Of a stretch of DNA of 64,000 bases, positions 1-64,000 are shown piece by piece. Both the position numbers and the translations under genes were made by a program. Source of the DNA: Bacteroidales bacterium. Its GTDB lineage: Bacteria; Bacteroidota; Bacteroidia; Bacteroidales; UBA932. Position 1 is the stretch's first letter, and each line of letters begins with the position of its first letter. The stretch spans positions 124,001 through 188,000 of the forward strand of contig JAGBAO010000013.1 in NCBI GenBank assembly GCA_017938925.1, given 5' to 3'. The notes under the pieces are model-generated. The model saw nothing but the letters and a program-made list of their open reading frames with translations, did not search any database and was not told the DNA's origin.

Positions 1-621
1 CGGCTTGAGGGACTTGACAGCCTCCTCCGGAAGCGGTTCATAAGTACCGTAGGTCTTCTTTGGATTGTCATAGGCCTTGATGCCGTTGACATATACAGTA
101 GCATACTCGTTTGCAATAAGGTACATGTCCACATCCTGTGCCGGGAGTTCTTTATCGAGGTTGAATTCTCTTCTTACCCACACCTCCGGGCCATCCCACA
201 CCGTATGGATCAACGGTTTCTTGCTCTCAGAGCCGAAAGCGCCTCTTCCGAGCGTCCACTTGGAATCATTGTATTCAGGATTCATCCACTTGCCGGAAGG
301 CTTGTTCATCGTATATTTCGCATCCCATCCCTTCTTCTCTGATATGTTGGCGATGAAGATCCTTTCTTCTGCCGGCTGGCCAAGGAAACGGTAATCCACG
401 CCGTCCACGTTCACAACACCCACAAGATGATGTTCCACGCCTGTCCAGTGGGTCACAGGAGCATCGTAGAGTCTGTCAGCTGCAGACCATGCACAGGTAA
501 AAGGATCGATGGTGACAAGCGGATATGCAGGAGCACGGAGTTCGTTCCTTACATGCTCGCAGCAAGGCTTGCATGAAACCGCCAGCAATGCCGCCAAAAC
601 CAGGAAGTAAAATCTTTTCAT
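1..621 (-). CDS. Glutaminase-like lipoprotein (DUF4964-type N-terminus), 3' part outside window
   Basis: The first 207 codons of a gene leaving the left edge are visible. The protein begins with a lipoprotein signal ending in LLAVSC (Cys17), so it should be an anchored periplasmic or surface lipoprotein. After it comes RAPAYPLVTIDPFTCAWS, then a 'HWTGVEHHLVGVVNVDG' stretch and a sugar-binding-like segment with WVRREFNL. These are typical of the N-terminus of the large Bacteroidales proteins annotated 'glutaminase family' (DUF4964/DUF5127/DUF4965/DUF1793, related to fungal glutaminase A). The catalytic part lies outside, so the activity is inferred from family only; the name rests on fungal relatives and the true substrate may be a glycan. 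It starts 19 bases after the HAD gene and probably shares its transcript. Confidence 0.75.
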   Translation of the reverse strand, partial: MKRFYFLVLAALLAVSCKPCCEHVRNELRAPAYPLVTIDPFTCAWSAADRLYDAPVTHWTGVEHHLVGVVNVDGVDYRFLGQPAEERIFIANISEKKGWDAKYTMNKPSGKWMNPEYNDSKWTLGRGAFGSESKKPLIHTVWDGPEVWVRREFNLDKELPAQDVDMYLIANEYATVYVNGIKAYDNPKKTYGTYEPLPEEAVKSLKP

Positions 622-640
622 AGATATAGTAGTTATTTAA

Positions 641-1531
641 TTAATTATTTCTGCTCTGAATCAGAAGTTCTCCAAGCTCCTCGATGTCCCTTACGATGAG
701 ATCAGGTGGGAAGAACTCCGGTGCCGGGTTGTTGCGGGCATCCTCGGCCACCTTTTCCGCCGTCTCCAGGGTCGTTTCACCCGAGAGCACCAGGACACCG
801 AAGGCTCCGGCGTTGTGTGCCATCGCAGTATCGGTGTATATACGGTCACCGACCATGGCAATCTCATCCGGGGCGAGGCCATGCCTGTCGAGTATGCCCT
901 TGAGCATATTCGGATCAGGCTTTCCAAGTGTGATGTCAGGCTGGCGTCCTGTCGCATGCTCGATGCACTTGCAGATGGAGCCGCAGTCCACCAGCACGAC
1001 CTTCTGGTCCGTAGGGCAGACGCGGTCAGGATTTGTCGCTATATATGGAACGCCCTGGGATGCCCACCATGCCGCACGGCAGAGACGGGAATATTCCAGC
1101 GTCATGTCAAATGCCACCACGAGGACATCCGGCACATCATCAGGGCTGTCAGTGCAGGACTCGAATCCTGCCTTCTCGAACTGAGAGATCATGCTTGGGG
1201 TTCCGAGCAGGAAAAGTCTGCGTGCCTGAGGATAATGAGCCTTGATATAGTCTATCGCGGCAAGAGAAGTCGTGTACATGTTCTCTTCGTCAGCCTCGAT
1301 ACCGAGTCCTTCAAGCTTCTTGAGATAGTCGGCAACCGACTTTGACGGGTTGTTGGTCAGGAATGAATATCCTATCCCGTTGTCAGACATCTTCGCAAGG
1401 AAGGCCTTTGTGAACGGGAAGAGGGTGCTTCCCAGGTATATGGTGCCGTCCATGTCAAGGGCGACGTGCTTGATCTTCGATAATTTCTCCTTCAGCTGAG
1501 GAGTCAGACTTTCGTTGTGATTCGGTCTCAT
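641..1531 (-). CDS. HAD-superfamily subfamily IIA phosphatase (NagD/PGP-like)
   Basis: A 296-aa cytoplasmic protein without a signal peptide. Motif I is DMDGT (Asp26, Asp28), motif II is in FLTNNPS (around 59), the Lys motif is GKPDP, and motif III is GDRIYTD followed by AHNAG, the classical order of HAD-IIA enzymes (NagD, p-nitrophenylphosphatase, mammalian phosphoglycolate/glycerol-3-phosphate phosphatase). Members dephosphorylate small sugar, glycerol or nucleotide phosphates; the exact substrate cannot be read from sequence. It starts 2 bases after the OPA-type transporter gene, so a phosphorylated import product of that transporter is a natural candidate substrate (inference). Length is slightly above the usual 250-270 because of an N-terminal extension of about 20 residues. 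Confidence 0.85.
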   Translation of the reverse strand: MRPNHNESLTPQLKEKLSKIKHVALDMDGTIYLGSTLFPFTKAFLAKMSDNGIGYSFLTNNPSKSVADYLKKLEGLGIEADEENMYTTSLAAIDYIKAHYPQARRLFLLGTPSMISQFEKAGFESCTDSPDDVPDVLVVAFDMTLEYSRLCRAAWWASQGVPYIATNPDRVCPTDQKVVLVDCGSICKCIEHATGRQPDITLGKPDPNMLKGILDRHGLAPDEIAMVGDRIYTDTAMAHNAGAFGVLVLSGETTLETAEKVAEDARNNPAPEFFPPDLIVRDIEELGELLIQSRNN

Positions 1532-1533
1532 GA

Positions 1534-2907
1534 CTATTTGGTTTCCTTTATTATTCTGTTCAGTTTCTCATATCCGTCAGCAGGTGCCTTCCACATAAGT
1601 CCGATCGCTATTGCTCCTGCCACTCCGAAGGCAATGGCTACAGGGAACACCGAGTCCCATCCTCCTGTCTCGGCCAGGTTTCCGAAGATAACGCCCGACA
1701 CCACGGAGCTGGCATAGCCGAAGATACCGATGATTCCGTTACCTGTACCTGCCGCATATTTGGTAGCCTGCTGTGAAGCGCACACGCCGTACAGAGCCTG
1801 AGGGCCATAGATGAAGAAGGCAGAAAGCACGAGGTAAACAAATGAAAGATATACGGATTCACATTTCCAGAAGAGGAAGAACGTGAGGGTAGCAAACACG
1901 ATGCAGAAGAAGCAGGTCCTGTGCGCCTTGCTCTTGAAGAGCTTGTCCGAGAGCCAGCCGGCAAGAAGCATTCCCAATGTTCCTCCTACAATCTCTGTAG
2001 TAGCCAGAAGGCCTCCGGCCTGGGCTATATCCATACCTTTTGTTTCGGTCAGGAACGACGCGCCCCAGTCGAGGATAGTCAGACGGATCACATAGATGCA
2101 GAAATTCGAGATGCCGATGATCCAGATATATGGGTTTCCGAAGACCATCCTGTTTATGATCTTCTTGTATTTTGCTCCATCGATGTTTTCGAAAGGATCC
2201 TCCTCATCAGACTGATCCTGAGCGTTTGCACCCAGCTTCTCCACCGGCGGGAGACCCACTTCCGAAGGATCGTCCTTGAGACCGTACCAGAGCACAGGGA
2301 CGCCCACGAGAGCCAGCAGGGCAGGCACAAGGAAACACAGATACCATGCACTGTATCCATAGTGGTCAAGCATATATCCGCAGAGTGCCACGACTACACC
2401 TGCACCTACAGTATGCGAGACATTCCAGATGGACTGCTTGGTGGCAAGCTCAGACGGTTTGATCCAATGTGCCATAAGGCTTACACACGGAGGGACTCCC
2501 ATACCCTGAAGATATCCGTTAAGAACCCACAGCGAACCGATCAGATATACAAGACTGAGAGTGGCCTTTCCTTCCGAGTCAAGAAGTGTCAGCATGCCGT
2601 TCAGCTTAGGGCTGAAGCAAATGATGAGATTGACCGCACACGTGAGCAGAAGTCCCAGCGACATGATCTTTCTCTTGCTGAAACGGTCCACCAGCATTCC
2701 GTTGACGAAACGCGAGAATCCGTAGATGATGCTGTGAAGGGTGAGGAATATACCCAACTGGGTCTTGGAGATTCCGAGTTCCGCCTCCATGGCCGGGATG
2801 GCCATTCCGAGATTCTTCCTTACAAAATAAAAAAGCGCATAGCCGATGAAAAGTACGGCAATCGTGCGCCATTCCCAGTAACGATACTTCCTGATAGTGT
2901 TGTCCAT
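1534..2907 (-). CDS. MFS transporter, organophosphate:phosphate antiporter (GlpT/UhpT-like) type
   Basis: A 457-aa integral membrane protein with about 12 hydrophobic segments and a charged central loop (about 215-245, rich in D/E) between the two halves. Near the N-terminus is GYALFYFVRKNLGMAIP, the Y-x-x-R-K-N signature of the OPA branch (GlpT, UhpT, PgtP), in which the Arg binds phosphate. VDRFSKRKIMS is the MFS loop 2-3 motif. The predicted role is uptake of glycerol-3-phosphate, a hexose phosphate or a related phosphoester in exchange for inorganic phosphate. It is the first gene of a set followed by a HAD-IIA phosphatase and a glutaminase-like lipoprotein. Substrate choice within the family is not resolvable here; annotation as a generic 'MFS transporter' would also be defensible. 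Confidence 0.85.
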   Translation of the reverse strand: MDNTIRKYRYWEWRTIAVLFIGYALFYFVRKNLGMAIPAMEAELGISKTQLGIFLTLHSIIYGFSRFVNGMLVDRFSKRKIMSLGLLLTCAVNLIICFSPKLNGMLTLLDSEGKATLSLVYLIGSLWVLNGYLQGMGVPPCVSLMAHWIKPSELATKQSIWNVSHTVGAGVVVALCGYMLDHYGYSAWYLCFLVPALLALVGVPVLWYGLKDDPSEVGLPPVEKLGANAQDQSDEEDPFENIDGAKYKKIINRMVFGNPYIWIIGISNFCIYVIRLTILDWGASFLTETKGMDIAQAGGLLATTEIVGGTLGMLLAGWLSDKLFKSKAHRTCFFCIVFATLTFFLFWKCESVYLSFVYLVLSAFFIYGPQALYGVCASQQATKYAAGTGNGIIGIFGYASSVVSGVIFGNLAETGGWDSVFPVAIAFGVAGAIAIGLMWKAPADGYEKLNRIIKETK

Positions 2908-2953
2908 TATGCTTTTATTGATTTTCGGTTAGTCGCAGATGTGGTATAACTCG

Positions 2954-2961
2954 CAAATGTA
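2954..2961 (-). promoter_or_regulatory. -7 promoter box for the transporter-phosphatase operon
   Basis: Read on the minus strand this is TACATTTG, an exact match to the Bacteroides -7 consensus TAnnTTTG, 46 bases upstream of the transporter start. I find no matching -33 TTTG at 19-21 bases. It suggests that the transporter, HAD and glutaminase genes can be transcribed apart from the operon that ends at 3006. Confidence 0.5.
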
Positions 2962-3005
2962 GTCAAAAATCTTGTAATTCCCATGGCTCAGTCCTTCAGA
3001 GTCAC

Positions 3006-3650
3006 TTATAATCTCACATACAAGACGAGATAGACAACATTCTGATGAGGTTTTCCGGGGTCATAATGCTGGTAGCGGATGTAATCTGCTGTAATGGACA
3101 AGTTGCTGCTGATCTTATAATCCAGTCCCAGATAGTAACGGGTCTTGATGAATCTGTCATACCAATAAGGTTCCGCTGCGACATGGACAGACAGCGGAGA
3201 CTCTGGAATAAGATAATCTACCTTGAATCTGTTCCTTATGGCCGGCGAGACGTTGCCTGTCTTCACATGATGGCTGAGCTGGACGCGGTTCCTGAAGGAG
3301 AACCTGAAATCGGAAGCCTTCCAATGGAAGGTCATGTCCGGGATATATCTCAGATAGAAACCCGAATAGAATGAATATAAGAAATCGACCTGCAGCTGAA
3401 ACCTGAGCCATGAAAGGGGGTTGTAGCCGACAACAGGCCGGATGAGGACCTCATTATTCTTGAGTCCCTGCCCCTTGTCTATGGTGCAATACTCCACAAG
3501 GCCTCCGACATGCCAGTCGGAGAAGTCTTTACGGACGATGATATCCGTCCAGGTTGCAAAGGCATCTTCCGGCTTTTCCAGATCGGATTCCTGTGCATGC
3601 GCCAGCGACAGGGGCAGGACTGTAAGAATAACAAGCAGATACTTCTTCAT
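3006..3650 (-). CDS. DUF2490 outer-membrane-barrel-like protein
   Basis: A 214-aa protein with a type I signal peptide (cleavage after LAHA, about residue 19). The mature part is made of alternating short strands with many aromatic residues (DFLYSFYSGFYLRYIPDM, FRFSFRNRVQLSHHV, YYLGLDYKISSNLSI) and ends in a strand with a terminal basic/hydrophobic pair, as expected for a small outer-membrane barrel. W-T-D near residue 35 and the RNRFKVDYLIP segment match DUF2490, a family of unknown function common in Bacteroidota. It follows the PHP phosphodiesterase after 9 bases and is the last gene before the 2.95-kb promoter, so it ends the long operon. Function unknown. Confidence 0.8.
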   Translation of the reverse strand: MKKYLLVILTVLPLSLAHAQESDLEKPEDAFATWTDIIVRKDFSDWHVGGLVEYCTIDKGQGLKNNEVLIRPVVGYNPLSWLRFQLQVDFLYSFYSGFYLRYIPDMTFHWKASDFRFSFRNRVQLSHHVKTGNVSPAIRNRFKVDYLIPESPLSVHVAAEPYWYDRFIKTRYYLGLDYKISSNLSITADYIRYQHYDPGKPHQNVVYLVLYVRL

Positions 3651-3659
3651 AATGTCTGA

Positions 3660-4808
3660 CTACTGCGGACGCGTCAGCTTCACCTTATAAAGCAAAGGCT
3701 TTCCCGGCGCCGTAATATAGTTCTCAACATACAAAGATAGATAAAATTCATCAACCTTAAGCGGAGCACCATGATAATCCGAACCGTTGATCCACATTGT
3801 GAACTTTTCCTGAGGATGAACTATCCTGAAACGTTTGTAATGGACCTCCTCGCTGCCAGGAGCCTTTGTAAGCACGACCGGAACATTGGATCTGTTTTCA
3901 AAGACCACTTCGCACGACTTCTTATGGAACTGCACCTTGGTCATCACCAGGGTTGCCTCGAAGAGGGGCCTCAGCACTTCCTCGCTGCCATAGAGCATTC
4001 CGTCACCATAGACGGCTGTCCTTCTGGCCCAGAGAGCTTCCTCCACGCCTTCCACAGTCCTCTCCTTTGCAAAGATGAGGGTGCAAGGTCTGAGTACGCC
4101 TGCATTGAAGTTCAGTTCGAGCGCTATAGGGTTGTGGGTGTCGGTTCCTCCTATAAGGGCGAGATTACGGTCGATGGCCCACTGATGAGCCTCCGGACTG
4201 TATCCTTCGCTTCCATTGTAGATCTCTATCGCATCCATGAGTCCCTGCTCGAAAAGCTTGGTATGCTCCGGGAACCACTTGGTTTCATTAGGAGCCTGCG
4301 AGGACCAATGAGGATGGTTCCACACATTGAAGGAATTCTGCTTGCGGGCCTCCTTGAGAGACACCTCCATAGCCTTGTAATGGTCCTTCTCTGCATCATT
4401 GAGCACGGCAATCGCCTCATTGTCAGACACAAAGAGAGTATTGAAGTGTCCCGGAGGCATGCCTCTGCTGACCTCACCGCCGTGAATGACTATCACATCC
4501 TTCTTCTTTCCATGCTTCGCAGCTATCCTGTACGACTCGTTCCTGTCGCAGTTGAACAGGCCTGCCTTGACCATCCTCTTATGACGGTCGTCTATATGGT
4601 CTGTGATGCATATCACATCAATCCCCTCAAGATATGCTTCGTCTATACGCGAAGTCGGCCATACATCACCGTCCGAGAAACGGGTATGGACATGCATGTC
4701 GCCTGTCAGGGTATGGTATCCTTCCACATCCGGGAAGAAATGTCTGTTCTGCGCAGACAGGGCGAATGATGCGCAGAACAGAAGCAAAGTGACAATTCTT
4801 ATTTTCAT
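3660..4808 (-). CDS. Secreted PHP-domain phosphodiesterase (Sb-PDE-like)
   Basis: A 382-aa protein with a signal peptide (LSA/Q, residue 19) and then a PHP metal-binding domain. GDMHVHTRFSDG (His39, His41, Asp46) and ICITDHID (Asp70-His71) give the first metal ligands, NHPHW and GGTDTHNP supply later His/Asp ligands, and HGGEVS adds a Glu. The C-terminal 100 residues form a beta-rich extension. The PHP superfamily includes DNA polymerase-associated, histidinol and organic phosphodiester hydrolases; the secreted Bacteroidales type is often named after Sphingobium Sb-PDE, which cleaves phosphodiesters. Its position in an operon with a NAGPA-like phosphodiester glycosidase makes hydrolysis of phosphodiester substituents on a glycan the best guess (inference). 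Confidence 0.8.
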   Translation of the reverse strand: MKIRIVTLLLFCASFALSAQNRHFFPDVEGYHTLTGDMHVHTRFSDGDVWPTSRIDEAYLEGIDVICITDHIDDRHKRMVKAGLFNCDRNESYRIAAKHGKKKDVIVIHGGEVSRGMPPGHFNTLFVSDNEAIAVLNDAEKDHYKAMEVSLKEARKQNSFNVWNHPHWSSQAPNETKWFPEHTKLFEQGLMDAIEIYNGSEGYSPEAHQWAIDRNLALIGGTDTHNPIALELNFNAGVLRPCTLIFAKERTVEGVEEALWARRTAVYGDGMLYGSEEVLRPLFEATLVMTKVQFHKKSCEVVFENRSNVPVVLTKAPGSEEVHYKRFRIVHPQEKFTMWINGSDYHGAPLKVDEFYLSLYVENYITAPGKPLLYKVKLTRPQ

Positions 4809-4848
4809 CTTATATCTAATGAATTCATTATAAACGACTGTGGGCTCA

Positions 4849-6426
4849 TCAGAACCTGTTCATCCACTGATGAACGCACTCAGGGAAATCTTCCCATGAG
4901 GTCGAGCTATGACCGCCATAGCTGTATACGTTCACCTGATGCAGTGACGGATAGGAAACCTTCTGCAGGGCAGCCTTCATTTCGGCTCCGTTGTGCTGAG
5001 GAGGCACCGTACCGTCATTCGTCGCATAGGCAACGAAGGCTCTCGGAGTATAGTCATCCACGAGCTTGTGAACGGACCACTTGTCAATCAGTTCCTGCGA
5101 CGGCTCGAGGCCAAGGAACCTTTCAGTGGACGGAGCATGGGTCTTTCCTGGCTGCATGGTTATGACTGGATACAGAAGTATCTGAAAATCAACCAGATCC
5201 TTATTATATGCAGCAGTCACGCCAGCGAGATGTCCTCCGGCTGATCTTCCGGCCACTCCATACTTGGTATAGCCACCCCACTCCTGTGCATTTTCCCTGA
5301 GCAGCATCAGGCCCTGAACGGCATCCTCGACAGGAAACTCGTGACGTCCCTGCCACTGCTGGCAAGGCATGCGATACAGCAGCACGGCAACGGTCGTTTT
5401 GGTACCAAGAAGAAAATCGATGTTGGCCTTGGACGCATGCAGCGCGCCATATCCGCCGCCCGGGCAGAAAAGCACGGCCTTGTCATTTCCCGGTGCCGCA
5501 TTAAAGACCAGAAGCTGATTGAGCCTCCTGACGCCATCAGGATTCACCGTATATCCGTTGAGATTGACCACATGCTGCGGCTCGAGCTCCGTAAATTCTT
5601 CGGTACTGCTGCAATATGTCGGCACAGTGACGTAAAAGACCTCGCTTTCATAGAGGCCCTGTCCGACAACCGCCTTGAGCGGAAGCACATACGGACGGGG
5701 CATCTCTTCCGCCATGACCATCTGACGGTCAATATTCAGCTGCAATATGACCTTCCTGCCATCTTCGGAAACCGCTGAAGAGAACGAATACATATCGGAA
5801 GGAAGGAGCTCACAATCCGCATAATGGTTCTCATTGTAATGACGGACCTCCGCCTTAGGATCTTCCGGCAAGGCAAAGCTGCAATCAACGGTTATCCCGT
5901 TGGCCTGCAGAAACTCCGAGGCATTAGGATTGTCTGCCGTCAGTTCGAACACGGAGCCTGGTGCGAAATATCTGGTCTTCTTATCATCTATGTCAAGAGA
6001 GACACCGCGGCGGAAGAGGTCCACGCCCTGACGAACCGTCATGACGTATGACCAGGAGCCGTCCTTCGCGGAGAACCGTATAGTCGCTGTACGTTCCTCG
6101 GCCGGTTCATCTGCAGCGGAGACCACGACCGGAATGACATCACATGACTTTTCAGAGTCATACTGTCCTTCTCCGACCACTATCCAGCTGTCGGCAAACA
6201 CGCCGGACAGTTCCACTTCATATCCTGCATCGGCATAGACGCACACATCATATGTGCAGCCTTTGACATCAGCCTGCAGTTCAGAAAGATCCGCCTCAGG
6301 CTGATCTGCGAGGTATATGACAATGGCCGGCTCCGGCTCAACAGCCGGTTCCTCCTGACACGAGAACAGACCAAAAGCCATTACTGCCATGAGGGTGATA
6401 TGGAATATCTTCTTCATAATCATCAT
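4849..6426 (-). CDS. Lipoprotein with BACON, DUF1735-like and alpha/beta-hydrolase (esterase) domains
   Basis: A 525-aa lipoprotein (lipobox GLFSC, Cys23). Residues about 40-135 look like a BACON domain ending in VRQG. Residues about 145-275 fit DUF1735 (HYNENHYADCELLP, then YVLPLKAVV), a domain usually found in SusE-like glycan binders. Residues about 285-525 are an alpha/beta hydrolase of the acetyl-esterase/BD-FAE type: oxyanion motif CPGGGY, nucleophile elbow GRSAGGH (Ser395), Asp471 in ATNDGTVPP and His506 in GGHSS. It probably removes acyl groups from the target glycan at the cell surface. The start at 6426 overlaps the preceding stop as ATGA; the third in-frame ATG (6417, followed by KKIF) may be the real one. 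Confidence 0.85.
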   Translation of the reverse strand: MMIMKKIFHITLMAVMAFGLFSCQEEPAVEPEPAIVIYLADQPEADLSELQADVKGCTYDVCVYADAGYEVELSGVFADSWIVVGEGQYDSEKSCDVIPVVVSAADEPAEERTATIRFSAKDGSWSYVMTVRQGVDLFRRGVSLDIDDKKTRYFAPGSVFELTADNPNASEFLQANGITVDCSFALPEDPKAEVRHYNENHYADCELLPSDMYSFSSAVSEDGRKVILQLNIDRQMVMAEEMPRPYVLPLKAVVGQGLYESEVFYVTVPTYCSSTEEFTELEPQHVVNLNGYTVNPDGVRRLNQLLVFNAAPGNDKAVLFCPGGGYGALHASKANIDFLLGTKTTVAVLLYRMPCQQWQGRHEFPVEDAVQGLMLLRENAQEWGGYTKYGVAGRSAGGHLAGVTAAYNKDLVDFQILLYPVITMQPGKTHAPSTERFLGLEPSQELIDKWSVHKLVDDYTPRAFVAYATNDGTVPPQHNGAEMKAALQKVSYPSLHQVNVYSYGGHSSTSWEDFPECVHQWMNRF

Positions 6427-8600
6427 TTCTTTACTACAAGTATATCATCCAGAATTATATAGCCGGAGCGCATGGAAGCAATCTCGACAACGTCGCCAGG
6501 ACGGAGAGTCAGGCTGCATGAAAGGGTGTTCCTTCCATAGTCGTTGAGGACCTCTGTGGCTGTATCCTTGGCGACGTCAAACGGAAGGATTTCAGATGTC
6601 TTGAACGTGGTTATCTGCTCATAGGCACTCGTTTCAGTTCCCGATCTCCAGACCTTGACTGCGAGAGCATCCGCATCAGGGTCATATTCATCCGAGATCC
6701 TTATCCTGAGCGAAGCCTTGAACGTCAACGTACATTCAGTGCCATCCGCAGAGAGCTTGTCCGAAGCAAGGACCGGAGTATCGATGAATGTACCGGTTCC
6801 ATCCAGGGCGAACGCGCCCATCACCGGTCTTGTCCATGCGGCCCAGATCCAGCCTGACATGTCACCTATGTATGTGTTTCCGGTTCCTGCGGCATTTCCC
6901 TTGAGGATAGCGCAGTCCGCCACCAGGTTCGTAGTGCCATCCACCCTCACTCCATTGGAAGCCAGTCCGAACGTATTTGTCTGATGCTGGCCGTGATTGT
7001 TCACATAAAAATAGAACAGCTGGGCAGACCTCCTGTCCCACGCTATGGAAGAACCGGAGGTCGCATTCTTGGCTCCAAGACAACCGTTGATGAAGTCGGT
7101 CTGCACGCACATGTCGTTGAAACCGGCATATATGATCTCATTCCCGGCAGGGACATGCACGGGGTCAGTCGACATCGGAATCAGATCTGACCACTCCGAA
7201 TCACCGAACGGATGCGAAAGAACCGTTCCGTTGGCCTGGATGAACGAATCCAAAGTCCTGACTCTCACATAGTAGGTGGTATTCGGATAGAATCCGCCCA
7301 CCGACACTCTGGTCGGAGTGAGATAGTTCGAACTCTTCACACCGTCAGGGCCCTGAGGAGCCTGCGTATAGCCATAATATGAGCCGTTTCCAAAAAGCTG
7401 GGACTGAGTGTTGTTTCCTCCCGGTTCCGGAACGAAATCATATACCGGAGTCGTCATGGCCTCATCAGCCCACACCTGGATCTGATATGCCTGGGTCGTG
7501 CCGTGGATCTCGGTTCTCGCAGGTGCATCCCAACCGATACACAGGAAGGAAGATCCGGTACTCTTCTCGTACTCATACACTCCGGCAGTCTTTATTTTCA
7601 CTTCGGCCTTTTCCGAACCGAGTGCAGAAACCGCCTCGACCTCAACCGAGTTCTCGGCTCCGGTCCTGAGTCCGGTAACCTTGCATGTGCGGACCTTGCC
7701 GTCATGCGTACGGACCTTTGTACCGTTCACATATATGTTATATTCCAACACCTTGGTGCCACGAGTCCAGGACAGCTTTGCACTCGTGAAGGCTACCTGC
7801 GAAACCGTCACCTCAGGCTTTTCGACAGGAGAAGAGATAACTCCGGCATGGACAATACGTCCGGCCCTGACGTCAAGTGAATCCACATCGAACGACATGG
7901 TCTTTTCTGCTTCCATATCGACATCCACAGTGAAACCATCAGCATAAGTTCCAGGCTTCACCTGCACGTAGTATCTTCCCGGCTTGAAGCATCCCTCGAA
8001 AGATGCAAGGGTAACAGCTCCCTCCCCGGCCGAATCCACCATTGTCCCGTCATTGACAGAGATAGTGACGGTGCCGGCAAGATGAGCACCACCCTTAGCC
8101 GTCACGGTAAAGGCCTCTACATTGTCGGCTGTGACGTCAAAGGCAAGATACGACACGACACTTACGAAATCAAATTCCTTCAGATGCGACATCGCGACCG
8201 CTGCCGAGGCTGTCGCCGCCCTGGACGAATCAGCATGTGGCAGGGCCTGTGCTGCCGACACCTTATAGACGGCATTTCCGTCGCACATACCTTCAAAGGC
8301 AGACGATGGATACAATGCCAAATAGCGTTCGGAAGTATTGAAGACCTTTCCCTTGAGGATGCAGTCGCCGTCCGTATTGAGCCGGCTGGCCACATATTCT
8401 GCAGCTTCCTGCGAAACGCCGTCATACACGAGCACCGTGTCACCGATGTTCCATCCCCGGTTCACAGCATCGATCCTGCCAAGGAATTCCGTATCCTCAA
8501 GAGCCGGGCCCTGAGGTTCCTGAATTTCGGCATCGTCGACGCAAGACAGGGTCATCATTGCCAGTGTCAGCAGCACCCCGTTTATCAATCTTATAGACAT
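6423..8600 (-). CDS. Surface lipoprotein: fimbrillin-like, FN3 and C-terminal beta-sandwich (paralogue 3)
   Basis: A 725-aa lipoprotein (lipobox MTLSC, Cys20). The N-terminal third is fimbrillin-like, with GDTVLVYDG, YLALYPSSAF and a later FKPGRYYVQVKPGTY strand pattern. From about 265 two FN3-like domains follow (KPEVTVSQVAFTSAKLSW, YYVRVRTLD), and the last 200 residues form a beta-sandwich ending in GYIILDDILVVKK. The C-terminal half is strongly similar to the next upstream gene product (shared GNTYIGDMxGWxWAAWTRP and SADGTECTLTF), so the two are tandem duplicates. No catalytic residues are recognisable. By position in a SusCD operon and by FN3 content I infer a surface glycan-binding role; a structural or adhesive role is possible. 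Confidence 0.75.
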   Translation of the reverse strand: MSIRLINGVLLTLAMMTLSCVDDAEIQEPQGPALEDTEFLGRIDAVNRGWNIGDTVLVYDGVSQEAAEYVASRLNTDGDCILKGKVFNTSERYLALYPSSAFEGMCDGNAVYKVSAAQALPHADSSRAATASAAVAMSHLKEFDFVSVVSYLAFDVTADNVEAFTVTAKGGAHLAGTVTISVNDGTMVDSAGEGAVTLASFEGCFKPGRYYVQVKPGTYADGFTVDVDMEAEKTMSFDVDSLDVRAGRIVHAGVISSPVEKPEVTVSQVAFTSAKLSWTRGTKVLEYNIYVNGTKVRTHDGKVRTCKVTGLRTGAENSVEVEAVSALGSEKAEVKIKTAGVYEYEKSTGSSFLCIGWDAPARTEIHGTTQAYQIQVWADEAMTTPVYDFVPEPGGNNTQSQLFGNGSYYGYTQAPQGPDGVKSSNYLTPTRVSVGGFYPNTTYYVRVRTLDSFIQANGTVLSHPFGDSEWSDLIPMSTDPVHVPAGNEIIYAGFNDMCVQTDFINGCLGAKNATSGSSIAWDRRSAQLFYFYVNNHGQHQTNTFGLASNGVRVDGTTNLVADCAILKGNAAGTGNTYIGDMSGWIWAAWTRPVMGAFALDGTGTFIDTPVLASDKLSADGTECTLTFKASLRIRISDEYDPDADALAVKVWRSGTETSAYEQITTFKTSEILPFDVAKDTATEVLNDYGRNTLSCSLTLRPGDVVEIASMRSGYIILDDILVVKK

Positions 8601-8609
8601 AATAAAACA

Positions 8610-10916
8610 TTATTTCCTCTTGACGAGAATATCATCAAGAACAATATAGCCTGAACGCTTCGCAACAATTTCAACATTATCTCCAGGATACAAAGTCAGG
8701 TCACAAGAGAGGTGGTTTCTGTTATAATCATTGACAACGTCTTTTGCTGTCGCAGTTGCTACATCATAAGGCATAATTTCCGAAACCTTGAATGTGTGGA
8801 TAGTTTCATAAGATGGAGTCTCACGATTTGCACGCCATACCTGAACTTGAAGACCATCGGCTGTCAAAGAGATATTATCCTGGTATCTGGTCCTGATAGC
8901 AGCGCTGAAAGTAAGGGTACATTCAGTTCCTTCTGCCGAAAGTTTATCAGTTGTCAGAGGAGGAGTAGCGATGAATGTAGTATTACCATCCAATGCAAAG
9001 GCACCCATCATCGGCCTTGTCCAGGCTGCCCAGACCCATCCTTCCATATCACCGATATAAGTGTTACCACTGCCTTTTGCGTTACCTCTATGAATAGCGC
9101 AGTCTGCAGAAACCGGTTTGGTTGAGCCATCTATTCGTGTGATTCCTGATGTTGCGGCCAAGCCAAAAGTATTCGCCTGATGCAGACCGGTTCCCCACGC
9201 ATAGAATCTAAGGAAAGACGATGTTCTCTTATCCCATGCAATAGGCGTAGCTTTGTCATCATTGATAGCACCCAATGCAGGAGAAAGGAAGTCTGTCTGG
9301 ACACACATATCATTGAAACCGCCATAAATGATTTCATCATCTGCAAGTACATGCTCGGCATCGGTAGTCATCGGCACGAGGTCTGACCACGAAGAATCAC
9401 CGAAAGGATGGGCAATTGTCTTAGCATCTGTCTCTTTGTTTGTGTAACCGGCCAAAGTCCTGACTCTCACATAATATGTAGTAGCAGGATAAAAACCTCC
9501 TACAGAAAGTCTCATAGGTGTGATAACATTTTCGTTTTTGATACCTAGCGTTCCTTGCGGTGAAGAACTCTTACCGAGGTATGAACTGTTTCCGAAGATG
9601 TAGTTATCACCATTATTTCCACCTGTATATGGTGTGATATCATACACAAGTTCGCCCATGTCAGCATCAGTGTAGACCTGTACTTGATATGCCTGAGTAG
9701 CACCGTTTACCTCAGTACGTGCAAGCTCATCCCAGCCGATACAAAGGAATGAAGTACCGGTATTATTCTCCACCTCATATACCCCTGCGGTCTTGACAGC
9801 AACCTCGTCAGACATAGCAGTATTCTGATCGCCCACTGCTTCCACGGTCACCTTGCTCTCGGCTCCGGTAGGGAGGCCTGTGAGGTCGTAAGTGAGGACA
9901 TCAGCACCTACTGTCGCCTTCTTCTCGCCACCGACGTAGATGTTGAACGCTGTTGCGAGGCCGTCGGTCGTCCAGTTCAATGTAGCCGAGCTGAAGGCCA
10001 CCTTATCTGTGGTCACCACTGGAGCTGCAACCTGATCGTAGTCGAAGTTAAGGGTCCTTATATGTCCCGGAGCGAAGACCACGTCCGAAGCGACAGTCAC
10101 CTTCCTTTCGATCCCGTTCACGCTTACCACAAGCTCCGAACCGGCAGCAGCAGTGAAAGGCTTCACGGAAAGATAATACTTTGCACTTCCTCCTGTAGTC
10201 AGGGCAGCCGCACCGGTGACATCAAGAGTCGATGTCTTCGATGACTTGTCCTGAACTGCCGTAAAGGCAGGATTCTCTGAGGTAAGATCCACGGTAAACT
10301 CTCCGGCAACCTCTTCGGGAGCCGTGAATGCCACGGTATTCACTGTCACTTCAGCAGTCGAGCGGTTTGTCACCACCACTTCCAGGATGGAAGACAGATG
10401 TGTCATTGCAAGAGTCGGACGGGCTGCTGCCTCTACAGAAGAATCCACACCCCACATAGGGAAGTTCACGCCGGCAAGATGAGCAGTCGTGTTGTCACCA
10501 GCCTGAGCGACATTGCCGACTGTGACCTTGGCTGCCTTCGGCGAGCTGCTGTCTGCGACATACGGATATACTGCGTACCAGTCGTAAGACTTTGATGCGT
10601 CAAGTGCAGAAGCGAGCGTTCCCTTGAAGGTTCCTGCCTCAAGATCGCCTTCTGCTACAGTGAACGAAGCATCGGAAACATATGCAGAAGCATCAGCCTC
10701 GGCATGGAATACGCTGATGGCATCGCCTGCCACCCACGAGGTCTTGAGACCATCATTAGCTGTCTTGGTGTCCACTATACCTGCAGATACTTCGAACTGA
10801 ACACCTGCTGCATCGTCCACCTGAACGTTATCAAGATCTTCCACACAAGCGGAAAGAGTGAAAATGGCTGCCAAAATCACTCCTATTGACATTATATTCC
10901 TTTTCATAATCGACAT
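8610..10916 (-). CDS. Surface lipoprotein: fimbrillin-like, FN3 and C-terminal beta-sandwich (paralogue 2)
   Basis: A 768-aa lipoprotein; the likeliest start is the second ATG (10907, MKRN), giving a lipobox LSAC. The N-terminal 280 residues are classically fimbrillin-like: 'TKT', WVAGDAISVFHAEAD, DWYAVYPYVAD, MTHLSSILEVVVTN. FN3-like domains follow (VTTDKVAFSSATLNW; TTYYVRVRTLAGY), and a C-terminal jelly-roll-like part ends in GYIVLDDILVKRK. It is the central copy of three related lipoproteins and resembles the 6423-8600 product over the last 470 residues. A 50-aa microprotein gene lies immediately upstream, 11 bases before the first ATG. Role inferred: carbohydrate capture at the surface. 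Confidence 0.75.
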   Translation of the reverse strand: MSIMKRNIMSIGVILAAIFTLSACVEDLDNVQVDDAAGVQFEVSAGIVDTKTANDGLKTSWVAGDAISVFHAEADASAYVSDASFTVAEGDLEAGTFKGTLASALDASKSYDWYAVYPYVADSSSPKAAKVTVGNVAQAGDNTTAHLAGVNFPMWGVDSSVEAAARPTLAMTHLSSILEVVVTNRSTAEVTVNTVAFTAPEEVAGEFTVDLTSENPAFTAVQDKSSKTSTLDVTGAAALTTGGSAKYYLSVKPFTAAAGSELVVSVNGIERKVTVASDVVFAPGHIRTLNFDYDQVAAPVVTTDKVAFSSATLNWTTDGLATAFNIYVGGEKKATVGADVLTYDLTGLPTGAESKVTVEAVGDQNTAMSDEVAVKTAGVYEVENNTGTSFLCIGWDELARTEVNGATQAYQVQVYTDADMGELVYDITPYTGGNNGDNYIFGNSSYLGKSSSPQGTLGIKNENVITPMRLSVGGFYPATTYYVRVRTLAGYTNKETDAKTIAHPFGDSSWSDLVPMTTDAEHVLADDEIIYGGFNDMCVQTDFLSPALGAINDDKATPIAWDKRTSSFLRFYAWGTGLHQANTFGLAATSGITRIDGSTKPVSADCAIHRGNAKGSGNTYIGDMEGWVWAAWTRPMMGAFALDGNTTFIATPPLTTDKLSAEGTECTLTFSAAIRTRYQDNISLTADGLQVQVWRANRETPSYETIHTFKVSEIMPYDVATATAKDVVNDYNRNHLSCDLTLYPGDNVEIVAKRSGYIVLDDILVKRK

Positions 10917-10927
10917 CTTAAAGTGAT

Positions 10928-11080
10928 TTAGAAATTCAGAGCGTCATCGTCACGCACAAATTCATTGATAGTGAAATCTCCGCTTGCACAAAGCACCCCT
11001 TCGGGGAATGCGGCAAACACCGCGATGGAAGGTGCAGAATATGCCTGCCCGTTCCGTAATGTTTCAGTTTGTCTGCTCAT
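10928..11080 (-). CDS. Microprotein with EGVLCASG core (family member 1)
   Basis: A 50-codon open frame with ATG at 11080 and stop at 10928, filling the gap between two lipoprotein genes (8 bases after one, 11 before the other). The product starts MSRQTETLRN, has A-P-S-I-A-V-F-A-A-F, then PEGVLCASGDF and an acidic tail ending D-D-D-A-L-N-F. Two other short frames in this window (52932-53078 and 62987-63121) share the core E-G-x-L-C-x-S, a preceding P-x-x-x-V/I run and an aromatic C-terminus. There is no signal peptide and no membrane segment. The shared pattern in three unlinked positions, each directly upstream of a surface lipoprotein gene, is my reason for calling it real. Function unknown. 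Confidence 0.7.
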   Translation of the reverse strand: MSRQTETLRNGQAYSAPSIAVFAAFPEGVLCASGDFTINEFVRDDDALNF

Positions 11081-11088
11081 AACAATAC

Positions 11089-13242
11089 TTATTTGGTTTT
11101 TATCTTAAAATTATCGTATACCATGAAGAATGGATTGGTTGCATCCTTGGCAGATATGATTACAGCATCTCCGCTCTTGAGAGAAAGTTCCACTTTCTTT
11201 TCGGACAGACAGTAATCGATCTTATAATCAGTTGATGTCGGCGAATCAGTTGTATATTGTCCTGTAAATTCGAGAACTGCAACGGTTTCAAGACTGCCTT
11301 CCCTCAACCTCTGCACATTCATCGAGTATGATGAATTTGCTCCGGTCTTGAATGCGCCAAAGTCAAATGTCAGGACACAAGGCTTCTCTTCATCTGTAAG
11401 ATTGCCGGTGAGAGCAGGCGTACCGAAGAACCTGTTGCGGGCCCTGTCAATCGTCAGAGCTCCCATATTTGCTCTGATGTTGGTCGAGAAATGCCAACCT
11501 TCGAGAGCTGTACCCTCGTTACCGATATAATTGGTATACGTTCTTGATGCTGGATCTCCTATAGCACAGAACGTGGATCCGCTGAAATATTCACCGGCAG
11601 TGCCTGTACCTGCTGTTGCTACACCATAGACATTCAGGTTCTTGTCCGGAGAGTCACCTACAGAAGTCACATAATAAGCATCACCATCCTTTATCACTCC
11701 CGGACAGCCATGGGTCCTGTCTGTGAGGAAGCAAAGTTCATCGAAGTCTGCAAATATGACTTCACCAGCCTCTGCCACATGACTCTGTTCCGTCTTGACC
11801 TCCAACGGTTCAGACCATTCTGACGTTCCGGCTTCATTATTCAGCGTCATGCCGCCGACAGTGACATCATCGACCGAGCGTACCCGTACATAGTAGGTCG
11901 TGTTCGGTTCGAGATATCCCATGGACAACATGGTCGGAACAAAGTAGTTGCAGTTGCCGGTCTTGCCATACCATGAGCTGTTGCCATATGAACAGTTTGA
12001 TCCCCAATAAGGGTAAACCGCATAGACTTCCTGTGCACAGTCCTTGTCCTTGTAGATTGCGATCTGATAGCCTCGTCCATTCTTTCCGGAAGCATCGATT
12101 GATCCACCGGTGTAAGCCTCAGGCCATTCCACTGTTTCATCCCATTCGATTGTGACGCTTCTCGTAGCGGCATCAATCCAACGCACTCCTAAGGTCCTGA
12201 CAACCTGAGCCGGAGATTTCTTCACATCTCCTGCACCGACGGACTCCACTTCCACGGTGTTGTCGGCATCAGTCCTCATACCTGTGAGATAATAAGTGCT
12301 CTGCGTTGCAGGAAGGACGTCGTCATTGACCTTGACCCCGTTCAGATATACGTTATATCCGTCTACGGCTCCGCTGCCTGTCCAGCTCAGTTCAGCAGAA
12401 CTGAATGCAACCTTGCTGACAGAGACGGATGGTGCACTGAAGTTGTCGTCATGTATGACTCCGGTAGCGGATATCTTTCCGAACTCCACCTCCACTGACT
12501 GGCAGAGGGTGTGCGAATAAGTGGTACCGTCTGTGAACGTCATCTCGACCTCAAGGCCTTCCTCGTATGTTCCCGGCAGCATCTGAAGGAAATATATTCC
12601 CTTCCTGAATGTATCTCCGCATGGCTTCAGGGTCACATCCGAGGTTCCACGAAGTGTCTTGACCTCTTTCTGATAGACCGCCACATCGGCTTCACCACCG
12701 AGTCCTGCACCGTTCTTCGCGCGAAGCGTGAACGAGGCCACATCATATGCATCGAGATATACACTGACATAAGATGCAAGGCTTGAGAATTCAAGCTCCC
12801 GCATGGCATCTATGGCAACAGCAGGATATGCCTGGAGAGCCTTGTCAGCAGACTCATCCGGAAGCTTCTGTTCTGCCGGCACGACCAGCGTCGCCACCTT
12901 GTCGGCGCAGGCTGAGAACGCCTCCGACGGATATAGGGCTACATACAGGTCTGACGAAGAATATACCTGACCCGTCAGCATACATGAGGCGCCGTCCACA
13001 TCTGCAACCACAAATTGAAGAGAATCCGCCGATACTCCGTCATAGACAGAAACGGAAGCGCCTTCAATCCAGGTCTTGTTGAGAGGATCTGCCACAGCCG
13101 TAAAGACGGTGGAATCCAGAACTGCCGGATCATTGCCCTGCTGAGGCCTCTCCACAGGAATCGGAGCATCGATCTCGCGCGTGCAGGAAAGAATTGCCGA
13201 CACGGCACAGAAGGCAAGCAGTAATTTATTGATATTCATCAT
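11089..13242 (-). CDS. Surface lipoprotein: fimbrillin-like, FN3 and C-terminal beta-sandwich (paralogue 1)
   Basis: A 717-aa lipoprotein (lipobox AILSC, about Cys20). It has a fimbrillin-like N-terminal part (NKTWIEGASVSVYDG, DLYVALYPSEAF, GIYFLQMLPGTYEEG), FN3-like repeats beginning SAPSVSVSKVAFSSAELSW and containing TTYYVRVRSVDD, and a C-terminal beta-sandwich ending in FFMVYDNFKIKTK. It is the most divergent of the three tandem lipoproteins, although domain order and several anchor motifs (GNSSWYG, NYIGNEG) are kept. It lies 15 bases downstream of the GH43 gene. No enzyme motif is visible. Likely a surface glycan-binding protein, replacing the SusE/SusF-type partners absent from this operon (inference). 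Confidence 0.75.
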   Translation of the reverse strand: MMNINKLLLAFCAVSAILSCTREIDAPIPVERPQQGNDPAVLDSTVFTAVADPLNKTWIEGASVSVYDGVSADSLQFVVADVDGASCMLTGQVYSSSDLYVALYPSEAFSACADKVATLVVPAEQKLPDESADKALQAYPAVAIDAMRELEFSSLASYVSVYLDAYDVASFTLRAKNGAGLGGEADVAVYQKEVKTLRGTSDVTLKPCGDTFRKGIYFLQMLPGTYEEGLEVEMTFTDGTTYSHTLCQSVEVEFGKISATGVIHDDNFSAPSVSVSKVAFSSAELSWTGSGAVDGYNVYLNGVKVNDDVLPATQSTYYLTGMRTDADNTVEVESVGAGDVKKSPAQVVRTLGVRWIDAATRSVTIEWDETVEWPEAYTGGSIDASGKNGRGYQIAIYKDKDCAQEVYAVYPYWGSNCSYGNSSWYGKTGNCNYFVPTMLSMGYLEPNTTYYVRVRSVDDVTVGGMTLNNEAGTSEWSEPLEVKTEQSHVAEAGEVIFADFDELCFLTDRTHGCPGVIKDGDAYYVTSVGDSPDKNLNVYGVATAGTGTAGEYFSGSTFCAIGDPASRTYTNYIGNEGTALEGWHFSTNIRANMGALTIDRARNRFFGTPALTGNLTDEEKPCVLTFDFGAFKTGANSSYSMNVQRLREGSLETVAVLEFTGQYTTDSPTSTDYKIDYCLSEKKVELSLKSGDAVIISAKDATNPFFMVYDNFKIKTK

Positions 13243-13257
13243 GGTTCAGTAATTTTA

Positions 13258-14544
13258 TTATTCATCCTCCGGCATCACACCGTCCCACTGGCTGGTGTTG
13301 CGGCAGTCTCCGCAATCCTTGGTCGGCACTGAGAGAGGCTGAGCATCAGCCTTGCTTTCTTCCGTGCCGGACTCTTCTGACTGACCGGTCTTGTTCCACT
13401 TCGGTCCCATTGTCTTGACCTCTGTAGGATGAGCGGTGGTGAAGCTTGGCCAGCCGTCGTCTGTCCACACGATCTGGTCCATGTTCATGCAGCGGCCGTT
13501 ATAGTTGTTGCCCTGCCAGTAGGCGTGGTAGAACATCCAGTTCTGACCGGCGTCGTCGGTTATGATCTCGGCATTATGTCCTGTTCCTGCGAAATAGTTT
13601 CCTTCTGGATTGGACATGATGGTGTTCTTGGCATTGTCGAACGACATGTCCAGCATCCTCTTGCCGTCACGACCGAGATATGGTCCGAGAATGTTCTCCG
13701 AGCGTCCCACTACGATATGATAGGTGCTGGCCGCTCCGGCACAGCAGCTTCCTTTCGAGCCGAAGCAATAGTAGAAGCGTGTCTTGGGATTGTAATGCAC
13801 ATATGTTCCCTCCATGCTATATGCTATCTGGGTCTTGGTTGCACCCGGAGCGATAGCAAGGCCGTCGTCTGTGAGCTTGATCGCCCACACGCCAGACTTT
13901 GCGCCGAAACTTCCCCAGAACAGGTACTTTTCCCCGGTCACTGCATCGCGGATGAGGTTTCCGTCAATGGAGTTGGTCACACCCTGACTCTTGTAGTCCA
14001 CCAGCATTCCATGAGGGTTGGCCAGTTCATTGAGTTCAGGGACATTCTCCCAGGTGTATGGCCCTGTCGGACTGTCGGACACTGCTACTCCCACAGCAGA
14101 GAGCGATGGGGTATCCCAGTGACCTTCAGCATAATAGAGGCAATAGCGGTTATTGATCTCATCATACTCCATGTCAGGAGCCCAGATGCGTGTGTCCGGC
14201 ACCCACTGCGGTCTGAGGCCCTTGCCGGAAGCATCCACGCCGAAGGCATTGCCCACGAACTCCCAGTTGACCATATCCTTGGAACGGTATATCGGCATGT
14301 AGACCACCGACTCGGTGTCGCTCGTACCGTTCTGGGTGCTGATGGCGTAGAAATATCCCGAACGCGCACGGTCGTCAAAGACACTCGGGTCAGGACAGTT
14401 GTTGCGGATGACCGGATTCTGGTAGACCACGGTAGTGAAGCCCACATCAGTATTGGTCTTTATCGGTCTCTCGTCAATTATCTTTTCTGCGCATGAGGCA
14501 AGCAGAAGGAGAGCCGCAAGGCTTATATAAACTCTTGTATTCAT
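13258..14544 (-). CDS. GH43-family glycoside hydrolase lipoprotein
   Basis: A 428-aa lipoprotein (lipobox LLASC, Cys18) with a five-bladed-propeller GH43 domain. The expected catalytic residues are visible: base Asp52 in NNCPDPSVF, pKa-modulating Asp194 in NSIDGN, and acid Glu245 in SMEGTYVHY; WAPDMEYD (Asp124) and a late TGHNAEI metal/His region are also typical. GH43 enzymes mostly remove arabinose, xylose or galactose residues; the long GTYVHYNPKTRFYYCFGS context resembles endo-arabinanase-like subgroups, but the specificity is not certain. The last 40 residues are a Ser/Glu-rich tail followed by a Cys-x-x-Cys (CGDC) segment, unusual for the family. It is the first gene after SusD, so it should act on the polymer at the cell surface. 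Confidence 0.85.
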   Translation of the reverse strand: MNTRVYISLAALLLLASCAEKIIDERPIKTNTDVGFTTVVYQNPVIRNNCPDPSVFDDRARSGYFYAISTQNGTSDTESVVYMPIYRSKDMVNWEFVGNAFGVDASGKGLRPQWVPDTRIWAPDMEYDEINNRYCLYYAEGHWDTPSLSAVGVAVSDSPTGPYTWENVPELNELANPHGMLVDYKSQGVTNSIDGNLIRDAVTGEKYLFWGSFGAKSGVWAIKLTDDGLAIAPGATKTQIAYSMEGTYVHYNPKTRFYYCFGSKGSCCAGAASTYHIVVGRSENILGPYLGRDGKRMLDMSFDNAKNTIMSNPEGNYFAGTGHNAEIITDDAGQNWMFYHAYWQGNNYNGRCMNMDQIVWTDDGWPSFTTAHPTEVKTMGPKWNKTGQSEESGTEESKADAQPLSVPTKDCGDCRNTSQWDGVMPEDE

Positions 14545-14567
14545 ATATATATATCGTTTTATCCTTG

Positions 14568-16391
14568 TTAGTCGATCCAGCCCGGATTCTGAGTCAGGCT
14601 CGAGTTCATCTCACGTTCCTTTGCAGGAATAGGCCAGGTTTCCACATAGTCACCGAGGCTGTACCATGTGTAGGTCGGCTCACCCCAGACCTGCTTGAGT
14701 CCGTTGGTGTTCTTCTGGAACTTCTTCTCGACCCAGATTCCCCAACGGAGCTCGTTGAAATACATGCTGTCCTCTCCGCCAAGCTCCCAGTAGAACTCGT
14801 TGCGGATGCGCTCCCTCATGTCAGCCTGATCCTTTACTGCAGTTGCAGGATATGCCTCATTGTTCAGAGTGACGTGACCGGCACGTGTCCTGACCATATT
14901 CACCAGGGTTACGGCCTCGTCTGTACGGCCAAGTTCGTTCAGACACTCGGCACGGCGCAGAAGCACCTCGGCATAACGGCAGAGGATGTTGTCCTGACGG
15001 TAAAGCCATGTCATCGTATGGTCGAGTCCTTCAGGAACGTACTTGCGCCAGAGGTAGTAGTACATCGAGTTGGTATCCGTACGAAGATCACGATATGAGG
15101 ATCCTTCGCTTCTGTAAGGCCATCTCAGGGTGAATGTGTAGGCATTTCCGGAAATACCTCCGTCATACTGAGAGTACGGAGTGATCACAGACATCATCAG
15201 ACGAGGGTCGCGGTCCGCATATGCCTTTCTGATATTTTCCTCGTTGTGGAGGTTGTCATACCTGGTCATGTCGGCGCCATAGTTGAGCATGGTCTGCTTC
15301 TCGGCATCGGTCATGTTGTTTCTGAGGAAGAAGACAGACCTCTGCTTAGGAGTCATGCTGTTCCAGCCCTCGAAATGGTCTTCCCAATTGAACTTGCTTC
15401 CATCTGCATTCTCAAACGACTCCACGAAACCCGGATTCGGGATATAGTTGTTCCACGCTCCCTTGTCTCCTGTGTAGGTTCCACGGTTTCCGAAAAGCAT
15501 AGCACGAGGGTTACCCATGCCGGAGAATTCGACACACTGGATAGAGAATATCATCTCCTCGCACTGCTCGTTTGCTGGCTTGAGAAGTTCCTTGAAACTG
15601 TTTGCTCCGGCTCCTGTATAGAGCTTGTAGCCAAGTTTTTCAATCTGTTCGAAATCGCTCAGTGCCAGCTCATAGTACTTGGTGTCATTCAGTCTTGACG
15701 CCATGAACTGATATGCATGTCCTCTATATGCATAAGCTGCACCCTTGGTCACACGGCCGTAATTTCCGTCACCGGCGGCATATCTGTCAGGAAGATTCTC
15801 CTCATTTATACAGTCAGTAAGGTCATTGATGATGGCCTGCCATACATCTGCCTCGGAAGATCTGGGCTTATTGGCGGTTCCTGCATCCTCGATATACTCG
15901 AGATAGAGAGGAACACCGCGCCAGAGCACATTGAGGTTGAAGTAACCGTATGCACGGAGGAACTTCGCCTCAGCCTTAAGCCTTGCCTTCTCCTCCGGTT
16001 CCATATCCGGAACCTGGTCGATGTGGGAGATCACGTCGTTGGACCTGAACACGAAGGTGTAATAATATTTGAACATCGATGAGAAGGTGCCGCTGGACGG
16101 TGTGCCGTCACCATAGCATACCTTCTGGTTCTCATACCAGTTCCTGTCCGTATCCATCACTGACGAATATGCCTCGAACATCACACGCCAGTTGTCCTCA
16201 TTGCTGGTGGTCGAAGACCTCTCATAGAACTCGTTGTAGATTCCGTTCACAGCCAGTCTGGCAAGAGAAGCCTTTCCCCACACGTTACTGCTGCCGACCT
16301 GATAGGTGGACTCTGTGTCCAGCATGCCGATGTTGCAGGACATGATTCCCACAGAGGCTGCAATTACAAGAAATATCTTAGTGAATTTCAT
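14568..16391 (-). CDS. susD-like: SusD/RagB-family outer-membrane glycan-binding lipoprotein
   Basis: A 607-aa lipoprotein. I take the start at 16391 (MKFTKIF..., lipobox GIMSC) rather than the in-frame ATG at 16409, because AGGAGG lies 8 bases before it and the upstream ATG is fused to the SusC stop. The RagB/SusD fold is recognisable from the tetratricopeptide-like helices (EEKARLKAEAKFLRAYGYF, ATKGAAYAYRGHAYQFM-like region), the C-terminal NELRWGIW motif and the LTQNPGWID end. It pairs with the SusC encoded just upstream and lids the transporter. Ligand unknown. Confidence 0.93.
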   Translation of the reverse strand: MKFTKIFLVIAASVGIMSCNIGMLDTESTYQVGSSNVWGKASLARLAVNGIYNEFYERSSTTSNEDNWRVMFEAYSSVMDTDRNWYENQKVCYGDGTPSSGTFSSMFKYYYTFVFRSNDVISHIDQVPDMEPEEKARLKAEAKFLRAYGYFNLNVLWRGVPLYLEYIEDAGTANKPRSSEADVWQAIINDLTDCINEENLPDRYAAGDGNYGRVTKGAAYAYRGHAYQFMASRLNDTKYYELALSDFEQIEKLGYKLYTGAGANSFKELLKPANEQCEEMIFSIQCVEFSGMGNPRAMLFGNRGTYTGDKGAWNNYIPNPGFVESFENADGSKFNWEDHFEGWNSMTPKQRSVFFLRNNMTDAEKQTMLNYGADMTRYDNLHNEENIRKAYADRDPRLMMSVITPYSQYDGGISGNAYTFTLRWPYRSEGSSYRDLRTDTNSMYYYLWRKYVPEGLDHTMTWLYRQDNILCRYAEVLLRRAECLNELGRTDEAVTLVNMVRTRAGHVTLNNEAYPATAVKDQADMRERIRNEFYWELGGEDSMYFNELRWGIWVEKKFQKNTNGLKQVWGEPTYTWYSLGDYVETWPIPAKEREMNSSLTQNPGWID

Positions 16392-16408
16392 TTTTCTGTC
16401 CTCCTTCA

Positions 16409-19400
16409 TTAGAATGTGATGTTAAGTCCTGCCGCATACTGGCGCATAGTGGAATATCCGGCTGTCGAACGCATTTCAGGGTCCATTCCTGTGAATCCTG
16501 TTATCGCAAACAGGTTCTCGCCTGAGATATAGACTCTGAGCTTCTTCATCTTCACCTTCTCAGTCCACTTTTCCGGAAGGGTATATCCCAGATTGATGTT
16601 CCTGAGCTTGAGGAAGTCTCCCTTCTCAAGGTGGAGAGAAGACGAGGCACCACTCTGAGTGCTTGAAAGGTAAGCAAGACGAGGCTGCTTCGAATTGATG
16701 TTGGTGCGAGGGTCATCCGGATTCTTCGGATCGAAGAAATAGTGGTCGTCAGCCACCGACTGAGGGATACCGTATCCGTAGGTCGTCGCACTTGAGTTGG
16801 CTGCCTGACGATAGTAGTAGATGCAGAATCCTGCTGCACCTGACCAGCTCATCGAGAAGTCGATTCCCTTCCATCCGCAGCTGAACTGAAGTCCGTAGTT
16901 GTATTTAGGAGTGGTCGAAACGCCCTGGAAACGGCTGTCGAAGCTTGTTCCGTAGAGACCGTCGCCGTTGGCATCGGCATAGATATATTCACCATACCAG
17001 AGCTTTGCCTTTCCGATATCCTGCTGAGGATAAAAGCTGTAGCCGGCATCCAGCATGGCCCTGAGCCATTCCATATCGTTCACCGTACGGATCATACCAT
17101 CGACCGGACCTCCGTCAACATTGACCGAACCATCTGGGTTCCAGTATGTTCCGCTTCCCTTGTAGACATCAGGTAGGTAGTACTCGTTGATCTGATGTCC
17201 CTCAAGGACTCTGGTCGTGGAACCTGTGGAGATGTCTCCGATATTGGTTTCCCATATGCGCTCTCCTGTGACAGGATCTGTCTTCCAACCCTCCTTGAGT
17301 TCACCTTTGTATTTGCTGACCCTGTTTCTGTTAAGGGATACATTGGCTGTAACCGAGTAGTGGAAGTCCTTGCCGACCTGGTCTCTCCATCCGAGTTCGA
17401 TCTCGATACCGCGGTTGGTCACCTCGGCGATGTTCTGCTTCGGAGCGGAAGCCGTACCCATCACCATATACATCGAAGGAGTATAGAGGATACCTGTGGT
17501 CAGCTTGTTGTAGAGATCCACAGTACCTGTGAGACGATTGTTGAAGAAGCCCATATCAAAACCTACGTTGGCCACTCCTGTCTCTTCCCATGTGAGCGAG
17601 TAGTTCTTGATCGCGGTGATGGAGATACCGTTGAGGATCTCACCGCCGAAAGAGTACTTGGTGGTTCCGTATGTGGACTGCCAGTCGTAGTTTCCGATGG
17701 AGTTGTTTCCGAGCTTACCCCATGAGGCACGGAACTTCAGGTTGTCGAGCCATCCGCTTGTTCCTGACATGAAGCCTTCCTTATGGATGTTCCATCCGGC
17801 TGAGAACGATGGGAAGAATCCCCATCTGTGTTCAGGGGCAAAACGGGAAGAACCGTCGTAACGGAGGTTGGCCTCAAAGAGATATCTGTTGTCATACGCA
17901 TATGTAGCTCTTCCGAAGAATGAACGTGACGCATATTCGGTCCTGTAACCGCTTGATGAATAAGGCTCTACAGCTGCATTAAGGTCGCCCACCGACGGCT
18001 CGGACAGACCAAGCTTGTTGGTGCTGAAGTCGTTGTACTTGAAAGTCATCTGCTCGTATCCCACAAGGGCCGACACATCATGCTTTCCGAATGACTGCGA
18101 ATAGTTCACCAGCTGAGAAAGCTTCACCTGATTCTCCCTCTTGTTATACATATAGGTATGGAGGGTTGCGGGATCCTTGTCCGGAATCACATATACGTCA
18201 TTCGAGAAGCTGTATTTTCCGAAGGCATTGTCCACAGACTGCTCCTCCTGACGGTAATCCTTGTAGAAGAAGTCGAAGTCATATGAGAAATGCTTCAGGA
18301 ACTTGACCTTCACATAGAAATCAGTGAAGAGCTGGCTATTGACCGTATATCCGCGGGTGGAGTTCATATCCCAGAGCGGGTTATGTGACTGAGGGTCCTC
18401 CTCGTTTGCCTCAGGTCCTCCATAGAGTCCGAGGGACTTGGAGTACGGATAGATACCCGGAACCATCTTCTGGGTGTTCAGTGAAGTGAGCGAACCGACA
18501 TTGCTTTTGTCCTGGTCAGTGCGGTATCCCCAGATGCGGGCACCGACTCTGAGCCAGTCAGTGATGTCGGAATAGAGGTTCACCCTTGCAAAGAAACGGT
18601 TGTATCCTGTATTTTCGATGATACCAGGGTTATCGATGAATGAGAAGCTGAGGTTGTAACCTGTCCTCTTTTCCTTTCCGTTGACAGAGACAGCATACTT
18701 CTGCATCAGCTTGTTCTGATATATGACATCCCACCAGTCGGTGTTCGGATATGCCATATAATTATAGTATCCCGAGAGGGCACGGCCCCATGGGTCCTGC
18801 TTTGCAGCTCTCCAGGCATCGATAGTGGACTGCTGGAACACGCGAGAACCACCGATATTGATGGCGGATTCGTTCATCAGTTCCATATATGTCGCATAGT
18901 CCGATACGGTGTGGATGAGCTTGAACGGCTGGTTGAGAGACCATGTAGCATCGAGAGATACCTCGATCTTTCCATCAGAAGAACCGTTCTTGGTGGTCAC
19001 GAGTACGACTCCGTTCGCTGCCCTGTTACCATAGATGGCGCAGGATGCGGCATCCTTGAGGACAGTGATGGAAGCGATGTCGGCAGGGTTGATGTTACCC
19101 ATTCCCTGTTCCATTCCGTCCACCAGCACGAGAGGACCGGCTGAGTTGAGGGTTCCCGTACCGCGGACGATCATAGAGAAGCCTTCCTCATAAGGATTTC
19201 CGGAACCCTGCATGACCTGAAGGCCAGGGATGGCACCGGCAAGTGCCTGATTGACGTTGAACATAGGACGTGAATCCGCACCGAGCTTCTCGAAGCTTAC
19301 AGTGGAAACAGATCCTGTCAGATTGGCCTTTTTCTGGGTACCGTATCCGACAACCACCACCTCTTCAAGACTGAGGGTGTCGTCTGCAAGGACAACGTCG

Positions 19401-19684
19401 TACACATCAGCCTGGGTCAGAGTGACATTGGACACGACGTATCCGATACTGCTGACCTCTATGATCTTCGCGTCTGACGGTACCTTAAGCACATAACGTC
19501 CGTCTATATCCGTAACAGTACCAGATGTTGTACCGGGGACAAGCACCGCCGCTCCAATGACAGGGAGTCCGGTTCCATCTGTCACCGTACCTGAAATCTG
19601 ACGCTGGGAGTTCTGCGCAAAGGCGGGCACAGAAAGCAGCATCACCAGCAGCAATGCACTGATTTTCAATATAGTGTGTTTCAT
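16409..19684 (-). CDS. susC-like: SusC/RagA-family TonB-linked outer-membrane transporter
   Basis: A 1,091-aa protein with a signal peptide (AFA/Q, residue 23). It has a carboxypeptidase-regulatory-like domain (ISGTVTDGTGLPVIGAAV), the linker SLEEVVVVGYGTQKKANLTG typical of SusC proteins, a plug (GLQVMQGSG... LVLVDGMEQG, VLKDAASCAIYGNRAANGV) and a C-terminal 22-strand barrel ending in YAAGLNITF. It should import oligosaccharides across the outer membrane with TonB energy. It directly precedes SusD (stop and ATG overlap) and follows the NAGPA-like lipoprotein gene after 7 bases, tying that enzyme to this uptake system. Confidence 0.95.
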   Translation of the reverse strand: MKHTILKISALLLVMLLSVPAFAQNSQRQISGTVTDGTGLPVIGAAVLVPGTTSGTVTDIDGRYVLKVPSDAKIIEVSSIGYVVSNVTLTQADVYDVVLADDTLSLEEVVVVGYGTQKKANLTGSVSTVSFEKLGADSRPMFNVNQALAGAIPGLQVMQGSGNPYEEGFSMIVRGTGTLNSAGPLVLVDGMEQGMGNINPADIASITVLKDAASCAIYGNRAANGVVLVTTKNGSSDGKIEVSLDATWSLNQPFKLIHTVSDYATYMELMNESAINIGGSRVFQQSTIDAWRAAKQDPWGRALSGYYNYMAYPNTDWWDVIYQNKLMQKYAVSVNGKEKRTGYNLSFSFIDNPGIIENTGYNRFFARVNLYSDITDWLRVGARIWGYRTDQDKSNVGSLTSLNTQKMVPGIYPYSKSLGLYGGPEANEEDPQSHNPLWDMNSTRGYTVNSQLFTDFYVKVKFLKHFSYDFDFFYKDYRQEEQSVDNAFGKYSFSNDVYVIPDKDPATLHTYMYNKRENQVKLSQLVNYSQSFGKHDVSALVGYEQMTFKYNDFSTNKLGLSEPSVGDLNAAVEPYSSSGYRTEYASRSFFGRATYAYDNRYLFEANLRYDGSSRFAPEHRWGFFPSFSAGWNIHKEGFMSGTSGWLDNLKFRASWGKLGNNSIGNYDWQSTYGTTKYSFGGEILNGISITAIKNYSLTWEETGVANVGFDMGFFNNRLTGTVDLYNKLTTGILYTPSMYMVMGTASAPKQNIAEVTNRGIEIELGWRDQVGKDFHYSVTANVSLNRNRVSKYKGELKEGWKTDPVTGERIWETNIGDISTGSTTRVLEGHQINEYYLPDVYKGSGTYWNPDGSVNVDGGPVDGMIRTVNDMEWLRAMLDAGYSFYPQQDIGKAKLWYGEYIYADANGDGLYGTSFDSRFQGVSTTPKYNYGLQFSCGWKGIDFSMSWSGAAGFCIYYYRQAANSSATTYGYGIPQSVADDHYFFDPKNPDDPRTNINSKQPRLAYLSSTQSGASSSLHLEKGDFLKLRNINLGYTLPEKWTEKVKMKKLRVYISGENLFAITGFTGMDPEMRSTAGYSTMRQYAAGLNITF

Positions 19685-19691
19685 AGGTCAA

Positions 19692-21431
19692 TTATTTGAA
19701 GCATGCGATTGCCAGATTAACGAACTCATCACTCTCAGGTCTCATCTCACCTGTGGTGAAATTATAGCGTCTGTTCACCATGAACAGGTCATATCCTCTG
19801 CTGCCTCCGTCCTGTAGCACGAAAGAACACCAGTTGTAATCCTCAAGAGTCATCACCTCGGAACATCCCATTTCAGACATAATGAATGAAAGTTCCGAAA
19901 GCGTCAGACCATATGGATCCGAGGTTGCACCGTTCATCTTGTTGTATTTTCCCTGCCCCTGATTGTGGGTGTTCAGATATTTTTCCACCGTGAACAGCAC
20001 GAGATCACCCTTGGCAGTGACGCCAACGGCATGACGGCCGATACGAAGTGCATCGTGATCGGTTACAGGGAGGCTGGTGCTCCAGCTTGGTGTAGTGAAA
20101 TTTGTGAGAAGACAGGTTCCGTCTTCAGAATAACCCGGGAAGGTGCGCCACAGATGAGAATACTGTATGAGAACATCGCCTCTTCCCGTAATGAGATTGT
20201 CACCACCGTTGACAATCATGAAATAGCCTCCGACAGCACAATCGACATCAGACCAGTCCTGTTCACCGTTTCCGGATGCATCAGAATAGCGATACAGTCT
20301 GTTGGCCGCCTTGTCTGTCCTGGCCGGTGCAATCATCGCCTTGCCATCCTTGACGGCAAGAGCGGGAGCATACATTATATTATCAGGCTGCCCCCCCCAG
20401 CCCTCCTGGCGGAGGACTTCTCCGGCAGAGTATACCAGAGGACTGTAATATGTGAATCCCTCGGATGCAGACGAACCGTCAATATGCCAGACTCCAGGAC
20501 CATTCATATAGAAGAATATCGACCAGTCGGGATTCGCTCTGACAGCCGCAGAAATCTTCGCCGCATCGTTCGAGCCGAGACGTGCCTTTTCAAGAACCTG
20601 CATGTTCACCTTGCCGGCTGGAATCGTCATCAGATATCCGATATTGCCTTCAGAATAGTTGAGCGAGCTGGTCTTGTATATTCTTATTGAAGAAGAAAGG
20701 GTAGAAAGCGCGTGTTTCTTCTTATATTCCGCAGTCACGTCTGTCCACGACTCATCGAGAGTCACAACGTCTGCAGGAGCAGCATTGACGACAAGAGTCT
20801 TGTAATGACCGCTGACCACATCCTTGATCTTTATACTCAAGGACTGACCGGCCTTTGTGAAGTCAACAGACTCGAGACTCTGAGGATCTGTCACGAAAAC
20901 AGCGCTGTCACCAAGTTCGACTTCCACCTTAACGTCCTTGAGATCAGAGTACAGGTAAAGGTTTCCGAACTTTCCTTTGGCAGCAAGATAATTGAGAGTA
21001 CACTCTACCTCCTCTTCTCCCTTGACAAGCTTCACGCTTTTAACGAACTCGTACTTAGGAGCTATCACGTCATAGGACACCACATCCACTCCATCGTTTA
21101 CGCTGATCTTGAACTGTGTCTCAAGATTCGCTTCGAACTCAGGAGTCTCCGGAGTGACCATCTCAGGCCACTTTCCGTTAAGTTCCACTTTCAATGGCAC
21201 TTTCGAGAAGTCATCAAGGACGTGGAACTCGAACGTGATGGTCCGGTTCTGGTCATCGACAGTTCCCTCGATCCACCTGTCACCGTCAAGGGCCTTGATG
21301 ACGGCAATCGGAGAATCCGTATATCCGGGATCTTCCGAAATACTGAAAATCATCTTTTCCTGGCACGATACAGTCAGGAAAGTGATGAAGAAGGTGGTTA
21401 TCAGTAATTTAATGTTGAATATTCTATTCAT
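19692..21431 (-). CDS. Lipoprotein with NAGPA-like (phosphodiester glycosidase) C-terminal domain
   Basis: A 579-aa lipoprotein (lipobox LTVSC, Cys23). Residues about 35-225 are beta-sandwich modules resembling DUF5018-type Ig-like domains (VKALDGDRWIEGTVDD..., SYDVIAPKYEF). The C-terminal 350 residues fit the NAGPA fold: a long insertion, then RHAVGVTAKGDLVLFTVE, GLTLSELSFIMSEMGCSEVM and a final FMVNRRY strand. NAGPA proteins cleave sugar-1-phosphodiester bonds (human uncovering enzyme; bacterial relatives on polysaccharides). The usual acidic Asp-Gly-Gly-Gly-Ser block is replaced here by LEDYNWCS, so activity may be altered or lost. The coding strand has an 8-G run near codon 345. It lies between the GpsA-like gene and SusC; a binding rather than catalytic role is possible. 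Confidence 0.6.
   Translation of the reverse strand: MNRIFNIKLLITTFFITFLTVSCQEKMIFSISEDPGYTDSPIAVIKALDGDRWIEGTVDDQNRTITFEFHVLDDFSKVPLKVELNGKWPEMVTPETPEFEANLETQFKISVNDGVDVVSYDVIAPKYEFVKSVKLVKGEEEVECTLNYLAAKGKFGNLYLYSDLKDVKVEVELGDSAVFVTDPQSLESVDFTKAGQSLSIKIKDVVSGHYKTLVVNAAPADVVTLDESWTDVTAEYKKKHALSTLSSSIRIYKTSSLNYSEGNIGYLMTIPAGKVNMQVLEKARLGSNDAAKISAAVRANPDWSIFFYMNGPGVWHIDGSSASEGFTYYSPLVYSAGEVLRQEGWGGQPDNIMYAPALAVKDGKAMIAPARTDKAANRLYRYSDASGNGEQDWSDVDCAVGGYFMIVNGGDNLITGRGDVLIQYSHLWRTFPGYSEDGTCLLTNFTTPSWSTSLPVTDHDALRIGRHAVGVTAKGDLVLFTVEKYLNTHNQGQGKYNKMNGATSDPYGLTLSELSFIMSEMGCSEVMTLEDYNWCSFVLQDGGSRGYDLFMVNRRYNFTTGEMRPESDEFVNLAIACFK
20391..20398 (-). repeat. G8 homopolymer inside the NAGPA-like gene
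   Basis: Eight consecutive C on the plus strand, i.e. G8 in the coding strand, spelling the W-G-G of EGWGGQPD. Such a run can slip during replication; one base gained or lost would truncate the lipoprotein before its NAGPA core motifs. It is one of only two such runs I noticed in the window. Confidence 0.8.
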
Positions 21432-21437
21432 ATATGA

Positions 21438-22487
21438 TTATTTAGTCTGGTCAAAAGTAAATGCCTCCCAAGGCAGATGAGCGTCCTTGCCCTCGTCGAG
21501 AACTGCATTCGCGTGACAGAGCATAGGAAACATGCTCAGGTCAACCTGGCCGAGCTCCGCCTTGCGGGCCATCGCAGCATATACGCGGCGGGCAACCACG
21601 AGGCTCTCGAGAGTGACTCCGGCGAGGATATCAAGGGCCTCCTGGTAGGTCTTTCCTTCACCGAGGAGAATGCCGATCTTGCGGGTGCGTCCTCCATATA
21701 CGGTCACGTAGAGGTCACCGATACCTATGTTCTCGCAGTCCCTGCTGGCTCCCTGCATCTCAAGAAGATAACGCATCTCCTTGACTGCCTGATAGAAAGC
21801 TCCAGCCTGAGAGTTGTAATGCAGGCCGGCATCTGCACCAAGGTCACGAGTGACAAGACCTATGGTCATCGAGATGGCGAGGGCATAGCCGTTCTTGAGG
21901 GCCACCGCGCTTTCAAGACCGATGACGTCGTTGGTGAGGGAGATGTGGTAGTAGTCTGTAGCCATGGCCTCCTTCATCATCCTGAGGACTTCAGAGTTCT
22001 CTCCGCAGAAAGCCACTTCAGTCTGGTCGTGGAACACGAGTTCGTACGATGTGCACGGACCTCCGATGGCACAGACCTCCCTGTCGATGCCCATCTTTGC
22101 AAGTTCCCTCTTCCAATAATCAGGATAAGAGATCAGGGTTCCGTCTTCAAGATTGATGAGGCCTTTCGTTACGGAAAGCACCGGCACGGAAGGATCAAGA
22201 TGAGCAAGCACCTCGGTCAGGAACCAGTCCACTCCGAAAGACGACACGCCTCCGATGACGAAATCTGCGCCATCGACCGCTGTCTTCCAATCTTCGAAAT
22301 GATAATACTTAATTCCCTGTGGGAAAGGGATGTCAAACTTCGGATGCTTGTTGTCCTTCAGACATCCGTCGATGATGTCCCTGTCAAGAGGAGTTCCGAC
22401 AAGACGGACTTCATTGCCGTTCTCAAAAGCAGGATAAGCAAGGGCTGAACCCATCATTCCCGCTCCGATAATTGTAATTGTCTTCAT
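21438..22487 (-). CDS. NAD(P)-dependent glycerol-3-phosphate dehydrogenase family protein (GpsA-like)
   Basis: A 349-aa cytoplasmic Rossmann protein. The nucleotide-binding motif is IIGAGMMGSALA at residues 7-18. VTKGL (Lys108) and the catalytic ALKNGYALA (Lys198) match the GpsA family, as do IGGPCTSYE and TVYGGRTRKIGILLGEG, the equivalents of the substrate-binding GPS/TRN blocks. The usual P-S-H motif after the second Rossmann strand is VSSFGVDW, so this is not a canonical housekeeping GpsA. It would interconvert dihydroxyacetone phosphate and sn-glycerol-3-phosphate. It is the first gene of the long SusCD operon, 6 bases ahead of the NAGPA-like lipoprotein, which suggests use of glycerol phosphate released from the target polymer (inference). 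Confidence 0.85.
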   Translation of the reverse strand: MKTITIIGAGMMGSALAYPAFENGNEVRLVGTPLDRDIIDGCLKDNKHPKFDIPFPQGIKYYHFEDWKTAVDGADFVIGGVSSFGVDWFLTEVLAHLDPSVPVLSVTKGLINLEDGTLISYPDYWKRELAKMGIDREVCAIGGPCTSYELVFHDQTEVAFCGENSEVLRMMKEAMATDYYHISLTNDVIGLESAVALKNGYALAISMTIGLVTRDLGADAGLHYNSQAGAFYQAVKEMRYLLEMQGASRDCENIGIGDLYVTVYGGRTRKIGILLGEGKTYQEALDILAGVTLESLVVARRVYAAMARKAELGQVDLSMFPMLCHANAVLDEGKDAHLPWEAFTFDQTK

Positions 22488-22527
22488 TACTGCGTATCGT
22501 TTTGGTTTCTATTTTTCTATTTGGAAA

Positions 22528-22559
22528 CAAAGGAAAGAAATAAATTTCGATTACGCAAC
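22528..22559 (-). promoter_or_regulatory. Putative promoter of the first SusCD operon
   Basis: On the minus strand there is GTTG (22556-22559), 20 bases, then TTCCTTTG (22528-22535), each one mismatch away from the -33 TTTG and -7 TAnnTTTG boxes, followed by the GpsA-like ATG 40 bases downstream. It lies after a strong terminator, so a promoter is needed here. The match is imperfect. Confidence 0.4.
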
Positions 22560-22590
22560 AATTTGTCGTAAACTTTTTATGCAGACGGAT

Positions 22591-22632
22591 AAAAAAATCT
22601 GCGTTGTCCTTGAACAACAAGAACAACGCAGA
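22591..22632 (-). terminator. Intrinsic terminator of the DeoR operon
   Basis: On the minus strand a 10-bp perfect stem (TCTGCGTTGT / ACAACGCAGA, 15-base loop) is followed directly by seven T residues (A7 at 22591-22597 on the plus strand). It lies 27 bases after the DeoR stop and separates that transcript from the GpsA-like operon. Confidence 0.85.
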
Positions 22633-22658
22633 ATAATTCTACGGAATATCAATATGTA

Positions 22659-23426
22659 TCAGCTTGCTATTATGACCTTTACGCCCTGTTCCTCGAAACG
22701 TTTCTTCAGAGACTGAGGCAGGCCGTCATCCGTAATCAGGATATCTATCCGGGAGATGTCACAGATCTTTCCGAAACCGCTTTTCCCGATCTTGGTCGAA
22801 TCCGCCAGAAGGATGACCTCGGAGGCTACACCCAACATGGAATCCGTGACACGCGCCTCTGCAACAAAGGCTGTAGTGATGCCGCCATCGAAATCGAAAC
22901 CATCACAGCTGAAGAACGCCTTGGTGCATTTCACATACTTGAGGCCCTCTTCCGTATATGCATCACGCACAGAAAGTGACTTGACAATAAGACGTCCGCC
23001 AAGCATGAGTATGTTCACGTCCTCTTTCTCACTAAGATAGATTCCCACCCTGATGGAAGGAGTCACTACGTTAAGGGTTCCCTTAGGGGTGAGTATCTTG
23101 GCAAAGGCCTCGATCGTCGAACCGGAAGTCAGAAGAATGGAGTCCCCTTCCTGAATCAATCCGTTTGCGGCACGAGCGATGGCAGCCTTCTTCTCGACAT
23201 TGAGCGAACTCTTTTCCTGTACAGGAAGATCCACTACATTGGATCTGGAAGGAGAAGCACTGCCATGGGTCCTGTGCAGCAGATTCTTAGCCTCCAGCAC
23301 TCTAAGATCCTTACGGATGGTCACGACCGATACTCCGAGTTCCCTGGCAAGATCCACCACCTTGGCATAGCCGTCTTGCTTCAGATTCTGGAGAATATAC
23401 TGATGTCTCTCCGATATAGTTTTCAT
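22659..23426 (-). CDS. DeoR-family transcriptional regulator (paralogue 1)
   Basis: A 255-aa regulator. Residues 1-58 are a DeoR winged helix-turn-helix (RHQYILQNLKQDGYAKVVDLARELGVS..TIRKDLRVLE). The rest is the DeoRC sensor domain with the sugar-phosphate loop TSGSTIEAF, ILMLGGRL, FFSCDGFDFDGGIT and LLADSTKIGKSGF. DeoR proteins of this type (GlpR, FruR, AgaR) usually repress and are released by phosphorylated intermediates such as glycerol-3-phosphate or sugar phosphates. It follows the glycerol-1-phosphate dehydrogenase gene, has its own -7 box, and is transcribed toward the GpsA-like operon but terminated before it. About half of its residues match the second DeoR at 56577-57341. Confidence 0.93.
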   Translation of the reverse strand: MKTISERHQYILQNLKQDGYAKVVDLARELGVSVVTIRKDLRVLEAKNLLHRTHGSASPSRSNVVDLPVQEKSSLNVEKKAAIARAANGLIQEGDSILLTSGSTIEAFAKILTPKGTLNVVTPSIRVGIYLSEKEDVNILMLGGRLIVKSLSVRDAYTEEGLKYVKCTKAFFSCDGFDFDGGITTAFVAEARVTDSMLGVASEVILLADSTKIGKSGFGKICDISRIDILITDDGLPQSLKKRFEEQGVKVIIAS

Positions 23427-23445
23427 TATGCAGTCAAATTTCGCA

Positions 23446-23453
23446 CAAAAGTA
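23446..23453 (-). promoter_or_regulatory. -7 promoter box of DeoR paralogue 1
   Basis: Minus-strand TACTTTTG fits TAnnTTTG and lies 19 bases from the DeoR ATG. The following GCGAAATTTGA leader closely resembles the leader of the other DeoR gene at 57342-57367. No -33 box was found, as the position falls in the end of the preceding gene. Confidence 0.5.
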
Positions 23454-23464
23454 CGAAAAATAAA

Positions 23465-24802
23465 TTATACCTCCCAGATTCCGCCTTTGCCGAACATGCG
23501 CTGGACGAACTCATCCATCCAGCCGAGACGGTAGATGACATCTATATTTGTGAACCGGCTCCTCATGAACGGGATGTATGAGACCGTCTGACGGAAACGC
23601 TCGCGTGTCACGCCTATCATCTCCGGCTCATAAGGAGCGCCTACAAGGCGAAGGCTCTCGCGCACCTGCCCGAACGGGATTATCTGTTCGCGGATCCTGA
23701 CGCTGAGCTCCGGCCAAGCGGCCTTCAGAGTCTCGAGCTGGCTGCGCAGTTCCTCTTTGCTGACGTACTTGCCCTTTGTCTCGACCAGAGCCCTGGCGAT
23801 ATGTCCCGGCTTTCCTTCCATCAGGGTGCGGATTTCGGACTCCATTTCCTCCCAACTCTTCCATGCTGCCACGCAAGCATCCACATCTATATTTTCAAGG
23901 CCCTTTTCAAGAAGGAATTCAAGTTCTGCCGTTGAAACGAGCGTGCCGATACCCACCTTGAATCCATGTGACACATGCTTTCCTTCGAAGCACAGGTCCT
24001 CCATGTCCCAGCAATGAGAATACTGGTGCTCGGTACCGGAAGCAGGACGGCTTGACTGTATGGCCTGCATGGCGAATCCGCTCATAAGAAGGCCGTCAGC
24101 AAGAGCCTGGGTCTTGTCCACATCTCCCGCAAAAACAGCTGCCGGATCCGCCAGGGACTCCTTAAGTCCGTTCTGAACCAGATCCCATGCAAAAGAATCG
24201 ATCTTCTCGCTTCCCACGACATCCGCCAGCATCCAGTCGGCACCTGCAGGTATCTTTGCGATGAGGTCTGCATATCCGGACGCAGCAAGCTCCTTCGGAG
24301 CCGCGGCTGCTATCTCCGAGTCCAGCACAAAACCCAGAGGAGCCGGGCAGTCGAAGGTCTGCTTGTTGCCGTCCTTTGTTATGGATGCGCCATAGGCTGT
24401 AAATCCGTCCATGGATGCTGCGGTGCCCACGCACATATATCTTCTTCCAAGCATATGCGACACCAGCTTCACAGTGTCGTTTATGACGCCGGAGCCGACT
24501 GCAATCGCAACGGCATCCACTGTTTCGAGGAATGATTTAAGGGATTCGATATGCTGCCATTCAGCATAGAAATCCTTGGCAGGGAATATATAAGGCTTTT
24601 CCGAAACTATGCCCGCCGCATCCAGCGAAGCCTGGGCGTTTCTTCCTGCAACCTCCCATGTGTTCTCATCTGCCACAATCACCGCCCTCTGACCCGAAAA
24701 AAGTTCAGCAAACATTTCCGCAGTCCTGCATACAGTTCCTCTGCCGATGATCAGGGCCTTTGTATCCCTCGCCCTCTGGAGCGCCTGTTCAATCTTGTTC
24801 AT
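23465..24802 (-). CDS. sn-glycerol-1-phosphate dehydrogenase family protein (AraM/EgsA-like)
   Basis: A 445-aa cytoplasmic iron-type alcohol dehydrogenase of the G1PDH branch. The dinucleotide motif GSGVINDTVK is at 103-112, followed by TAASMDGFTAYGASI. The metal ligands are in place: Asp179 (ASGYADLIAK), His259 (SGTEHQYSH) and His279 (HVSHGFKVG). The family includes archaeal G1P dehydrogenase and B. subtilis AraM/EgsA, which interconvert dihydroxyacetone phosphate and sn-glycerol-1-phosphate, the stereoisomer found in archaeal lipids and in polymers built from phosphatidylglycerol head groups. It lies between a PMM-like phosphatase and a DeoR regulator, opposite a sialidase operon. An arabinose-related role, as suggested by the name AraM, cannot be excluded. 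Confidence 0.88.
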   Translation of the reverse strand: MNKIEQALQRARDTKALIIGRGTVCRTAEMFAELFSGQRAVIVADENTWEVAGRNAQASLDAAGIVSEKPYIFPAKDFYAEWQHIESLKSFLETVDAVAIAVGSGVINDTVKLVSHMLGRRYMCVGTAASMDGFTAYGASITKDGNKQTFDCPAPLGFVLDSEIAAAAPKELAASGYADLIAKIPAGADWMLADVVGSEKIDSFAWDLVQNGLKESLADPAAVFAGDVDKTQALADGLLMSGFAMQAIQSSRPASGTEHQYSHCWDMEDLCFEGKHVSHGFKVGIGTLVSTAELEFLLEKGLENIDVDACVAAWKSWEEMESEIRTLMEGKPGHIARALVETKGKYVSKEELRSQLETLKAAWPELSVRIREQIIPFGQVRESLRLVGAPYEPEMIGVTRERFRQTVSYIPFMRSRFTNIDVIYRLGWMDEFVQRMFGKGGIWEV

Positions 24803-24814
24803 ATCGATCAGTCT

Positions 24815-25552
24815 TTACAAAAGAAAATCCAACATTTCAGGCAGTTTCGTATAGTCCTCGATCTGCACATAGTCCATTCCCTTGATGCGGACATGGCTGT
24901 CTCCGCCGCCGTCGCCGAAGTCGTCACCTATGAAGAGAATTTCTTCTTCTGAATAGCCATGCTCCTGGGCATATTTCATTATTGAATCATACTTGTTATA
25001 ACGCTTAGGAGCGAAGTCAAAAGACGAAGATCCTCCGATATAGACCACATGCTCCGGGAAGAGTGAGCAGATTTCATCATAAAGGACACGACGCTTGCTC
25101 CTGTCAGGGTCAAACACAACCTTATCCTCCACTTTGGCACCGCTTCCGATGAGACAGAAAGTCACCATGCCGGAAGGATGGAACTCAAGATGCCCGCCTG
25201 CATATTCAGTATATCCGTATTTTTCACGGAGATACATGCAGGTGGTATTGAAGTATTCTCTGTCAGGCTCTGCGGTGTCCTCACGGATGATCCTGAACTC
25301 ACCGTCCACCATCGCACTTTCCTGCATTCCGTAATTGGCGATGATGTCGATCGGATACTGCTCCATCTGATTATATATGCGCGGTGCATTTCCTGCCCCC
25401 ACCATGATAACCTTGTATTTCTCATCCAGTCTTTTCAGGACATCCTTGTTTGCCTGAGGCATATGGCTCTTGTGCTGGGACAGGGTGCCGTCGAGGTCAA
25501 AGCAAAGGAGCCTCTTGCGGCATTTCAAATCTTCCGAATTATAGATTCTCAT
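24815..25552 (-). CDS. HAD-IIB phosphatase, phosphomannomutase-like
   Basis: A 245-aa cytoplasmic protein with motif I LLCFDLDGTLSQ near the N-terminus, cap-domain segments resembling eukaryotic-type phosphomannomutase (MVGAGNAPRIYNQMEQYPIDII, YGMQESAMVDG) and motif III/IV LFIGDDFGDGGGDSHV. The likely chemistry is a sugar-phosphate phosphatase or mutase; the substrate is unknown. I set the start at 25552 (MRIYNSED) because the upstream in-frame ATG at 25579 lies next to and reads through the -7 promoter box. It is first in a three-gene operon with the glycerol-1-phosphate dehydrogenase (12-base gap) and DeoR. Confidence 0.85.
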   Translation of the reverse strand: MRIYNSEDLKCRKRLLCFDLDGTLSQHKSHMPQANKDVLKRLDEKYKVIMVGAGNAPRIYNQMEQYPIDIIANYGMQESAMVDGEFRIIREDTAEPDREYFNTTCMYLREKYGYTEYAGGHLEFHPSGMVTFCLIGSGAKVEDKVVFDPDRSKRRVLYDEICSLFPEHVVYIGGSSSFDFAPKRYNKYDSIMKYAQEHGYSEEEILFIGDDFGDGGGDSHVRIKGMDYVQIEDYTKLPEMLDFLL

Positions 25553-25568
25553 GTTCTTTAATTTTTCA

Positions 25569-25598
25569 CAAATGTACATATTTTTTCGTTAAATCAAA
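25569..25598 (-). promoter_or_regulatory. Promoter of the HAD - G1P dehydrogenase operon
   Basis: Minus-strand TTTG (25595-25598), 18 bases, then TACATTTG (25569-25576), a full match to TAnnTTTG. It excludes translation from the ATG at 25579 and points to the ATG at 25552. Confidence 0.65.
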
Positions 25599-25657
25599 AC
25601 AAACGGAAGCAAATCACAACATTTGAACTTCCGGCTTTTCATTTTACTACAAACAAA

Positions 25658-25689
25658 TTTGGAACTATAATAATATAAATGTACATTTG
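25658..25689 (+). promoter_or_regulatory. Promoter of the sialidase - GH2 operon
   Basis: TTTG at 25658-25661, exactly 20 bases, then TACATTTG at 25682-25689, both perfect consensus boxes, with the sialidase ATG 23 bases further on. The -33 box lies within the palindrome CAAATTTG. It is arranged divergently with the HAD operon promoter 60 bases away. Confidence 0.75.
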
Positions 25690-25712
25690 CGTATATAACT
25701 TTCACAACGCCA

Positions 25713-26990
25713 ATGAAACTACTGACATCACTCATCGCACTCACCTTCCTTTGCGGCACACTTTCAGCCCAGGAACGCAGCGAAACATTCATCAGCAGGA
25801 GCGACACTGCTGTCCATTACAGGATTCCGGCCATGGCGGCCTTTGAAGACGGCACAGTGGTGGCTGTCGCTGATTACAGGTTTTCCAGAAATGACATAGG
25901 AGTAATCAAGGACGGAAGAGTGGACCTCAGGGCCCGCACCAGCCGTGACAACGGCTGCACCTGGGAAGAGATAACCACCGTCGTAGAGGGGAAAGGCAAG
26001 GACTCTCCCGACTTCATGAACGTCGGATTCGGAGACCCGAGCATAGTGGCTGACAGGAAGAGCGGAAGACTTCTGCTCATGTGCGCCGCAGGAAACATAT
26101 CGTTCCTCGACGGCACTCCTGACTGCCACCTTCGCATGACAAGATTCTACAGCGACGACAAAGGCAGGACATGGACAGGTCCGGAAGATATTTCGGAAGA
26201 GGTCTTCGGACTTTTCGAGGACAGCGTGCACGGGGCGGCAAAGTCGATGTTCTTCACATCGGGAAGAATTGTCCAGAGCCGCTATGTCAAGGCGGGGAAA
26301 TATAACCGTCTGTACTGCGCGGTCCTGCAGATAGCCGGTAACGGCCAGTGGATGAACTACGTGCTGTATTCAGACGACTTCGGCGGTTCATGGAAGGTGC
26401 TCGGAGGAACGGAAGTACCGGCCATCCCACACGATGCGAACGAGGCCAAGGTGGAGGAGCTCCCGACAGGAGACATCCTCATCAGCTCCCGCACAGATGC
26501 CGAGGGAAGGATGTTCAACGTATTCTCTTTCAGCAACATAAAGAAAGCGGAGGGCACATGGAGCCAGATGGCTCATTCCAGCGGACATAACAAGGGCATC
26601 ATAACCGTCGGCAACTCGTGCAACGGAGAGATGCTGGCAGTTCCTGTCATCCGCAAGGAAGACGGACACAGGATGATGCTTCTGATGCAGTCTGCTCCTG
26701 CGGGGCCGCGCCGCTCAAATGTGAGCATATATTACAAAGGGCTCGAACTCAGGAAGGACTATACTCCGGAAGATATTGCACGCGACTGGGAGGGCGCATA
26801 TCTTGCGACTGATATCGGATCTGCATACTCTGTGATGGCACGCCTGTCAAACGGAAAGGTGGGATTCATGTATGAGGAGAAGACCTACTACCCTACCAGC
26901 GGTGCAGGATACACCATAGTCTATGACGCCTACACCATCGAGGAAATCACTGACGGAAAATACACACTGAACTTAAAGCATAAAAGATGA
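25713..26990 (+). CDS. GH33-type exo-alpha-sialidase
   Basis: A 425-aa secreted protein with a type I signal peptide (LSA/Q, residue 19). It has a six-bladed sialidase propeller: the Arg37-containing YRIP motif, catalytic Asp71 in RVDLRARTS, and three Asp boxes (SRDNGCTW, SDDKGRTW, SDDFGGSW). Late segments EAKVEEL and AYSVMARLSNGKVGFMYEE provide the expected Glu and the sialidase-type end. It should release terminal sialic acid, or a related nonulosonic acid, from glycoconjugates. The next gene begins inside its stop codon (ATGA). No NanA, NanE or sialic acid transporter gene is seen in the window, so released sugar may be used through genes elsewhere or simply removed to expose the underlying chain. 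Confidence 0.9.
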   Translation: MKLLTSLIALTFLCGTLSAQERSETFISRSDTAVHYRIPAMAAFEDGTVVAVADYRFSRNDIGVIKDGRVDLRARTSRDNGCTWEEITTVVEGKGKDSPDFMNVGFGDPSIVADRKSGRLLLMCAAGNISFLDGTPDCHLRMTRFYSDDKGRTWTGPEDISEEVFGLFEDSVHGAAKSMFFTSGRIVQSRYVKAGKYNRLYCAVLQIAGNGQWMNYVLYSDDFGGSWKVLGGTEVPAIPHDANEAKVEELPTGDILISSRTDAEGRMFNVFSFSNIKKAEGTWSQMAHSSGHNKGIITVGNSCNGEMLAVPVIRKEDGHRMMLLMQSAPAGPRRSNVSIYYKGLELRKDYTPEDIARDWEGAYLATDIGSAYSVMARLSNGKVGFMYEEKTYYPTSGAGYTIVYDAYTIEEITDGKYTLNLKHKR

Positions 26991-29900
26991 AGAAGCTCTG
27001 TTTGACATGCATAATTGCACTGGGAGCCCTGAGCGCTTGCCAGACTGGAAACACCGTATATAACCGCGGAATCGGAATCTACCCGGGAAATCCGGCAGAG
27101 GATTTCTCTCCCGAACTGCACGCCGACGACACTTATCGCAATATCGCGCTCAACAGAGCGGTCTATGCGTCGTCAAGTTATGATTACTGCCTCACGGGCC
27201 AGCTGGTGACAGACGGTATTGTAGAGACATCCGCGCCGAAGTATCTCGTCATGGAGACTTCTGAAGACAGGGACGTAAAGAGAGAGAGGGAGTGGCTTGT
27301 GGACCAGCACAAATACACCAGGGTGAATCTCTACGGGCCTTGCGCATATGCTCAGATATCCCTTCAGAACGGATGGAAGGAAAGTTTCGACAGAGTACAC
27401 GGAGAGATGCTCGTTTCATATCAGGAAGGAGCTGCCGACGGAAGCCATGAGGTCAAGGTGTCGGCATCAAAGGACGGCAGGGAGTGGACGGTGCTCCAGA
27501 CCTTCAAGGGAAGGGAGTTCATCGGCAGGGAATCCAGGCCGCGCCAGCACACCGACCCGGACAAGGCGGATGCTCTGGGCAACCAGCTGCTGCCTACCCG
27601 CCGTTTCGAGATAGACGCCAGACTTCCTGAGGCTGAGGAATATACCATGCTCAGAGTGGACCTGAACATGAAGGGAGCCGAGCAGTGGATCGCATCGGAC
27701 CTCGACATATACAAGGACGGAGAACTGGTGAGCCTGGTGCCGTCAAAGAACTTCAACAGCACATGGATGAGCGGCGGCAATCAGGAGGAATGGCTGTATG
27801 TGGATCTGGGAAGGAAGGCCAGGTTTGACAAGGTCGTCCTGAACTGGCTCGACCTTCCGTCATCGGCTGCGGTGCAGGTTTCGGATGACGCGGAGAACTG
27901 GAAGAAGATCGCTGCTGCAGGAAAGGATCTCAATGAAGAAATCTGCGTCAAGGCTAAAGGAAGATATGTCAGGGTCAGCATGGCCGGAAACGGTCAGGAC
28001 CGTCTGATGCTGACTGAAATGCAGGTCTGGGGCAAAGGCGGTCTCAGTGCGAAAGCAAAGAAGGCTCCTGCTCCGACCGATGACGAGATATGCCTGTCAG
28101 GCGGCAACTGGAAGCTCACAAGAAGCAGTTTCACCGATGCAGAAGGCTCTGAGATTTCATCTGAAGGATTCGACGATGCGGGATGGCTGACTGCCACAGT
28201 GCCTGGCACCGTACTCAGCAGCTACATCAACCTCGGTGCCGTGCCTGAACCGAATTATGCGGACAACATATTCCATATATCCGATTCATATTTCTGGTCG
28301 GACTTCTGGTACAGGAACGAGTTTGAAATAGCCGAGGGCTTCATGGACGGGAAGACATGGCTTGAGTTCGACGGAATCAACTGGAAGGCGGAAATCTATC
28401 TGAACGGGCAATACCTCGGAAGGATTGACGGGGCCTTCACAAGAGGACGTTTCGACATCAGCAAGACAGCCAGACCAGGCAGGAACACCCTGGCAGTCAG
28501 AATAATAAAGAACAGGAATGCCGGAAGCGTCAAGGAGAAGAACGAGAACGACACCGGAAGAAACGGAGGAATGCTCGGCTATGACAACCCTACCTTCCAC
28601 GCCAGCATAGGCTGGGACTGGATCAGCACGGTCAGAGGACGTAACATCGGAATCTGGAACGACGTCAGGGTGGTCAGCGAGGGACTTGTGAGCCTCGACT
28701 CGCCTTATGTCCTGACGCAGCTGCCGCTTCCTGACACCACCTCGGCTGTCCTGACTCCTGAGGTGATTGCAAAGAACAACTCTGACGAGCCTGTGAGCGG
28801 AGTGCTCAAGGGCAGGATCGGGGACATAGCTTTCGAGCAGAATGTGACACTTGCTCCCGGCGAGGAAAGAATCGTGCGTTTCGATCCGAAGACCTACACA
28901 CAGCTCAAGGTCGAGAATCCGAGACTGTGGTGGCCAAACGGCTACGGAAAGCCTGAACTTTACAGTGCAACATTCTCGTTCGAGATCGACGGAGCGGAAT
29001 CCGACAGGACTGACTTCAATGTGGGAATACGCCAGGTGGACACCAAGGAGATCGACGAAGTGCTCCATATATATATAAATGGAAGAAGATTCATCGGTCG
29101 TGGCGGAAACTGGGGATTCTCGGAGAACAACCTCACCTACCGCGCAAGGGAATATGACATCGCCGTGGCATACCATGCTGACATGAACTTCAACATCATG
29201 CGTAACTGGGTGGGCCAGACAGGAGACATGGAGCTCTATCAGGCATGCGACAGACACGGAATCATGGTATGGCAGGACTTCTGGCTCGCCAACCCTGCAG
29301 ACGGTCCGGACCCTGCCGACAACGACATGTTCCTGGCCAATGCAGAGGATCTTGTAAAAAGAATCAGGCAGTATCCTTCCATAGTCATCTACTGCGGACG
29401 CAACGAGGGTTTCCCTCCAGCCGAGATCGAAGCCGGATTGAGAAAGACCGTGGGAGAATGGCATCCTGACATGACATACATCCCAAGTTCGGCAGACGGC
29501 GGCGTGAGCGGTCACGGTCCGTACAGGGCTCTGACACACAAGGGATATTTCACCTACCGCAAGGGCAACACCAAGTTCCACAGCGAAAGAGGCATGCCTT
29601 CCGTGCTGACATACGAATCAATGCTCAGGACCTTTGCTCCTGAGGCACTTGAGCCAAAGAGCATACTCTGGGGACAGCACGACTACACTCTGAACGGAGC
29701 CCAGAGAGCCAGCACCTTCAATGAGATCATCGAGAACGGTTACGGACCGGCCAAGGATGTCAAGGAGTTCTCCGAGCACGCGCAGTTCGTCAATTATGAC
29801 GGCTACAAGGGCATGTTCGAGTCCAGGAGCATCAACAGGAAGGGACTTCTCCTGTGGATGTCCCACCCGGCATGGCCATCAATGACCTGGCAGACTTACG

Positions 29901-30541
29901 ACTGGTATTTCGAGCCGAACGGATCTTATTTCGGCTGCAAGAAGGGAGCTGAGCCGCTTCACATCCAGTGGAATCCTGCAGAGAACGTCATCGAGGTCGT
30001 GAACTACAACGGTGGCGACCGGACCGGGCTCAAGGCACAGGCTCTGATCATGAATATGGACGGAACCGTGAAATGGACCAGGGAGGCAGTAGTCGACAGC
30101 AAGGAGGACAGCACCCTTAAATGCTTTGAGATAGAGTTTGCCGAAGACCTTTCGGATGTGCATTTCATCAAGCTGTACCTGACCAAGGATGGAAAGACGC
30201 TTTCAGACAACTTCTATATCAACGGAAAGGAATATGGCAACCACCAGGCCATGAAGCAGATGGAGAAGGCTGACGTGAGGTCGGACGTGAAGTTCTGCAA
30301 GGGAGAGGACGGAGTCTGGACAGGAACCGTCACGCTGGAGAACAGGAGCAGCGTCCCTGCCATCATGATCCGTCTGAACGTGGTCGGCAGAAGGGATGGA
30401 GAGCAGATTCTTCCGATGTTCTATGGCGACAACTATTTCAGTCTGATGCCTGGCGAAGTCAAGGAGGTGTCCCTGAAATGGTACGAGGCCGACACCCGCG
30501 GCAACAGACCAAGGGTCAGGATCACGGGATATAACCTGTAA
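26987..30541 (+). CDS. GH2-family glycoside hydrolase lipoprotein with discoidin domains
   Basis: An 1,184-aa lipoprotein (lipobox LSAC, Cys18). Two F5/8-type (discoidin/CBM32) domains are apparent: one from about 48 (YRNIALNRAVYASSSYDY) and one at about 265-355 (EWLYVDLGRKARFDKVV... RYVRVSMAGNG). The GH2 sugar-binding (GGNWKLTRSSF...AGWLTATVPGTV), Ig-like and TIM-barrel domains follow. GRGGNWGFSENN, CGRNEG (acid/base Glu807) and SERGMPS (nucleophile Glu867) fit the beta-mannosidase/exo-beta-glucosaminidase branch. It is coupled to the sialidase by a 4-base overlap, consistent with stepwise trimming of a sialylated, amino-sugar- or mannose-containing chain (inference). Exact specificity unknown. 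Confidence 0.88.
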   Translation: MKKLCLTCIIALGALSACQTGNTVYNRGIGIYPGNPAEDFSPELHADDTYRNIALNRAVYASSSYDYCLTGQLVTDGIVETSAPKYLVMETSEDRDVKREREWLVDQHKYTRVNLYGPCAYAQISLQNGWKESFDRVHGEMLVSYQEGAADGSHEVKVSASKDGREWTVLQTFKGREFIGRESRPRQHTDPDKADALGNQLLPTRRFEIDARLPEAEEYTMLRVDLNMKGAEQWIASDLDIYKDGELVSLVPSKNFNSTWMSGGNQEEWLYVDLGRKARFDKVVLNWLDLPSSAAVQVSDDAENWKKIAAAGKDLNEEICVKAKGRYVRVSMAGNGQDRLMLTEMQVWGKGGLSAKAKKAPAPTDDEICLSGGNWKLTRSSFTDAEGSEISSEGFDDAGWLTATVPGTVLSSYINLGAVPEPNYADNIFHISDSYFWSDFWYRNEFEIAEGFMDGKTWLEFDGINWKAEIYLNGQYLGRIDGAFTRGRFDISKTARPGRNTLAVRIIKNRNAGSVKEKNENDTGRNGGMLGYDNPTFHASIGWDWISTVRGRNIGIWNDVRVVSEGLVSLDSPYVLTQLPLPDTTSAVLTPEVIAKNNSDEPVSGVLKGRIGDIAFEQNVTLAPGEERIVRFDPKTYTQLKVENPRLWWPNGYGKPELYSATFSFEIDGAESDRTDFNVGIRQVDTKEIDEVLHIYINGRRFIGRGGNWGFSENNLTYRAREYDIAVAYHADMNFNIMRNWVGQTGDMELYQACDRHGIMVWQDFWLANPADGPDPADNDMFLANAEDLVKRIRQYPSIVIYCGRNEGFPPAEIEAGLRKTVGEWHPDMTYIPSSADGGVSGHGPYRALTHKGYFTYRKGNTKFHSERGMPSVLTYESMLRTFAPEALEPKSILWGQHDYTLNGAQRASTFNEIIENGYGPAKDVKEFSEHAQFVNYDGYKGMFESRSINRKGLLLWMSHPAWPSMTWQTYDWYFEPNGSYFGCKKGAEPLHIQWNPAENVIEVVNYNGGDRTGLKAQALIMNMDGTVKWTREAVVDSKEDSTLKCFEIEFAEDLSDVHFIKLYLTKDGKTLSDNFYINGKEYGNHQAMKQMEKADVRSDVKFCKGEDGVWTGTVTLENRSSVPAIMIRLNVVGRRDGEQILPMFYGDNYFSLMPGEVKEVSLKWYEADTRGNRPRVRITGYNL

Positions 30542-30551
30542 TCCGATGAGT

Positions 30552-30581
30552 TTTGATATATTGGAAAAATATATATCTTTG
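30552..30581 (+). promoter_or_regulatory. Promoter of the DUF4160-DUF2442 pair
   Basis: TTTG (30552-30555), 18 bases, then TATCTTTG (30574-30581), with the DUF4160 ATG 22 bases downstream. It lies in the 61-base gap after the GH2 stop, so the pair can be expressed separately from the sialidase operon. Confidence 0.6.
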
Positions 30582-30602
30582 TAGCAATAAGAAGGACAGA
30601 AT

Positions 30603-30854
30603 ATGGGAGCCATATATGTATTGCAGGGTATTTTAATATACATCTATGCCTTTGACCACAACCCTCCACATATCCACGTCAGAAGTGCTGATGGAGAATT
30701 TACCATTACAATCGAAGACCGGATAGTAGAAGGAAGAGCTAAGGCACGGATCGTGCAGATGGTGAACGAGTTCATTGACGCAAACAAGACAGAAATCCTT
30801 GAAATATGGGATAAGGCACAAAGAGGCGAAAGGATAACCAAAATAAACAGATAG
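30603..30854 (+). CDS. DUF4160 domain protein (toxin-antitoxin-like pair)
   Basis: An 83-aa protein with the DUF4160 signature: a short strand (LQGILIYIYAFDHNPPHIHV) followed by GEFTITIEDRIVEG and a helix EFIDANKTEILEIWDKAQRGE. The D-H-N-P-P-H-I-H-V block is the family hallmark. Function is not established; DUF4160 genes typically sit beside DUF2442 genes, as here with a 4-base gap, and are suspected to be a toxin-antitoxin or small regulatory pair. No relation to the neighbouring glycan genes is evident. Confidence 0.85.
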   Translation: MGAIYVLQGILIYIYAFDHNPPHIHVRSADGEFTITIEDRIVEGRAKARIVQMVNEFIDANKTEILEIWDKAQRGERITKINR

Positions 30855-30858
30855 AGAT

Positions 30859-31089
30859 ATGTTAAGAGTTACAGACGTTGAATACAAAGGAGGCTACATT
30901 CTGCTCTGCACATTCAACACAGGAGAAAAAAAGATTGTAGATTTGACACCTCTTCTGAGATATCCGGCTTTTGAAGAATTGAAAGATGAAAAGCAATTCA
31001 TTCAGTTCGGGTTGGATGGTACTATATTTTGGGCTAACGGAGCTGACATCGCTCCGGAGTATCTCTACGAAAATGGTAGTGCTGCATAA
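30859..31089 (+). CDS. DUF2442 domain protein
   Basis: A 76-aa protein: VTDVEYKGGYILLCTFNTGEKKIVDLTPLL, a short helix with FEELKDEKQF, then GLDGTIFWANGADIAPEYLYENG, which is the DUF2442 pattern (a DNA-binding-like small fold by family knowledge). It is the second member of the DUF4160-DUF2442 cassette and ends 19 bases before a shared terminator hairpin. Function is unproven; possibly the antitoxin or regulator of the pair. Confidence 0.85.
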   Translation: MLRVTDVEYKGGYILLCTFNTGEKKIVDLTPLLRYPAFEELKDEKQFIQFGLDGTIFWANGADIAPEYLYENGSAA

Positions 31090-31108
31090 AGCTCTCATCA
31101 CAAAAGAT

Positions 31109-31147
31109 TACGCCTTCGCGAGATTTTGACAATCTCACGAAGGCGTA
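31109..31147. terminator. Bidirectional hairpin between convergent transcripts
   Basis: A 17-bp stem with one mismatch (31109-31125 pairs with 31131-31147, arms beginning TACGCCTTCG and ending CGAAGGCGTA, 5-base loop TTGAC). It is flanked by AAAA on the left and TTT on the right, so it can act in both directions. It sits between the DUF2442 stop and the stop of the convergent GH3. Confidence 0.85.
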
Positions 31148-31170
31148 TTTCAATATCTCAGGTACCCCTT

Positions 31171-33369
31171 TTACAATCTGACTGTGACGGTCCTGGAGAT
31201 GTTGTCGGAGGCGGAACCTACGAGGATTTCGAAGTCGCCGGGTTCGGTCTTCCAGTCCATGGACTCTTCGTCGAAGAAGCGGAAGGCGTCCGGACCAAGT
31301 TCTATGGAGACTGTCTTTGTCTGTCCAGGCTCGAGATAGACCTTGTCAAATCCCTTGAGCTGTTTCTCAGGCATTTCGACAGAAGCCTCGCAGTCGTGGA
31401 CATAGACCTGTACGACTTCCGATCCGGCAACCTGTCCCACGTTTGTTACAGGAACCTTCACCGTAATCTTTCCGCCGCGGATCTTCTTTGAAGAGAGGGT
31501 CACGTCACCGTACTCGAAATCAGTGTAGCTCAATCCGTGTCCGAATGCGAAGAGAGGCTTGATGTCCATCTTCTCGTGCCATCTGTATCCGAGGAAGATT
31601 CCCTCGTCATAGTGATTCTTGCCACGTGTTGGGAAAGTCTTGCCGTTGTAGTGGGCAGGGTTGTCTTCCAGCTTCACAGGGAAGGTGAACGGCAGCTTTC
31701 CGCTCGGGTTCACGTCTCCAAAGAGCACGTCAGCGATCGCGCGTCCTGCTTCGGATCCGCCATACCAGCCAAGAAGGACTGAAGGCACCTGATCGATCCA
31801 CGGCATCGCCACAGCGTTTCCGCTTATGATCACTACCGTCATGTTAGGATTGACCTTGGCAAGCTCGCTGATGAGTTCATCCTGTCCGTATGGGAGGCCG
31901 TACTCAAGTCTGTCGCGGTTCTCGCAATCCTGGTAGAGAGACTTGTTCAGACCGCCCACATAGATGACATAGTCAGCATCACGGGAGTTCTCTACCGCCT
32001 CTGCGATGAGTTCAGCGCGAGGTCTGTCATCGGCAAGCTTCTGGAATGAAGGAATTCCGTCCTGGGTCGTGGTGGTGTCCCCGACATATCCTCTTGAATA
32101 TACCACTTCCATTCCGTCCCGGGCGGCCCTTTCAAGGATTCCTTCGAGCGGAGACATCTCATAAATAGGCTTGAGCATTGAAGAACCTCCTCCGATGCAC
32201 ATCTTCTTGTAGGCATTCTCGCCCACGACGGATATCTTGCCCGGCTTTCTGACAGGCAGCACATCGCCCTCGTTCTTGAGAAGCACGATACCTTCCTGAG
32301 CCACCTTTCTGGCAACATCGAGATGCTCCTGAGTGCACATCGAACCGAACGGCTTGTCCATGTTCATCGCAGTGCGGAATGTCAGTCGGAGCACCCTGCG
32401 GACCTTCTCGTCAAGACCTTCCTCGCTGAACTCTCCGGCAAGGATTCCCTGTTTGTAGGCCTCTGCAAGATAATATGTATCATATACGCTTTCACCTGCA
32501 GGCATCTTCTTGCCGACCCTTGTTCCGAACTCCACGTCAAGTCCTCCGAGCACAGCCTCCTTGGTGTCATGGCAGCCTGCCCAGTCGGACATCACCACAC
32601 CGTCAAAGCCCCACTCCCCTTTCAGGATGTCGTTGATAAGATAGCCGTTATGGCAGCAGTGTGTGCCTCTGAAAAGGTTGTAGCTCGCCATCATGCTCCA
32701 GGCGCCACCTTCCTTTACAGCCATTTCGAAGGCAGGAAGATAGATCTCCCTCAAAGCACGCTCGCTGACCTCGACGTCTGTCTTGTGACGATGCCTCTCC
32801 TCATTGTTGCAGGCATAGTGCTTCACGCATGCACCCACGCCCTTGGACTGAAGTCCATGTATATATGGAACCGCAAGTTTTCCTGCAAGATAAGGGTCCT
32901 CACCCATATACTCGAAGTTACGGCCGCAGAGCGGGCTCCTGTACATGTTAACGCCAGGTCCGAGAATCACATCCTTCTCCCTGAAGCGCGCCTCTTCACC
33001 GATTGCCGCACCATACTGACCGGCAACATCCCTGTTCCATGTGGCTGCAAGACAGGTCAGAGCAGGGAATGCCACGCAGGAGTCATTGTTCCAGCCAGGA
33101 TTGCCCCAGTCGTTCCATGGAACTTCCGGACGGACTCCGTGAGGGCCGTCGCTTGTCCACAGCTCAGGAATACCAAGTTTCTTCACGCCGGGAAGAGAGA
33201 ATGTGGACTGAGCATGGATTGCTGCGATCTTCTCATCCAGAGACATGCGGCTGAGCGCATCCTCCACCCTGGCCTCGATATCGGCTGACGGGTCAAGATA
33301 AACAGGAGTGTCTGATTGTCTGCCACAGGCCACGACACACAACAACACGAAAAACAGATACTTCTTCAT
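31171..33369 (-). CDS. GH3-family glycoside hydrolase lipoprotein
   Basis: A 732-aa lipoprotein (lipobox VVAC, Cys15). N-terminal (alpha/beta)8 domain: LWTSDGPHGVR, GPGVNMYRSPLCGRNFEY, KHYACNNEE, and nucleophile Asp262 in GVVMSDWAG. The C-terminal alpha/beta sandwich (GKISVVGENA, VLLGWYGGSEAGRAIADVLFGDVNPSGKLP) and a fibronectin-III-like domain (FGHGLSYTDFEYG to the end) complete the usual three-domain form. It is a probable exo-beta-glycosidase (glucosidase, xylosidase or N-acetylglucosaminidase-like; not resolvable). It is the last gene of the second long operon and ends near a bidirectional terminator. A second GH3 with the same architecture is at 54316-56580. Confidence 0.92.
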   Translation of the reverse strand: MKKYLFFVLLCVVACGRQSDTPVYLDPSADIEARVEDALSRMSLDEKIAAIHAQSTFSLPGVKKLGIPELWTSDGPHGVRPEVPWNDWGNPGWNNDSCVAFPALTCLAATWNRDVAGQYGAAIGEEARFREKDVILGPGVNMYRSPLCGRNFEYMGEDPYLAGKLAVPYIHGLQSKGVGACVKHYACNNEERHRHKTDVEVSERALREIYLPAFEMAVKEGGAWSMMASYNLFRGTHCCHNGYLINDILKGEWGFDGVVMSDWAGCHDTKEAVLGGLDVEFGTRVGKKMPAGESVYDTYYLAEAYKQGILAGEFSEEGLDEKVRRVLRLTFRTAMNMDKPFGSMCTQEHLDVARKVAQEGIVLLKNEGDVLPVRKPGKISVVGENAYKKMCIGGGSSMLKPIYEMSPLEGILERAARDGMEVVYSRGYVGDTTTTQDGIPSFQKLADDRPRAELIAEAVENSRDADYVIYVGGLNKSLYQDCENRDRLEYGLPYGQDELISELAKVNPNMTVVIISGNAVAMPWIDQVPSVLLGWYGGSEAGRAIADVLFGDVNPSGKLPFTFPVKLEDNPAHYNGKTFPTRGKNHYDEGIFLGYRWHEKMDIKPLFAFGHGLSYTDFEYGDVTLSSKKIRGGKITVKVPVTNVGQVAGSEVVQVYVHDCEASVEMPEKQLKGFDKVYLEPGQTKTVSIELGPDAFRFFDEESMDWKTEPGDFEILVGSASDNISRTVTVRL

Positions 33370-33378
33370 ATTCTATAA

Positions 33379-34968
33379 TCAGTTTTTAAGAGATTTCACA
33401 GATACTTTGCCTATTCTCAGCACAAAAGGATGCGCAAAGCCAGGCTTCATGGTTCCGCTGTTGATGTCATCCTCCGGATTCTCCGGAAGGACAGTGAGCT
33501 TGTCACTTGACGGGTATATTCTGAAATAGACCTTGTCCTTGCCAAGGAGGAATGCCGGAAGAGTCACCCTGCACTCGACCGAGCCTGGAGCGGCATCGTA
33601 GCAGAGTTCCCTGACTCCGCCCAGTTCCTTGACATTGGCCGGACCGTACCACAGAGGACGAAGGAGGAAGGTCTTCCGGACAGGGATATAATTTCTGCCG
33701 TCCACGCTATATGCCACCTGCCATTCTCCCGGGAAGCCCCATGAAAGGCCTGCAGAGCAGTTTCCTGCGCTGAAGGTGAATTCGAACGACACCGCGCTTC
33801 CTTCATATCCCTTGGTCGAGGTCTCCACAAGTACAGCATTGGAGCCTATAATCCTTTCTCCATCAAATATATACCAGTCCTTGGTGTCCGAGTTCAGTCT
33901 GAGCACCGACCATTCCCGAGCTCCGGAGCCGGCATCGTTTCCGTCATGCACACAGCGGCTGTTCCACTCCGCGTCAAGCCTCATCATCGCTCCGGCAGTG
34001 GTGGAGAGATATCCCTCTCCCACATCGGGAAGCACCCTGTCCGGATCCTGGACATCGCCGAAGATCCACTCCCTGAGTCCCTGACGTTCGAGGTTCAGGG
34101 CCACATCATAATTCCTGTCCCAGTTCCACTCCACGATGGTCTCATAAGATGATGCCGGCTCCATCGGAATCCTTATGTCCTTGTCGGATGCAGGGCGCAG
34201 CGCATAACGTCCTATGTCTCCATAACGGCGGAGAACCGTATGCACGAGCACACCGTCCACAAAGCCCACTCCCTGAGGCACCCTGTCACCGTCACGTCTC
34301 CATGTGCACTTGGTGTTGACCGGCATGAAGATGTCATCTCCCTGATTGTCCTTCAGGAGAAGTCCGGAGCCGTCGATAGGACCGTCCGCATGGGTCTTGA
34401 AGTCGTTTATATATGTCCTCATCACCTTCTTCTCGTGGACATTGGTGTAGGCACCCTCCTTCGACATGAACTCGACGTCAGCCAGAGTCACGAAGGTATA
34501 GAGGTCATTATCTGTCAGGTCTGCGATATGACGCACCTTCGGCGTCATCTGCACATCCTTTTCCAGGACAGTGACGAATGCACCTATCATGTTACTGATG
34601 GTGTATCTTTCAGGATCCGACTCCCTGGTCAGCACTGCGCCGCCCAGATCCATCTTCACACGGCTGAAACGAGGGAACCTGTTGTCGTACACGCTGTTGA
34701 ACTGCACACGGAATCCGTAATTGCCGTCCAGACTCTGGATATATGCGGTACGGTAGTTAAGACCCAGCTCCACAGCCTTGTGGGACTCCTGAAGCGGCGT
34801 CTCCATATTCGGTGACCTGTAGTCGCTCACGATGATTCCTTCGATTTCAGTGCCCTGCGGCAGAAGGACGCTTTCCCTGCCGCCGACCATGCCGCGCAGG
34901 TTCTCGAATGACTCGGCGGAAAGGTTTGCAGCCAGACAAAGAGTTGTTAATAATATCAGCAATCTCAT
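33379..34968 (-). CDS. Secreted DUF5689-type protein (paralogue B)
   Basis: A 529-aa protein with a signal peptide (NLSA/E, residue 18). Residues about 40-270 show the DUF5689 pattern: TEIEGIIVSDYRSPNM, YIQSLDGNYGFRVQF, FSRVKMDLGGAVL, YTISNM, then LADVEFMSKEGAY and the paired CTWRRDGDRVPQGVGFVDGVL. The C-terminal half is a jelly-roll-like module (DWYIFDGE, SWGFPGEWQVAYSVDG, VYFRIYPSS). It is a clear paralogue of 38091-39725 in both halves. DUF5689 is an OB-fold-like domain often found with secreted nucleases or phosphatases; its function is not known. It sits between a GH3 and a TonB-dependent barrel. Confidence 0.75.
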   Translation of the reverse strand: MRLLILLTTLCLAANLSAESFENLRGMVGGRESVLLPQGTEIEGIIVSDYRSPNMETPLQESHKAVELGLNYRTAYIQSLDGNYGFRVQFNSVYDNRFPRFSRVKMDLGGAVLTRESDPERYTISNMIGAFVTVLEKDVQMTPKVRHIADLTDNDLYTFVTLADVEFMSKEGAYTNVHEKKVMRTYINDFKTHADGPIDGSGLLLKDNQGDDIFMPVNTKCTWRRDGDRVPQGVGFVDGVLVHTVLRRYGDIGRYALRPASDKDIRIPMEPASSYETIVEWNWDRNYDVALNLERQGLREWIFGDVQDPDRVLPDVGEGYLSTTAGAMMRLDAEWNSRCVHDGNDAGSGAREWSVLRLNSDTKDWYIFDGERIIGSNAVLVETSTKGYEGSAVSFEFTFSAGNCSAGLSWGFPGEWQVAYSVDGRNYIPVRKTFLLRPLWYGPANVKELGGVRELCYDAAPGSVECRVTLPAFLLGKDKVYFRIYPSSDKLTVLPENPEDDINSGTMKPGFAHPFVLRIGKVSVKSLKN

Positions 34969-34977
34969 GTTATTGCA

Positions 34978-37212
34978 TTAAAATTTATAGGTCAACATAA
35001 AGTCTATGGTGAACGGCCTGATGTATGAACCGGACATCACGTAATTGTTCAGGAGCGAGGCATCCGTGATGGTGTCAGCCACATCGATGCTGCCCTTGGC
35101 ACCGTTCTGGAACAGCACGTTCACAAAGTTCACCGAGAGTTTCAACGGTTCGTTGATCTTCCAGTCCACTCCTGCAAATGTCTCCCAGTGTCCGGCGAAA
35201 TATGCCAGATTGGTACGGCTGACATACTGGCGGCTGTAGTAGCGGGCGCTTGCCCACACCTTCACGTTCTTCCAGGTGTACGACGGGTCGATCTCAAGCA
35301 TGAGCTGGGATATTCCGGTCACGTGCTTGCCGGTGTAGTCGATGACTTCCCTGGTGCCGTCGCTGAAGACAAACTCGTTAGTGTAGTTCTTATATCGAGG
35401 ATCCTGCCAGGTTCCGAGGAGATGCATGTTGAATCCGCCGAAATGCAGGTTTCCGTCGAGGGTGAAGCCGAGAGTTCCGATTCCGTACTGTGCAGTCCAA
35501 GGAATCGTCTCGCTGACGCCCCCGATCTGCTTGGTCACCGTCATCACCCTGGCGTTGTTCCAGCTGGTGATATATGAAGCCAATGCGGTCACATTCATCC
35601 ATTTGTTGTCATACTGGAATCCTCCCCTTCCGAAGGCATTGCCCATAGGAGCCGTTGACGGCATGGCCGCACTCTTGTAGTATGCTCCGCTCTTTGCCGT
35701 GATGCTGTAGAATCCCTCGGCCACGAAGAAGAGTCTGTCCACCAGTCGCAGGCTGATGTGCTCTGAAAGTGCATAATCAAAGGCCGGAAGATCTATCTTA
35801 TGCAACTGCGAAATGTTCCGGTCGGCGATGTTGAATCCGTCGATTCTGGCATTCTTGCTCTCGCCGTTCAGGATTGCAGCATTCCAGAGAGTTTCATACA
35901 CAGGGCAGAGTCTCACTCCGGTACGCATCAGAAGGCGCTCGACAGGGTTATAGTCATAAAGCGCATAGACAGGAACGCTGATCCTTTTCGAGTCGTAGAA
36001 AAGTCCGCTGGTATTCAGGCCCCAGGTGGACTTTCCGTTCCTGTAGATGCGGGACGGGTTGGCCTCCACGGTGTGCGCATAATAGAATGTAGAGGCTGAA
36101 TGCATCTGCTCGGAATATATCGCTTCCAGTCCAAGGCGAAGCTTATGCCTGGAGTTGAAGCGTCTTTCCGCTGTCAGACGAAGGTCCACATCCAGTTCCT
36201 CCTGATTGTCCACCGTCACGAGTCTGTTCTGCAGAAGACCTGTGTATGCGGAACCGTCTGCAGAGGTGAATCCGCTTGCTGAGGTCACATTGTCGATGCC
36301 GGCAAGGCCTATCTTGGCAGACTGGCTCGGCTGCATATAGAGGACATGGAGCTTTGCGTCAAGGTTCCATCCGCTGTGGTGCCTGTGGTCGAACATCACG
36401 GAGAAATCGTGAAGATAGCGATGATCCATATCACCAAGAGAAGCATGCTTGATGCGTCCGTCACGGACCTCCATATATGAAACCGCGTCGTCTTCAGTGA
36501 AATAGCAGTCACGTCCAAGACGGAAGCCGTTCAGAGGAGAGATGGTGCCGTCACCGTCATATACGAAAGGAGCAAAGGAATATCCGCCGTCGATGTTGTC
36601 GTTGCACAGAGAGAAACGGTAGGCTGCGATAAGATTGGAGTTAGCCCACTTCCTGTTCATGGCCACATTGTAGATCTGCTTGCGGTCCACGAAGACACGG
36701 TTAGGGGCATTGACGTTTGTCGGATCGTTGTTCACATAGGCGCCGAGGGAGAAATACCAGCCCTTGGCATTCTTCACAGGACCGTCCACAGCTCCGTCGA
36801 AACGGATGAGTCCGTTGGTCGACGATCCCACCGTGAAAGCGCCTGAGAGTTCCTCGCCTCCGATCCGTGTGCGGGAATCCAGAAGGACAGATATGTCGCC
36901 CGCTGTGATCACGGCCTCCATAAGTCCGATCGATCCGTTGGACACGAACATATGACCGCCCGCCCAATGGTACTGGCTTCGCGGAAGGCTCACGCCGTGG
37001 GCCATTCCGTCCACATAGACCTTTGCACCGCCGCCACTCTCCGGGAGACCGATATTGATCTCACGCGGAGTGGATGCCGACTCTGCATTGAGCAGCATGT
37101 TTCTCTCGCTCTTCTTCTGACCGGTTGCAGTCGTATCTGCCTCCTGGGCATTCAGAGCAGGTCCCGTCAGAAGAAGTGTCAAAGCAAATAATACTGTCAA
37201 TACTCTTTTCAT
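34978..37212 (-). CDS. TonB-dependent-receptor-like outer membrane protein, minimal N-terminus
   Basis: A 744-aa protein with a signal peptide (LNA/Q, about residue 22), a short plug-like segment (PREINIGLPESGGGAKVYVDGM, VSNGSIGLMEAVITAGD, DSRTRIGGEELSGAFTVG) and a long aromatic-girdled beta-barrel whose last strand is PFTIDFMLTYKF. There is no carboxypeptidase-regulatory-like domain and no clear TonB box, unlike the two SusC proteins in the window, and there is no SusD partner beside it. It overlaps the stop of the S1/P1 nuclease gene by 4 bases (ATGA) and is followed by a DUF5689 gene, so it may take up products made by these secreted proteins (inference). Confidence 0.7.
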   Translation of the reverse strand: MKRVLTVLFALTLLLTGPALNAQEADTTATGQKKSERNMLLNAESASTPREINIGLPESGGGAKVYVDGMAHGVSLPRSQYHWAGGHMFVSNGSIGLMEAVITAGDISVLLDSRTRIGGEELSGAFTVGSSTNGLIRFDGAVDGPVKNAKGWYFSLGAYVNNDPTNVNAPNRVFVDRKQIYNVAMNRKWANSNLIAAYRFSLCNDNIDGGYSFAPFVYDGDGTISPLNGFRLGRDCYFTEDDAVSYMEVRDGRIKHASLGDMDHRYLHDFSVMFDHRHHSGWNLDAKLHVLYMQPSQSAKIGLAGIDNVTSASGFTSADGSAYTGLLQNRLVTVDNQEELDVDLRLTAERRFNSRHKLRLGLEAIYSEQMHSASTFYYAHTVEANPSRIYRNGKSTWGLNTSGLFYDSKRISVPVYALYDYNPVERLLMRTGVRLCPVYETLWNAAILNGESKNARIDGFNIADRNISQLHKIDLPAFDYALSEHISLRLVDRLFFVAEGFYSITAKSGAYYKSAAMPSTAPMGNAFGRGGFQYDNKWMNVTALASYITSWNNARVMTVTKQIGGVSETIPWTAQYGIGTLGFTLDGNLHFGGFNMHLLGTWQDPRYKNYTNEFVFSDGTREVIDYTGKHVTGISQLMLEIDPSYTWKNVKVWASARYYSRQYVSRTNLAYFAGHWETFAGVDWKINEPLKLSVNFVNVLFQNGAKGSIDVADTITDASLLNNYVMSGSYIRPFTIDFMLTYKF

Positions 37213-38081
37213 AGTCCTTTGTACTCAGGGTCAAAAATAAGGTTAAGCGTATGGGCAAGGCGATATGCGCTGATCTGTATCTGGTACATTATGAAATCAC
37301 CGTGCTCCACATAGAATGAATCGTTGTATTCCTTCCCCGGCTTCCAGCCCCACTCGTAGATTTCCCAGCATCTTGCAGCGCTCTCGTCGATCCAGTCCTT
37401 GACGGAGCCGGCAACAATCGCCCTGCGGGAAGCTACGCTCATCGTATCGATGTGCTCTGCAAAAGGCTTGAGCTTCAGATTGAACTCGGGATGCACCCTC
37501 TCGCCTCCACGGTCGAAAAGTCCATGGTAGGAGTCTGTCTTGCCGTTATACTTTCCGTTCTCGAAGCCCCAACGGGAATCAAGGCCGGTCTCCCCTTTCG
37601 AGTCGGTCGGCATGTTCTCATAATAGTAGTGGGCCGGGCAGTGGGCGTCGCCCATCAGGTGGGTCAGATACTTGAGATTGATCACAACCGCCGAGTCCGA
37701 CAACTCCTTATAGTTCTTCAGCTGTTCGATGCAGCCCAGGAGGAACGGCATTCCGTTACCGTTCGGGTCCTTTCTTCCCGACTCCATCATCACCTTGCCG
37801 TTCTTATCGACCGAGAACATATGCCAGTAGGTTGTTCCCTGGATGTATTCCGGAGCCTCGCTCCAGTCCATTCCGCCCCAGTCATAGTCACGATAGATGT
37901 CCATCCACAACGATATGTCCGCAAGAGGGACATCAAGGTATCTGTCCAGCTGGGCCTTTGTGGTCTCGGTGCAGTTGCGCTGCGCCATATAGCCTATGAG
38001 CTTATGCGACCATGCCCAGCCGTAGGATGCCACGGAGAAGCACAGTGCCGCAAGAATCGATGCTATCAGTTTACGTTTCAT
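37209..38081 (-). CDS. S1/P1-type zinc nuclease / phospholipase C-like phosphodiesterase
   Basis: A 290-aa secreted protein; the signal peptide ends around ASYG, leaving a Trp at the mature N-terminus. Zinc-site motifs of the S1/P1 family are present in order: WSHKLIGYMAQ, LWMDIYRDYDW (Asp), TYWHMFSVD (His), HLMGDAHCPAHYYYE (His, Asp, His) and YHGLFDRGGE (His, Asp). The Trp-to-His spacing is one residue off the usual W-x4-H. The family cleaves single-stranded nucleic acids and removes 3'-phosphates; some relatives act on phospholipids. It is translationally coupled to the TonB-dependent barrel and flanked by two DUF5689 genes, so release and uptake of a phosphodiester-containing substrate is likely. 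Confidence 0.82.
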   Translation of the reverse strand: MKRKLIASILAALCFSVASYGWAWSHKLIGYMAQRNCTETTKAQLDRYLDVPLADISLWMDIYRDYDWGGMDWSEAPEYIQGTTYWHMFSVDKNGKVMMESGRKDPNGNGMPFLLGCIEQLKNYKELSDSAVVINLKYLTHLMGDAHCPAHYYYENMPTDSKGETGLDSRWGFENGKYNGKTDSYHGLFDRGGERVHPEFNLKLKPFAEHIDTMSVASRRAIVAGSVKDWIDESAARCWEIYEWGWKPGKEYNDSFYVEHGDFIMYQIQISAYRLAHTLNLIFDPEYKGL

Positions 38082-38090
38082 AGACTTGGA

Positions 38091-39725
38091 TTATTTCTTG
38101 TATTCAATGAAAATCGATCCGAACGAAATGAGGGACTTTGCCTCGGACGCACGGGTTATGTCGTAACTTCCGGGAACCTCAGCAGGCTCATGAGGGTGCG
38201 ATCTGAGCGCGAATCCCATTCTTCCCGCAGGCATGAGCCTCACCACGACCTTCTCCTTGCCGGCAGCCTCCTCAGGAAGATTGAAGACATGTCCCTGGGA
38301 GCCCATTCCGAAGTCATACTGGGTGTTGAAGTTCTTGTTGTACTTGCCTGTGTTCACCTTCTTGCACCAGCATGGAAGCGGACGGAGCGAGAAGGACTCG
38401 TCTGCTGTGCATGCTTCCGGAAGGGTCTTGAATTCGCCTCCGTCGATGGAGCACTGCACCTGCCATCTTGCAGGGAAGCCCCATGAATTGACCATGTTGA
38501 CGTCTCCTGCCGTGAGTTCGAAGCACAGCTGCATCGGCTGTCCGGGCTTGACCTTCGCTGCCGAGAACTCGAGGAAGATGGAATTCACAGACTCTGCATT
38601 GCCCATATTGTCCCAGTTGTACCAGTCCCTTGCCATGCAGTCGAACATTATTGCTCCATGCCACACGGCACCCTGCCTTGCGGATGTGATGTTGTTCCAG
38701 TCGCTGGTCGTATAGGTCCTGGCGCCGCTGTCTGTCCACAGATATGATTTCGCCCCTGTGTCGCTCATGATCCTGTCTCCGGTCTGAGGCTGCTCGCTCG
38801 GACCCGCCTTCTCATAGTCCAGCTGCTTTCCGTTGAATCCGTCGAGGATCCATCCGGTGAGCATTGTCCATGCGGAAGACTTCTTCTTCGGATCTATCTT
38901 TATGTCACTCTTTTCAAGAGGTCTGATCAGATAGCGGCCGGTGTTGCTTCCGTACCTTCGCATCTGCTCGTCAGTGATGATTCCGGTGAGCATGCCTGAG
39001 CCCTGAGGGACACCGTCTCCGTCCCTTCTCCAGTTGCAGAGCGTGTTGACTGCCATGCCGATCGCGTTTCCGTGGGCATCCTTCATCATGGCACGGCCAC
39101 CGTCCATACGGTAGTTGACCTCCTTCTTGTAGTCCTTGTGATATTTCTCGACATACTGGCCGTAGTTCTCCTTGATGTTGATGATGGCTCCGTCCTTGAA
39201 GGCGAACTCCATATCCTTGAGGGTGACCCTGGTGAAGATGTCGGCATCTGTAAGTTCGCTAATAAGCCTTTCCTTCACCGGAACATCCTGCTCGGAGCCG
39301 CTCCTTCTTGAAACCACAGCAAGAGGAGTGAGCCCGGCCACAGTCACGGAACCGGTCCTGTCATTCACTCTCAGACGTCCCCCGTTCACATCAAGCACGA
39401 TGACATCGTACATCTGAAGATCGTTATACGACTTCGAATCAAAGATAAGACGCATGCCCCTGGCCCCGTCAGGTTCCTGGACATAGACAGTCTTCCTTGT
39501 CATGGCCATATCCACTTCCCTGAAGTTGAGATTGGGATTCAGGGCCACGTTTTCATTGGTGCAGTCACTGATCACGACCACCTCCATGAGAGGCACTCCG
39601 GAGAGCTTAGGTCTGAACCCGGGCCTTGCCCTGCCTGCCAGATCGTCGATCGGTCCGGCGAGGCAGAACTGTCCGAGCAGTGTCAGAATGCACGCTGACA
39701 GAATATGCTTCATTGCTGTTTTCAT
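38091..39725 (-). CDS. Secreted DUF5689-type protein (paralogue A)
   Basis: A 544-aa protein with a signal peptide (FCLA/G). The N-terminal half is DUF5689-like (LMEVVVISDCTNENVALNP, YVQEPDGARGMRLIF, LTDADIFTRVTLKDMEFAFKDG, LCNWRRDGDGVPQGSGMLTG) and the C-terminal half contains DWYNWDNMGNAE, NSWGFPARWQVQCSIDGG and a predicted beta-sandwich. It parallels 33379-34968 along its whole length but adds a loop with several Cys (PCWCKKV). The start overlaps the stop of the GLUG lipoprotein as ATGA; a second ATG four codons later is possible. No catalytic motif recognised; role unknown, linked by position to the S1/P1 nuclease 9 bases downstream. Confidence 0.75.
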   Translation of the reverse strand: MKTAMKHILSACILTLLGQFCLAGPIDDLAGRARPGFRPKLSGVPLMEVVVISDCTNENVALNPNLNFREVDMAMTRKTVYVQEPDGARGMRLIFDSKSYNDLQMYDVIVLDVNGGRLRVNDRTGSVTVAGLTPLAVVSRRSGSEQDVPVKERLISELTDADIFTRVTLKDMEFAFKDGAIINIKENYGQYVEKYHKDYKKEVNYRMDGGRAMMKDAHGNAIGMAVNTLCNWRRDGDGVPQGSGMLTGIITDEQMRRYGSNTGRYLIRPLEKSDIKIDPKKKSSAWTMLTGWILDGFNGKQLDYEKAGPSEQPQTGDRIMSDTGAKSYLWTDSGARTYTTSDWNNITSARQGAVWHGAIMFDCMARDWYNWDNMGNAESVNSIFLEFSAAKVKPGQPMQLCFELTAGDVNMVNSWGFPARWQVQCSIDGGEFKTLPEACTADESFSLRPLPCWCKKVNTGKYNKNFNTQYDFGMGSQGHVFNLPEEAAGKEKVVVRLMPAGRMGFALRSHPHEPAEVPGSYDITRASEAKSLISFGSIFIEYKK

Positions 39726-42200
39726 TTGAAATCTCCGTACTGGATGTTATCGGTCACCTCGTAGTCTGATCCGGTGCCGAAGCACATATCGGTATAATTT
39801 TCAGCAGTCAGGTCTATTCCCTCGAAAGACCCCTTTACCCAGATGTTTGTGAGGGTTGTGGAGAGACCATCTGCAGCCTTATCGGTCAGACGGCCCACAA
39901 ACATTCCTGAATATCCTGCACCGCTTGAGACCACGTCTGCGGCAACAGAACAGTTGCTTATATTAGTGGTCTTATTAGCCTCAACCTGTCCGATGAATCC
40001 ACCGATATACTGATTTGCATAGGTATTATTTACAGCCATGGTACTATGGGTGTCCGATATCGTATTGTCATAGCAGATGCCGACAACTGCACCCAAGGTA
40101 GCTTTTCCACCGCTTGCATTGTTTGTGAGAGTTCCGCTCATTTTACAGTTCTTCACGACAAGGCTCTTGTCAGGCATCTGGCCTACGAGACCTCCCATAT
40201 AGATGTTCAAGGCTGTTGTGGTCCTGTCGTTGGTCACATCACCTGTGTTGTCGCAACCGTCAAGGGTCACAGCTTCGTCAGCATATCCCAGAACTCCTCC
40301 GATTGCCATAGGATATGGATCAGCTGCAGAATTGAAGCTGACTGTAACAGAGTTTTTATTATCACAGTTTGTCAATGTGATTGCCTTGGTAGAAGCATAT
40401 CCGACGATTCCGCCGACGCAGCCGGCATTGGTCTCGGATGCATCCTTGACCTCACCGTTGTTGGTGCAGTCTGTAATCGTGCCATTCTCCGCACTACCCA
40501 CGATACCGCCAAGTCTGAAATGCTTGAAGCTGTTCTTGTACTGAGCACTTGAGGTGTTGGTTACAGAGCCGTTGTTCACACAACCTTTCAGAGTTCCGTT
40601 CACCCGGTAGTACCCGACAATTCCTCCCGTAAATATACTCCACTCCCCGGCACCTGACGAGCCATTCAGGACAGCACCGTTATTTGTACAGCCAGAAACA
40701 TCGGAAACATATGTGTCATTGTTCTCGAGACCGTTAAGGAATGCGGCGATTCCACCTACATACATGCGTGACGCACCGGCTCCGGTCTTCTCAACCTTTC
40801 CTGAATTTGAACAGTTATCGATAGTAAGTTTACATGGCTGATATACCTTGTCCACAATATTACCGGCATGACCGCCAAGGATTCCGGCCACACCACTCAG
40901 CATGGTTCCATCCTCAGCACCTGCTGCATCGAAAATGACATCACCGCTGTTTGTGTTGCCTTCAAGAGTGTTCTCTCCGTTTGTAGAAGCCTCGATTCGT
41001 CCTACAACGCCACCGAGGGTAACTCCGTTGCCGGCAGGCGCATCTCCTGTATTTGTCACCTTTCCTGTGTTCCTGTTGCCGGTCACAGTTGTATTCGCCT
41101 TCTGAATCATTCCGACAACGCCACCGAGTGACACGCGGCTGACAACCTTGGTATTCACCACTTCCCCATGGTTCTCACAACCTGACACGGTGTTGACATC
41201 AGCGATTCCGCCTATATTTCCGACAACGCCACCGAGTGCAGTCCAGTTGCTGACAGCACCGTCATTTGTGACTGGGCCATAATTCTTGAAACCTGCGACA
41301 TTTATGGGCTTGCTGATGATCGATCCCACGAATCCACCGATACGTACAACTCCCGATGCAGAGGATTCGTTGGTCAGAGCACCCTTTGCAGAACCTGCCT
41401 CACCATTCACACAGCCGGTGATCGTGCCGCATGCATTGTTCATGAATCCTACGATACCACCTATGTTGGTTGCACCGGTAACTGTTGTAGAAGTGCCTGA
41501 CTTCACGGCACCGAGATTGACGCATGAGTCGAATTTGACTGTGTTGGCAATGGCAGCGATACCTCCGAGGTTGACATCCACCTTGGTATCATTGACTCCG
41601 TCGAACAATACTGTGCCGTGGTTCTCGCAGCCGATCATCGTCAGACCTACCTTTGTAGCCGCCAATGCAGTGAGACCACCACAATAGACCGTACCTGCTG
41701 CTTTTGCAGAATATGTAAGGTCTCCATAGTTCTTACAGCCTGTCATCTGCGAATCCGAATCCGCCAGGAAATAAGCACAGATTCCACCGAGATAGTCTCC
41801 CTTGGCACCGCTTGTCGCGTTCTGAGAGATCCTGACATATCCGTAGTTAGTCACATTTGTAATCGTGACTCCACCACGCACCTCACCTGCAAGGCTGGCA
41901 GCATATACCACATCACCCACAGGAGCTGTCGATGTGAACGAACATCCCTCACCGAAAGTAAGGTCCTGGACTGTAGCACCCTGCAGTTTCCTGAAGAATG
42001 CAGCATGTCCCTCCTTCTCGACCACGAGGTTGTCGATGGTCTTGCCGTTTCCGTGGAAGACACCACTGAACTGATTCGGAGTCCAGTCGTCAGAAGTGAT
42101 AACACCCTTGCAATCTATGTCGGACTTGAGGAAGACGCGGTCATGAGGCCTCCACGATTTGAAATCCTTATTCCATGCCAGAAGTTCTTCTGCAGTAGTG
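39722..42200 (-). repeat. Long diverged direct repeat, copy A (beta-helix coding region)
   Basis: This segment matches 49595-52060 in order and orientation over about 2.4 kb. I estimate DNA identity around 80% by eye, for instance across the stretches at 41061-41240 and 50931-51110. The copies flank SusD, SusC and the metallophosphatase gene, so recombination between them could delete or amplify that block. Confidence 0.75.
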
Positions 42201-43165
42201 ATTTCAATGAGGGAGCCGACTCCTGCATCCATCTGCACGATCTTTATCTTCGCACTTACGTTTTCATAGGCAAGAGTGATATATGCTTCCCTGCTGGATT
42301 CTGTCAGATTCTCAAGCAAGGTGTAGAAGAGCATTCCTCCATCAACTCTTGCATTCTTTACGAATTCTTCATCTGACACAGTACACTTCACCTTGCCGGC
42401 AATTTCGATAAAGTTCAGAAGTCCTCCCTTGACTATCTCAGAACATTCCTTCTCCTCAGGTCCATAGACCACGCTGTCATCCAGGATCAGTCTTCCAGGT
42501 TCATTGCTCTGACTAACAAGCAATTCCGCCTTATACTCCACCTCGTCAGGGTCGGTAAACCGCAATGAAACAGTTGCCTTTCTCTCTGCTCCGGTGTCAT
42601 TTGCCGGAACCTTGAAAGAAATGTCATAGACAAATTCATCCTCTCCGGAGCCATTACCGATCTGACAGTCCTCAATCCACTTCGAATCGGCCTGCGGAAC
42701 GAGAGTCTCAATGAATGACGGCGGAAGATTTGATTTCAGTTTCGCCACCACAGTACCGGCGCAATCAGCAAGGTCGATGCCCTCCTGATTCAGGAATTCC
42801 ATCATGATCTTGGTTACCGGAGAGACCTGCACGACAGGAATCACCTTGGTTTCCCCGCCGTCCGAAACGGTCATGTTGAAAGACCTCTTGAGGGCTTCAT
42901 TCTTGCCGAACTCGATGTTGACCATGGTCACACCGCGTCCGGAAGTCTTGTCGAAGGTGACCCAGTCAACCTCCTTGTCAAGGGTGATGGTCCAGTCTCC
43001 CGAGCAATACACCATGAAGGTATATTTACCTCCCTCATGCTTTACATCGATCTTATCATAATCGAGTGCAAGCACTTCATATTCTTCCTCAAATTTATCC
43101 TGACATGACGGCATTGCCGCGATGCAGGCGAAAAGGATACAGATATATTTATATATATTCTTCAT
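39722..43165 (-). CDS. Giant surface lipoprotein: BACON domains plus GLUG-type beta-helix repeats
   Basis: An 1,147-aa lipoprotein (lipobox MPSC, Cys21). Residues about 35-330 hold two to three BACON/Ig-like domains (GDWTITLDKEVDWVTFDKTSGRG; ADSKWIEDC). From EITTAEELLAWNKD (about 335) to the C-terminus run some 25 repeats of about 25-35 residues with the G-C-x-N-x-G / V-x-N and G-G-I/V-V-G patterns of GLUG motifs, forming a predicted right-handed beta-helix. It ends IQYGDFK. No catalytic site is visible; such proteins are usually adhesin-like or glycan-binding. The beta-helix part is a close copy of that in 49595-52927, whereas the N-terminal modules are unrelated. It follows SusD by 6 bases. 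Confidence 0.85.
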   Translation of the reverse strand: MKNIYKYICILFACIAAMPSCQDKFEEEYEVLALDYDKIDVKHEGGKYTFMVYCSGDWTITLDKEVDWVTFDKTSGRGVTMVNIEFGKNEALKRSFNMTVSDGGETKVIPVVQVSPVTKIMMEFLNQEGIDLADCAGTVVAKLKSNLPPSFIETLVPQADSKWIEDCQIGNGSGEDEFVYDISFKVPANDTGAERKATVSLRFTDPDEVEYKAELLVSQSNEPGRLILDDSVVYGPEEKECSEIVKGGLLNFIEIAGKVKCTVSDEEFVKNARVDGGMLFYTLLENLTESSREAYITLAYENVSAKIKIVQMDAGVGSLIEITTAEELLAWNKDFKSWRPHDRVFLKSDIDCKGVITSDDWTPNQFSGVFHGNGKTIDNLVVEKEGHAAFFRKLQGATVQDLTFGEGCSFTSTAPVGDVVYAASLAGEVRGGVTITNVTNYGYVRISQNATSGAKGDYLGGICAYFLADSDSQMTGCKNYGDLTYSAKAAGTVYCGGLTALAATKVGLTMIGCENHGTVLFDGVNDTKVDVNLGGIAAIANTVKFDSCVNLGAVKSGTSTTVTGATNIGGIVGFMNNACGTITGCVNGEAGSAKGALTNESSASGVVRIGGFVGSIISKPINVAGFKNYGPVTNDGAVSNWTALGGVVGNIGGIADVNTVSGCENHGEVVNTKVVSRVSLGGVVGMIQKANTTVTGNRNTGKVTNTGDAPAGNGVTLGGVVGRIEASTNGENTLEGNTNSGDVIFDAAGAEDGTMLSGVAGILGGHAGNIVDKVYQPCKLTIDNCSNSGKVEKTGAGASRMYVGGIAAFLNGLENNDTYVSDVSGCTNNGAVLNGSSGAGEWSIFTGGIVGYYRVNGTLKGCVNNGSVTNTSSAQYKNSFKHFRLGGIVGSAENGTITDCTNNGEVKDASETNAGCVGGIVGYASTKAITLTNCDNKNSVTVSFNSAADPYPMAIGGVLGYADEAVTLDGCDNTGDVTNDRTTTALNIYMGGLVGQMPDKSLVVKNCKMSGTLTNNASGGKATLGAVVGICYDNTISDTHSTMAVNNTYANQYIGGFIGQVEANKTTNISNCSVAADVVSSGAGYSGMFVGRLTDKAADGLSTTLTNIWVKGSFEGIDLTAENYTDMCFGTGSDYEVTDNIQYGDFK

Positions 43166-43171
43166 AATTCA

Positions 43172-44851
43172 TCAATTAAGGCCGGCATTCTCATACTCCG
43201 GGTTGGTCAATGCATATCCTGACAACGCGCACTGCTTGTCCGGGATAGGATAGAACCTGTGGCAAGGCATAGCATTGTTCTTGATCTGTGAGTTAAACTT
43301 CTTGACCTCGTCATACCAGATGCCCCAACGCACCAGGTCGAACTTTCTCATGAATTCGCCTCCGAGTTCCCTGGCTCTTTCCGCGCGAAGGAAAGTCTTG
43401 AAGTCTTCATATCCTGTGAAGTCAGCATAGGCATCCACGCCGGCTCTTTCACGTATCATATTCAGGTAGCGCATGCACAGGGCGGGATCATGTTCGAGCT
43501 CCGCGTGACACTCCGCCATCATCAGAAGAGCATCTGCATATCTGAATATACGGTAATTGTTGGAGTCATATGTATTCTCCATATCCGGGCACCAGAATTT
43601 CGGACCGGCCCAGCCGATTCCCCAGGTCTTTGTCTCACCGAAGGTCTCGCCTGTCTCCAAGTTACCCAGGCCGACAGCATATTCAATTCTTCTGTCAATC
43701 TTCTTTCCTCTGATCTCCTTCTTCTTCCATGCCTCAAGGTCTATCCTGGTGAGGTACCTTTCCCTTCCGTCGCCAGCCTTATAGGTTGCGTCCAGGTCAT
43801 AGGTCAGCGGAAGCGGATCGAACAGACTCTTTGCACCTGTCTCTGAGGTCACCTTTCCATATGCAGGACGGAACAGGGTGTAATAGTCGGTAGCCTTCAA
43901 CGAATTCCAGTTAGGAAGAGTGGTGCCGTATCCTGTCAGACGAGCGCCGTCGAAAAGATCCTTTTCCCTGTCATATTTAGGGGTCATGATGGCCGCCACG
44001 TTACCATAGTATCTCACACCGTCACGCGAATACTCATGCTGCAGCTCGAAAATGCTCTCAGCGGTATTCTTATATCTCCACTGAATCTCATGCAGAGGAT
44101 AGCGCGCTTCCGAGAAATCTCCGTAAAGTTTCTCAAGGGAGTCAAGAGGCTCGAGAGCCATCTCCCACTCCTGGTTCCACATCGCGAACTTGGCCATGAG
44201 CATGAGTCCGTGAGCATATCCGCTTCTGTTGTCCGGAGCCTCTCCACCACGCACCTTCAGACCGTTCTTCCCGGTGAAATATGGAATGGCATTGTCACGC
44301 AGGTCCTCGTAGAGACACATTCTGATGCTGTCCGCAGGAGTACGTGGCAGGTAGCGGATGCTGTCCTGCACCTGATAGGAGTCAACCATGCATGTGTAGA
44401 ACGGCACACCGTCGAACATCGATGTAAGGATGTAATAATACATGGCTCTCATCACACGTCCTTCTGCTGCAAGAGGGCCCTTGAGAGAATCCGCGATCGG
44501 AGCGTTCTCTATGTTCTCAATGGCCTCATTGCAATACATGATGCCCTTGTAACCGTTTTCCCAGACCCTTGCTCCCACCTGCGGCTTTGAAGGCGACACG
44601 TCAAGCGATGAGTCTCCTGATGATGAAGACGAACGCCAAAGGTCGCTGCACGCCTCTGTGGCAATCATGAAGTCCGCCACATAGATATTGTTCAAAGGAG
44701 CGTAACATGCGTTCAGCGATGCCTTGCACTGGTCCACAGTCTTATAGAAATTATGCTTATTGACAAAGAACGTAGGTTCCTCCTTCAGAGAGCAGGACGC
44801 TGCAAGACAAAGAACAGAAGCAAGCAGTATATTCTTTAATATTCCTTTCAT
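43172..44851 (-). CDS. susD-like: SusD/RagB-family outer-membrane lipoprotein (second pair)
   Basis: A 559-aa lipoprotein (start chosen at 44851, MKGILKN..., lipobox LAASC). The in-frame ATG at 44866 overlaps the SusC stop, and GGAGGATAGGG between the two looks like a ribosome binding site for the inner one. SusD features: an N-terminal FYKTVDQCKASLNACYAPLNN segment, helical repeats (EGRVMRAMYYYILTSMFDGVPFY), ADALLMMAECHAELE, and the C-terminal KFDLVRWGIW and RFYPIPDKQC blocks. It partners with the SusC at 44866-47958. It is not closely similar to the other SusD in the window, so the two loci bind different ligands. Confidence 0.93.
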   Translation of the reverse strand: MKGILKNILLASVLCLAASCSLKEEPTFFVNKHNFYKTVDQCKASLNACYAPLNNIYVADFMIATEACSDLWRSSSSSGDSSLDVSPSKPQVGARVWENGYKGIMYCNEAIENIENAPIADSLKGPLAAEGRVMRAMYYYILTSMFDGVPFYTCMVDSYQVQDSIRYLPRTPADSIRMCLYEDLRDNAIPYFTGKNGLKVRGGEAPDNRSGYAHGLMLMAKFAMWNQEWEMALEPLDSLEKLYGDFSEARYPLHEIQWRYKNTAESIFELQHEYSRDGVRYYGNVAAIMTPKYDREKDLFDGARLTGYGTTLPNWNSLKATDYYTLFRPAYGKVTSETGAKSLFDPLPLTYDLDATYKAGDGRERYLTRIDLEAWKKKEIRGKKIDRRIEYAVGLGNLETGETFGETKTWGIGWAGPKFWCPDMENTYDSNNYRIFRYADALLMMAECHAELEHDPALCMRYLNMIRERAGVDAYADFTGYEDFKTFLRAERARELGGEFMRKFDLVRWGIWYDEVKKFNSQIKNNAMPCHRFYPIPDKQCALSGYALTNPEYENAGLN

Positions 44852-44865
44852 TTCCCTATCCTCCA

Positions 44866-47800
44866 TTAATAACGAAGTTGAACACTGAGAACCACCATTC
44901 TCGCCTTAGGATATGCACCCATATCCACACGTCTGAGAGTCGAGTTGCTGCTGTTGGTGGACACATCCGGATCGAAGCCATTGTACTTTGTCCACAGGGC
45001 AAGATTGTCGCCGGTGAGAGTGAATGTCATGTCCTTGAATGTGTTGCCTCTCTTGAAAGGCAGAGTATAAGCGACGCTTAATGTCTTGAGTCTCAGGTAT
45101 GAAGCATCATGCACCTGTCGTGAACTTGGCATGAGATTGTAGTCCTTGCCCGGTCTTGGATGCCAGCTGTCAGGATTACGCACAGGATGCCATGCATCGA
45201 GCATGTAGCGGTACTGATTGGTTACGATACCTCCGCCCATGAACATCTCCGACCAGTTGTAGATGCTGCCGCCCAGAGAGTAGATGAAGTACATCGTGAA
45301 CTTGAAGTTCTTCCAGTGGAAGGTGTTGTTCAGTCCTCCGTAAAGGACAGGGTCTGAATTGCCCAGATAGACAAGGTCCTTCTCCGAAAGCACTCCGTTC
45401 TGGTCCTGATCCACATACTTGGGAAGTCCGAGGAGAGTCTTGACCTTAGCGTCGTCGGTCTTGTCGGCCAGAGTTGAAGACACGTATGTATTCGATTCCT
45501 GATAATACTGCTTCAACTGCTCTTCATTCTGCCATGGACCGGCATACTCGAATCCCCACAGGGAGTTCAGCGGGTAGCCTTTCCTGTATCCGTACATCAT
45601 ATACTTGCTGTTACCCCAGCTTTCGAGGGTAGCCACATAGTTTTCATGTCCGATATCCTCCACCATCTGACGGTTGTGAGAGATGGTGAAAGTGGTGTTC
45701 CATGAAAAATCCTTGGTGTCGATATTGCGTGAATCGATAGTGAGTTCGACACCGCTGTTTGTCGTTTTTCCGAGGTTTGTGAACCTGCTGTTGAATCCCG
45801 TGGTCTGAGGAACCTGCACGCTCAGAAGGAGGTCCTTTGTATAGGATGTATATGCTTCCGCCGTGAACTTGAGTCTGCCTTCAAGCACCGAAAGGTCAAT
45901 TCCGAGATTAGCAAGGAAAGTCTTCTCCCAGGTGAGGTCCGGATTGGCGATACGGTTCAGATAATATGCAGCAGACTGGGTGCCGTCGAAAAGATAGCCT
46001 CCTGTCGAGCTGGTGTAGGCCTCGAGGGAATTGTAGGTCGGGATGGCATCATTACCGGTGAGACCGGCGCTGAGTCTGAGCGAAAGCTCGTCGATATCCT
46101 TGACCCTGCGCAGGAAGTTCTCCTGCTTCATGTTCCATTTGAACGCACCTGAAGGGAAGAAGCCCCACTTATGGTTGTCCGCAAAGTTGGACGATCCGTC
46201 ATATCGGCCGGTGAATGTCAGATAGTACTTGCTCTTATAGTTGTAGTTGAATCTGGCAAGCAGCGACTCACGGACAACCTTGGTGTTGGCTGATGATGCG
46301 GCGTAGTTCTCTTTGGAACTGATACCGTTCATATTGTTCCACTTAAGGCCATCCACAAGAAGTCCCTTTGCATTGAGCGATATCTGATTGGTGGATTCGT
46401 TCGACACAGTAAATCCGAGAAGGGCGTCAAGGTTGTGTCCTCTGCTGAGTTTCTTCTTATAAGATATGGTATTTTCAGAAGAGAACCTGTATGCGTCACC
46501 CTCATAACGATACGCCTCGGCGCCCTCTCCTTCAACCTTTGCAGGAAGATAGCTCGGATAGAATCTGTAGTCCTTGCGGCCATAGAGCATATAGGTATTG
46601 TGGCTGGTGATCACCATGCCGCTTACAGGCATGATCTCCACAATGGCTGTGTTGAATGTGGTATGGCGGTCCTGGATATTCTCAGTCATCTCGATGGTCT
46701 TCGCCGGGTTGTTGATATACATACCGTTCTCGAAGATCGGGTTGTAGTTATCCTCCGGAGAGATGAGCGGAGAAAGGTAGATGGCACCGTTGTAGATATT
46801 GGTTCCACCTATTGTAGCCCTGTTCGGCAGCTGTCTCTGGTATGTATAGGAACCGCGGTACGAAAGCGTCATCCATTTGAATATCTTGTATGCCAGATTC
46901 AGACGGGTGGTGACGCGGGACATTCCGCTCCCCTTCACCACTCCCTGCTGATCGGTGTATCCGAGGGCTGTGTAGTAGTGAAGCTTGTTTTCCTTTCCGC
47001 TCATCGAGAAGTTGTAGTTCTGATACAACGCCACTCTCGATATCTCGTCAAGCCAGTTCGTACCGACGCCATAGAGTGCCGGATCAAGTTTCTCGTCATA
47101 GGCAGGGAGATTTCCATGCGCGAGGTGGCCACCTGCCGCGTTTATCGATTTCCTGTATCTGATGAACTCTTCTGCATTCATCAGGTCCAGACTCCTTGCA
47201 ATCTGCGATGCACCGAACTGAGCCTTGAAGGTGATGTTAGGCTTGGTCGTGAAACCGCCCTTGGTGGTGACCATGATGACACCGTTCGAACCTCTGGATC
47301 CGTAGATCGCTGTGGAAGAGGCGTCCTTCAGCACCGAGATGCTCTCGATGTCTTCCGAGTTGATGTCATTGAGGTCGGTCACTGCACCTGCCACTCCGTC
47401 CACGACGATGAGCGGCTCATTCGAGGCTGTGATGGAACGTGTTCCGCGGATACGGATGGAAGTCGCTGCACCAGGTTCACCGGTTGTGGACATGATATCC
47501 ACTCCCGCGATACGTCCCTGGAGGGCCTGGTCTACGGACAGGCCTGGAGCCTCCTTCACATCAGACATCTTCACACTTCCTACAGAGCCGGTGAGGTCCG
47601 CCTTCTTCACCTCTCCATAACCGATCACTACAACCTCGTTCAGCGAGTTGTTCGGGTCCGGGAGGAGCTGAATCTTGATGTCACTCTTTCCGAGAATATC
47701 GACATTCTGCGTCAGATATCCGAGAAAGGATACTGAAACAGTCTGATCATTGGAGCGGACATTGAGGGAGAAGGCTCCCTTCTCGTCAGTCATCGTTCCG

Positions 47801-47958
47801 CTCTTGCCGTCCTGAGAGGCAACAACAGATCCGATGAGCGGAATGCCCATCTCATCCACCACCTGACCCGTGATCTTTCTGGTCTGGGCAGATACGACAC
47901 CTGTTGCCAGCACAGATGCCAGCAACAGGGTCATAAACCTAAGGAATCGAATTTGCAT
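44866..47958 (-). CDS. susC-like: SusC/RagA-family TonB-linked outer-membrane transporter (second pair)
   Basis: A 1,030-aa protein with a signal peptide (VVSA/Q). It has a carboxypeptidase-like domain (KITGQVVDEMGIPLIGSVV), the linker SLNEVVVIGYGEVKKADLTG, a plug with LIVVDGVAGAVTDLND and VLKDASSTAIYGSRGSNGVI, and a C-terminal barrel ending MVVLSVQLRY. It is an outer-membrane importer for the second locus. It begins 19 bases after the metallophosphatase frame and ends on the SusD start. It is similar in type to, but clearly distinct from, the 16409-19684 transporter. Confidence 0.95.
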   Translation of the reverse strand: MQIRFLRFMTLLLASVLATGVVSAQTRKITGQVVDEMGIPLIGSVVASQDGKSGTMTDEKGAFSLNVRSNDQTVSVSFLGYLTQNVDILGKSDIKIQLLPDPNNSLNEVVVIGYGEVKKADLTGSVGSVKMSDVKEAPGLSVDQALQGRIAGVDIMSTTGEPGAATSIRIRGTRSITASNEPLIVVDGVAGAVTDLNDINSEDIESISVLKDASSTAIYGSRGSNGVIMVTTKGGFTTKPNITFKAQFGASQIARSLDLMNAEEFIRYRKSINAAGGHLAHGNLPAYDEKLDPALYGVGTNWLDEISRVALYQNYNFSMSGKENKLHYYTALGYTDQQGVVKGSGMSRVTTRLNLAYKIFKWMTLSYRGSYTYQRQLPNRATIGGTNIYNGAIYLSPLISPEDNYNPIFENGMYINNPAKTIEMTENIQDRHTTFNTAIVEIMPVSGMVITSHNTYMLYGRKDYRFYPSYLPAKVEGEGAEAYRYEGDAYRFSSENTISYKKKLSRGHNLDALLGFTVSNESTNQISLNAKGLLVDGLKWNNMNGISSKENYAASSANTKVVRESLLARFNYNYKSKYYLTFTGRYDGSSNFADNHKWGFFPSGAFKWNMKQENFLRRVKDIDELSLRLSAGLTGNDAIPTYNSLEAYTSSTGGYLFDGTQSAAYYLNRIANPDLTWEKTFLANLGIDLSVLEGRLKFTAEAYTSYTKDLLLSVQVPQTTGFNSRFTNLGKTTNSGVELTIDSRNIDTKDFSWNTTFTISHNRQMVEDIGHENYVATLESWGNSKYMMYGYRKGYPLNSLWGFEYAGPWQNEEQLKQYYQESNTYVSSTLADKTDDAKVKTLLGLPKYVDQDQNGVLSEKDLVYLGNSDPVLYGGLNNTFHWKNFKFTMYFIYSLGGSIYNWSEMFMGGGIVTNQYRYMLDAWHPVRNPDSWHPRPGKDYNLMPSSRQVHDASYLRLKTLSVAYTLPFKRGNTFKDMTFTLTGDNLALWTKYNGFDPDVSTNSSNSTLRRVDMGAYPKARMVVLSVQLRY

Positions 47959-47977
47959 AGATCAAATCTTAGTTATT

Positions 47978-49552
47978 TTAATTATTTGCGGGGAACGAAG
48001 CCCCATAGGCAAAGCCTGAAAAGTCGGTCTGCAGCACGTTGCGCTCATATACCAGCGTTCTTGAAGCAGAAGGTCTGTGGGTCGCTACTATCTTCCAGTC
48101 GGTTTCGTTCGCAGGGTTTCCGCTTGGAGCGTCTATCACCCAGAAGTTGTCACTATTCAACTTATAGGCATCGCTGCCTCCACCCGGACAATCATGGAAC
48201 AGCCAACTATAACCAAAGGTACACTGGTCAAGCTGTCCTGAAAGCCTTGTCATAGGATAGGAAACCCCACCTTTCACAAACTCCACAGTCCAGTTGTCTG
48301 CATCAGCATTCCAGACTCTGGCTATGAACTTACCTTTGAGAGCATCACCCCAGTTATAAGAGGCTGTCCAATGCAGAGATGAGCCACCGGCATTACCGGT
48401 ACGGTAATTGTATGTTGCGTTTCCGTCATACACCCTGAGCTGATGGTCCATATCCGCTCCGACCGTCTTGTTGACGCTTTCATATAGCTGCTTGCCGTTG
48501 AACTTCATAAGTCCGTATCCTGCAGGCGAACCGTCCACAGAAAGGTTGGTGTTCCACCACATTCCTCCCATCATCTGGAGGTTATGCTCATATATCCTGC
48601 TTCCTCCGGCTGCTGTCACGGTGTGTTCGTGGTTACGGAGCCAATGGGCGTGTCCTGAAACGATATGGACTTCATGGAATCTTTTCAATTCATCAAGTAC
48701 ATTCGTGAAATTCGTGTAGCCTTCATATCCCATTATCGGAACGTGAACACAAAGGATCAGCACTTTATCTTGAGGATTTTCCACCAGGTCAAGATCTGCC
48801 TTCAGCCATTCCATCTGCGGATTGGAGAAAGCAAAGGTAAGTTTGAGTTTACCGCTTTCAGTTCCTGTGACCTTCATGTTGTTCATCACGACAATATGAG
48901 CCTTGCCTATGTTCAGCGAATAGTCTGTCGGTCCGAAATTATCCACAAATGTCTTCTCTGCCACGTATGTTCTTGCAATATTGTCAGAAAATGATCCTGT
49001 GTAGCTGTTGAAATACTGAGCATCAAAATCATGATTTCCGATACAATGCAGGAACGTATGCCTGCGTCCTCCTACTGTCTTTCCGGCAAGGGCATTCTTG
49101 AAAGGCTGCATCATGGACATATTGTCCGTCATCTGGTCGCCTGCAAGAATCGTGATGCAATCCGAGTAATCGCCTGTACAATAGCTGTCCAGGGTGGATA
49201 TCATGTCAGGAAGGCTTCTGCCCGAGAACTTGCTCAGGTCAGAATCGTTCGAGACATGGATGTCAGCAGCAACGGCAAGGGTAAACTTGTCGCTTACCGT
49301 GCTGCGAGGGGTCAGCTGAAAATCGTTTACGTGCTTCTGCGACGTATCGCCGAAATTTCCGTTTTTGTAATAGGCCGGGTGATTGTTACCATCCGTCGGG
49401 ATTTCATACCCTGCAGGAACGCTGAGATAGACACTTCTGCTGTTGCTATTGCCCTGCAGAGCGTATCTTCCGCTGTAATCCGTAACAGTGTATGTGTAAC
49501 CATCAGTCACAGGAACGCCCTGGATAGGCTTGCCGGTCAGGGCATCAGTCAC
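47978..49552 (-). CDS. Calcineurin-like metallophosphatase lacking ATG and signal peptide
   Basis: The product shows the Bacteroidota metallophosphatase layout: an N-terminal beta-sandwich (GQVTDALTGKPIQGVPV, YSGRYALQG, VPAGYEIP), the phosphoesterase domain (AADIHV, LAGDQMTD, IGNHDFD, CVHVP, SGHAHW, so all metal ligands are present) and a C-terminal domain with CTFGYSWLFHD. The first plausible start is a GTG at 49552, which removes the signal peptide these proteins normally carry. Upstream, the frame stays open to 49594 and is then exactly in phase with the beta-helix lipoprotein gene, from which it is separated by a single TGA. It may be a 5'-truncated gene, a former fusion split by a nonsense change, or a readthrough product. 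Treat the start as unresolved. Confidence 0.7.
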   Translation of the reverse strand: MTDALTGKPIQGVPVTDGYTYTVTDYSGRYALQGNSNSRSVYLSVPAGYEIPTDGNNHPAYYKNGNFGDTSQKHVNDFQLTPRSTVSDKFTLAVAADIHVSNDSDLSKFSGRSLPDMISTLDSYCTGDYSDCITILAGDQMTDNMSMMQPFKNALAGKTVGGRRHTFLHCIGNHDFDAQYFNSYTGSFSDNIARTYVAEKTFVDNFGPTDYSLNIGKAHIVVMNNMKVTGTESGKLKLTFAFSNPQMEWLKADLDLVENPQDKVLILCVHVPIMGYEGYTNFTNVLDELKRFHEVHIVSGHAHWLRNHEHTVTAAGGSRIYEHNLQMMGGMWWNTNLSVDGSPAGYGLMKFNGKQLYESVNKTVGADMDHQLRVYDGNATYNYRTGNAGGSSLHWTASYNWGDALKGKFIARVWNADADNWTVEFVKGGVSYPMTRLSGQLDQCTFGYSWLFHDCPGGGSDAYKLNSDNFWVIDAPSGNPANETDWKIVATHRPSASRTLVYERNVLQTDFSGFAYGASFPANN

Positions 49553-49594
49553 CTGACCGACAAGATTTCCTTTGACTTCCGGGCCTTCTGCACT

Positions 49595-52060
49595 TCATTT
49601 GAAGTCGCCGAAGTAGATATTACCAGTTTCCTTGTAATCTGATCCGGTACCGTAGCAGTGAGTCGTGTAGTTCTCTGCAGTTAAGGTTGTGCCTTCGAAA
49701 GATCCCTTTAGCCAAATGTTTGAAAGGGTTGTGGTGATGGTACCGGCCTTGTCAGTCAGACGACCGACGAACATTCCTGAATATCCTGCGCCGTTGGAAA
49801 TCACGTCTGCGGCAACTGAACAGTTGCTTATGCTAGTAGTCTTATTTTCCTCAACCTGTCCGATAAATCCGCCTATATACTGATTGGCGTAGGCGTTGTT
49901 TATTGACATAGTACTATGGGTGTCTGATATCGTATTGTCATAACAGATGCCGACAACTGCACCCAATGTAGCCTTTCCTCCGCTCGCTTTGTTGGTAAGA
50001 GTTCCGCTCATTGTACAGTTCTTCACTGTAAGGCTCTTGTTCGGCATCTGGCCTACAAGACCTCCCATGTAGATATTCAAGGCAGCAGTGGTCCTGTTGT
50101 TGGTAACATCACCTGAATTATCGCAACCATCGAGGGTTACATTTTCAGACGAATATCCCAGAATTCCACCCAGATCCATAGGGTATGGAATACTTGCAGA
50201 ATTGAAGCTTACTGTAACTGACTTCGTATTGTCACAATTGGTCAATGTGACTGGCTTTGAGGTAGCACATCCTACAATACCACCCACACAACCGGCATTA
50301 GTTTCTGATGCATCCTTCACCTCACCGTTGTTTGTACAGTCTGTAATTGTACCGTTATCAGCTGCGCCGACAATTCCTCCAAGTCTGAAATGGATAAAGC
50401 TGTCTTTGATCTGGGCACTTGTAGTGTTGGTGACAGAACCGTTGTTGGTACATCCCTTCAATTCTCCGTTAACATGGTAATATCCCACGATTCCTCCTGT
50501 AAATGTAGTCCAGGAGCCTGCACCTGTCGAACCGTTAAGGACTGCACCGTCATTTGTACAGTTTGTCACATTGGCGACATGCGTATCGCTTTTGGCTGTA
50601 CCGTTAAGGAAAGCAGCAATACCGCCGACAAACATGTTGGATGCACCCGCTCCGGTCTTTTCAACCTTTCCTGTGTTTGTACAATTGTCGATAGTGAGTT
50701 TGCATGGCTGATATGCACTGCTTGCAATATTACCGGCATGACCGCCAAGGATTCCGGCAACACCGCTCAACATGTTTTCATCATAAGCACTTGCTGAAGC
50801 AAAAAGGACATCACCGCTGTTTGTGTTGTCTTTAAGAGTGTTTTCTCCGTTTGTAGAAGCCTCGATTCGTCCTACGATACCACCGAGAGTCACACCTATG
50901 TTAGCTGGCGCATCTCCTGTGTTAGTGACTGTACCGGCATTTGTATTTCCTGTAACGTTGGTCTTTGCCTTCTGGATCATTCCGACAATTCCACCAAGAG
51001 ATACGCGGCTGACAACCTTTGTATTTGTTACCACGCCATGATTCTCACAGCCTGAAATGGTATTGACATCACTGATTCCGCCTACATATCCTACAACACC
51101 ACCGAGAGTATTCCAGTTGCTTACAGCACCGTTATTTGTGACAGGGCCATAGTTCTTGAAACCTGTAACGTTAATCGGCTTGCTGATGACCGAACCGACA
51201 AATCCACCCATACGTACAACGCCGGATGCAGGTGAGTCATTAGTAAGGGCACCCTTTGATGAATCTGTAGAAGAACCATTCACACAGGCTGTGATTGTAC
51301 CGCAGGCATTGTTCATGACTCCTACGATACCTCCGATATTGGTTATACCCTTATTGGTTGCAGTCGCATTAGAGTGAACAGATCCAAGATTGACGCATGA
51401 GTCGAAAGTGACTGTATTTGCAATACCAGTGATACCTCCGAGGTTGATATCCTTTGCTGCTGTGTTATCTCCTGTGAACAGCACAGTACCATGATTCTCG
51501 CAACCTGTCATAGTAAGACCTACCTTTGTTGCAGCGAGAGCAGCAACACCTCCGCAATAGACAGGACCTGCAGTAGTAGCAGAATAAGTCACGGTTCCGT
51601 AGTTCTTACAGCCGGTCATCTGAGAATCTGAATCCGCAAGGAAATATGCACCGATACCTCCTACATAGTCACCAGAGGTTCCGCTTGTTGCACTGACTGT
51701 GACAGCACCCTTGTTCACTACATCTGTAATAGTACAGCCTCCACGGATCTCGCCTGCAAGAGAGGCAGCATAAACGATATTGGACACAGGTGCAGTCGAT
51801 GTGAATGAGCATCCTTCACCGAAAGTGACATCTTTCACAACTGCAGACTGCAATTTCCTGAAGAATGCAGCGTGACCCGCATTCTCGATCACGAGGTTGT
51901 CGATGGTCTTGCCGTTACCGTCGAAGACGCCCTTGAATTCCTTAGGAGTCCAACTTGAACCGATTGTGCTGCAGTCGATATTATCCTTAAGAGTCACCAC
52001 ATCCCATACGGTCCATTTAGCATCAGCCTTGTTCCAAGCGAGGAGTTCATCAGCTGTGCT
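49595..52060 (-). repeat. Long diverged direct repeat, copy B (beta-helix coding region)
   Basis: Partner of the 39722-42200 copy: same orientation, about 9.9 kb apart, covering the GLUG repeat region from the shared 'LLAWNK' boundary to the shared GDFK stop. Sequence upstream of the boundary is unrelated between the copies. Confidence 0.75.
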
Positions 52061-52927
52061 GATCTCGTAAGTGAAGAAAGTTCCGAGATTAGTACCGGCA
52101 TTTCTCTTGATCTCTGTTGAAGACTGCTTCTGAACGCTGATAGTCTCTGATCCTGTTCCGGAAACTTCACCATTCTCACCGTAAGTGAAGGTCTTTCGTG
52201 AGAAAGTGACCTTGATACCGGAAAGATTGCAAGGAAGGACTGTCGCATAATATTCACCAGGAGCAAACATACCATAGTTCTCAACAGTATTGAGCGTCAC
52301 GCTCGTAGCTCCAGTACCTTCTACAAGGGCGATTTCCGGTTCTTCGTCTCCATTGAGCTTCATGGTGAACTTACCGGCAACGAACTCATTCTCGCCAAGA
52401 CCTTCAATCTTTACTGCCATGATGTCGTTTCTTGCAATGTTGATCTTTACAAGACCGACAGCATTCCTGAACTGAAGTTCCGGAGTCTCGCTATAAGCTA
52501 CAGACACGAGCGCTCCCTGAGCGACATTCTGTTCTTTTTTTACATCAATCTTCTGTAGGCTAGGTACAGTTGCAGTGAAGACACCAGTCTCTCTGTTAAC
52601 CGAGTGACCATCCGCTGCCGGATAAATCGCATAGAAAGGAGACTCTACTGCCCCCCCCTCTTCAGTCTGAAATTTATTTTCTGTGCCTTTGACAAAGGTG
52701 CACACAAGTGTCTCATCACTTCCAGACACACTGATCTGATCTCCCTCAACCCAAGCCGGAGTAAGGTCAACAAGAGTGGACTTGGTTATGACCTCATGAG
52801 AAGCCTCAAATACCTGACCTGTGATTTCTGCCTCAGGATCCATAGGCTCAGCCTGTTCCTTTACGCAAGATGATGCAATGGCAGCCGCTGCGACTGCGAG
52901 TGCAAAATAAAATACTCTTGTTTTCAT
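49595..52927 (-). CDS. Giant surface lipoprotein: fimbrillin-like N-terminus plus GLUG-type beta-helix
   Basis: An 1,110-aa lipoprotein. I start it at 52927 (MKTRVFYF..., lipobox ASSC, Cys21), because an upstream extension would overlap a separate microprotein frame and lack a signal sequence. Residues about 45-310 are fimbrillin-like (TKSTLVDLTPAWVEGDQISV, FYAIYPAADG, MFAPGEYYATVLP). From EISTADELLAWNKAD onward come about 25 GLUG-type beta-helix repeats, ending IYFGDFK. The repeat part is a close copy of 39722-43165. An 8-G run lies near codon 91. It is the first large gene of the second long operon, presumably a surface-exposed adhesin or glycan binder. The stop is followed in frame by the metallophosphatase. 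Confidence 0.85.
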   Translation of the reverse strand: MKTRVFYFALAVAAAAIASSCVKEQAEPMDPEAEITGQVFEASHEVITKSTLVDLTPAWVEGDQISVSGSDETLVCTFVKGTENKFQTEEGGAVESPFYAIYPAADGHSVNRETGVFTATVPSLQKIDVKKEQNVAQGALVSVAYSETPELQFRNAVGLVKINIARNDIMAVKIEGLGENEFVAGKFTMKLNGDEEPEIALVEGTGATSVTLNTVENYGMFAPGEYYATVLPCNLSGIKVTFSRKTFTYGENGEVSGTGSETISVQKQSSTEIKRNAGTNLGTFFTYEISTADELLAWNKADAKWTVWDVVTLKDNIDCSTIGSSWTPKEFKGVFDGNGKTIDNLVIENAGHAAFFRKLQSAVVKDVTFGEGCSFTSTAPVSNIVYAASLAGEIRGGCTITDVVNKGAVTVSATSGTSGDYVGGIGAYFLADSDSQMTGCKNYGTVTYSATTAGPVYCGGVAALAATKVGLTMTGCENHGTVLFTGDNTAAKDINLGGITGIANTVTFDSCVNLGSVHSNATATNKGITNIGGIVGVMNNACGTITACVNGSSTDSSKGALTNDSPASGVVRMGGFVGSVISKPINVTGFKNYGPVTNNGAVSNWNTLGGVVGYVGGISDVNTISGCENHGVVTNTKVVSRVSLGGIVGMIQKAKTNVTGNTNAGTVTNTGDAPANIGVTLGGIVGRIEASTNGENTLKDNTNSGDVLFASASAYDENMLSGVAGILGGHAGNIASSAYQPCKLTIDNCTNTGKVEKTGAGASNMFVGGIAAFLNGTAKSDTHVANVTNCTNDGAVLNGSTGAGSWTTFTGGIVGYYHVNGELKGCTNNGSVTNTTSAQIKDSFIHFRLGGIVGAADNGTITDCTNNGEVKDASETNAGCVGGIVGCATSKPVTLTNCDNTKSVTVSFNSASIPYPMDLGGILGYSSENVTLDGCDNSGDVTNNRTTAALNIYMGGLVGQMPNKSLTVKNCTMSGTLTNKASGGKATLGAVVGICYDNTISDTHSTMSINNAYANQYIGGFIGQVEENKTTSISNCSVAADVISNGAGYSGMFVGRLTDKAGTITTTLSNIWLKGSFEGTTLTAENYTTHCYGTGSDYKETGNIYFGDFK
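52651..52658 (-). repeat. G8 homopolymer inside the fimbrillin-like lipoprotein gene
   Basis: Eight C on the plus strand, G8 on the coding strand, within the codons for E-G-G-A at residues 90-93. A one-base slip would end the protein within its first domain, making on/off switching possible. Confidence 0.8.
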
Positions 52928-52931
52928 ACGG

Positions 52932-53078
52932 CTACCAGTTAAAATCGTTAAGAGATTTGAATGTTTCATTAGATTCGTTCGTGGAGTAGAATCCATCCAC
53001 GCTCGAACACAAAAATCCCTCTGTGTACACTTTAAGCAACACACAAACTGGGGATTGGTAGTTTGATTCTTTTGTCAT
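52932..53078 (-). CDS. Microprotein with EGFLCSS core (family member 2)
   Basis: A 48-codon frame, ATG at 53078 and stop at 52932, located between the operon promoter and the first lipoprotein gene (4-base gap). The product starts MTKESNYQSPVCVLLKV, carries YTEGFLCSSVDGF and ends SLNDFNW. It is the first gene of the second long operon, about 55 bases after the predicted transcription start. It shares E-G-x-L-C-x-S and the D/E-F-N-W end with 62987-63121, and the core with 10928-11080. No signal peptide and no known domain. It may be a regulatory leader peptide or a secreted or modified peptide. Confidence 0.75.
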   Translation of the reverse strand: MTKESNYQSPVCVLLKVYTEGFLCSSVDGFYSTNESNETFKSLNDFNW

Positions 53079-53120
53079 ATTTTTGATTATTAGTTAGGTA
53101 AAATACTTTAAATTCACATT

Positions 53121-53136
53121 ACTTAAACGGTTAAGT
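53121..53136. promoter_or_regulatory. LacI-type operator candidate
   Basis: ACTTAAACGGTTAAGT is a 16-bp palindrome with one mismatched pair and a central CG, in the A-A-x-C-G-x-T-T style of LacI-family operators. It lies 4 bases downstream of the -7 box of the minus-strand operon, across the expected start point, and 155 bases from the start of the divergent LacI gene. Repression of the second SusCD operon by that regulator is the simplest reading. Confidence 0.6.
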
Positions 53137-53140
53137 TGCG

Positions 53141-53172
53141 CAAAGTTACGACTTTTTTCAGATATTAACAAT
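53141..53172 (-). promoter_or_regulatory. Promoter of the second SusCD operon
   Basis: On the minus strand ATTG (53169-53172, one mismatch to TTTG), exactly 20 bases, then TAACTTTG (53141-53148, full TAnnTTTG match). It drives the microprotein, lipoprotein and SusCD genes leftward; no other convincing promoter was noted down to 31.2 kb. Confidence 0.7.
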
Positions 53173-53225
53173 AGACAGCCGGATATTTGAGCAGTCAGAA
53201 TTTTACAATTGTCGGATTTGTTTTA

Positions 53226-53233
53226 TATCTTTG
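53226..53233 (+). promoter_or_regulatory. -7 promoter box of the LacI gene
   Basis: TATCTTTG, a full TAnnTTTG match, 57 bases before the chosen LacI start; the -33 position is only T-rich. It rules out translation from the in-frame ATG at 53231, which lies within this box. Confidence 0.55.
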
Positions 53234-53290
53234 CAGTCGTATTACAGGAAATCATCCACGACAATCCTATATAAATATCAATTTCACAAG

Positions 53291-54295
53291 ATGGGTGTAT
53301 CATTGAAAGACATAGCTGCAAAACTCGGCATTTCCAAAACAACCGTATCCTGGGTCCTTTCGGGCCAAGGAGACAAGCGAAACATCAGCACCGAGACCCA
53401 AGAAAGGGTCAGAGCATGCGCTAAAGAGTTGAACTACAGTCTGAACGGGCTTGCACGCAGTCTGAACCTCGGCTACACAAAGACCATCGGACTTATTCTG
53501 CCTTCCATCTCGGACTCGTTCTACGCGAACATTGCAAACAGGGTCGGACTCGTTGCCAATGCTTCCGGCTACTCCCTCATGATTGCTTCCTCAAAATATA
53601 ATGCAGACAAAGAGGAGGAGCTGATCCGTCTCTTTGTCGAGAAGCAGGTGGACGGGATCATTCTGGCACCGATGAAGCTCACACAGGATAGTCAGGAATA
53701 CATTCAATTCGACAAAGTACCCCTGGTGTTCATAGACAGGAATTACGAGGATCTTGAGACCAGTTATGTGATAATAGACAATAAGGACACTAGCCGGATC
53801 CTTGTAGACAATATGATAAGACTTGACGGATGCCGCCGTGTGGCATTGGTGACATGCGACCCGCATATGCTGACGATGGACGGCAGGCGCTGCGGATATG
53901 AAACCGCATTGCTGGAAAACGGCATAGACATCGACCCATCATTATGCTTGAGCGTCCATATTGCATCCTATAAGGACGAATTGCCTGAAGCTTTAGAAAA
54001 ATTCCTCTCATCCAATGATGATGTAGACGGATTCTTCTTCACTACGCACATACTTCTTGAAGAAACGATCAAATTCTTCTGCACCAAAGGAATAGACATC
54101 GGCAGGTACAAGATGGCGTCCATGAGAACCAACCCTTTCCTGGAGTTCATGGTACCATACCTGAGAGTAGCTCACTTTCCGGAGAACGAGATGGGAAAGA
54201 AGGCTGTGGAAATCCTGCTGAACCATATCGAGTCCCGGCAAAAGGGAGAACCATGGAGAAATCAGGAAGTGACACTGAATTGCAGTTTCCAATAA
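53291..54295 (+). CDS. LacI-family transcriptional regulator
   Basis: A 334-aa regulator starting MGVSLKDIAAKLGIS, so the helix-turn-helix (KDIAAKLGISKTTVSWVLSG) begins at residue 6 as usual, followed by the hinge helix LNGLARSLN. The periplasmic-binding-protein-like sensor domain is complete (TKTIGLILPSISDSFYANI, VDGIILAPM, VPLVFIDRN, DGFFFTTHILLEE). Such regulators respond to a mono- or disaccharide. It is divergent from the second long operon, whose start point carries a matching palindrome, and is followed after 20 bases by a GH3 gene. This makes it the probable local regulator in place of the HTCS or ECF systems common at Bacteroidales PULs. Confidence 0.95.
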   Translation: MGVSLKDIAAKLGISKTTVSWVLSGQGDKRNISTETQERVRACAKELNYSLNGLARSLNLGYTKTIGLILPSISDSFYANIANRVGLVANASGYSLMIASSKYNADKEEELIRLFVEKQVDGIILAPMKLTQDSQEYIQFDKVPLVFIDRNYEDLETSYVIIDNKDTSRILVDNMIRLDGCRRVALVTCDPHMLTMDGRRCGYETALLENGIDIDPSLCLSVHIASYKDELPEALEKFLSSNDDVDGFFFTTHILLEETIKFFCTKGIDIGRYKMASMRTNPFLEFMVPYLRVAHFPENEMGKKAVEILLNHIESRQKGEPWRNQEVTLNCSFQ

Positions 54296-54315
54296 AAACA
54301 TCAAAAACACCTAAC

Positions 54316-56580
54316 ATGCTGAAGCCACTGCTTTTTACAATCCTGCTCGCAACCAGCGCGACACAGGTCAAGGAGAACCTCAGACTCAATGAAGACAATA
54401 TCCCAGAAATCGTAAAGGAACTGACAGTCGAAGAAAAATGCGAACTGATTGTCGGAGGCCGCGCCGAGATGTTCAAGCCGAAGGCATATAAAAAGGTAAA
54501 GGCTCCGGGAGCAGCCGGTGTGATCAATGAGATTCCACGTCTGGGCGTGCCGGCTGTCGTGCTGGCTGACGGCCCTGCAGGAGTGCGCATCAGACCTCAC
54601 CGTCCGGGAGACGACAGGACATTCTATTGCACAGGCTTCCCTATCGGCTCGCTGATTTCGTCCACATGGAATACGGAGACAGTGGAAGAAGCCGGAAGGA
54701 CAATGGGAAGCGAGGCCAAGGAATACGGAGTCGATGTGCTGCTAACCCCGGGAATCAACATCCACCGCAACCCTTTGTGCGGAAGGAACTTCGAATACTA
54801 TTCGGAAGACCCGCTCCTTAGCGGCAAGATAGCCGCAGCCATGATAAACGGCATCCAGAGCAACGGTGTGGGCACCTCCCTCAAGCATTATGCGGCAAAC
54901 AACCAGGAGACCAACCGCCTTGTGAACAACTCCATCGTGTCTGAGAGGGCTCTCAGGGAAATCTACCTGAAAGGATTTGAGATCGCCGTCAAGGAATCGC
55001 AGCCCTGGACCATAATGTCTTCCTATAATTATATTAATGGTGAGCATGCCTCCCAGAGCTACAGGCTCCTGACCGAAATCCTCCGTGATGAATGGGGATT
55101 CGAAGGCGTCGTGGTTTCGGACTGGGGTGCGGGATATGACGAAGCTGCACAGGTCAGATCGGGCAACGACCTTCTCCAGCCTGGATATGACTACAACTAC
55201 CACAACCTCCTCAAGGCAGTTCAGGACGGATCGCTCAGTATGGAGGATCTGGACAGGGCCGTGGCAAGGATCCTCAGACTGTCCCTCAAGACCAACAGAT
55301 ATAAAGGATACAAGTACAGCGAAGCACCTGACCTTGCTGCAAACGCCCAGGCAAGCAGGAAGATCGCGGAAGAAGGGATAATCCTGCTCAAGAACAGGAA
55401 AGAGGCGCTGCCGGTTGCAACCGATGACAGGATTGCCCTTTTCGGAGTGACTTCATACGACTTCATCGCTGGCGGAACAGGCTCAGGAGACGTGCACAGG
55501 CCGTATGTTGTGGATCTCAAGCAGGGACTTGCCAATGCCGGCTTCACACTTGACGCCGACGTGGACGCCTTTTATAAGGAATATATGGCTGACGAGAAGA
55601 TGAGGTGTGACCGCATCAACGGAGACAACGGATGGCAGATCGACAGGGAGCGTGCGATAGAAGTGACTCCAGTCGAGCTTATTGAAAAGGCCGCTGACTA
55701 CTCTGACTGCGCGATCATCACCTTCGGCCGCGTGTTCGGTGAGGGCAAGGACAGGAACTACCATTACAACTATCTCCTGTCGGAGGATGAGCAGCGACTG
55801 CTGGAAACAGTTTCGAAGGCCTTCCATAAGCGCGGAAAGAAGGTCAGCGTGATCCTCAACATCGGAGGTCTGGTGGAGATGCACTCCTGGAGGAATCTGG
55901 CTGACGCGATTCTCCTTTGCTGGCTTCCGGGACAGGAGGGAGGAAACGCCGTTGCATCTGTCCTCTCGGGAGAGGTGAACCCAAGCGGTCACCTTCCGTC
56001 CACCATATCCAAGGACTATCGGGATGAGCCGTCAGCCGGCAACTTTCCTATCCTCTATGCAGACAAGCCTTTCAACTATTCGTTCTACAGACAGCTGGAC
56101 GGCCGTGTACGCAATCTGATCAAGAACATCGACTACACCCTCTATGAGGAAGGGATATATGTAGGATACCGCTATTTCAACACCTTCAAAAAGAGAGCAA
56201 TCGCCTATCCTTTCGGTCATGGTCTGAGCTACACCGACTTCAAGTTCGGAAAGATGCAGGTGGAAGAGGCTGAGAACGGCTGGAATGTGAAGGTCCGGGT
56301 GACCAACACTGGAAAGGTCGCAGGAAAGGATGTGGTTCAGATCTATGTCAAGGCTCCGCGCAAGGGTCTGGACAAGCCGGAGAGGGAATTAAAAGGATTC
56401 GCCAAGACACCTGTGCTGGCGCCTGGCGAATCATGCGAAGTCGAAATATTCATTTCCAAGGAAAGTCTGGCGTCATATGACGAATCTGCCGGTTCATGGG
56501 TGACCGCCAAAGGCAGGTACACATTCATTGCAGCCAGGAACTCCCTCGACAATTCCAGAAGGAAGCGCGTGCGGATTTAG
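54316..56580 (+). CDS. GH3-family glycoside hydrolase
   Basis: A 754-aa enzyme; I choose the ATG at 54316 because it gives a short signal-like N-terminus (MLKPLLFTILLATSA) and lies 20 bases after LacI. GH3 domains: VVLADGPAGVRI, LTPGINIHRNPLCGRNFEYY, KHYAANNQE, nucleophile Asp269 in VVVSDWGAGYD; then the alpha/beta sandwich (LLKNRKEALPV, GLVEMHSWRNLADAILLCWLPGQEGGNAV) and the fibronectin-III-like end (PFGHGLSYTDFKFG). It has the same overall architecture as the GH3 at 31171-33369. A beta-glucosidase-type exo activity is likely; specificity unknown. Its stop overlaps the stop of the convergent DeoR gene. Confidence 0.92.
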   Translation: MLKPLLFTILLATSATQVKENLRLNEDNIPEIVKELTVEEKCELIVGGRAEMFKPKAYKKVKAPGAAGVINEIPRLGVPAVVLADGPAGVRIRPHRPGDDRTFYCTGFPIGSLISSTWNTETVEEAGRTMGSEAKEYGVDVLLTPGINIHRNPLCGRNFEYYSEDPLLSGKIAAAMINGIQSNGVGTSLKHYAANNQETNRLVNNSIVSERALREIYLKGFEIAVKESQPWTIMSSYNYINGEHASQSYRLLTEILRDEWGFEGVVVSDWGAGYDEAAQVRSGNDLLQPGYDYNYHNLLKAVQDGSLSMEDLDRAVARILRLSLKTNRYKGYKYSEAPDLAANAQASRKIAEEGIILLKNRKEALPVATDDRIALFGVTSYDFIAGGTGSGDVHRPYVVDLKQGLANAGFTLDADVDAFYKEYMADEKMRCDRINGDNGWQIDRERAIEVTPVELIEKAADYSDCAIITFGRVFGEGKDRNYHYNYLLSEDEQRLLETVSKAFHKRGKKVSVILNIGGLVEMHSWRNLADAILLCWLPGQEGGNAVASVLSGEVNPSGHLPSTISKDYRDEPSAGNFPILYADKPFNYSFYRQLDGRVRNLIKNIDYTLYEEGIYVGYRYFNTFKKRAIAYPFGHGLSYTDFKFGKMQVEEAENGWNVKVRVTNTGKVAGKDVVQIYVKAPRKGLDKPERELKGFAKTPVLAPGESCEVEIFISKESLASYDESAGSWVTAKGRYTFIAARNSLDNSRRKRVRI

Positions 56581-57341
56581 GCGATTATGACCTCTACGCC
56601 CAGGGCTTCGATCTTCCTTTTGACGGAAGCGCTGATTCCGGAATCTGTGATGAGGGTGTCCACATCCTCTATTCCACAGATCCTGCCGAATCCGCATTTT
56701 CCTATCTTGGACGAATCAGCCAGCAGGATTCTCTGTTGAGCAACATTCATCATGGATTCCGTCAGATGTGCCTCCTCGACAAAGGCACTTGTCACTCCAT
56801 CCTCGATGCTGAATCCGTCACAACTGAAGAACAGCTTCGAACACCTGACATTATGGAGTCCCTGGATGGCGTACTCGTCACGTGTGGACATTGACTCAGG
56901 CACGATACGTCCGCCCAATATCCTCAGGTCCACCTCCATCTTCTCACTCAGGATCACACCAAGTCTTATGGAAGGAGTCACAACCTTCATCGGACCTTTG
57001 GATCTGATCTGTCTTACAAAAGCTTCGATTGTCGATCCGGAAGTCACTCCCATCGAATCGTTGTCACTAAGAAGGGCAGCAGCGGCAGCTGCAATCCTGG
57101 CTTTTTCCTCGGGATTGATGGCACTTCTGTCAGTCAGGGACAACTCTATCACCTTGTCGTGCACCAGAGAGGCACCTCCGTGGTTTCTGCGGAGGATGTT
57201 CTCCTCCTCCATTATCTTCAAGTCCCTCCTGATTGTCGCTCCAGTAACCTCGAGCTGTTCAGCAAGATCCTGAACGGTGACGAATCCGTTCCTATATAAC
57301 TGTTCCTTTATATACAGATGCCTTTCCGATATGCTTTTCAT
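56577..57341 (-). CDS. DeoR-family transcriptional regulator (paralogue 2)
   Basis: A 254-aa protein starting at 57341 (MKSISERHLYI); an in-frame ATG 7 codons earlier sits in the promoter leader. It has a DeoR winged helix (VQDLAEQLEVTGATIRRDLKIME) and a DeoRC domain with TSGSTIEAF, LRILGGRIVPESMSTRDEY, FFSCDGFSIEDGVTSAF and LLADSSKIGKCGFGRI. It is paralogous to 22659-23426, including the leader DNA. It lies downstream of the beta-helix/SGNH gene and tail-to-tail with the GH3. It probably senses a phosphorylated metabolite and may regulate the right-hand operon or cross-regulate targets of its paralogue (inference). Confidence 0.93.
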   Translation of the reverse strand: MKSISERHLYIKEQLYRNGFVTVQDLAEQLEVTGATIRRDLKIMEEENILRRNHGGASLVHDKVIELSLTDRSAINPEEKARIAAAAAALLSDNDSMGVTSGSTIEAFVRQIRSKGPMKVVTPSIRLGVILSEKMEVDLRILGGRIVPESMSTRDEYAIQGLHNVRCSKLFFSCDGFSIEDGVTSAFVEEAHLTESMMNVAQQRILLADSSKIGKCGFGRICGIEDVDTLITDSGISASVKRKIEALGVEVIIA

Positions 57342-57359
57342 ATAGCTTTCAAATTTGCG

Positions 57360-57367
57360 CAAAAGTA
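57360..57367 (-). promoter_or_regulatory. -7 promoter box of DeoR paralogue 2, with overlapping palindrome
   Basis: Minus-strand TACTTTTG, as at the other DeoR gene. It overlaps the perfect 10-bp palindrome TTTGCGCAAA (57354-57363) and abuts CAAATTTG (57350-57357), which could serve autoregulation. Confidence 0.5.
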
Positions 57368-57428
57368 TAAAAAAATGTCCGGAAGTAAAAACTCGCGAAC
57401 ATTTTCAGGATTAGGTGGATTCTCAAAA

Positions 57429-60197
57429 CTATTTTGCAGTAATCCAGCTGCCGACAGCCTTATATATTTCAGAAGCCATGAAATCCATGCCGGCAGCATC
57501 AGGATGCGAGCCTCCACACTTGCTCAAAGGCGGGCCAGTCGTCTGCCATCCGCTGATTGCCGGAAAGTCAACCACACGGCAATCATAATGATCCGCAATG
57601 TCGAGAATTGACTGCTGGATGGCATGATGATCTTGAGAACCTGCATGGTCACCTATGATGCAGACAATCTTCACAGACGGATACTGGAGCTGCATCATCC
57701 TTATCAGTTTGACATAAGCCGATACGAAAGTGCTGTTATCCAGTTCCTTTGCCTGTGCAAGTGTCGCGCAGGCATCTGCGTCCTCATATACGGATGCCAT
57801 GGCTTCGTCCGATGGTTTGTCCTTGCTCAACATTGACTGAGTGCCAAGAAGGTATTCATTCCTTGGAGTCTGCCAGCAGTCGTTTGTTCCGCCATGAATG
57901 AAGATCACATCAGGCCTTCCCATTCCCCCGCACTCGATGTAGCGTGCGCAGAAATCCTTTCCGTAATAGTAATTTCCTGAATCCTCAGCCGAATTCTTCA
58001 CCACGGTGGTTCCAGCATAGGAAAGGTTCATATCGAGTCGTGCAGACGGCAGATAATGATAGATGAGTCTGTGCCACCAGGTCTTGTCAACCGAGTTCAC
58101 ATCATAGCCTTCCTGATCCTTCGGATAATGGCATCCGTATCCGTTCGGAACCCATCCGGCAAATGTGGATATCGAATCCCCGATTATAGACACGCGCAGT
58201 TTCTTTCCCGGCTTATGGTCCGGATCCGACGGAATTCCTTCTATCACAGGATATCCGTCAGTACCGGTCACCCATGCCTTTGCTCCTGAAGGGAGATTGT
58301 CGTTGAGAAGATCCAGCAGGGTTCCGTCGGTCATTTCCTTATATGACATTTCCCGGCATTCCGTCTTGATCTCCGAGCCACCCGCAGGTCCGAACTTAAT
58401 GTCTGCAGGAGCATAACAGCCGGTCAGAGAGGCCGCCTTTGTGCTGCGTCCGAAGAAACTGCCATAGTATCCGTTCGACAATGCCGTCACCGGACCGGAG
58501 TTATAAAGTATGTCAGATGTCGCCATGCACACAGCACAGTTCGTGAAGGTATGAGGCGAATCTATATATCCGACAAAGCCTGCTATTCCTCCACCTGCCG
58601 CCAGAATTCCTGATACGGTCTCCGCATAGGAAAGGCAGTTGACAAAAGACGCCTTTCCTGCACCTTTGGCATAACCGCAGATCCCTCCGGCAAGCTGCCA
58701 CATGGCAGTTCCTCCGGCAGAACCAGTTGCATACACCTGACAGCCGTATGCCGCACAGTTCGAAACCGTAAGCACATCAGAAGCTCCGTTATCCACAAGG
58801 CCTATGATTCCACCGGTATTGTTCAAGCCACGTACAACTCCATAGGCGGCACAATTATCTATCAGCACCTCTGCTCCGCCCGAGGAAGCGTATACCATTC
58901 CGACGATTCCACCGGCATCAGGCTTTGCCTGATTGACCTCACCGGCAGTTGTAAACACGCAATCCTGGATCCGGCCTCTGCTGATGCGTCCGACTATTCC
59001 GCCGGCACTGTTTCCGGTCGCTGTGATTCTTCCGCGACACACACAGCCTTCGATTTCTGCACCGCCGCGGCAGAACCCGACTATTCCACCGGCAATCCAT
59101 CCCGTTGCCACATTACCCGAAAACTCACAGTCAGAGACTTGGATGCTTCCCGTCTCGGATGACGAAGCCACACCTATGATTCCGCCTGAGCGATGAGTGG
59201 TCGCATAGACAGAACCCTCGAACTTACATCCTTTGACAACCCCCTCATAGGCATGTCCTATAACGCCTCCTGTAAGAGAATTGTCCTTGAGGTCGCCGCT
59301 TGAAGGAGCGCCTGTATTCTTGATTTCTGCAGCCTTGACGATGCAGTTCTCGATTGTCGAGCAGCGGATATCACCGACAACTGCACCTGTGTAGTATGAG
59401 GAAGAGTTGATCACCATGCCATCTATCACGACATTCCGGATGACAGCGCCTTCTCCTGCAAATCCGAACAGACCGGCAGGCATTCCGGCCACACTCTGGC
59501 TCACCTTCAGGTTGGAAATCTTGAAGCCACCGCCATCATAGACACCGGCGAACCTCAGTTCCGAGATCAGTCCTATCGGGGTGTAGTCAGCCGCATCCGA
59601 CATGTCGATATCGGCAGTCTGCCTGTAATACTTAGTTGAATAGACGGCTGCGGAATCTGCTCTGGCCATATAGTCAGACAATGTGAAAAGATCCTTGTCC
59701 GTCGAGATGAGGTACGGATTATCTTCAGTACCCGCACCACCGGAGAACAGCATGAAGGCAGCCTGTTCCACTGTGATCTTCCTTGATTCGCCTGTCGAAT
59801 AGGTTATCGTGAACACGGCAGTCCTCGATTCTAAAGTCGTATTCTTCCTGACCAGGACATGCAGAGTCTCTGAAGGAGTGGAACATTTATCACCGAGCAC
59901 GATCCAGCCGGCTCCTGTTTCCACCTCATACTCAATACTGCTGTCTATGCTGATGCAGAACGAGCCTCCTTCATGCGGGAAGGTGACCTTGTCCACACTC
60001 GCATCGAGAAAGATGACCGTATCTCTGATCTGAACGGTATCCTGGACATGGACAGTATCCTGGACATGGACGGTGTCCCTGATCAATTCCTGCTGCGGCT
60101 CTTGATCCGGCTCCTTTATATCCACCTTCTCACAGGCTGCAATGAAAGCCATTGCAGCCATTAGAGAAAGTATAATGCTTTTTAAATTGTATCTCAC
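57429..60197 (-). CDS. Lipoprotein: BACON, beta-helix repeats and C-terminal SGNH/GDSL hydrolase
   Basis: A 922-aa lipoprotein (lipobox IAAC). After the anchor come four near-repeats of D-T-V-x-x-x (stalk-like), a BACON domain (GAGWIVLGDKCSTPSETL) and, from about 155 to 640, GLUG-like beta-helix repeats (GGVIGHAYEGVVKGC, GGIVGMVYASSGG). Residues about 666-922 form an SGNH hydrolase: SIIGDSIS (Ser675), FIHGGTND, and GGSHPDAAGM carrying the His of the Asp-x-x-His block. This looks like a carbohydrate esterase tethered to a substrate-binding beta-helix. It follows the Pmp-like lipoprotein by 8 bases. The enzyme-on-beta-helix arrangement is relevant to the in-phase metallophosphatase at 47978-49594. 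Confidence 0.85.
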   Translation of the reverse strand: MRYNLKSIILSLMAAMAFIAACEKVDIKEPDQEPQQELIRDTVHVQDTVHVQDTVQIRDTVIFLDASVDKVTFPHEGGSFCISIDSSIEYEVETGAGWIVLGDKCSTPSETLHVLVRKNTTLESRTAVFTITYSTGESRKITVEQAAFMLFSGGAGTEDNPYLISTDKDLFTLSDYMARADSAAVYSTKYYRQTADIDMSDAADYTPIGLISELRFAGVYDGGGFKISNLKVSQSVAGMPAGLFGFAGEGAVIRNVVIDGMVINSSSYYTGAVVGDIRCSTIENCIVKAAEIKNTGAPSSGDLKDNSLTGGVIGHAYEGVVKGCKFEGSVYATTHRSGGIIGVASSSETGSIQVSDCEFSGNVATGWIAGGIVGFCRGGAEIEGCVCRGRITATGNSAGGIVGRISRGRIQDCVFTTAGEVNQAKPDAGGIVGMVYASSGGAEVLIDNCAAYGVVRGLNNTGGIIGLVDNGASDVLTVSNCAAYGCQVYATGSAGGTAMWQLAGGICGYAKGAGKASFVNCLSYAETVSGILAAGGGIAGFVGYIDSPHTFTNCAVCMATSDILYNSGPVTALSNGYYGSFFGRSTKAASLTGCYAPADIKFGPAGGSEIKTECREMSYKEMTDGTLLDLLNDNLPSGAKAWVTGTDGYPVIEGIPSDPDHKPGKKLRVSIIGDSISTFAGWVPNGYGCHYPKDQEGYDVNSVDKTWWHRLIYHYLPSARLDMNLSYAGTTVVKNSAEDSGNYYYGKDFCARYIECGGMGRPDVIFIHGGTNDCWQTPRNEYLLGTQSMLSKDKPSDEAMASVYEDADACATLAQAKELDNSTFVSAYVKLIRMMQLQYPSVKIVCIIGDHAGSQDHHAIQQSILDIADHYDCRVVDFPAISGWQTTGPPLSKCGGSHPDAAGMDFMASEIYKAVGSWITAK
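60019..60090 (-). repeat. 18-bp tandem repeats coding for D-T-V hexapeptides
   Basis: Four consecutive 18-bp units (60019, 60037, 60055, 60073), the middle two nearly identical and the outer two diverged. They encode the DTVHVQ-type repeats just after the lipobox of the beta-helix/SGNH lipoprotein; unit number could vary between strains and change stalk length. Confidence 0.75.
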
Positions 60198-60205
60198 CTT
60201 GATTG

Positions 60206-62968
60206 TTATTTAACCAACGCTCCCTGACGATTGTTGGCAGATGTGCGCTTCATGCCGCGGGCATCGGTATCAGCTGCGCCGATGGAAGTCAGCCAGTTGT
60301 AGAACATTGTACCGAACACGTGGCCACTCTTTCTTGCTGTTGTCTGTGACTTGATGGCTGTTGCAACCTCATCGACAGTAGGTTTCTTGGTCACTGTCGC
60401 GCCCTCAGGAATGCTGTAGTCATAGAGATAGTTCGGTTTCTCTGATGTTCCGTAGTTGGTTTCAGTGAAGTTGAAGTCTGACCAGGTCTTGGTGATGACA
60501 CTGTCGTCAGTTGCATTATCTGTATAGCAATAATTATGACCTCTATTGTCTATTTCCTGATAAAGGTTATAAAATCCTTTGATAGCAAAGGTAAGTCCAG
60601 ACTCTACCCAATTTACGAATATCGGGCTTATTGATCCTCCGAAAGATGTGGTTTTCTTACTGCAGACGATGCTGTTTACCAAGACACTACCATCAAGATT
60701 TCCATAACCATTTTTATTATATTGATACTGCAGTTCCGGTACTTTATCTCCTTCTCCAAGAAGTGTACAGTTTGCAACTATTGATTTACCTTGTAAAAAA
60801 ACGTCTCCTTGACCAGTCAATGTAGCATTATATACACCACCTGAAACCGTACAATTGTTCATTCCTAACATTCCGTCATAGTTTTTAAAGCCCGAAACCA
60901 ATGCTATTGTAGAGCCGGTTCCCTGCGTTCCATTAAGAATATTGTCCTTAAAAGTACAAGCATTCAGGAATACCGGGAGAGTGCCAGGAACCCACAGGGC
61001 AGCACCTCGGCCCGATGAGGTATTCCCCTCAAAGAGACACTTGTCAAACGATACAAATTCGCCGTTGTATGAATCCGCATGCGATGTCGGCCAGCTGCTG
61101 CTGACAGCAACCGCACCACCTGCATTGCCCAAGAATTTACAATCTGAGAAATCAACGGGAACCTTTGCGTTACCATCACCGTTATTTGAAGTGGACGTGC
61201 CTATAATTGCTACTGCACAATGATTAAGTCCGTCACGCGTATCCGGTGTGACATTATTCTGAAATGTTGTACCAGTGATGGTTACCTTCTTGCCATGACT
61301 GAGCATAAGTGCGGCTCCACCACCTGCCGAAGAGTTGGCATCGTCTGAAGAAGTTCCGCCAAAGACGGAATTCTTTATAGTCAGAGTATTGTTCCTCTGA
61401 TCGTTGTTGAAGAATATGGCTCCACCGCTCCTTGCAGTGGTCTTATTACTTACAAAGGTACATCCGTCGAAGGTTGCGCTTGAATTTGCGATAAATATGG
61501 CACCTCCAAACTTCGAACTCTCATTACCGTCAAAAACACATGAATTGAAGGTGGCCTTTGTACCATGCTGAGTAATGGCGACAGCGCCACCTGTATATAC
61601 GGTACTCTTGTTGTTATTGAACTCACAATTATTGAATGTCACCACACTTAAATTATCCAGATCAATAGCACCACCGATATCTTTGATTCCATTGACTTCC
61701 GTACTACCATAAGTCTCATTTTTAGCATCCTTGAAGATCACATTATTTATGGTAGCGTTAACGTTCAACCACAAAGCCATGATCGGGTGGGTTCCGCCAC
61801 CTGTGAAAGCAGCCTTTGCTGCATCGCTCTTATTTCCATCTGCATCATAACCTCCATCTATCGTGAACGTTGTCTTGGAAAGCAGGTATGTAGCCTGGAA
61901 TGTCAAGGCCTCGTTTGTTCCTGCATTCATAGTTCCCGGCAGTTCGTAATCACCCTGAGCCATACGGATCTCCTGTCCGTCAAGACGCCATGCAGCTGCT
62001 CTGCGCTGATATGTATCATCACTCTTAGGAAGCGGAGTGGACATCAGGTCGGAAATAAGCGATACGCCCGCAGCATCATCCCATGAGGTACCCTTTCCTG
62101 TAGCTCCGGCCTTAATGTAGTATGCATCACCGACGCTCGTATCCACAACTCCCAAAGGTCTGATGTGGGCAGCCTCAACCACAAGGTCATTGTCGGTAGC
62201 CTTTGGAGTGAGAGCCTTTTCTGCTGTCTTGAGCTTGAGTCCCACACTCTCCATGGTTACGCCCGGAACGATAGCGATGTAGTTCTCTCCAGCCTGGATA
62301 TCCTTCACTACAATCTCAGACTTGGTGTCAGTTGCTTCTCCCACCGTCATTTTTCCTTCCTCATCAAAGGTAAGAGGGCATGTTCCTGCAATGCCTGCAG
62401 ACCTGAAGAAATCCTTGAACACGGCTGTCTGGATTCCCTTAGGGTTTCCTTCCGAAACAGTGAATGAGACCAGACCGGCCACATGCTGGAAATGCAGGCT
62501 TGCAGCACCTGCTGTGGTAGTAGCGGCAAGGATATCCGCATTCTTGAATACAGCGGACTGCTCAGCCGGAATCGTCACTTTGAAAGTTCCTTCCTCGAGG
62601 CTTGCAGAAGCTGTAGATGGATACACCGCATAAATCTTGGCGTCCTCTGTCAGAGGCTCCTCCAAAGGAATAGTGAATGAGGCAGTCGTGCCCTCGCCAG
62701 AAATGACGGCAGGCAGTGATTCTGCACTTCCTCCATCAAAATAGACCTTGATTCTGTCACCTTCTGTCCAAGTGATCTCAGTGCCCTCACGCTGGGTCTT
62801 GGTCTCGCCAGAGAATGCTACAAGTGTGATGGAATCCGTATAGACCGGACATTCCGCATCAGGAGTCTGCTGAGTTCCGTCCATCATTTCATTTTCAACT
62901 GCAATCTCCTCCATACAAGACACAAGAGAGACTGCTGCAATGAGGCTAAAAAGTCTAGTGTGTTTCAT
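60206..62968 (-). CDS. Lipoprotein: fimbrillin-like N-terminus plus Pmp-like beta-helix
   Basis: A 920-aa lipoprotein; I use the ATG at 62968 (MKHTRLF, lipobox SLVSC), with GGAGGACAAG just before it; an in-frame ATG at 62983 is less likely. The N-terminal 280 residues are fimbrillin-like (TWTEGDRIKVYFDGG, IYAVYPSTASAS). The rest is a right-handed beta-helix with repeats resembling polymorphic outer membrane proteins: F-N-N-C-E-F-N-N-N, F-G-G-A-I-F-I-A-N, S-G-G-A-I-F-F-N-N, G-G-G-A-A-L-M-L-S. It ends with the R-G-M-x-R...G-A motif common at the end of such helices. No enzyme motif. Probably adhesive or glycan-binding. A microprotein gene lies just upstream. Confidence 0.82.
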   Translation of the reverse strand: MKHTRLFSLIAAVSLVSCMEEIAVENEMMDGTQQTPDAECPVYTDSITLVAFSGETKTQREGTEITWTEGDRIKVYFDGGSAESLPAVISGEGTTASFTIPLEEPLTEDAKIYAVYPSTASASLEEGTFKVTIPAEQSAVFKNADILAATTTAGAASLHFQHVAGLVSFTVSEGNPKGIQTAVFKDFFRSAGIAGTCPLTFDEEGKMTVGEATDTKSEIVVKDIQAGENYIAIVPGVTMESVGLKLKTAEKALTPKATDNDLVVEAAHIRPLGVVDTSVGDAYYIKAGATGKGTSWDDAAGVSLISDLMSTPLPKSDDTYQRRAAAWRLDGQEIRMAQGDYELPGTMNAGTNEALTFQATYLLSKTTFTIDGGYDADGNKSDAAKAAFTGGGTHPIMALWLNVNATINNVIFKDAKNETYGSTEVNGIKDIGGAIDLDNLSVVTFNNCEFNNNKSTVYTGGAVAITQHGTKATFNSCVFDGNESSKFGGAIFIANSSATFDGCTFVSNKTTARSGGAIFFNNDQRNNTLTIKNSVFGGTSSDDANSSAGGGAALMLSHGKKVTITGTTFQNNVTPDTRDGLNHCAVAIIGTSTSNNGDGNAKVPVDFSDCKFLGNAGGAVAVSSSWPTSHADSYNGEFVSFDKCLFEGNTSSGRGAALWVPGTLPVFLNACTFKDNILNGTQGTGSTIALVSGFKNYDGMLGMNNCTVSGGVYNATLTGQGDVFLQGKSIVANCTLLGEGDKVPELQYQYNKNGYGNLDGSVLVNSIVCSKKTTSFGGSISPIFVNWVESGLTFAIKGFYNLYQEIDNRGHNYCYTDNATDDSVITKTWSDFNFTETNYGTSEKPNYLYDYSIPEGATVTKKPTVDEVATAIKSQTTARKSGHVFGTMFYNWLTSIGAADTDARGMKRTSANNRQGALVK

Positions 62969-62986
62969 TTTCTTGTCCTCCATAGA

Positions 62987-63121
62987 TTACCAGTTAAACT
63001 CATCGTCAATAGTGACATCCTGAACAATGGAGCCTTTGCCGTCGATGCCTGACATGCATAAAGGCCCTTCAAGGTTGAATTCCATGATATCAACCTGAGG
63101 TTTCAAATAATTTTGTTTCAT
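62987..63121 (-). CDS. Microprotein with EGPLCMSG core (family member 3)
   Basis: A 44-codon frame from ATG 63121 to stop 62987; an in-frame ATG at 63139 would add six residues. The product is MKQNYLKPQVDIMEFNL, then EGPLCMSGIDGKGSI and an acidic end DDEFNW. The E-G-x-L-C-x-S core and F-N-W terminus match 52932-53078, and the core matches 10928-11080. It lies between the GH2 beta-galactosidase stop and the Pmp-like lipoprotein gene, in the same direction, with gaps small enough for one transcript. No signal peptide, no recognised domain. Confidence 0.75.
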   Translation of the reverse strand: MKQNYLKPQVDIMEFNLEGPLCMSGIDGKGSIVQDVTIDDEFNW

Positions 63122-63149
63122 AATCAGTGGTTGTTTCATTTAGTTATAC

Positions 63150-64000
63150 CTATTTTGCTTCATATTCAAAATACAAGGTGAAATCCCATACCCGCGGACG
63201 CAGGACATATTTATCCAACGGTTTTCCGCCACAGCTCTCATTGCCGACCGGAGCCATCAGATGGTTCAGATGCCAGATGACGTTTCCTGACCTGGTCAGC
63301 ATGAAAGGGTGCATAGCCTCTGCCATATTCATATTCGTGTAGTAACGTACAGAAGTCTGGAGAGGAGCATCCGAGGTCACCTTCCACAATCCGTCCCTGG
63401 TGCTTTCAAGGGTTGTCCATCTGACATCGTAGCGGTTTCCGTTTTCCTGAGGATAGATGTAGTTGACGAACATTTCCCCTACGGTTCCGTCATAGACGCC
63501 GAAACGGGCGCCGTCCTTTCTGTCGCTATACGCCTCATATGGGCCTTTCCCATACCAGGCAAAACTGTCAAACGTTTCAGGAAGGGAAAGATAGTAGCCG
63601 ACCCGGGCGACCTCAGGCAGGACCCCGTAAGGTTCTATCCTGCTGTGAAGCGAGAAGTCTCCCTCGGCATTGAAGGAGTAGGTTTCCGTCACTCTGAAGC
63701 CCATATCCGGCTTGGTCACGGTGATGTGAGTCCTGACCGTAATGAGGGCTGAGGAGCCTTCGGCCTTGCATGAGACATCTTCAAGATGACGCTTCAGATA
63801 AGGATAGCCGGTCCTGTCCCAAAGCTTGATCAGGCGACCTCCACGACCGTCCACCACCATTTTTCCATTCTCGTAACGGACGCTGTTCGCTGAACCGTCA
63901 TTATCCATCGGAACGCGCCAGAAATCAAGGGAAGGACCTGCTGTCATGACCTGGCTGCCGTTCTTCACATATGACAGGATGGTGCCCTCAGTCTTGCCGA
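63150..64000 (-). CDS. GH2 beta-galactosidase, C-terminal part (5' end outside window)
   Basis: The frame is open from the right edge to the stop at 63150, giving 283 codons of the C-terminus; an apparent GTG near 63968 is internal. The visible part is the beta-galactosidase small-chain domain: LDFWRVPMDNDG, WYGKGPYEAYSDRKDGA, YPQENGNRYDVRW, HPFMLTRSGNVIWHLNHLMAPVG. Catalytic residues of the TIM barrel lie outside. It is followed after about 10-30 bases by microprotein 3 and so heads (or continues) the right-hand operon. Substrate linkage cannot be judged from this part alone. Confidence 0.88.
   Translation of the reverse strand, partial: GKTEGTILSYVKNGSQVMTAGPSLDFWRVPMDNDGSANSVRYENGKMVVDGRGGRLIKLWDRTGYPYLKRHLEDVSCKAEGSSALITVRTHITVTKPDMGFRVTETYSFNAEGDFSLHSRIEPYGVLPEVARVGYYLSLPETFDSFAWYGKGPYEAYSDRKDGARFGVYDGTVGEMFVNYIYPQENGNRYDVRWTTLESTRDGLWKVTSDAPLQTSVRYYTNMNMAEAMHPFMLTRSGNVIWHLNHLMAPVGNESCGGKPLDKYVLRPRVWDFTLYFEYEAK

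Follow-up and report, generated by a model that had tools for sequence, protein, structure and literature searches.

The E. coli glp regulon comprises GlpQ, GlpT, GlpD/GlpABC and GlpR. The locus described here lies in a 64,000-nt stretch of a gut Bacteroidales genome (GCA_017938925.1, contig JAGBAO010000013.1, positions 124,001-188,000 of the forward strand), hereafter the window, and resembles that regulon in encoding a GlpT-related OPA-type importer, a glycerol-phosphate dehydrogenase and a DeoR-family regulator. A GDPD (glycerophosphodiesterase) extends the likeness in relatives, but none is present in the window itself, which instead adds a SusCD pair, a GpsA-type enzyme, a G1P dehydrogenase (G1PDH) and a HAD-IIA phosphatase. 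The four GDPDs of the genome all lie on other contigs, and a separate GDPD-GlpABC-OPA set (GlpB and GlpC assigned by eye) was found on contig C21.

In Flavobacterium, SusCD pairs of the PUS/PusCD type share their loci with phosphodiesterases and with organophosphate transporters of the inner membrane (PMC8115612, available excerpt). The window shows a comparable combination, its PHP phosphoesterase and OPA organophosphate transporter being encoded inside the SusCD operon. The Flavobacterium systems are phosphate depletion-induced according to the same excerpt, whereas the DeoR regulator and carbon-skeleton dehydrogenases of the window suggest carbon use. An earlier note on this DNA knew of no described PUL of this kind. 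For phosphodiesters, SusCD loci are thus already on record in Flavobacterium; the open-licence PMC literature searched yielded neither a SusCD locus containing a G1PDH nor one dedicated to teichoic acid.

Bacillus subtilis AraM, a Ni-dependent G1P dehydrogenase (PMC13400652, available excerpt), belongs to the same enzyme family as the window G1PDH. AraM serves an ether phospholipid pathway, whereas no PcrB/GGGPS match was obtained at E 0.001 in the window's genome (92% complete); G1P is therefore not evidently used for archaeal-type lipids, and such a role for the G1PDHs was set aside. The araM gene of Bacteroides thetaiotaomicron was discarded as a G1PDH precedent, as it encodes an L-arabinose mutarotase (PMC4666351, available excerpt). 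The stereospecificity of GlpQ identified wall teichoic acid (WTA) as an sn-G3P polymer and lipoteichoic acid (LTA) as an sn-G1P polymer (PMC7086022, available excerpt), in agreement with the earlier note, and both dehydrogenases could therefore be needed. That GlpQ is a Gram-positive hydrolase and not part of SusCD-locus uptake.

Features of the locus and its surroundings, in window positions.
Feature	Position	Strand	Evidence
HAD-IIB phosphatase, opens HAD-G1PDH-DeoR unit	24815-25579	(-)	Pfam over cut-off
G1PDH-like, AraM/EgsA family	23465-24802	(-)	Pfam, NCBIfam, PDB 9h4x
DeoR-family regulator	22659-23426	(-)	Pfam over cut-off
Terminator-like hairpin, boundary of DeoR unit and GpsA-like operon	22598-22632	(-)	15 pairs, 7 G-C, T tail
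GpsA-like dehydrogenase, paralogue of housekeeping gpsA, opens SusCD operon	21438-22487	(-)	Pfam
Lipoprotein (by eye), weak partial NAGPA match	19692-21431	(-)	Pfam below cut-off
SusC outer-membrane transporter	16409-19684	(-)	Pfam, NCBIfam
SusD lipoprotein	14568-16409	(-)	Pfam
GH43 glycosidase	13258-14544	(-)	Pfam
Three fn3 proteins	6423-8600, 8610-10916, 11089-13242	(-)	Pfam; paralogous by mutual similarity
Alpha/beta-hydrolase esterase	4849-6426	(-)	Profile matches
PHP phosphoesterase, signal peptide by eye	3660-4808	(-)	3e38 match
DUF2490 protein	3006-3650	(-)	Pfam-type profile match
OPA-family (GlpT-like) organophosphate transporter	1534-2907	(-)	1pw4 match
HAD-IIA phosphatase	641-1531	(-)	Over HAD-IIA subfamily cut-off
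Second SusCD locus: S1/P1 nuclease (37209-38081), DUF5689 pair, GH3	31171-47958	(-)	
Calcineurin-like phosphoesterase, upstream of second SusC	47978-49552	(-)	

Open frames were found at the positions given by the earlier note. The adjacent SusC and SusD genes lie with the GH43, esterase and PHP genes on one strand with short gaps, as in a PUL, and the three fn3 proteins are possibly surface binding lipoproteins. The GpsA-like gene is indeed the first gene of the SusCD operon, with SusC and SusD confirmed by profiles; SusC was 65% identical to that of another GpsA-like locus, L027. The G1PDH, HAD and DeoR genes adjoin the operon as had been proposed, but are split from it as a separate unit by the terminator-like hairpin, and the HAD start (25579) falls slightly outside the interval first drawn. 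Similarly, the OPA and HAD-IIA genes are present at 0.6-2.9 kb of the window, but this is the far end of the SusCD operon, approximately 17 kb from the start of that interval. Scans of the window with Rfam (gathering scores) and for tRNAs gave no matches. For several parts of the second SusCD locus, similar genes precede the glycerol-phosphate genes of locus L018.

In the GpsA-like protein, two GPDH domains exceeded the Pfam cut-off (63.3 and 50.8 bits), and none of the NCBIfam GpsA cut-offs was reached (91 vs 423 bits for the best equivalog, 103 vs 257 for the best subfamily). Its identification as the housekeeping enzyme, which would have refuted the earlier proposal, was rejected, since the housekeeping gpsA sits on a different contig (C20) of the same genome. 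Thr was found in 81/81 GpsA-like proteins at the position, equivalent to human N270, where 30/30 housekeeping copies have Asn. This was the exception among the seven active-site positions of GPDH that were checked; the other six were kept. Judged by these residues, the GpsA-like proteins are a distinct subfamily, and the absence of the active-site Asn from all 81 implies that the substrate may differ.

Neighbouring genes were compared between the best 80 of 127 GpsA-like loci, drawn from several phyla, and 30 housekeeping gpsA loci of one family. GDPD, OPA or GlpA/D was encoded within 1.5 kb in 26 of these best 80 loci and in 0/30 controls (Fisher 8.7e-5). Since the control loci have 1.5 kb flanks, the test loci were trimmed alike, giving 25/80 vs 0/30 (1.8e-4), and 23/70 after exclusion of 10 of the 11 Bacteroidales loci that occupy one common chromosomal site. 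Among the same best 80 of 127, linkage was seen in 10/27 Bacteroidales loci and 16/53 from other phyla, and a DeoR lay nearby in 17/80 (0/30 in controls); the remaining 54/80 had no GDPD, OPA or GlpA/D within 1.5 kb, where some of the contigs stop. The local HMMs were seeded partly from test loci (GDPD, L012 and L018; OPA, L010 and L018; DeoR, L011 and L044), and neighbours without a Pfam, NCBIfam or local-HMM match (GlpB, GlpC and similar) were named by eye. The two dehydrogenases seldom share a locus, the window G1PDH being matched in only two of these best 80 of 127. In L018, a GpsA-like gene, a G1PDH, three GDPDs, OPA, GlpA and a GlpB/C-like gene lie close to SusD and S1/P1; in L035 the pair is less close, with an opposite-strand gene intervening.

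The transporter and HAD-IIA phosphatase showed similar associations. The OPA protein matched solved GlpT (1pw4) at E 1.3e-59 and did not reach the cut-off of the GlpT equivalog (252 vs 633 bits). Among the loci compared it was closest to the OPAs of GpsA-like loci, with 54-62% identity to those of four Bacteroidales ones. Matches to the HAD-IIA protein were found in ten other genomes among the 393 of the order; nine of these ten relatives adjoin OPA, GlpABC or G1PDH, and the tenth lies at a contig start. Six of the ten HAD-IIA genomes carried the G1PDH, which was present in six of all 392 other genomes (hypergeometric p 4e-11, ignoring kinship). In B. subtilis a HAD-IIA protein, AraL, is encoded in the same operon as AraM.

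The assignments of phosphodiester-cleaving enzymes fared unequally. The PHP phosphoesterase fell just short of its Pfam cut-off (26.3 vs 26.4), yet matched the solved PHP-like phosphoesterase 3e38 at E 1.7e-77. The label of NAGPA-like phosphodiester glycosidase proved weak: the match of 19692-21431 to PF09992 was below cut-off (21.2 vs 25 bits) and covered only profile positions 89-136 of 169, and no solved relative scored better than E 0.069, so that this activity is not established. Nor was the protein supported as a conserved part of the locus, there being no match at E 1e-10 in 392 other genomes and a sole relative among the fetched loci, the 34% identical neighbour of the GpsA-like gene in L027.

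The analysis showed which genes are present and that their relatives are repeatedly linked to glycerol-phosphate genes. The original idea of a glycerol-phosphate locus, though deprived of a firm NAGPA component, gained from the finding that relatives of the GpsA-like, G1PDH, OPA, DeoR and HAD-IIA proteins sit with GDPD or GlpA/D. Proteins closely related to the transporter, regulator, dehydrogenase and phosphatase are encoded in glycerol-phosphate loci of other genomes, so the cell probably uses this locus to feed on compounds linked through glycerol phosphate, e.g. cell-wall or membrane fragments. That it is a SusCD uptake locus for glycerol-phosphate diesters appears fairly likely. In this model, SusCD would bring phosphoglycerol-bearing oligomers into the periplasm, where glycerol phosphate would be freed by the PHP enzyme, by the S1/P1 protein and metallophosphoesterase of the neighbouring locus, or by GDPDs encoded elsewhere, and then be taken in by the OPA antiporter. 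The GpsA-like and AraM-like enzymes would oxidize sn-glycerol-3-phosphate and sn-glycerol-1-phosphate, respectively, to dihydroxyacetone phosphate with NAD+, the HAD-IIA protein would strip surplus phosphate ester, and the DeoR protein would detect a phosphorylated intermediate. Oxidizing glycerol phosphate with NAD+ is thermodynamically unfavourable, which counts against the oxidation steps.

If this model holds, SusCD loci would have phosphoglycerol compounds among their substrates, and bacterial G1P dehydrogenases, whose role beyond lipid synthesis is unclear, would gain a catabolic context. It would also define a GpsA subfamily recognizable by its sequence, one that would be labelled biosynthetic if annotated from the family name. 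A broader reading, which we regard as rather doubtful, is that gut Bacteroidales have dedicated SusCD loci for digesting the glycerol-phosphate polymers of Gram-positive neighbours (WTA, LTA and phosphoglycerol capsules), each enantiomer having its own dehydrogenase, that the GpsA-like/Thr proteins are catabolic G3P dehydrogenases common to Bacteroidales, Clostridia and Verrucomicrobia-group bacteria, and that sister loci extend the principle to other phospho-polyols. A sister locus in the same genome, L142, encodes SusCD, a mannitol-phosphate dehydrogenase, GDPD and OPA.

Deacylated phospholipids fit the gene set as well as teichoic or phosphoglycerol polymers. It is quite possible, if short of probable, that the food is phospholipid headgroups, e.g. 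glycerophosphoglycerol, which would yield both stereoisomers from one molecule with no teichoic polymer involved; the mechanism would be that of the glycerol-phosphate uptake model with a different substrate. Indeed, the GDPD, GlpA and OPA partners are the classical glycerophosphodiester set, and the S1/P1 family lies within 1.5 kb of the GpsA-like gene in L009, L012 and L016. The GH43, esterase and three fn3 proteins of the operon, in contrast, suggest a glycan component. The Flavobacterium phosphodiester SusCD loci have themselves been proposed for lipid headgroups and nucleic acids (PMC8115612, available excerpt).

The G1PDH-like protein was over the Pfam cut-off for Fe-ADH_2 (124 bits), had the G1P dehydrogenase 9h4x as its best solved match (E 5.9e-33), and did not reach the cut-off of the NCBIfam G1PDH equivalog PRK00843 (150.6 vs 413 bits). 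A 72% identical paralogue on contig C7 adjoins the genes for L-ribulose-5-phosphate 4-epimerase (AraD) and a DeoR, and in a tree the window protein clustered with this AraD-linked copy and not with the GDPD-linked rows; a further copy lies on contig C16. The window DeoR was 49% identical to the DeoR of the AraD-linked copy, and a second DeoR of the window (56577-57362) was 70% identical to it. These relationships, the separate unit with its terminator and the presence of AraM in the arabinose operon of B. subtilis would suit a gene that serves pentose metabolism with the GH43 enzyme and adjoins the GpsA-like operon by coincidence. This explanation seems unlikely. Among the loci compared, the window DeoR was closest to those of GpsA-like loci, being 62-65% identical to those adjoining GpsA-like genes in L027 and L011, 42-50% to those of four GDPD-G1PDH operons (L132-L135) and about 30% to those of Clostridial GpsA-like loci. 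The GH43 protein scored far under the arabinanase equivalog cut-offs (NCBIfam). Moreover, GDPD, OPA, HAD-IIA or GlpA/D lay within 5 kb of G1PDH relatives in 10/14 other genomes, a count that leaves out centre-overlapping neighbours (GDPD of L134, OPA of L137), with no such partner in 4/14. In L117 and L119 the G1PDH and its partner set are followed by SusCD (ORF picking missed some genes, e.g. the G1PDH of L119). The dehydrogenases thus co-occur elsewhere with GDPD or GlpA/D, and in some cases with SusCD. Of the three refuting conditions named in the earlier note, the two examined here, a lack of such co-occurrence with SusCD and of a second gpsA in the genome, did not hold.

A redox sink, in which the dehydrogenases run in reverse from dihydroxyacetone phosphate to G3P and G1P and two HADs free glycerol to dispose of NADH in fermentation, would accord with the presence of one HAD phosphatase per unit, the L035 fusion of G1PDH to HAD-IIB and an equilibrium that favours reduction, but is improbable given that the importer and the GDPD, GlpA/D or GlpABC genes adjoining relatives indicate uptake followed by oxidation and that the HAD-IIB protein had no match at E 1e-25 in 392 other genomes of the order. 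The HAD-IIB protein, 43% identical to the HAD part of the L035 fusion, was for the same reason not supported as a conserved part of the locus.

The regions upstream of the two window units (22488-22658 and 25580-25712), compared in search of a shared operator, had no common word of at least 9 bases. Among 66 intergenic pairs, two gave words not reached in 100 single-base shuffles, both of doubtful meaning because they are A+T-rich: a 12-base word that precedes both the second window DeoR and the C16 G1PDH copy, and a 14-base word common to L027 and L088.

The genes considered here lie in two units on the minus strand of the window (Table), which spans C16:124001-188000 in a 2.67 Mb genome of 34 contigs that is 92% complete. 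In the second unit, the GpsA-like dehydrogenase gene is followed by genes for a lipoprotein that weakly matches NAGPA, SusC, SusD, a GH43 protein, three paralogous fn3 proteins, an esterase, a PHP phosphoesterase, a DUF2490 protein, an organophosphate transporter of the GlpT-like OPA family and the HAD-IIA phosphatase. Neighbouring genes either overlap by a few bases or stand no more than 172 bases apart and, judged by strand and spacing, the unit would form a single transcript.

Table. Features of the two gene units in window positions.
Feature	Position	Strand	Remark
HAD-IIB	24815-25579	minus	opens first unit
AraM/EgsA-like glycerol-1-phosphate (G1P) dehydrogenase (G1PDH)	23465-24802	minus	first unit
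DeoR regulator	22659-23426	minus	first unit
Terminator-like hairpin	22632-22598	minus	after DeoR, closing first unit
GpsA-like gene	21438-22487	minus	opens second unit
HAD-IIA phosphatase	641-1531	minus	last gene of second unit

The window also holds another DeoR gene (56577-57362), 70% identical to the DeoR adjoining an AraD-linked G1PDH on contig C7, and two GLUG-motif proteins (39722-43165 and 49595-53044; 77% identical over 828 residues) that flank a second SusCD pair.

The earlier note had allowed that the GpsA-like gene might be the sole housekeeping copy. Another gpsA was found on contig C20, scoring 148 bits vs 65 bits for the window gene; the window gene is a paralogue. The closest named relatives of the latter lie in Bacteroidales MAGs, many with animal-gut titles. 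Within its own family it was matched in 5 of 149 genomes (E 1e-60, own counted), all of one genus, G084 being only 55% identical. A scan of the contig collection returned 127 stretches with GpsA-like relatives, of which the best 80 were retained (27 Bacteroidales and 53 others, chiefly Clostridia and Verrucomicrobia-group). Six of seven checked active-site positions were kept in all 81 proteins (these 80 best of 127 plus the window's). The equivalent of human GPD1 Asn270 was Thr in 81/81 and Asn in 30/30 housekeeping copies.

Among these best 80 of 127 loci, the 1.5 kb on either side of the GpsA-like gene contained a glycerophosphodiesterase (GDPD) in 20, an OPA transporter in 7 and DeoR in 17 (Fisher p 0.006), whereas each was found at 0/30 housekeeping gpsA genes. 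One or more of GDPD, OPA or GlpA/D occurred in 26/80 vs 0/30 (Fisher p 8.7e-5), with 10 of 27 in Bacteroidales and 16 of 53 in other phyla. Because the control loci carry only 1.5 kb per side, the test loci were trimmed alike, giving 25/80 vs 0/30 (p 1.8e-4). Eleven loci share one chromosomal site near ATPase genes; with ten of these dropped, 23/70 trimmed loci retained the linkage. The window order DeoR, GpsA-like, NAGPA-like, SusC, SusD recurs in one relative (L027). In another (L018) the run is S1/P1 nuclease, GDPD, GpsA-like, GDPD, G1PDH, GDPD, OPA, GlpA and then another oxidoreductase, whose iron-sulphur and CCG regions resemble GlpB/C; the second SusCD locus of the window has relatives upstream of this run (SusD 52%, S1/P1 37%, DUF5689 pair 41 and 47%). 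Metallo-beta-lactamase-like proteins, possible phosphodiesterases, occur within 1.5 kb in 5/80 loci (L011, L024, L028, L032 and L052; the Pfam check covered L024). An Oscillospiraceae MAG carries a G1PDH-HAD-IIB phosphatase fusion (L035:4072-6090) about 2 kb from its GpsA-like gene.

The G1PDH was sought in 149 genomes of the family at E 1e-40 and in 393 of the order at E 1e-60, with matches in 9 and 7, respectively; the own genome was in both lists, leaving 14 others. At least one of GDPD, OPA, HAD-IIA or GlpA/D lay within 5 kb of G1PDH in 10 of the 14; none of the families sought did so in G004, G129 or G027, and SusCD was the only one in G096. In the six other order genomes G1PDH was accompanied by DeoR in 6/6, OPA and HAD-IIA in 5/6 each, GDPD in 4/6 and GlpD in 3/6. 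One locus (L135) has another transporter in place of OPA, and the contig of another (L134) stops before any HAD-IIA. SusC and SusD follow HAD-IIA in L117 and L119. With the HAD-IIA protein as query, the dehydrogenases being disregarded, 11 of the 393 order genomes were matched (E 1e-60), and six of the ten others were the six with G1PDH (p 4e-11, same handles in both searches), two of them from one genus. HAD-IIA adjoins OPA, GlpABC or G1PDH in five of these six and in all remaining four; the G481 match sits at a contig start.

In the tree, the window G1PDH grouped with a copy that lies 55 kb off (90% identical), the copy adjoining AraD (72% identical) and that of G027. Except for L018, the rows bearing GDPD or OPA fell in another group of ten rows (support 90/89), which includes G004. 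Since the tree parts the window copy from these rows, its predicted role can be assigned with less confidence than the role of the set. Among loci preselected by GpsA-like or G1PDH, the window OPA was 54-62% identical to OPAs of four Bacteroidales GpsA-like loci (L018 included) and 40-46% to those of other G1PDH loci; for the window DeoR, identity was 62-65% with two regulators adjoining GpsA-like genes, 42-50% with the DeoR proteins in GDPD-G1PDH operons and 49% with the DeoR next to the AraD-linked copy. Two DeoR genes accompany the 90% identical second G1PDH (L089:9359-13783, C16 at about 203 kb), as does a SusCD pair. A protein with a shared H-V-Q-G motif, judged by eye, adjoins G1PDH in three genomes (L089:10942, L121:7623, L122:1657); the two copies tested, L089 and L122, had no Pfam match.

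The simplest reading is that the window encodes a SusCD locus for glycerol-phosphate diesters, with predicted oxidation to dihydroxyacetone phosphate. According to PMC7086022, wall teichoic acid is an sn-G3P and lipoteichoic acid an sn-G1P polymer, so a locus with both dehydrogenases would suit these polymers; deacylated phosphatidylglycerol likewise supplies both and fits as well. The window encodes no GDPD, a real gap in the proposed pathway, and release of glycerol phosphate would therefore be left to the PHP, S1/P1 or metallophosphoesterase proteins or to enzymes elsewhere. The earlier proposal is partly supported: it is favoured by the linkage of both dehydrogenase families to GDPD, OPA and GlpA/D, and is weakened by the missing GDPD and the grouping of the window G1PDH with the AraD-linked copy. 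In Flavobacterium, PusCD loci induced by phosphate depletion similarly join SusCD to importers of organophosphates and to phosphodiesterases (PMC8115612). No published SusCD locus with a G1P dehydrogenase was found in searches of open-licence PMC papers, and the window locus is probably a variant of the SusCD phosphodiester loci already known.

Elsewhere in the genome, C21 holds GDPD, GlpABC and OPA together (GlpB and GlpC named by eye), and C31 (L142:7683-19899) holds SusC, SusD, mannitol-1-phosphate 5-dehydrogenase, GDPD, OPA and a protein of the glucosamine-6-phosphate isomerase family; this SusCD locus may serve other phospho-polyols. The gene content of the C21 and C31 loci suggests a broader habit of making use of phosphorylated polyols. 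On C29 (L140:1726-15895), SusD, two lipoproteins, GDPD, a LacI-like regulator and an alcohol dehydrogenase-like gene stand in a row; by eye the lipoproteins resemble the metallo-beta-lactamase fold, one with a Pfam match just below cut-off and the other with none.
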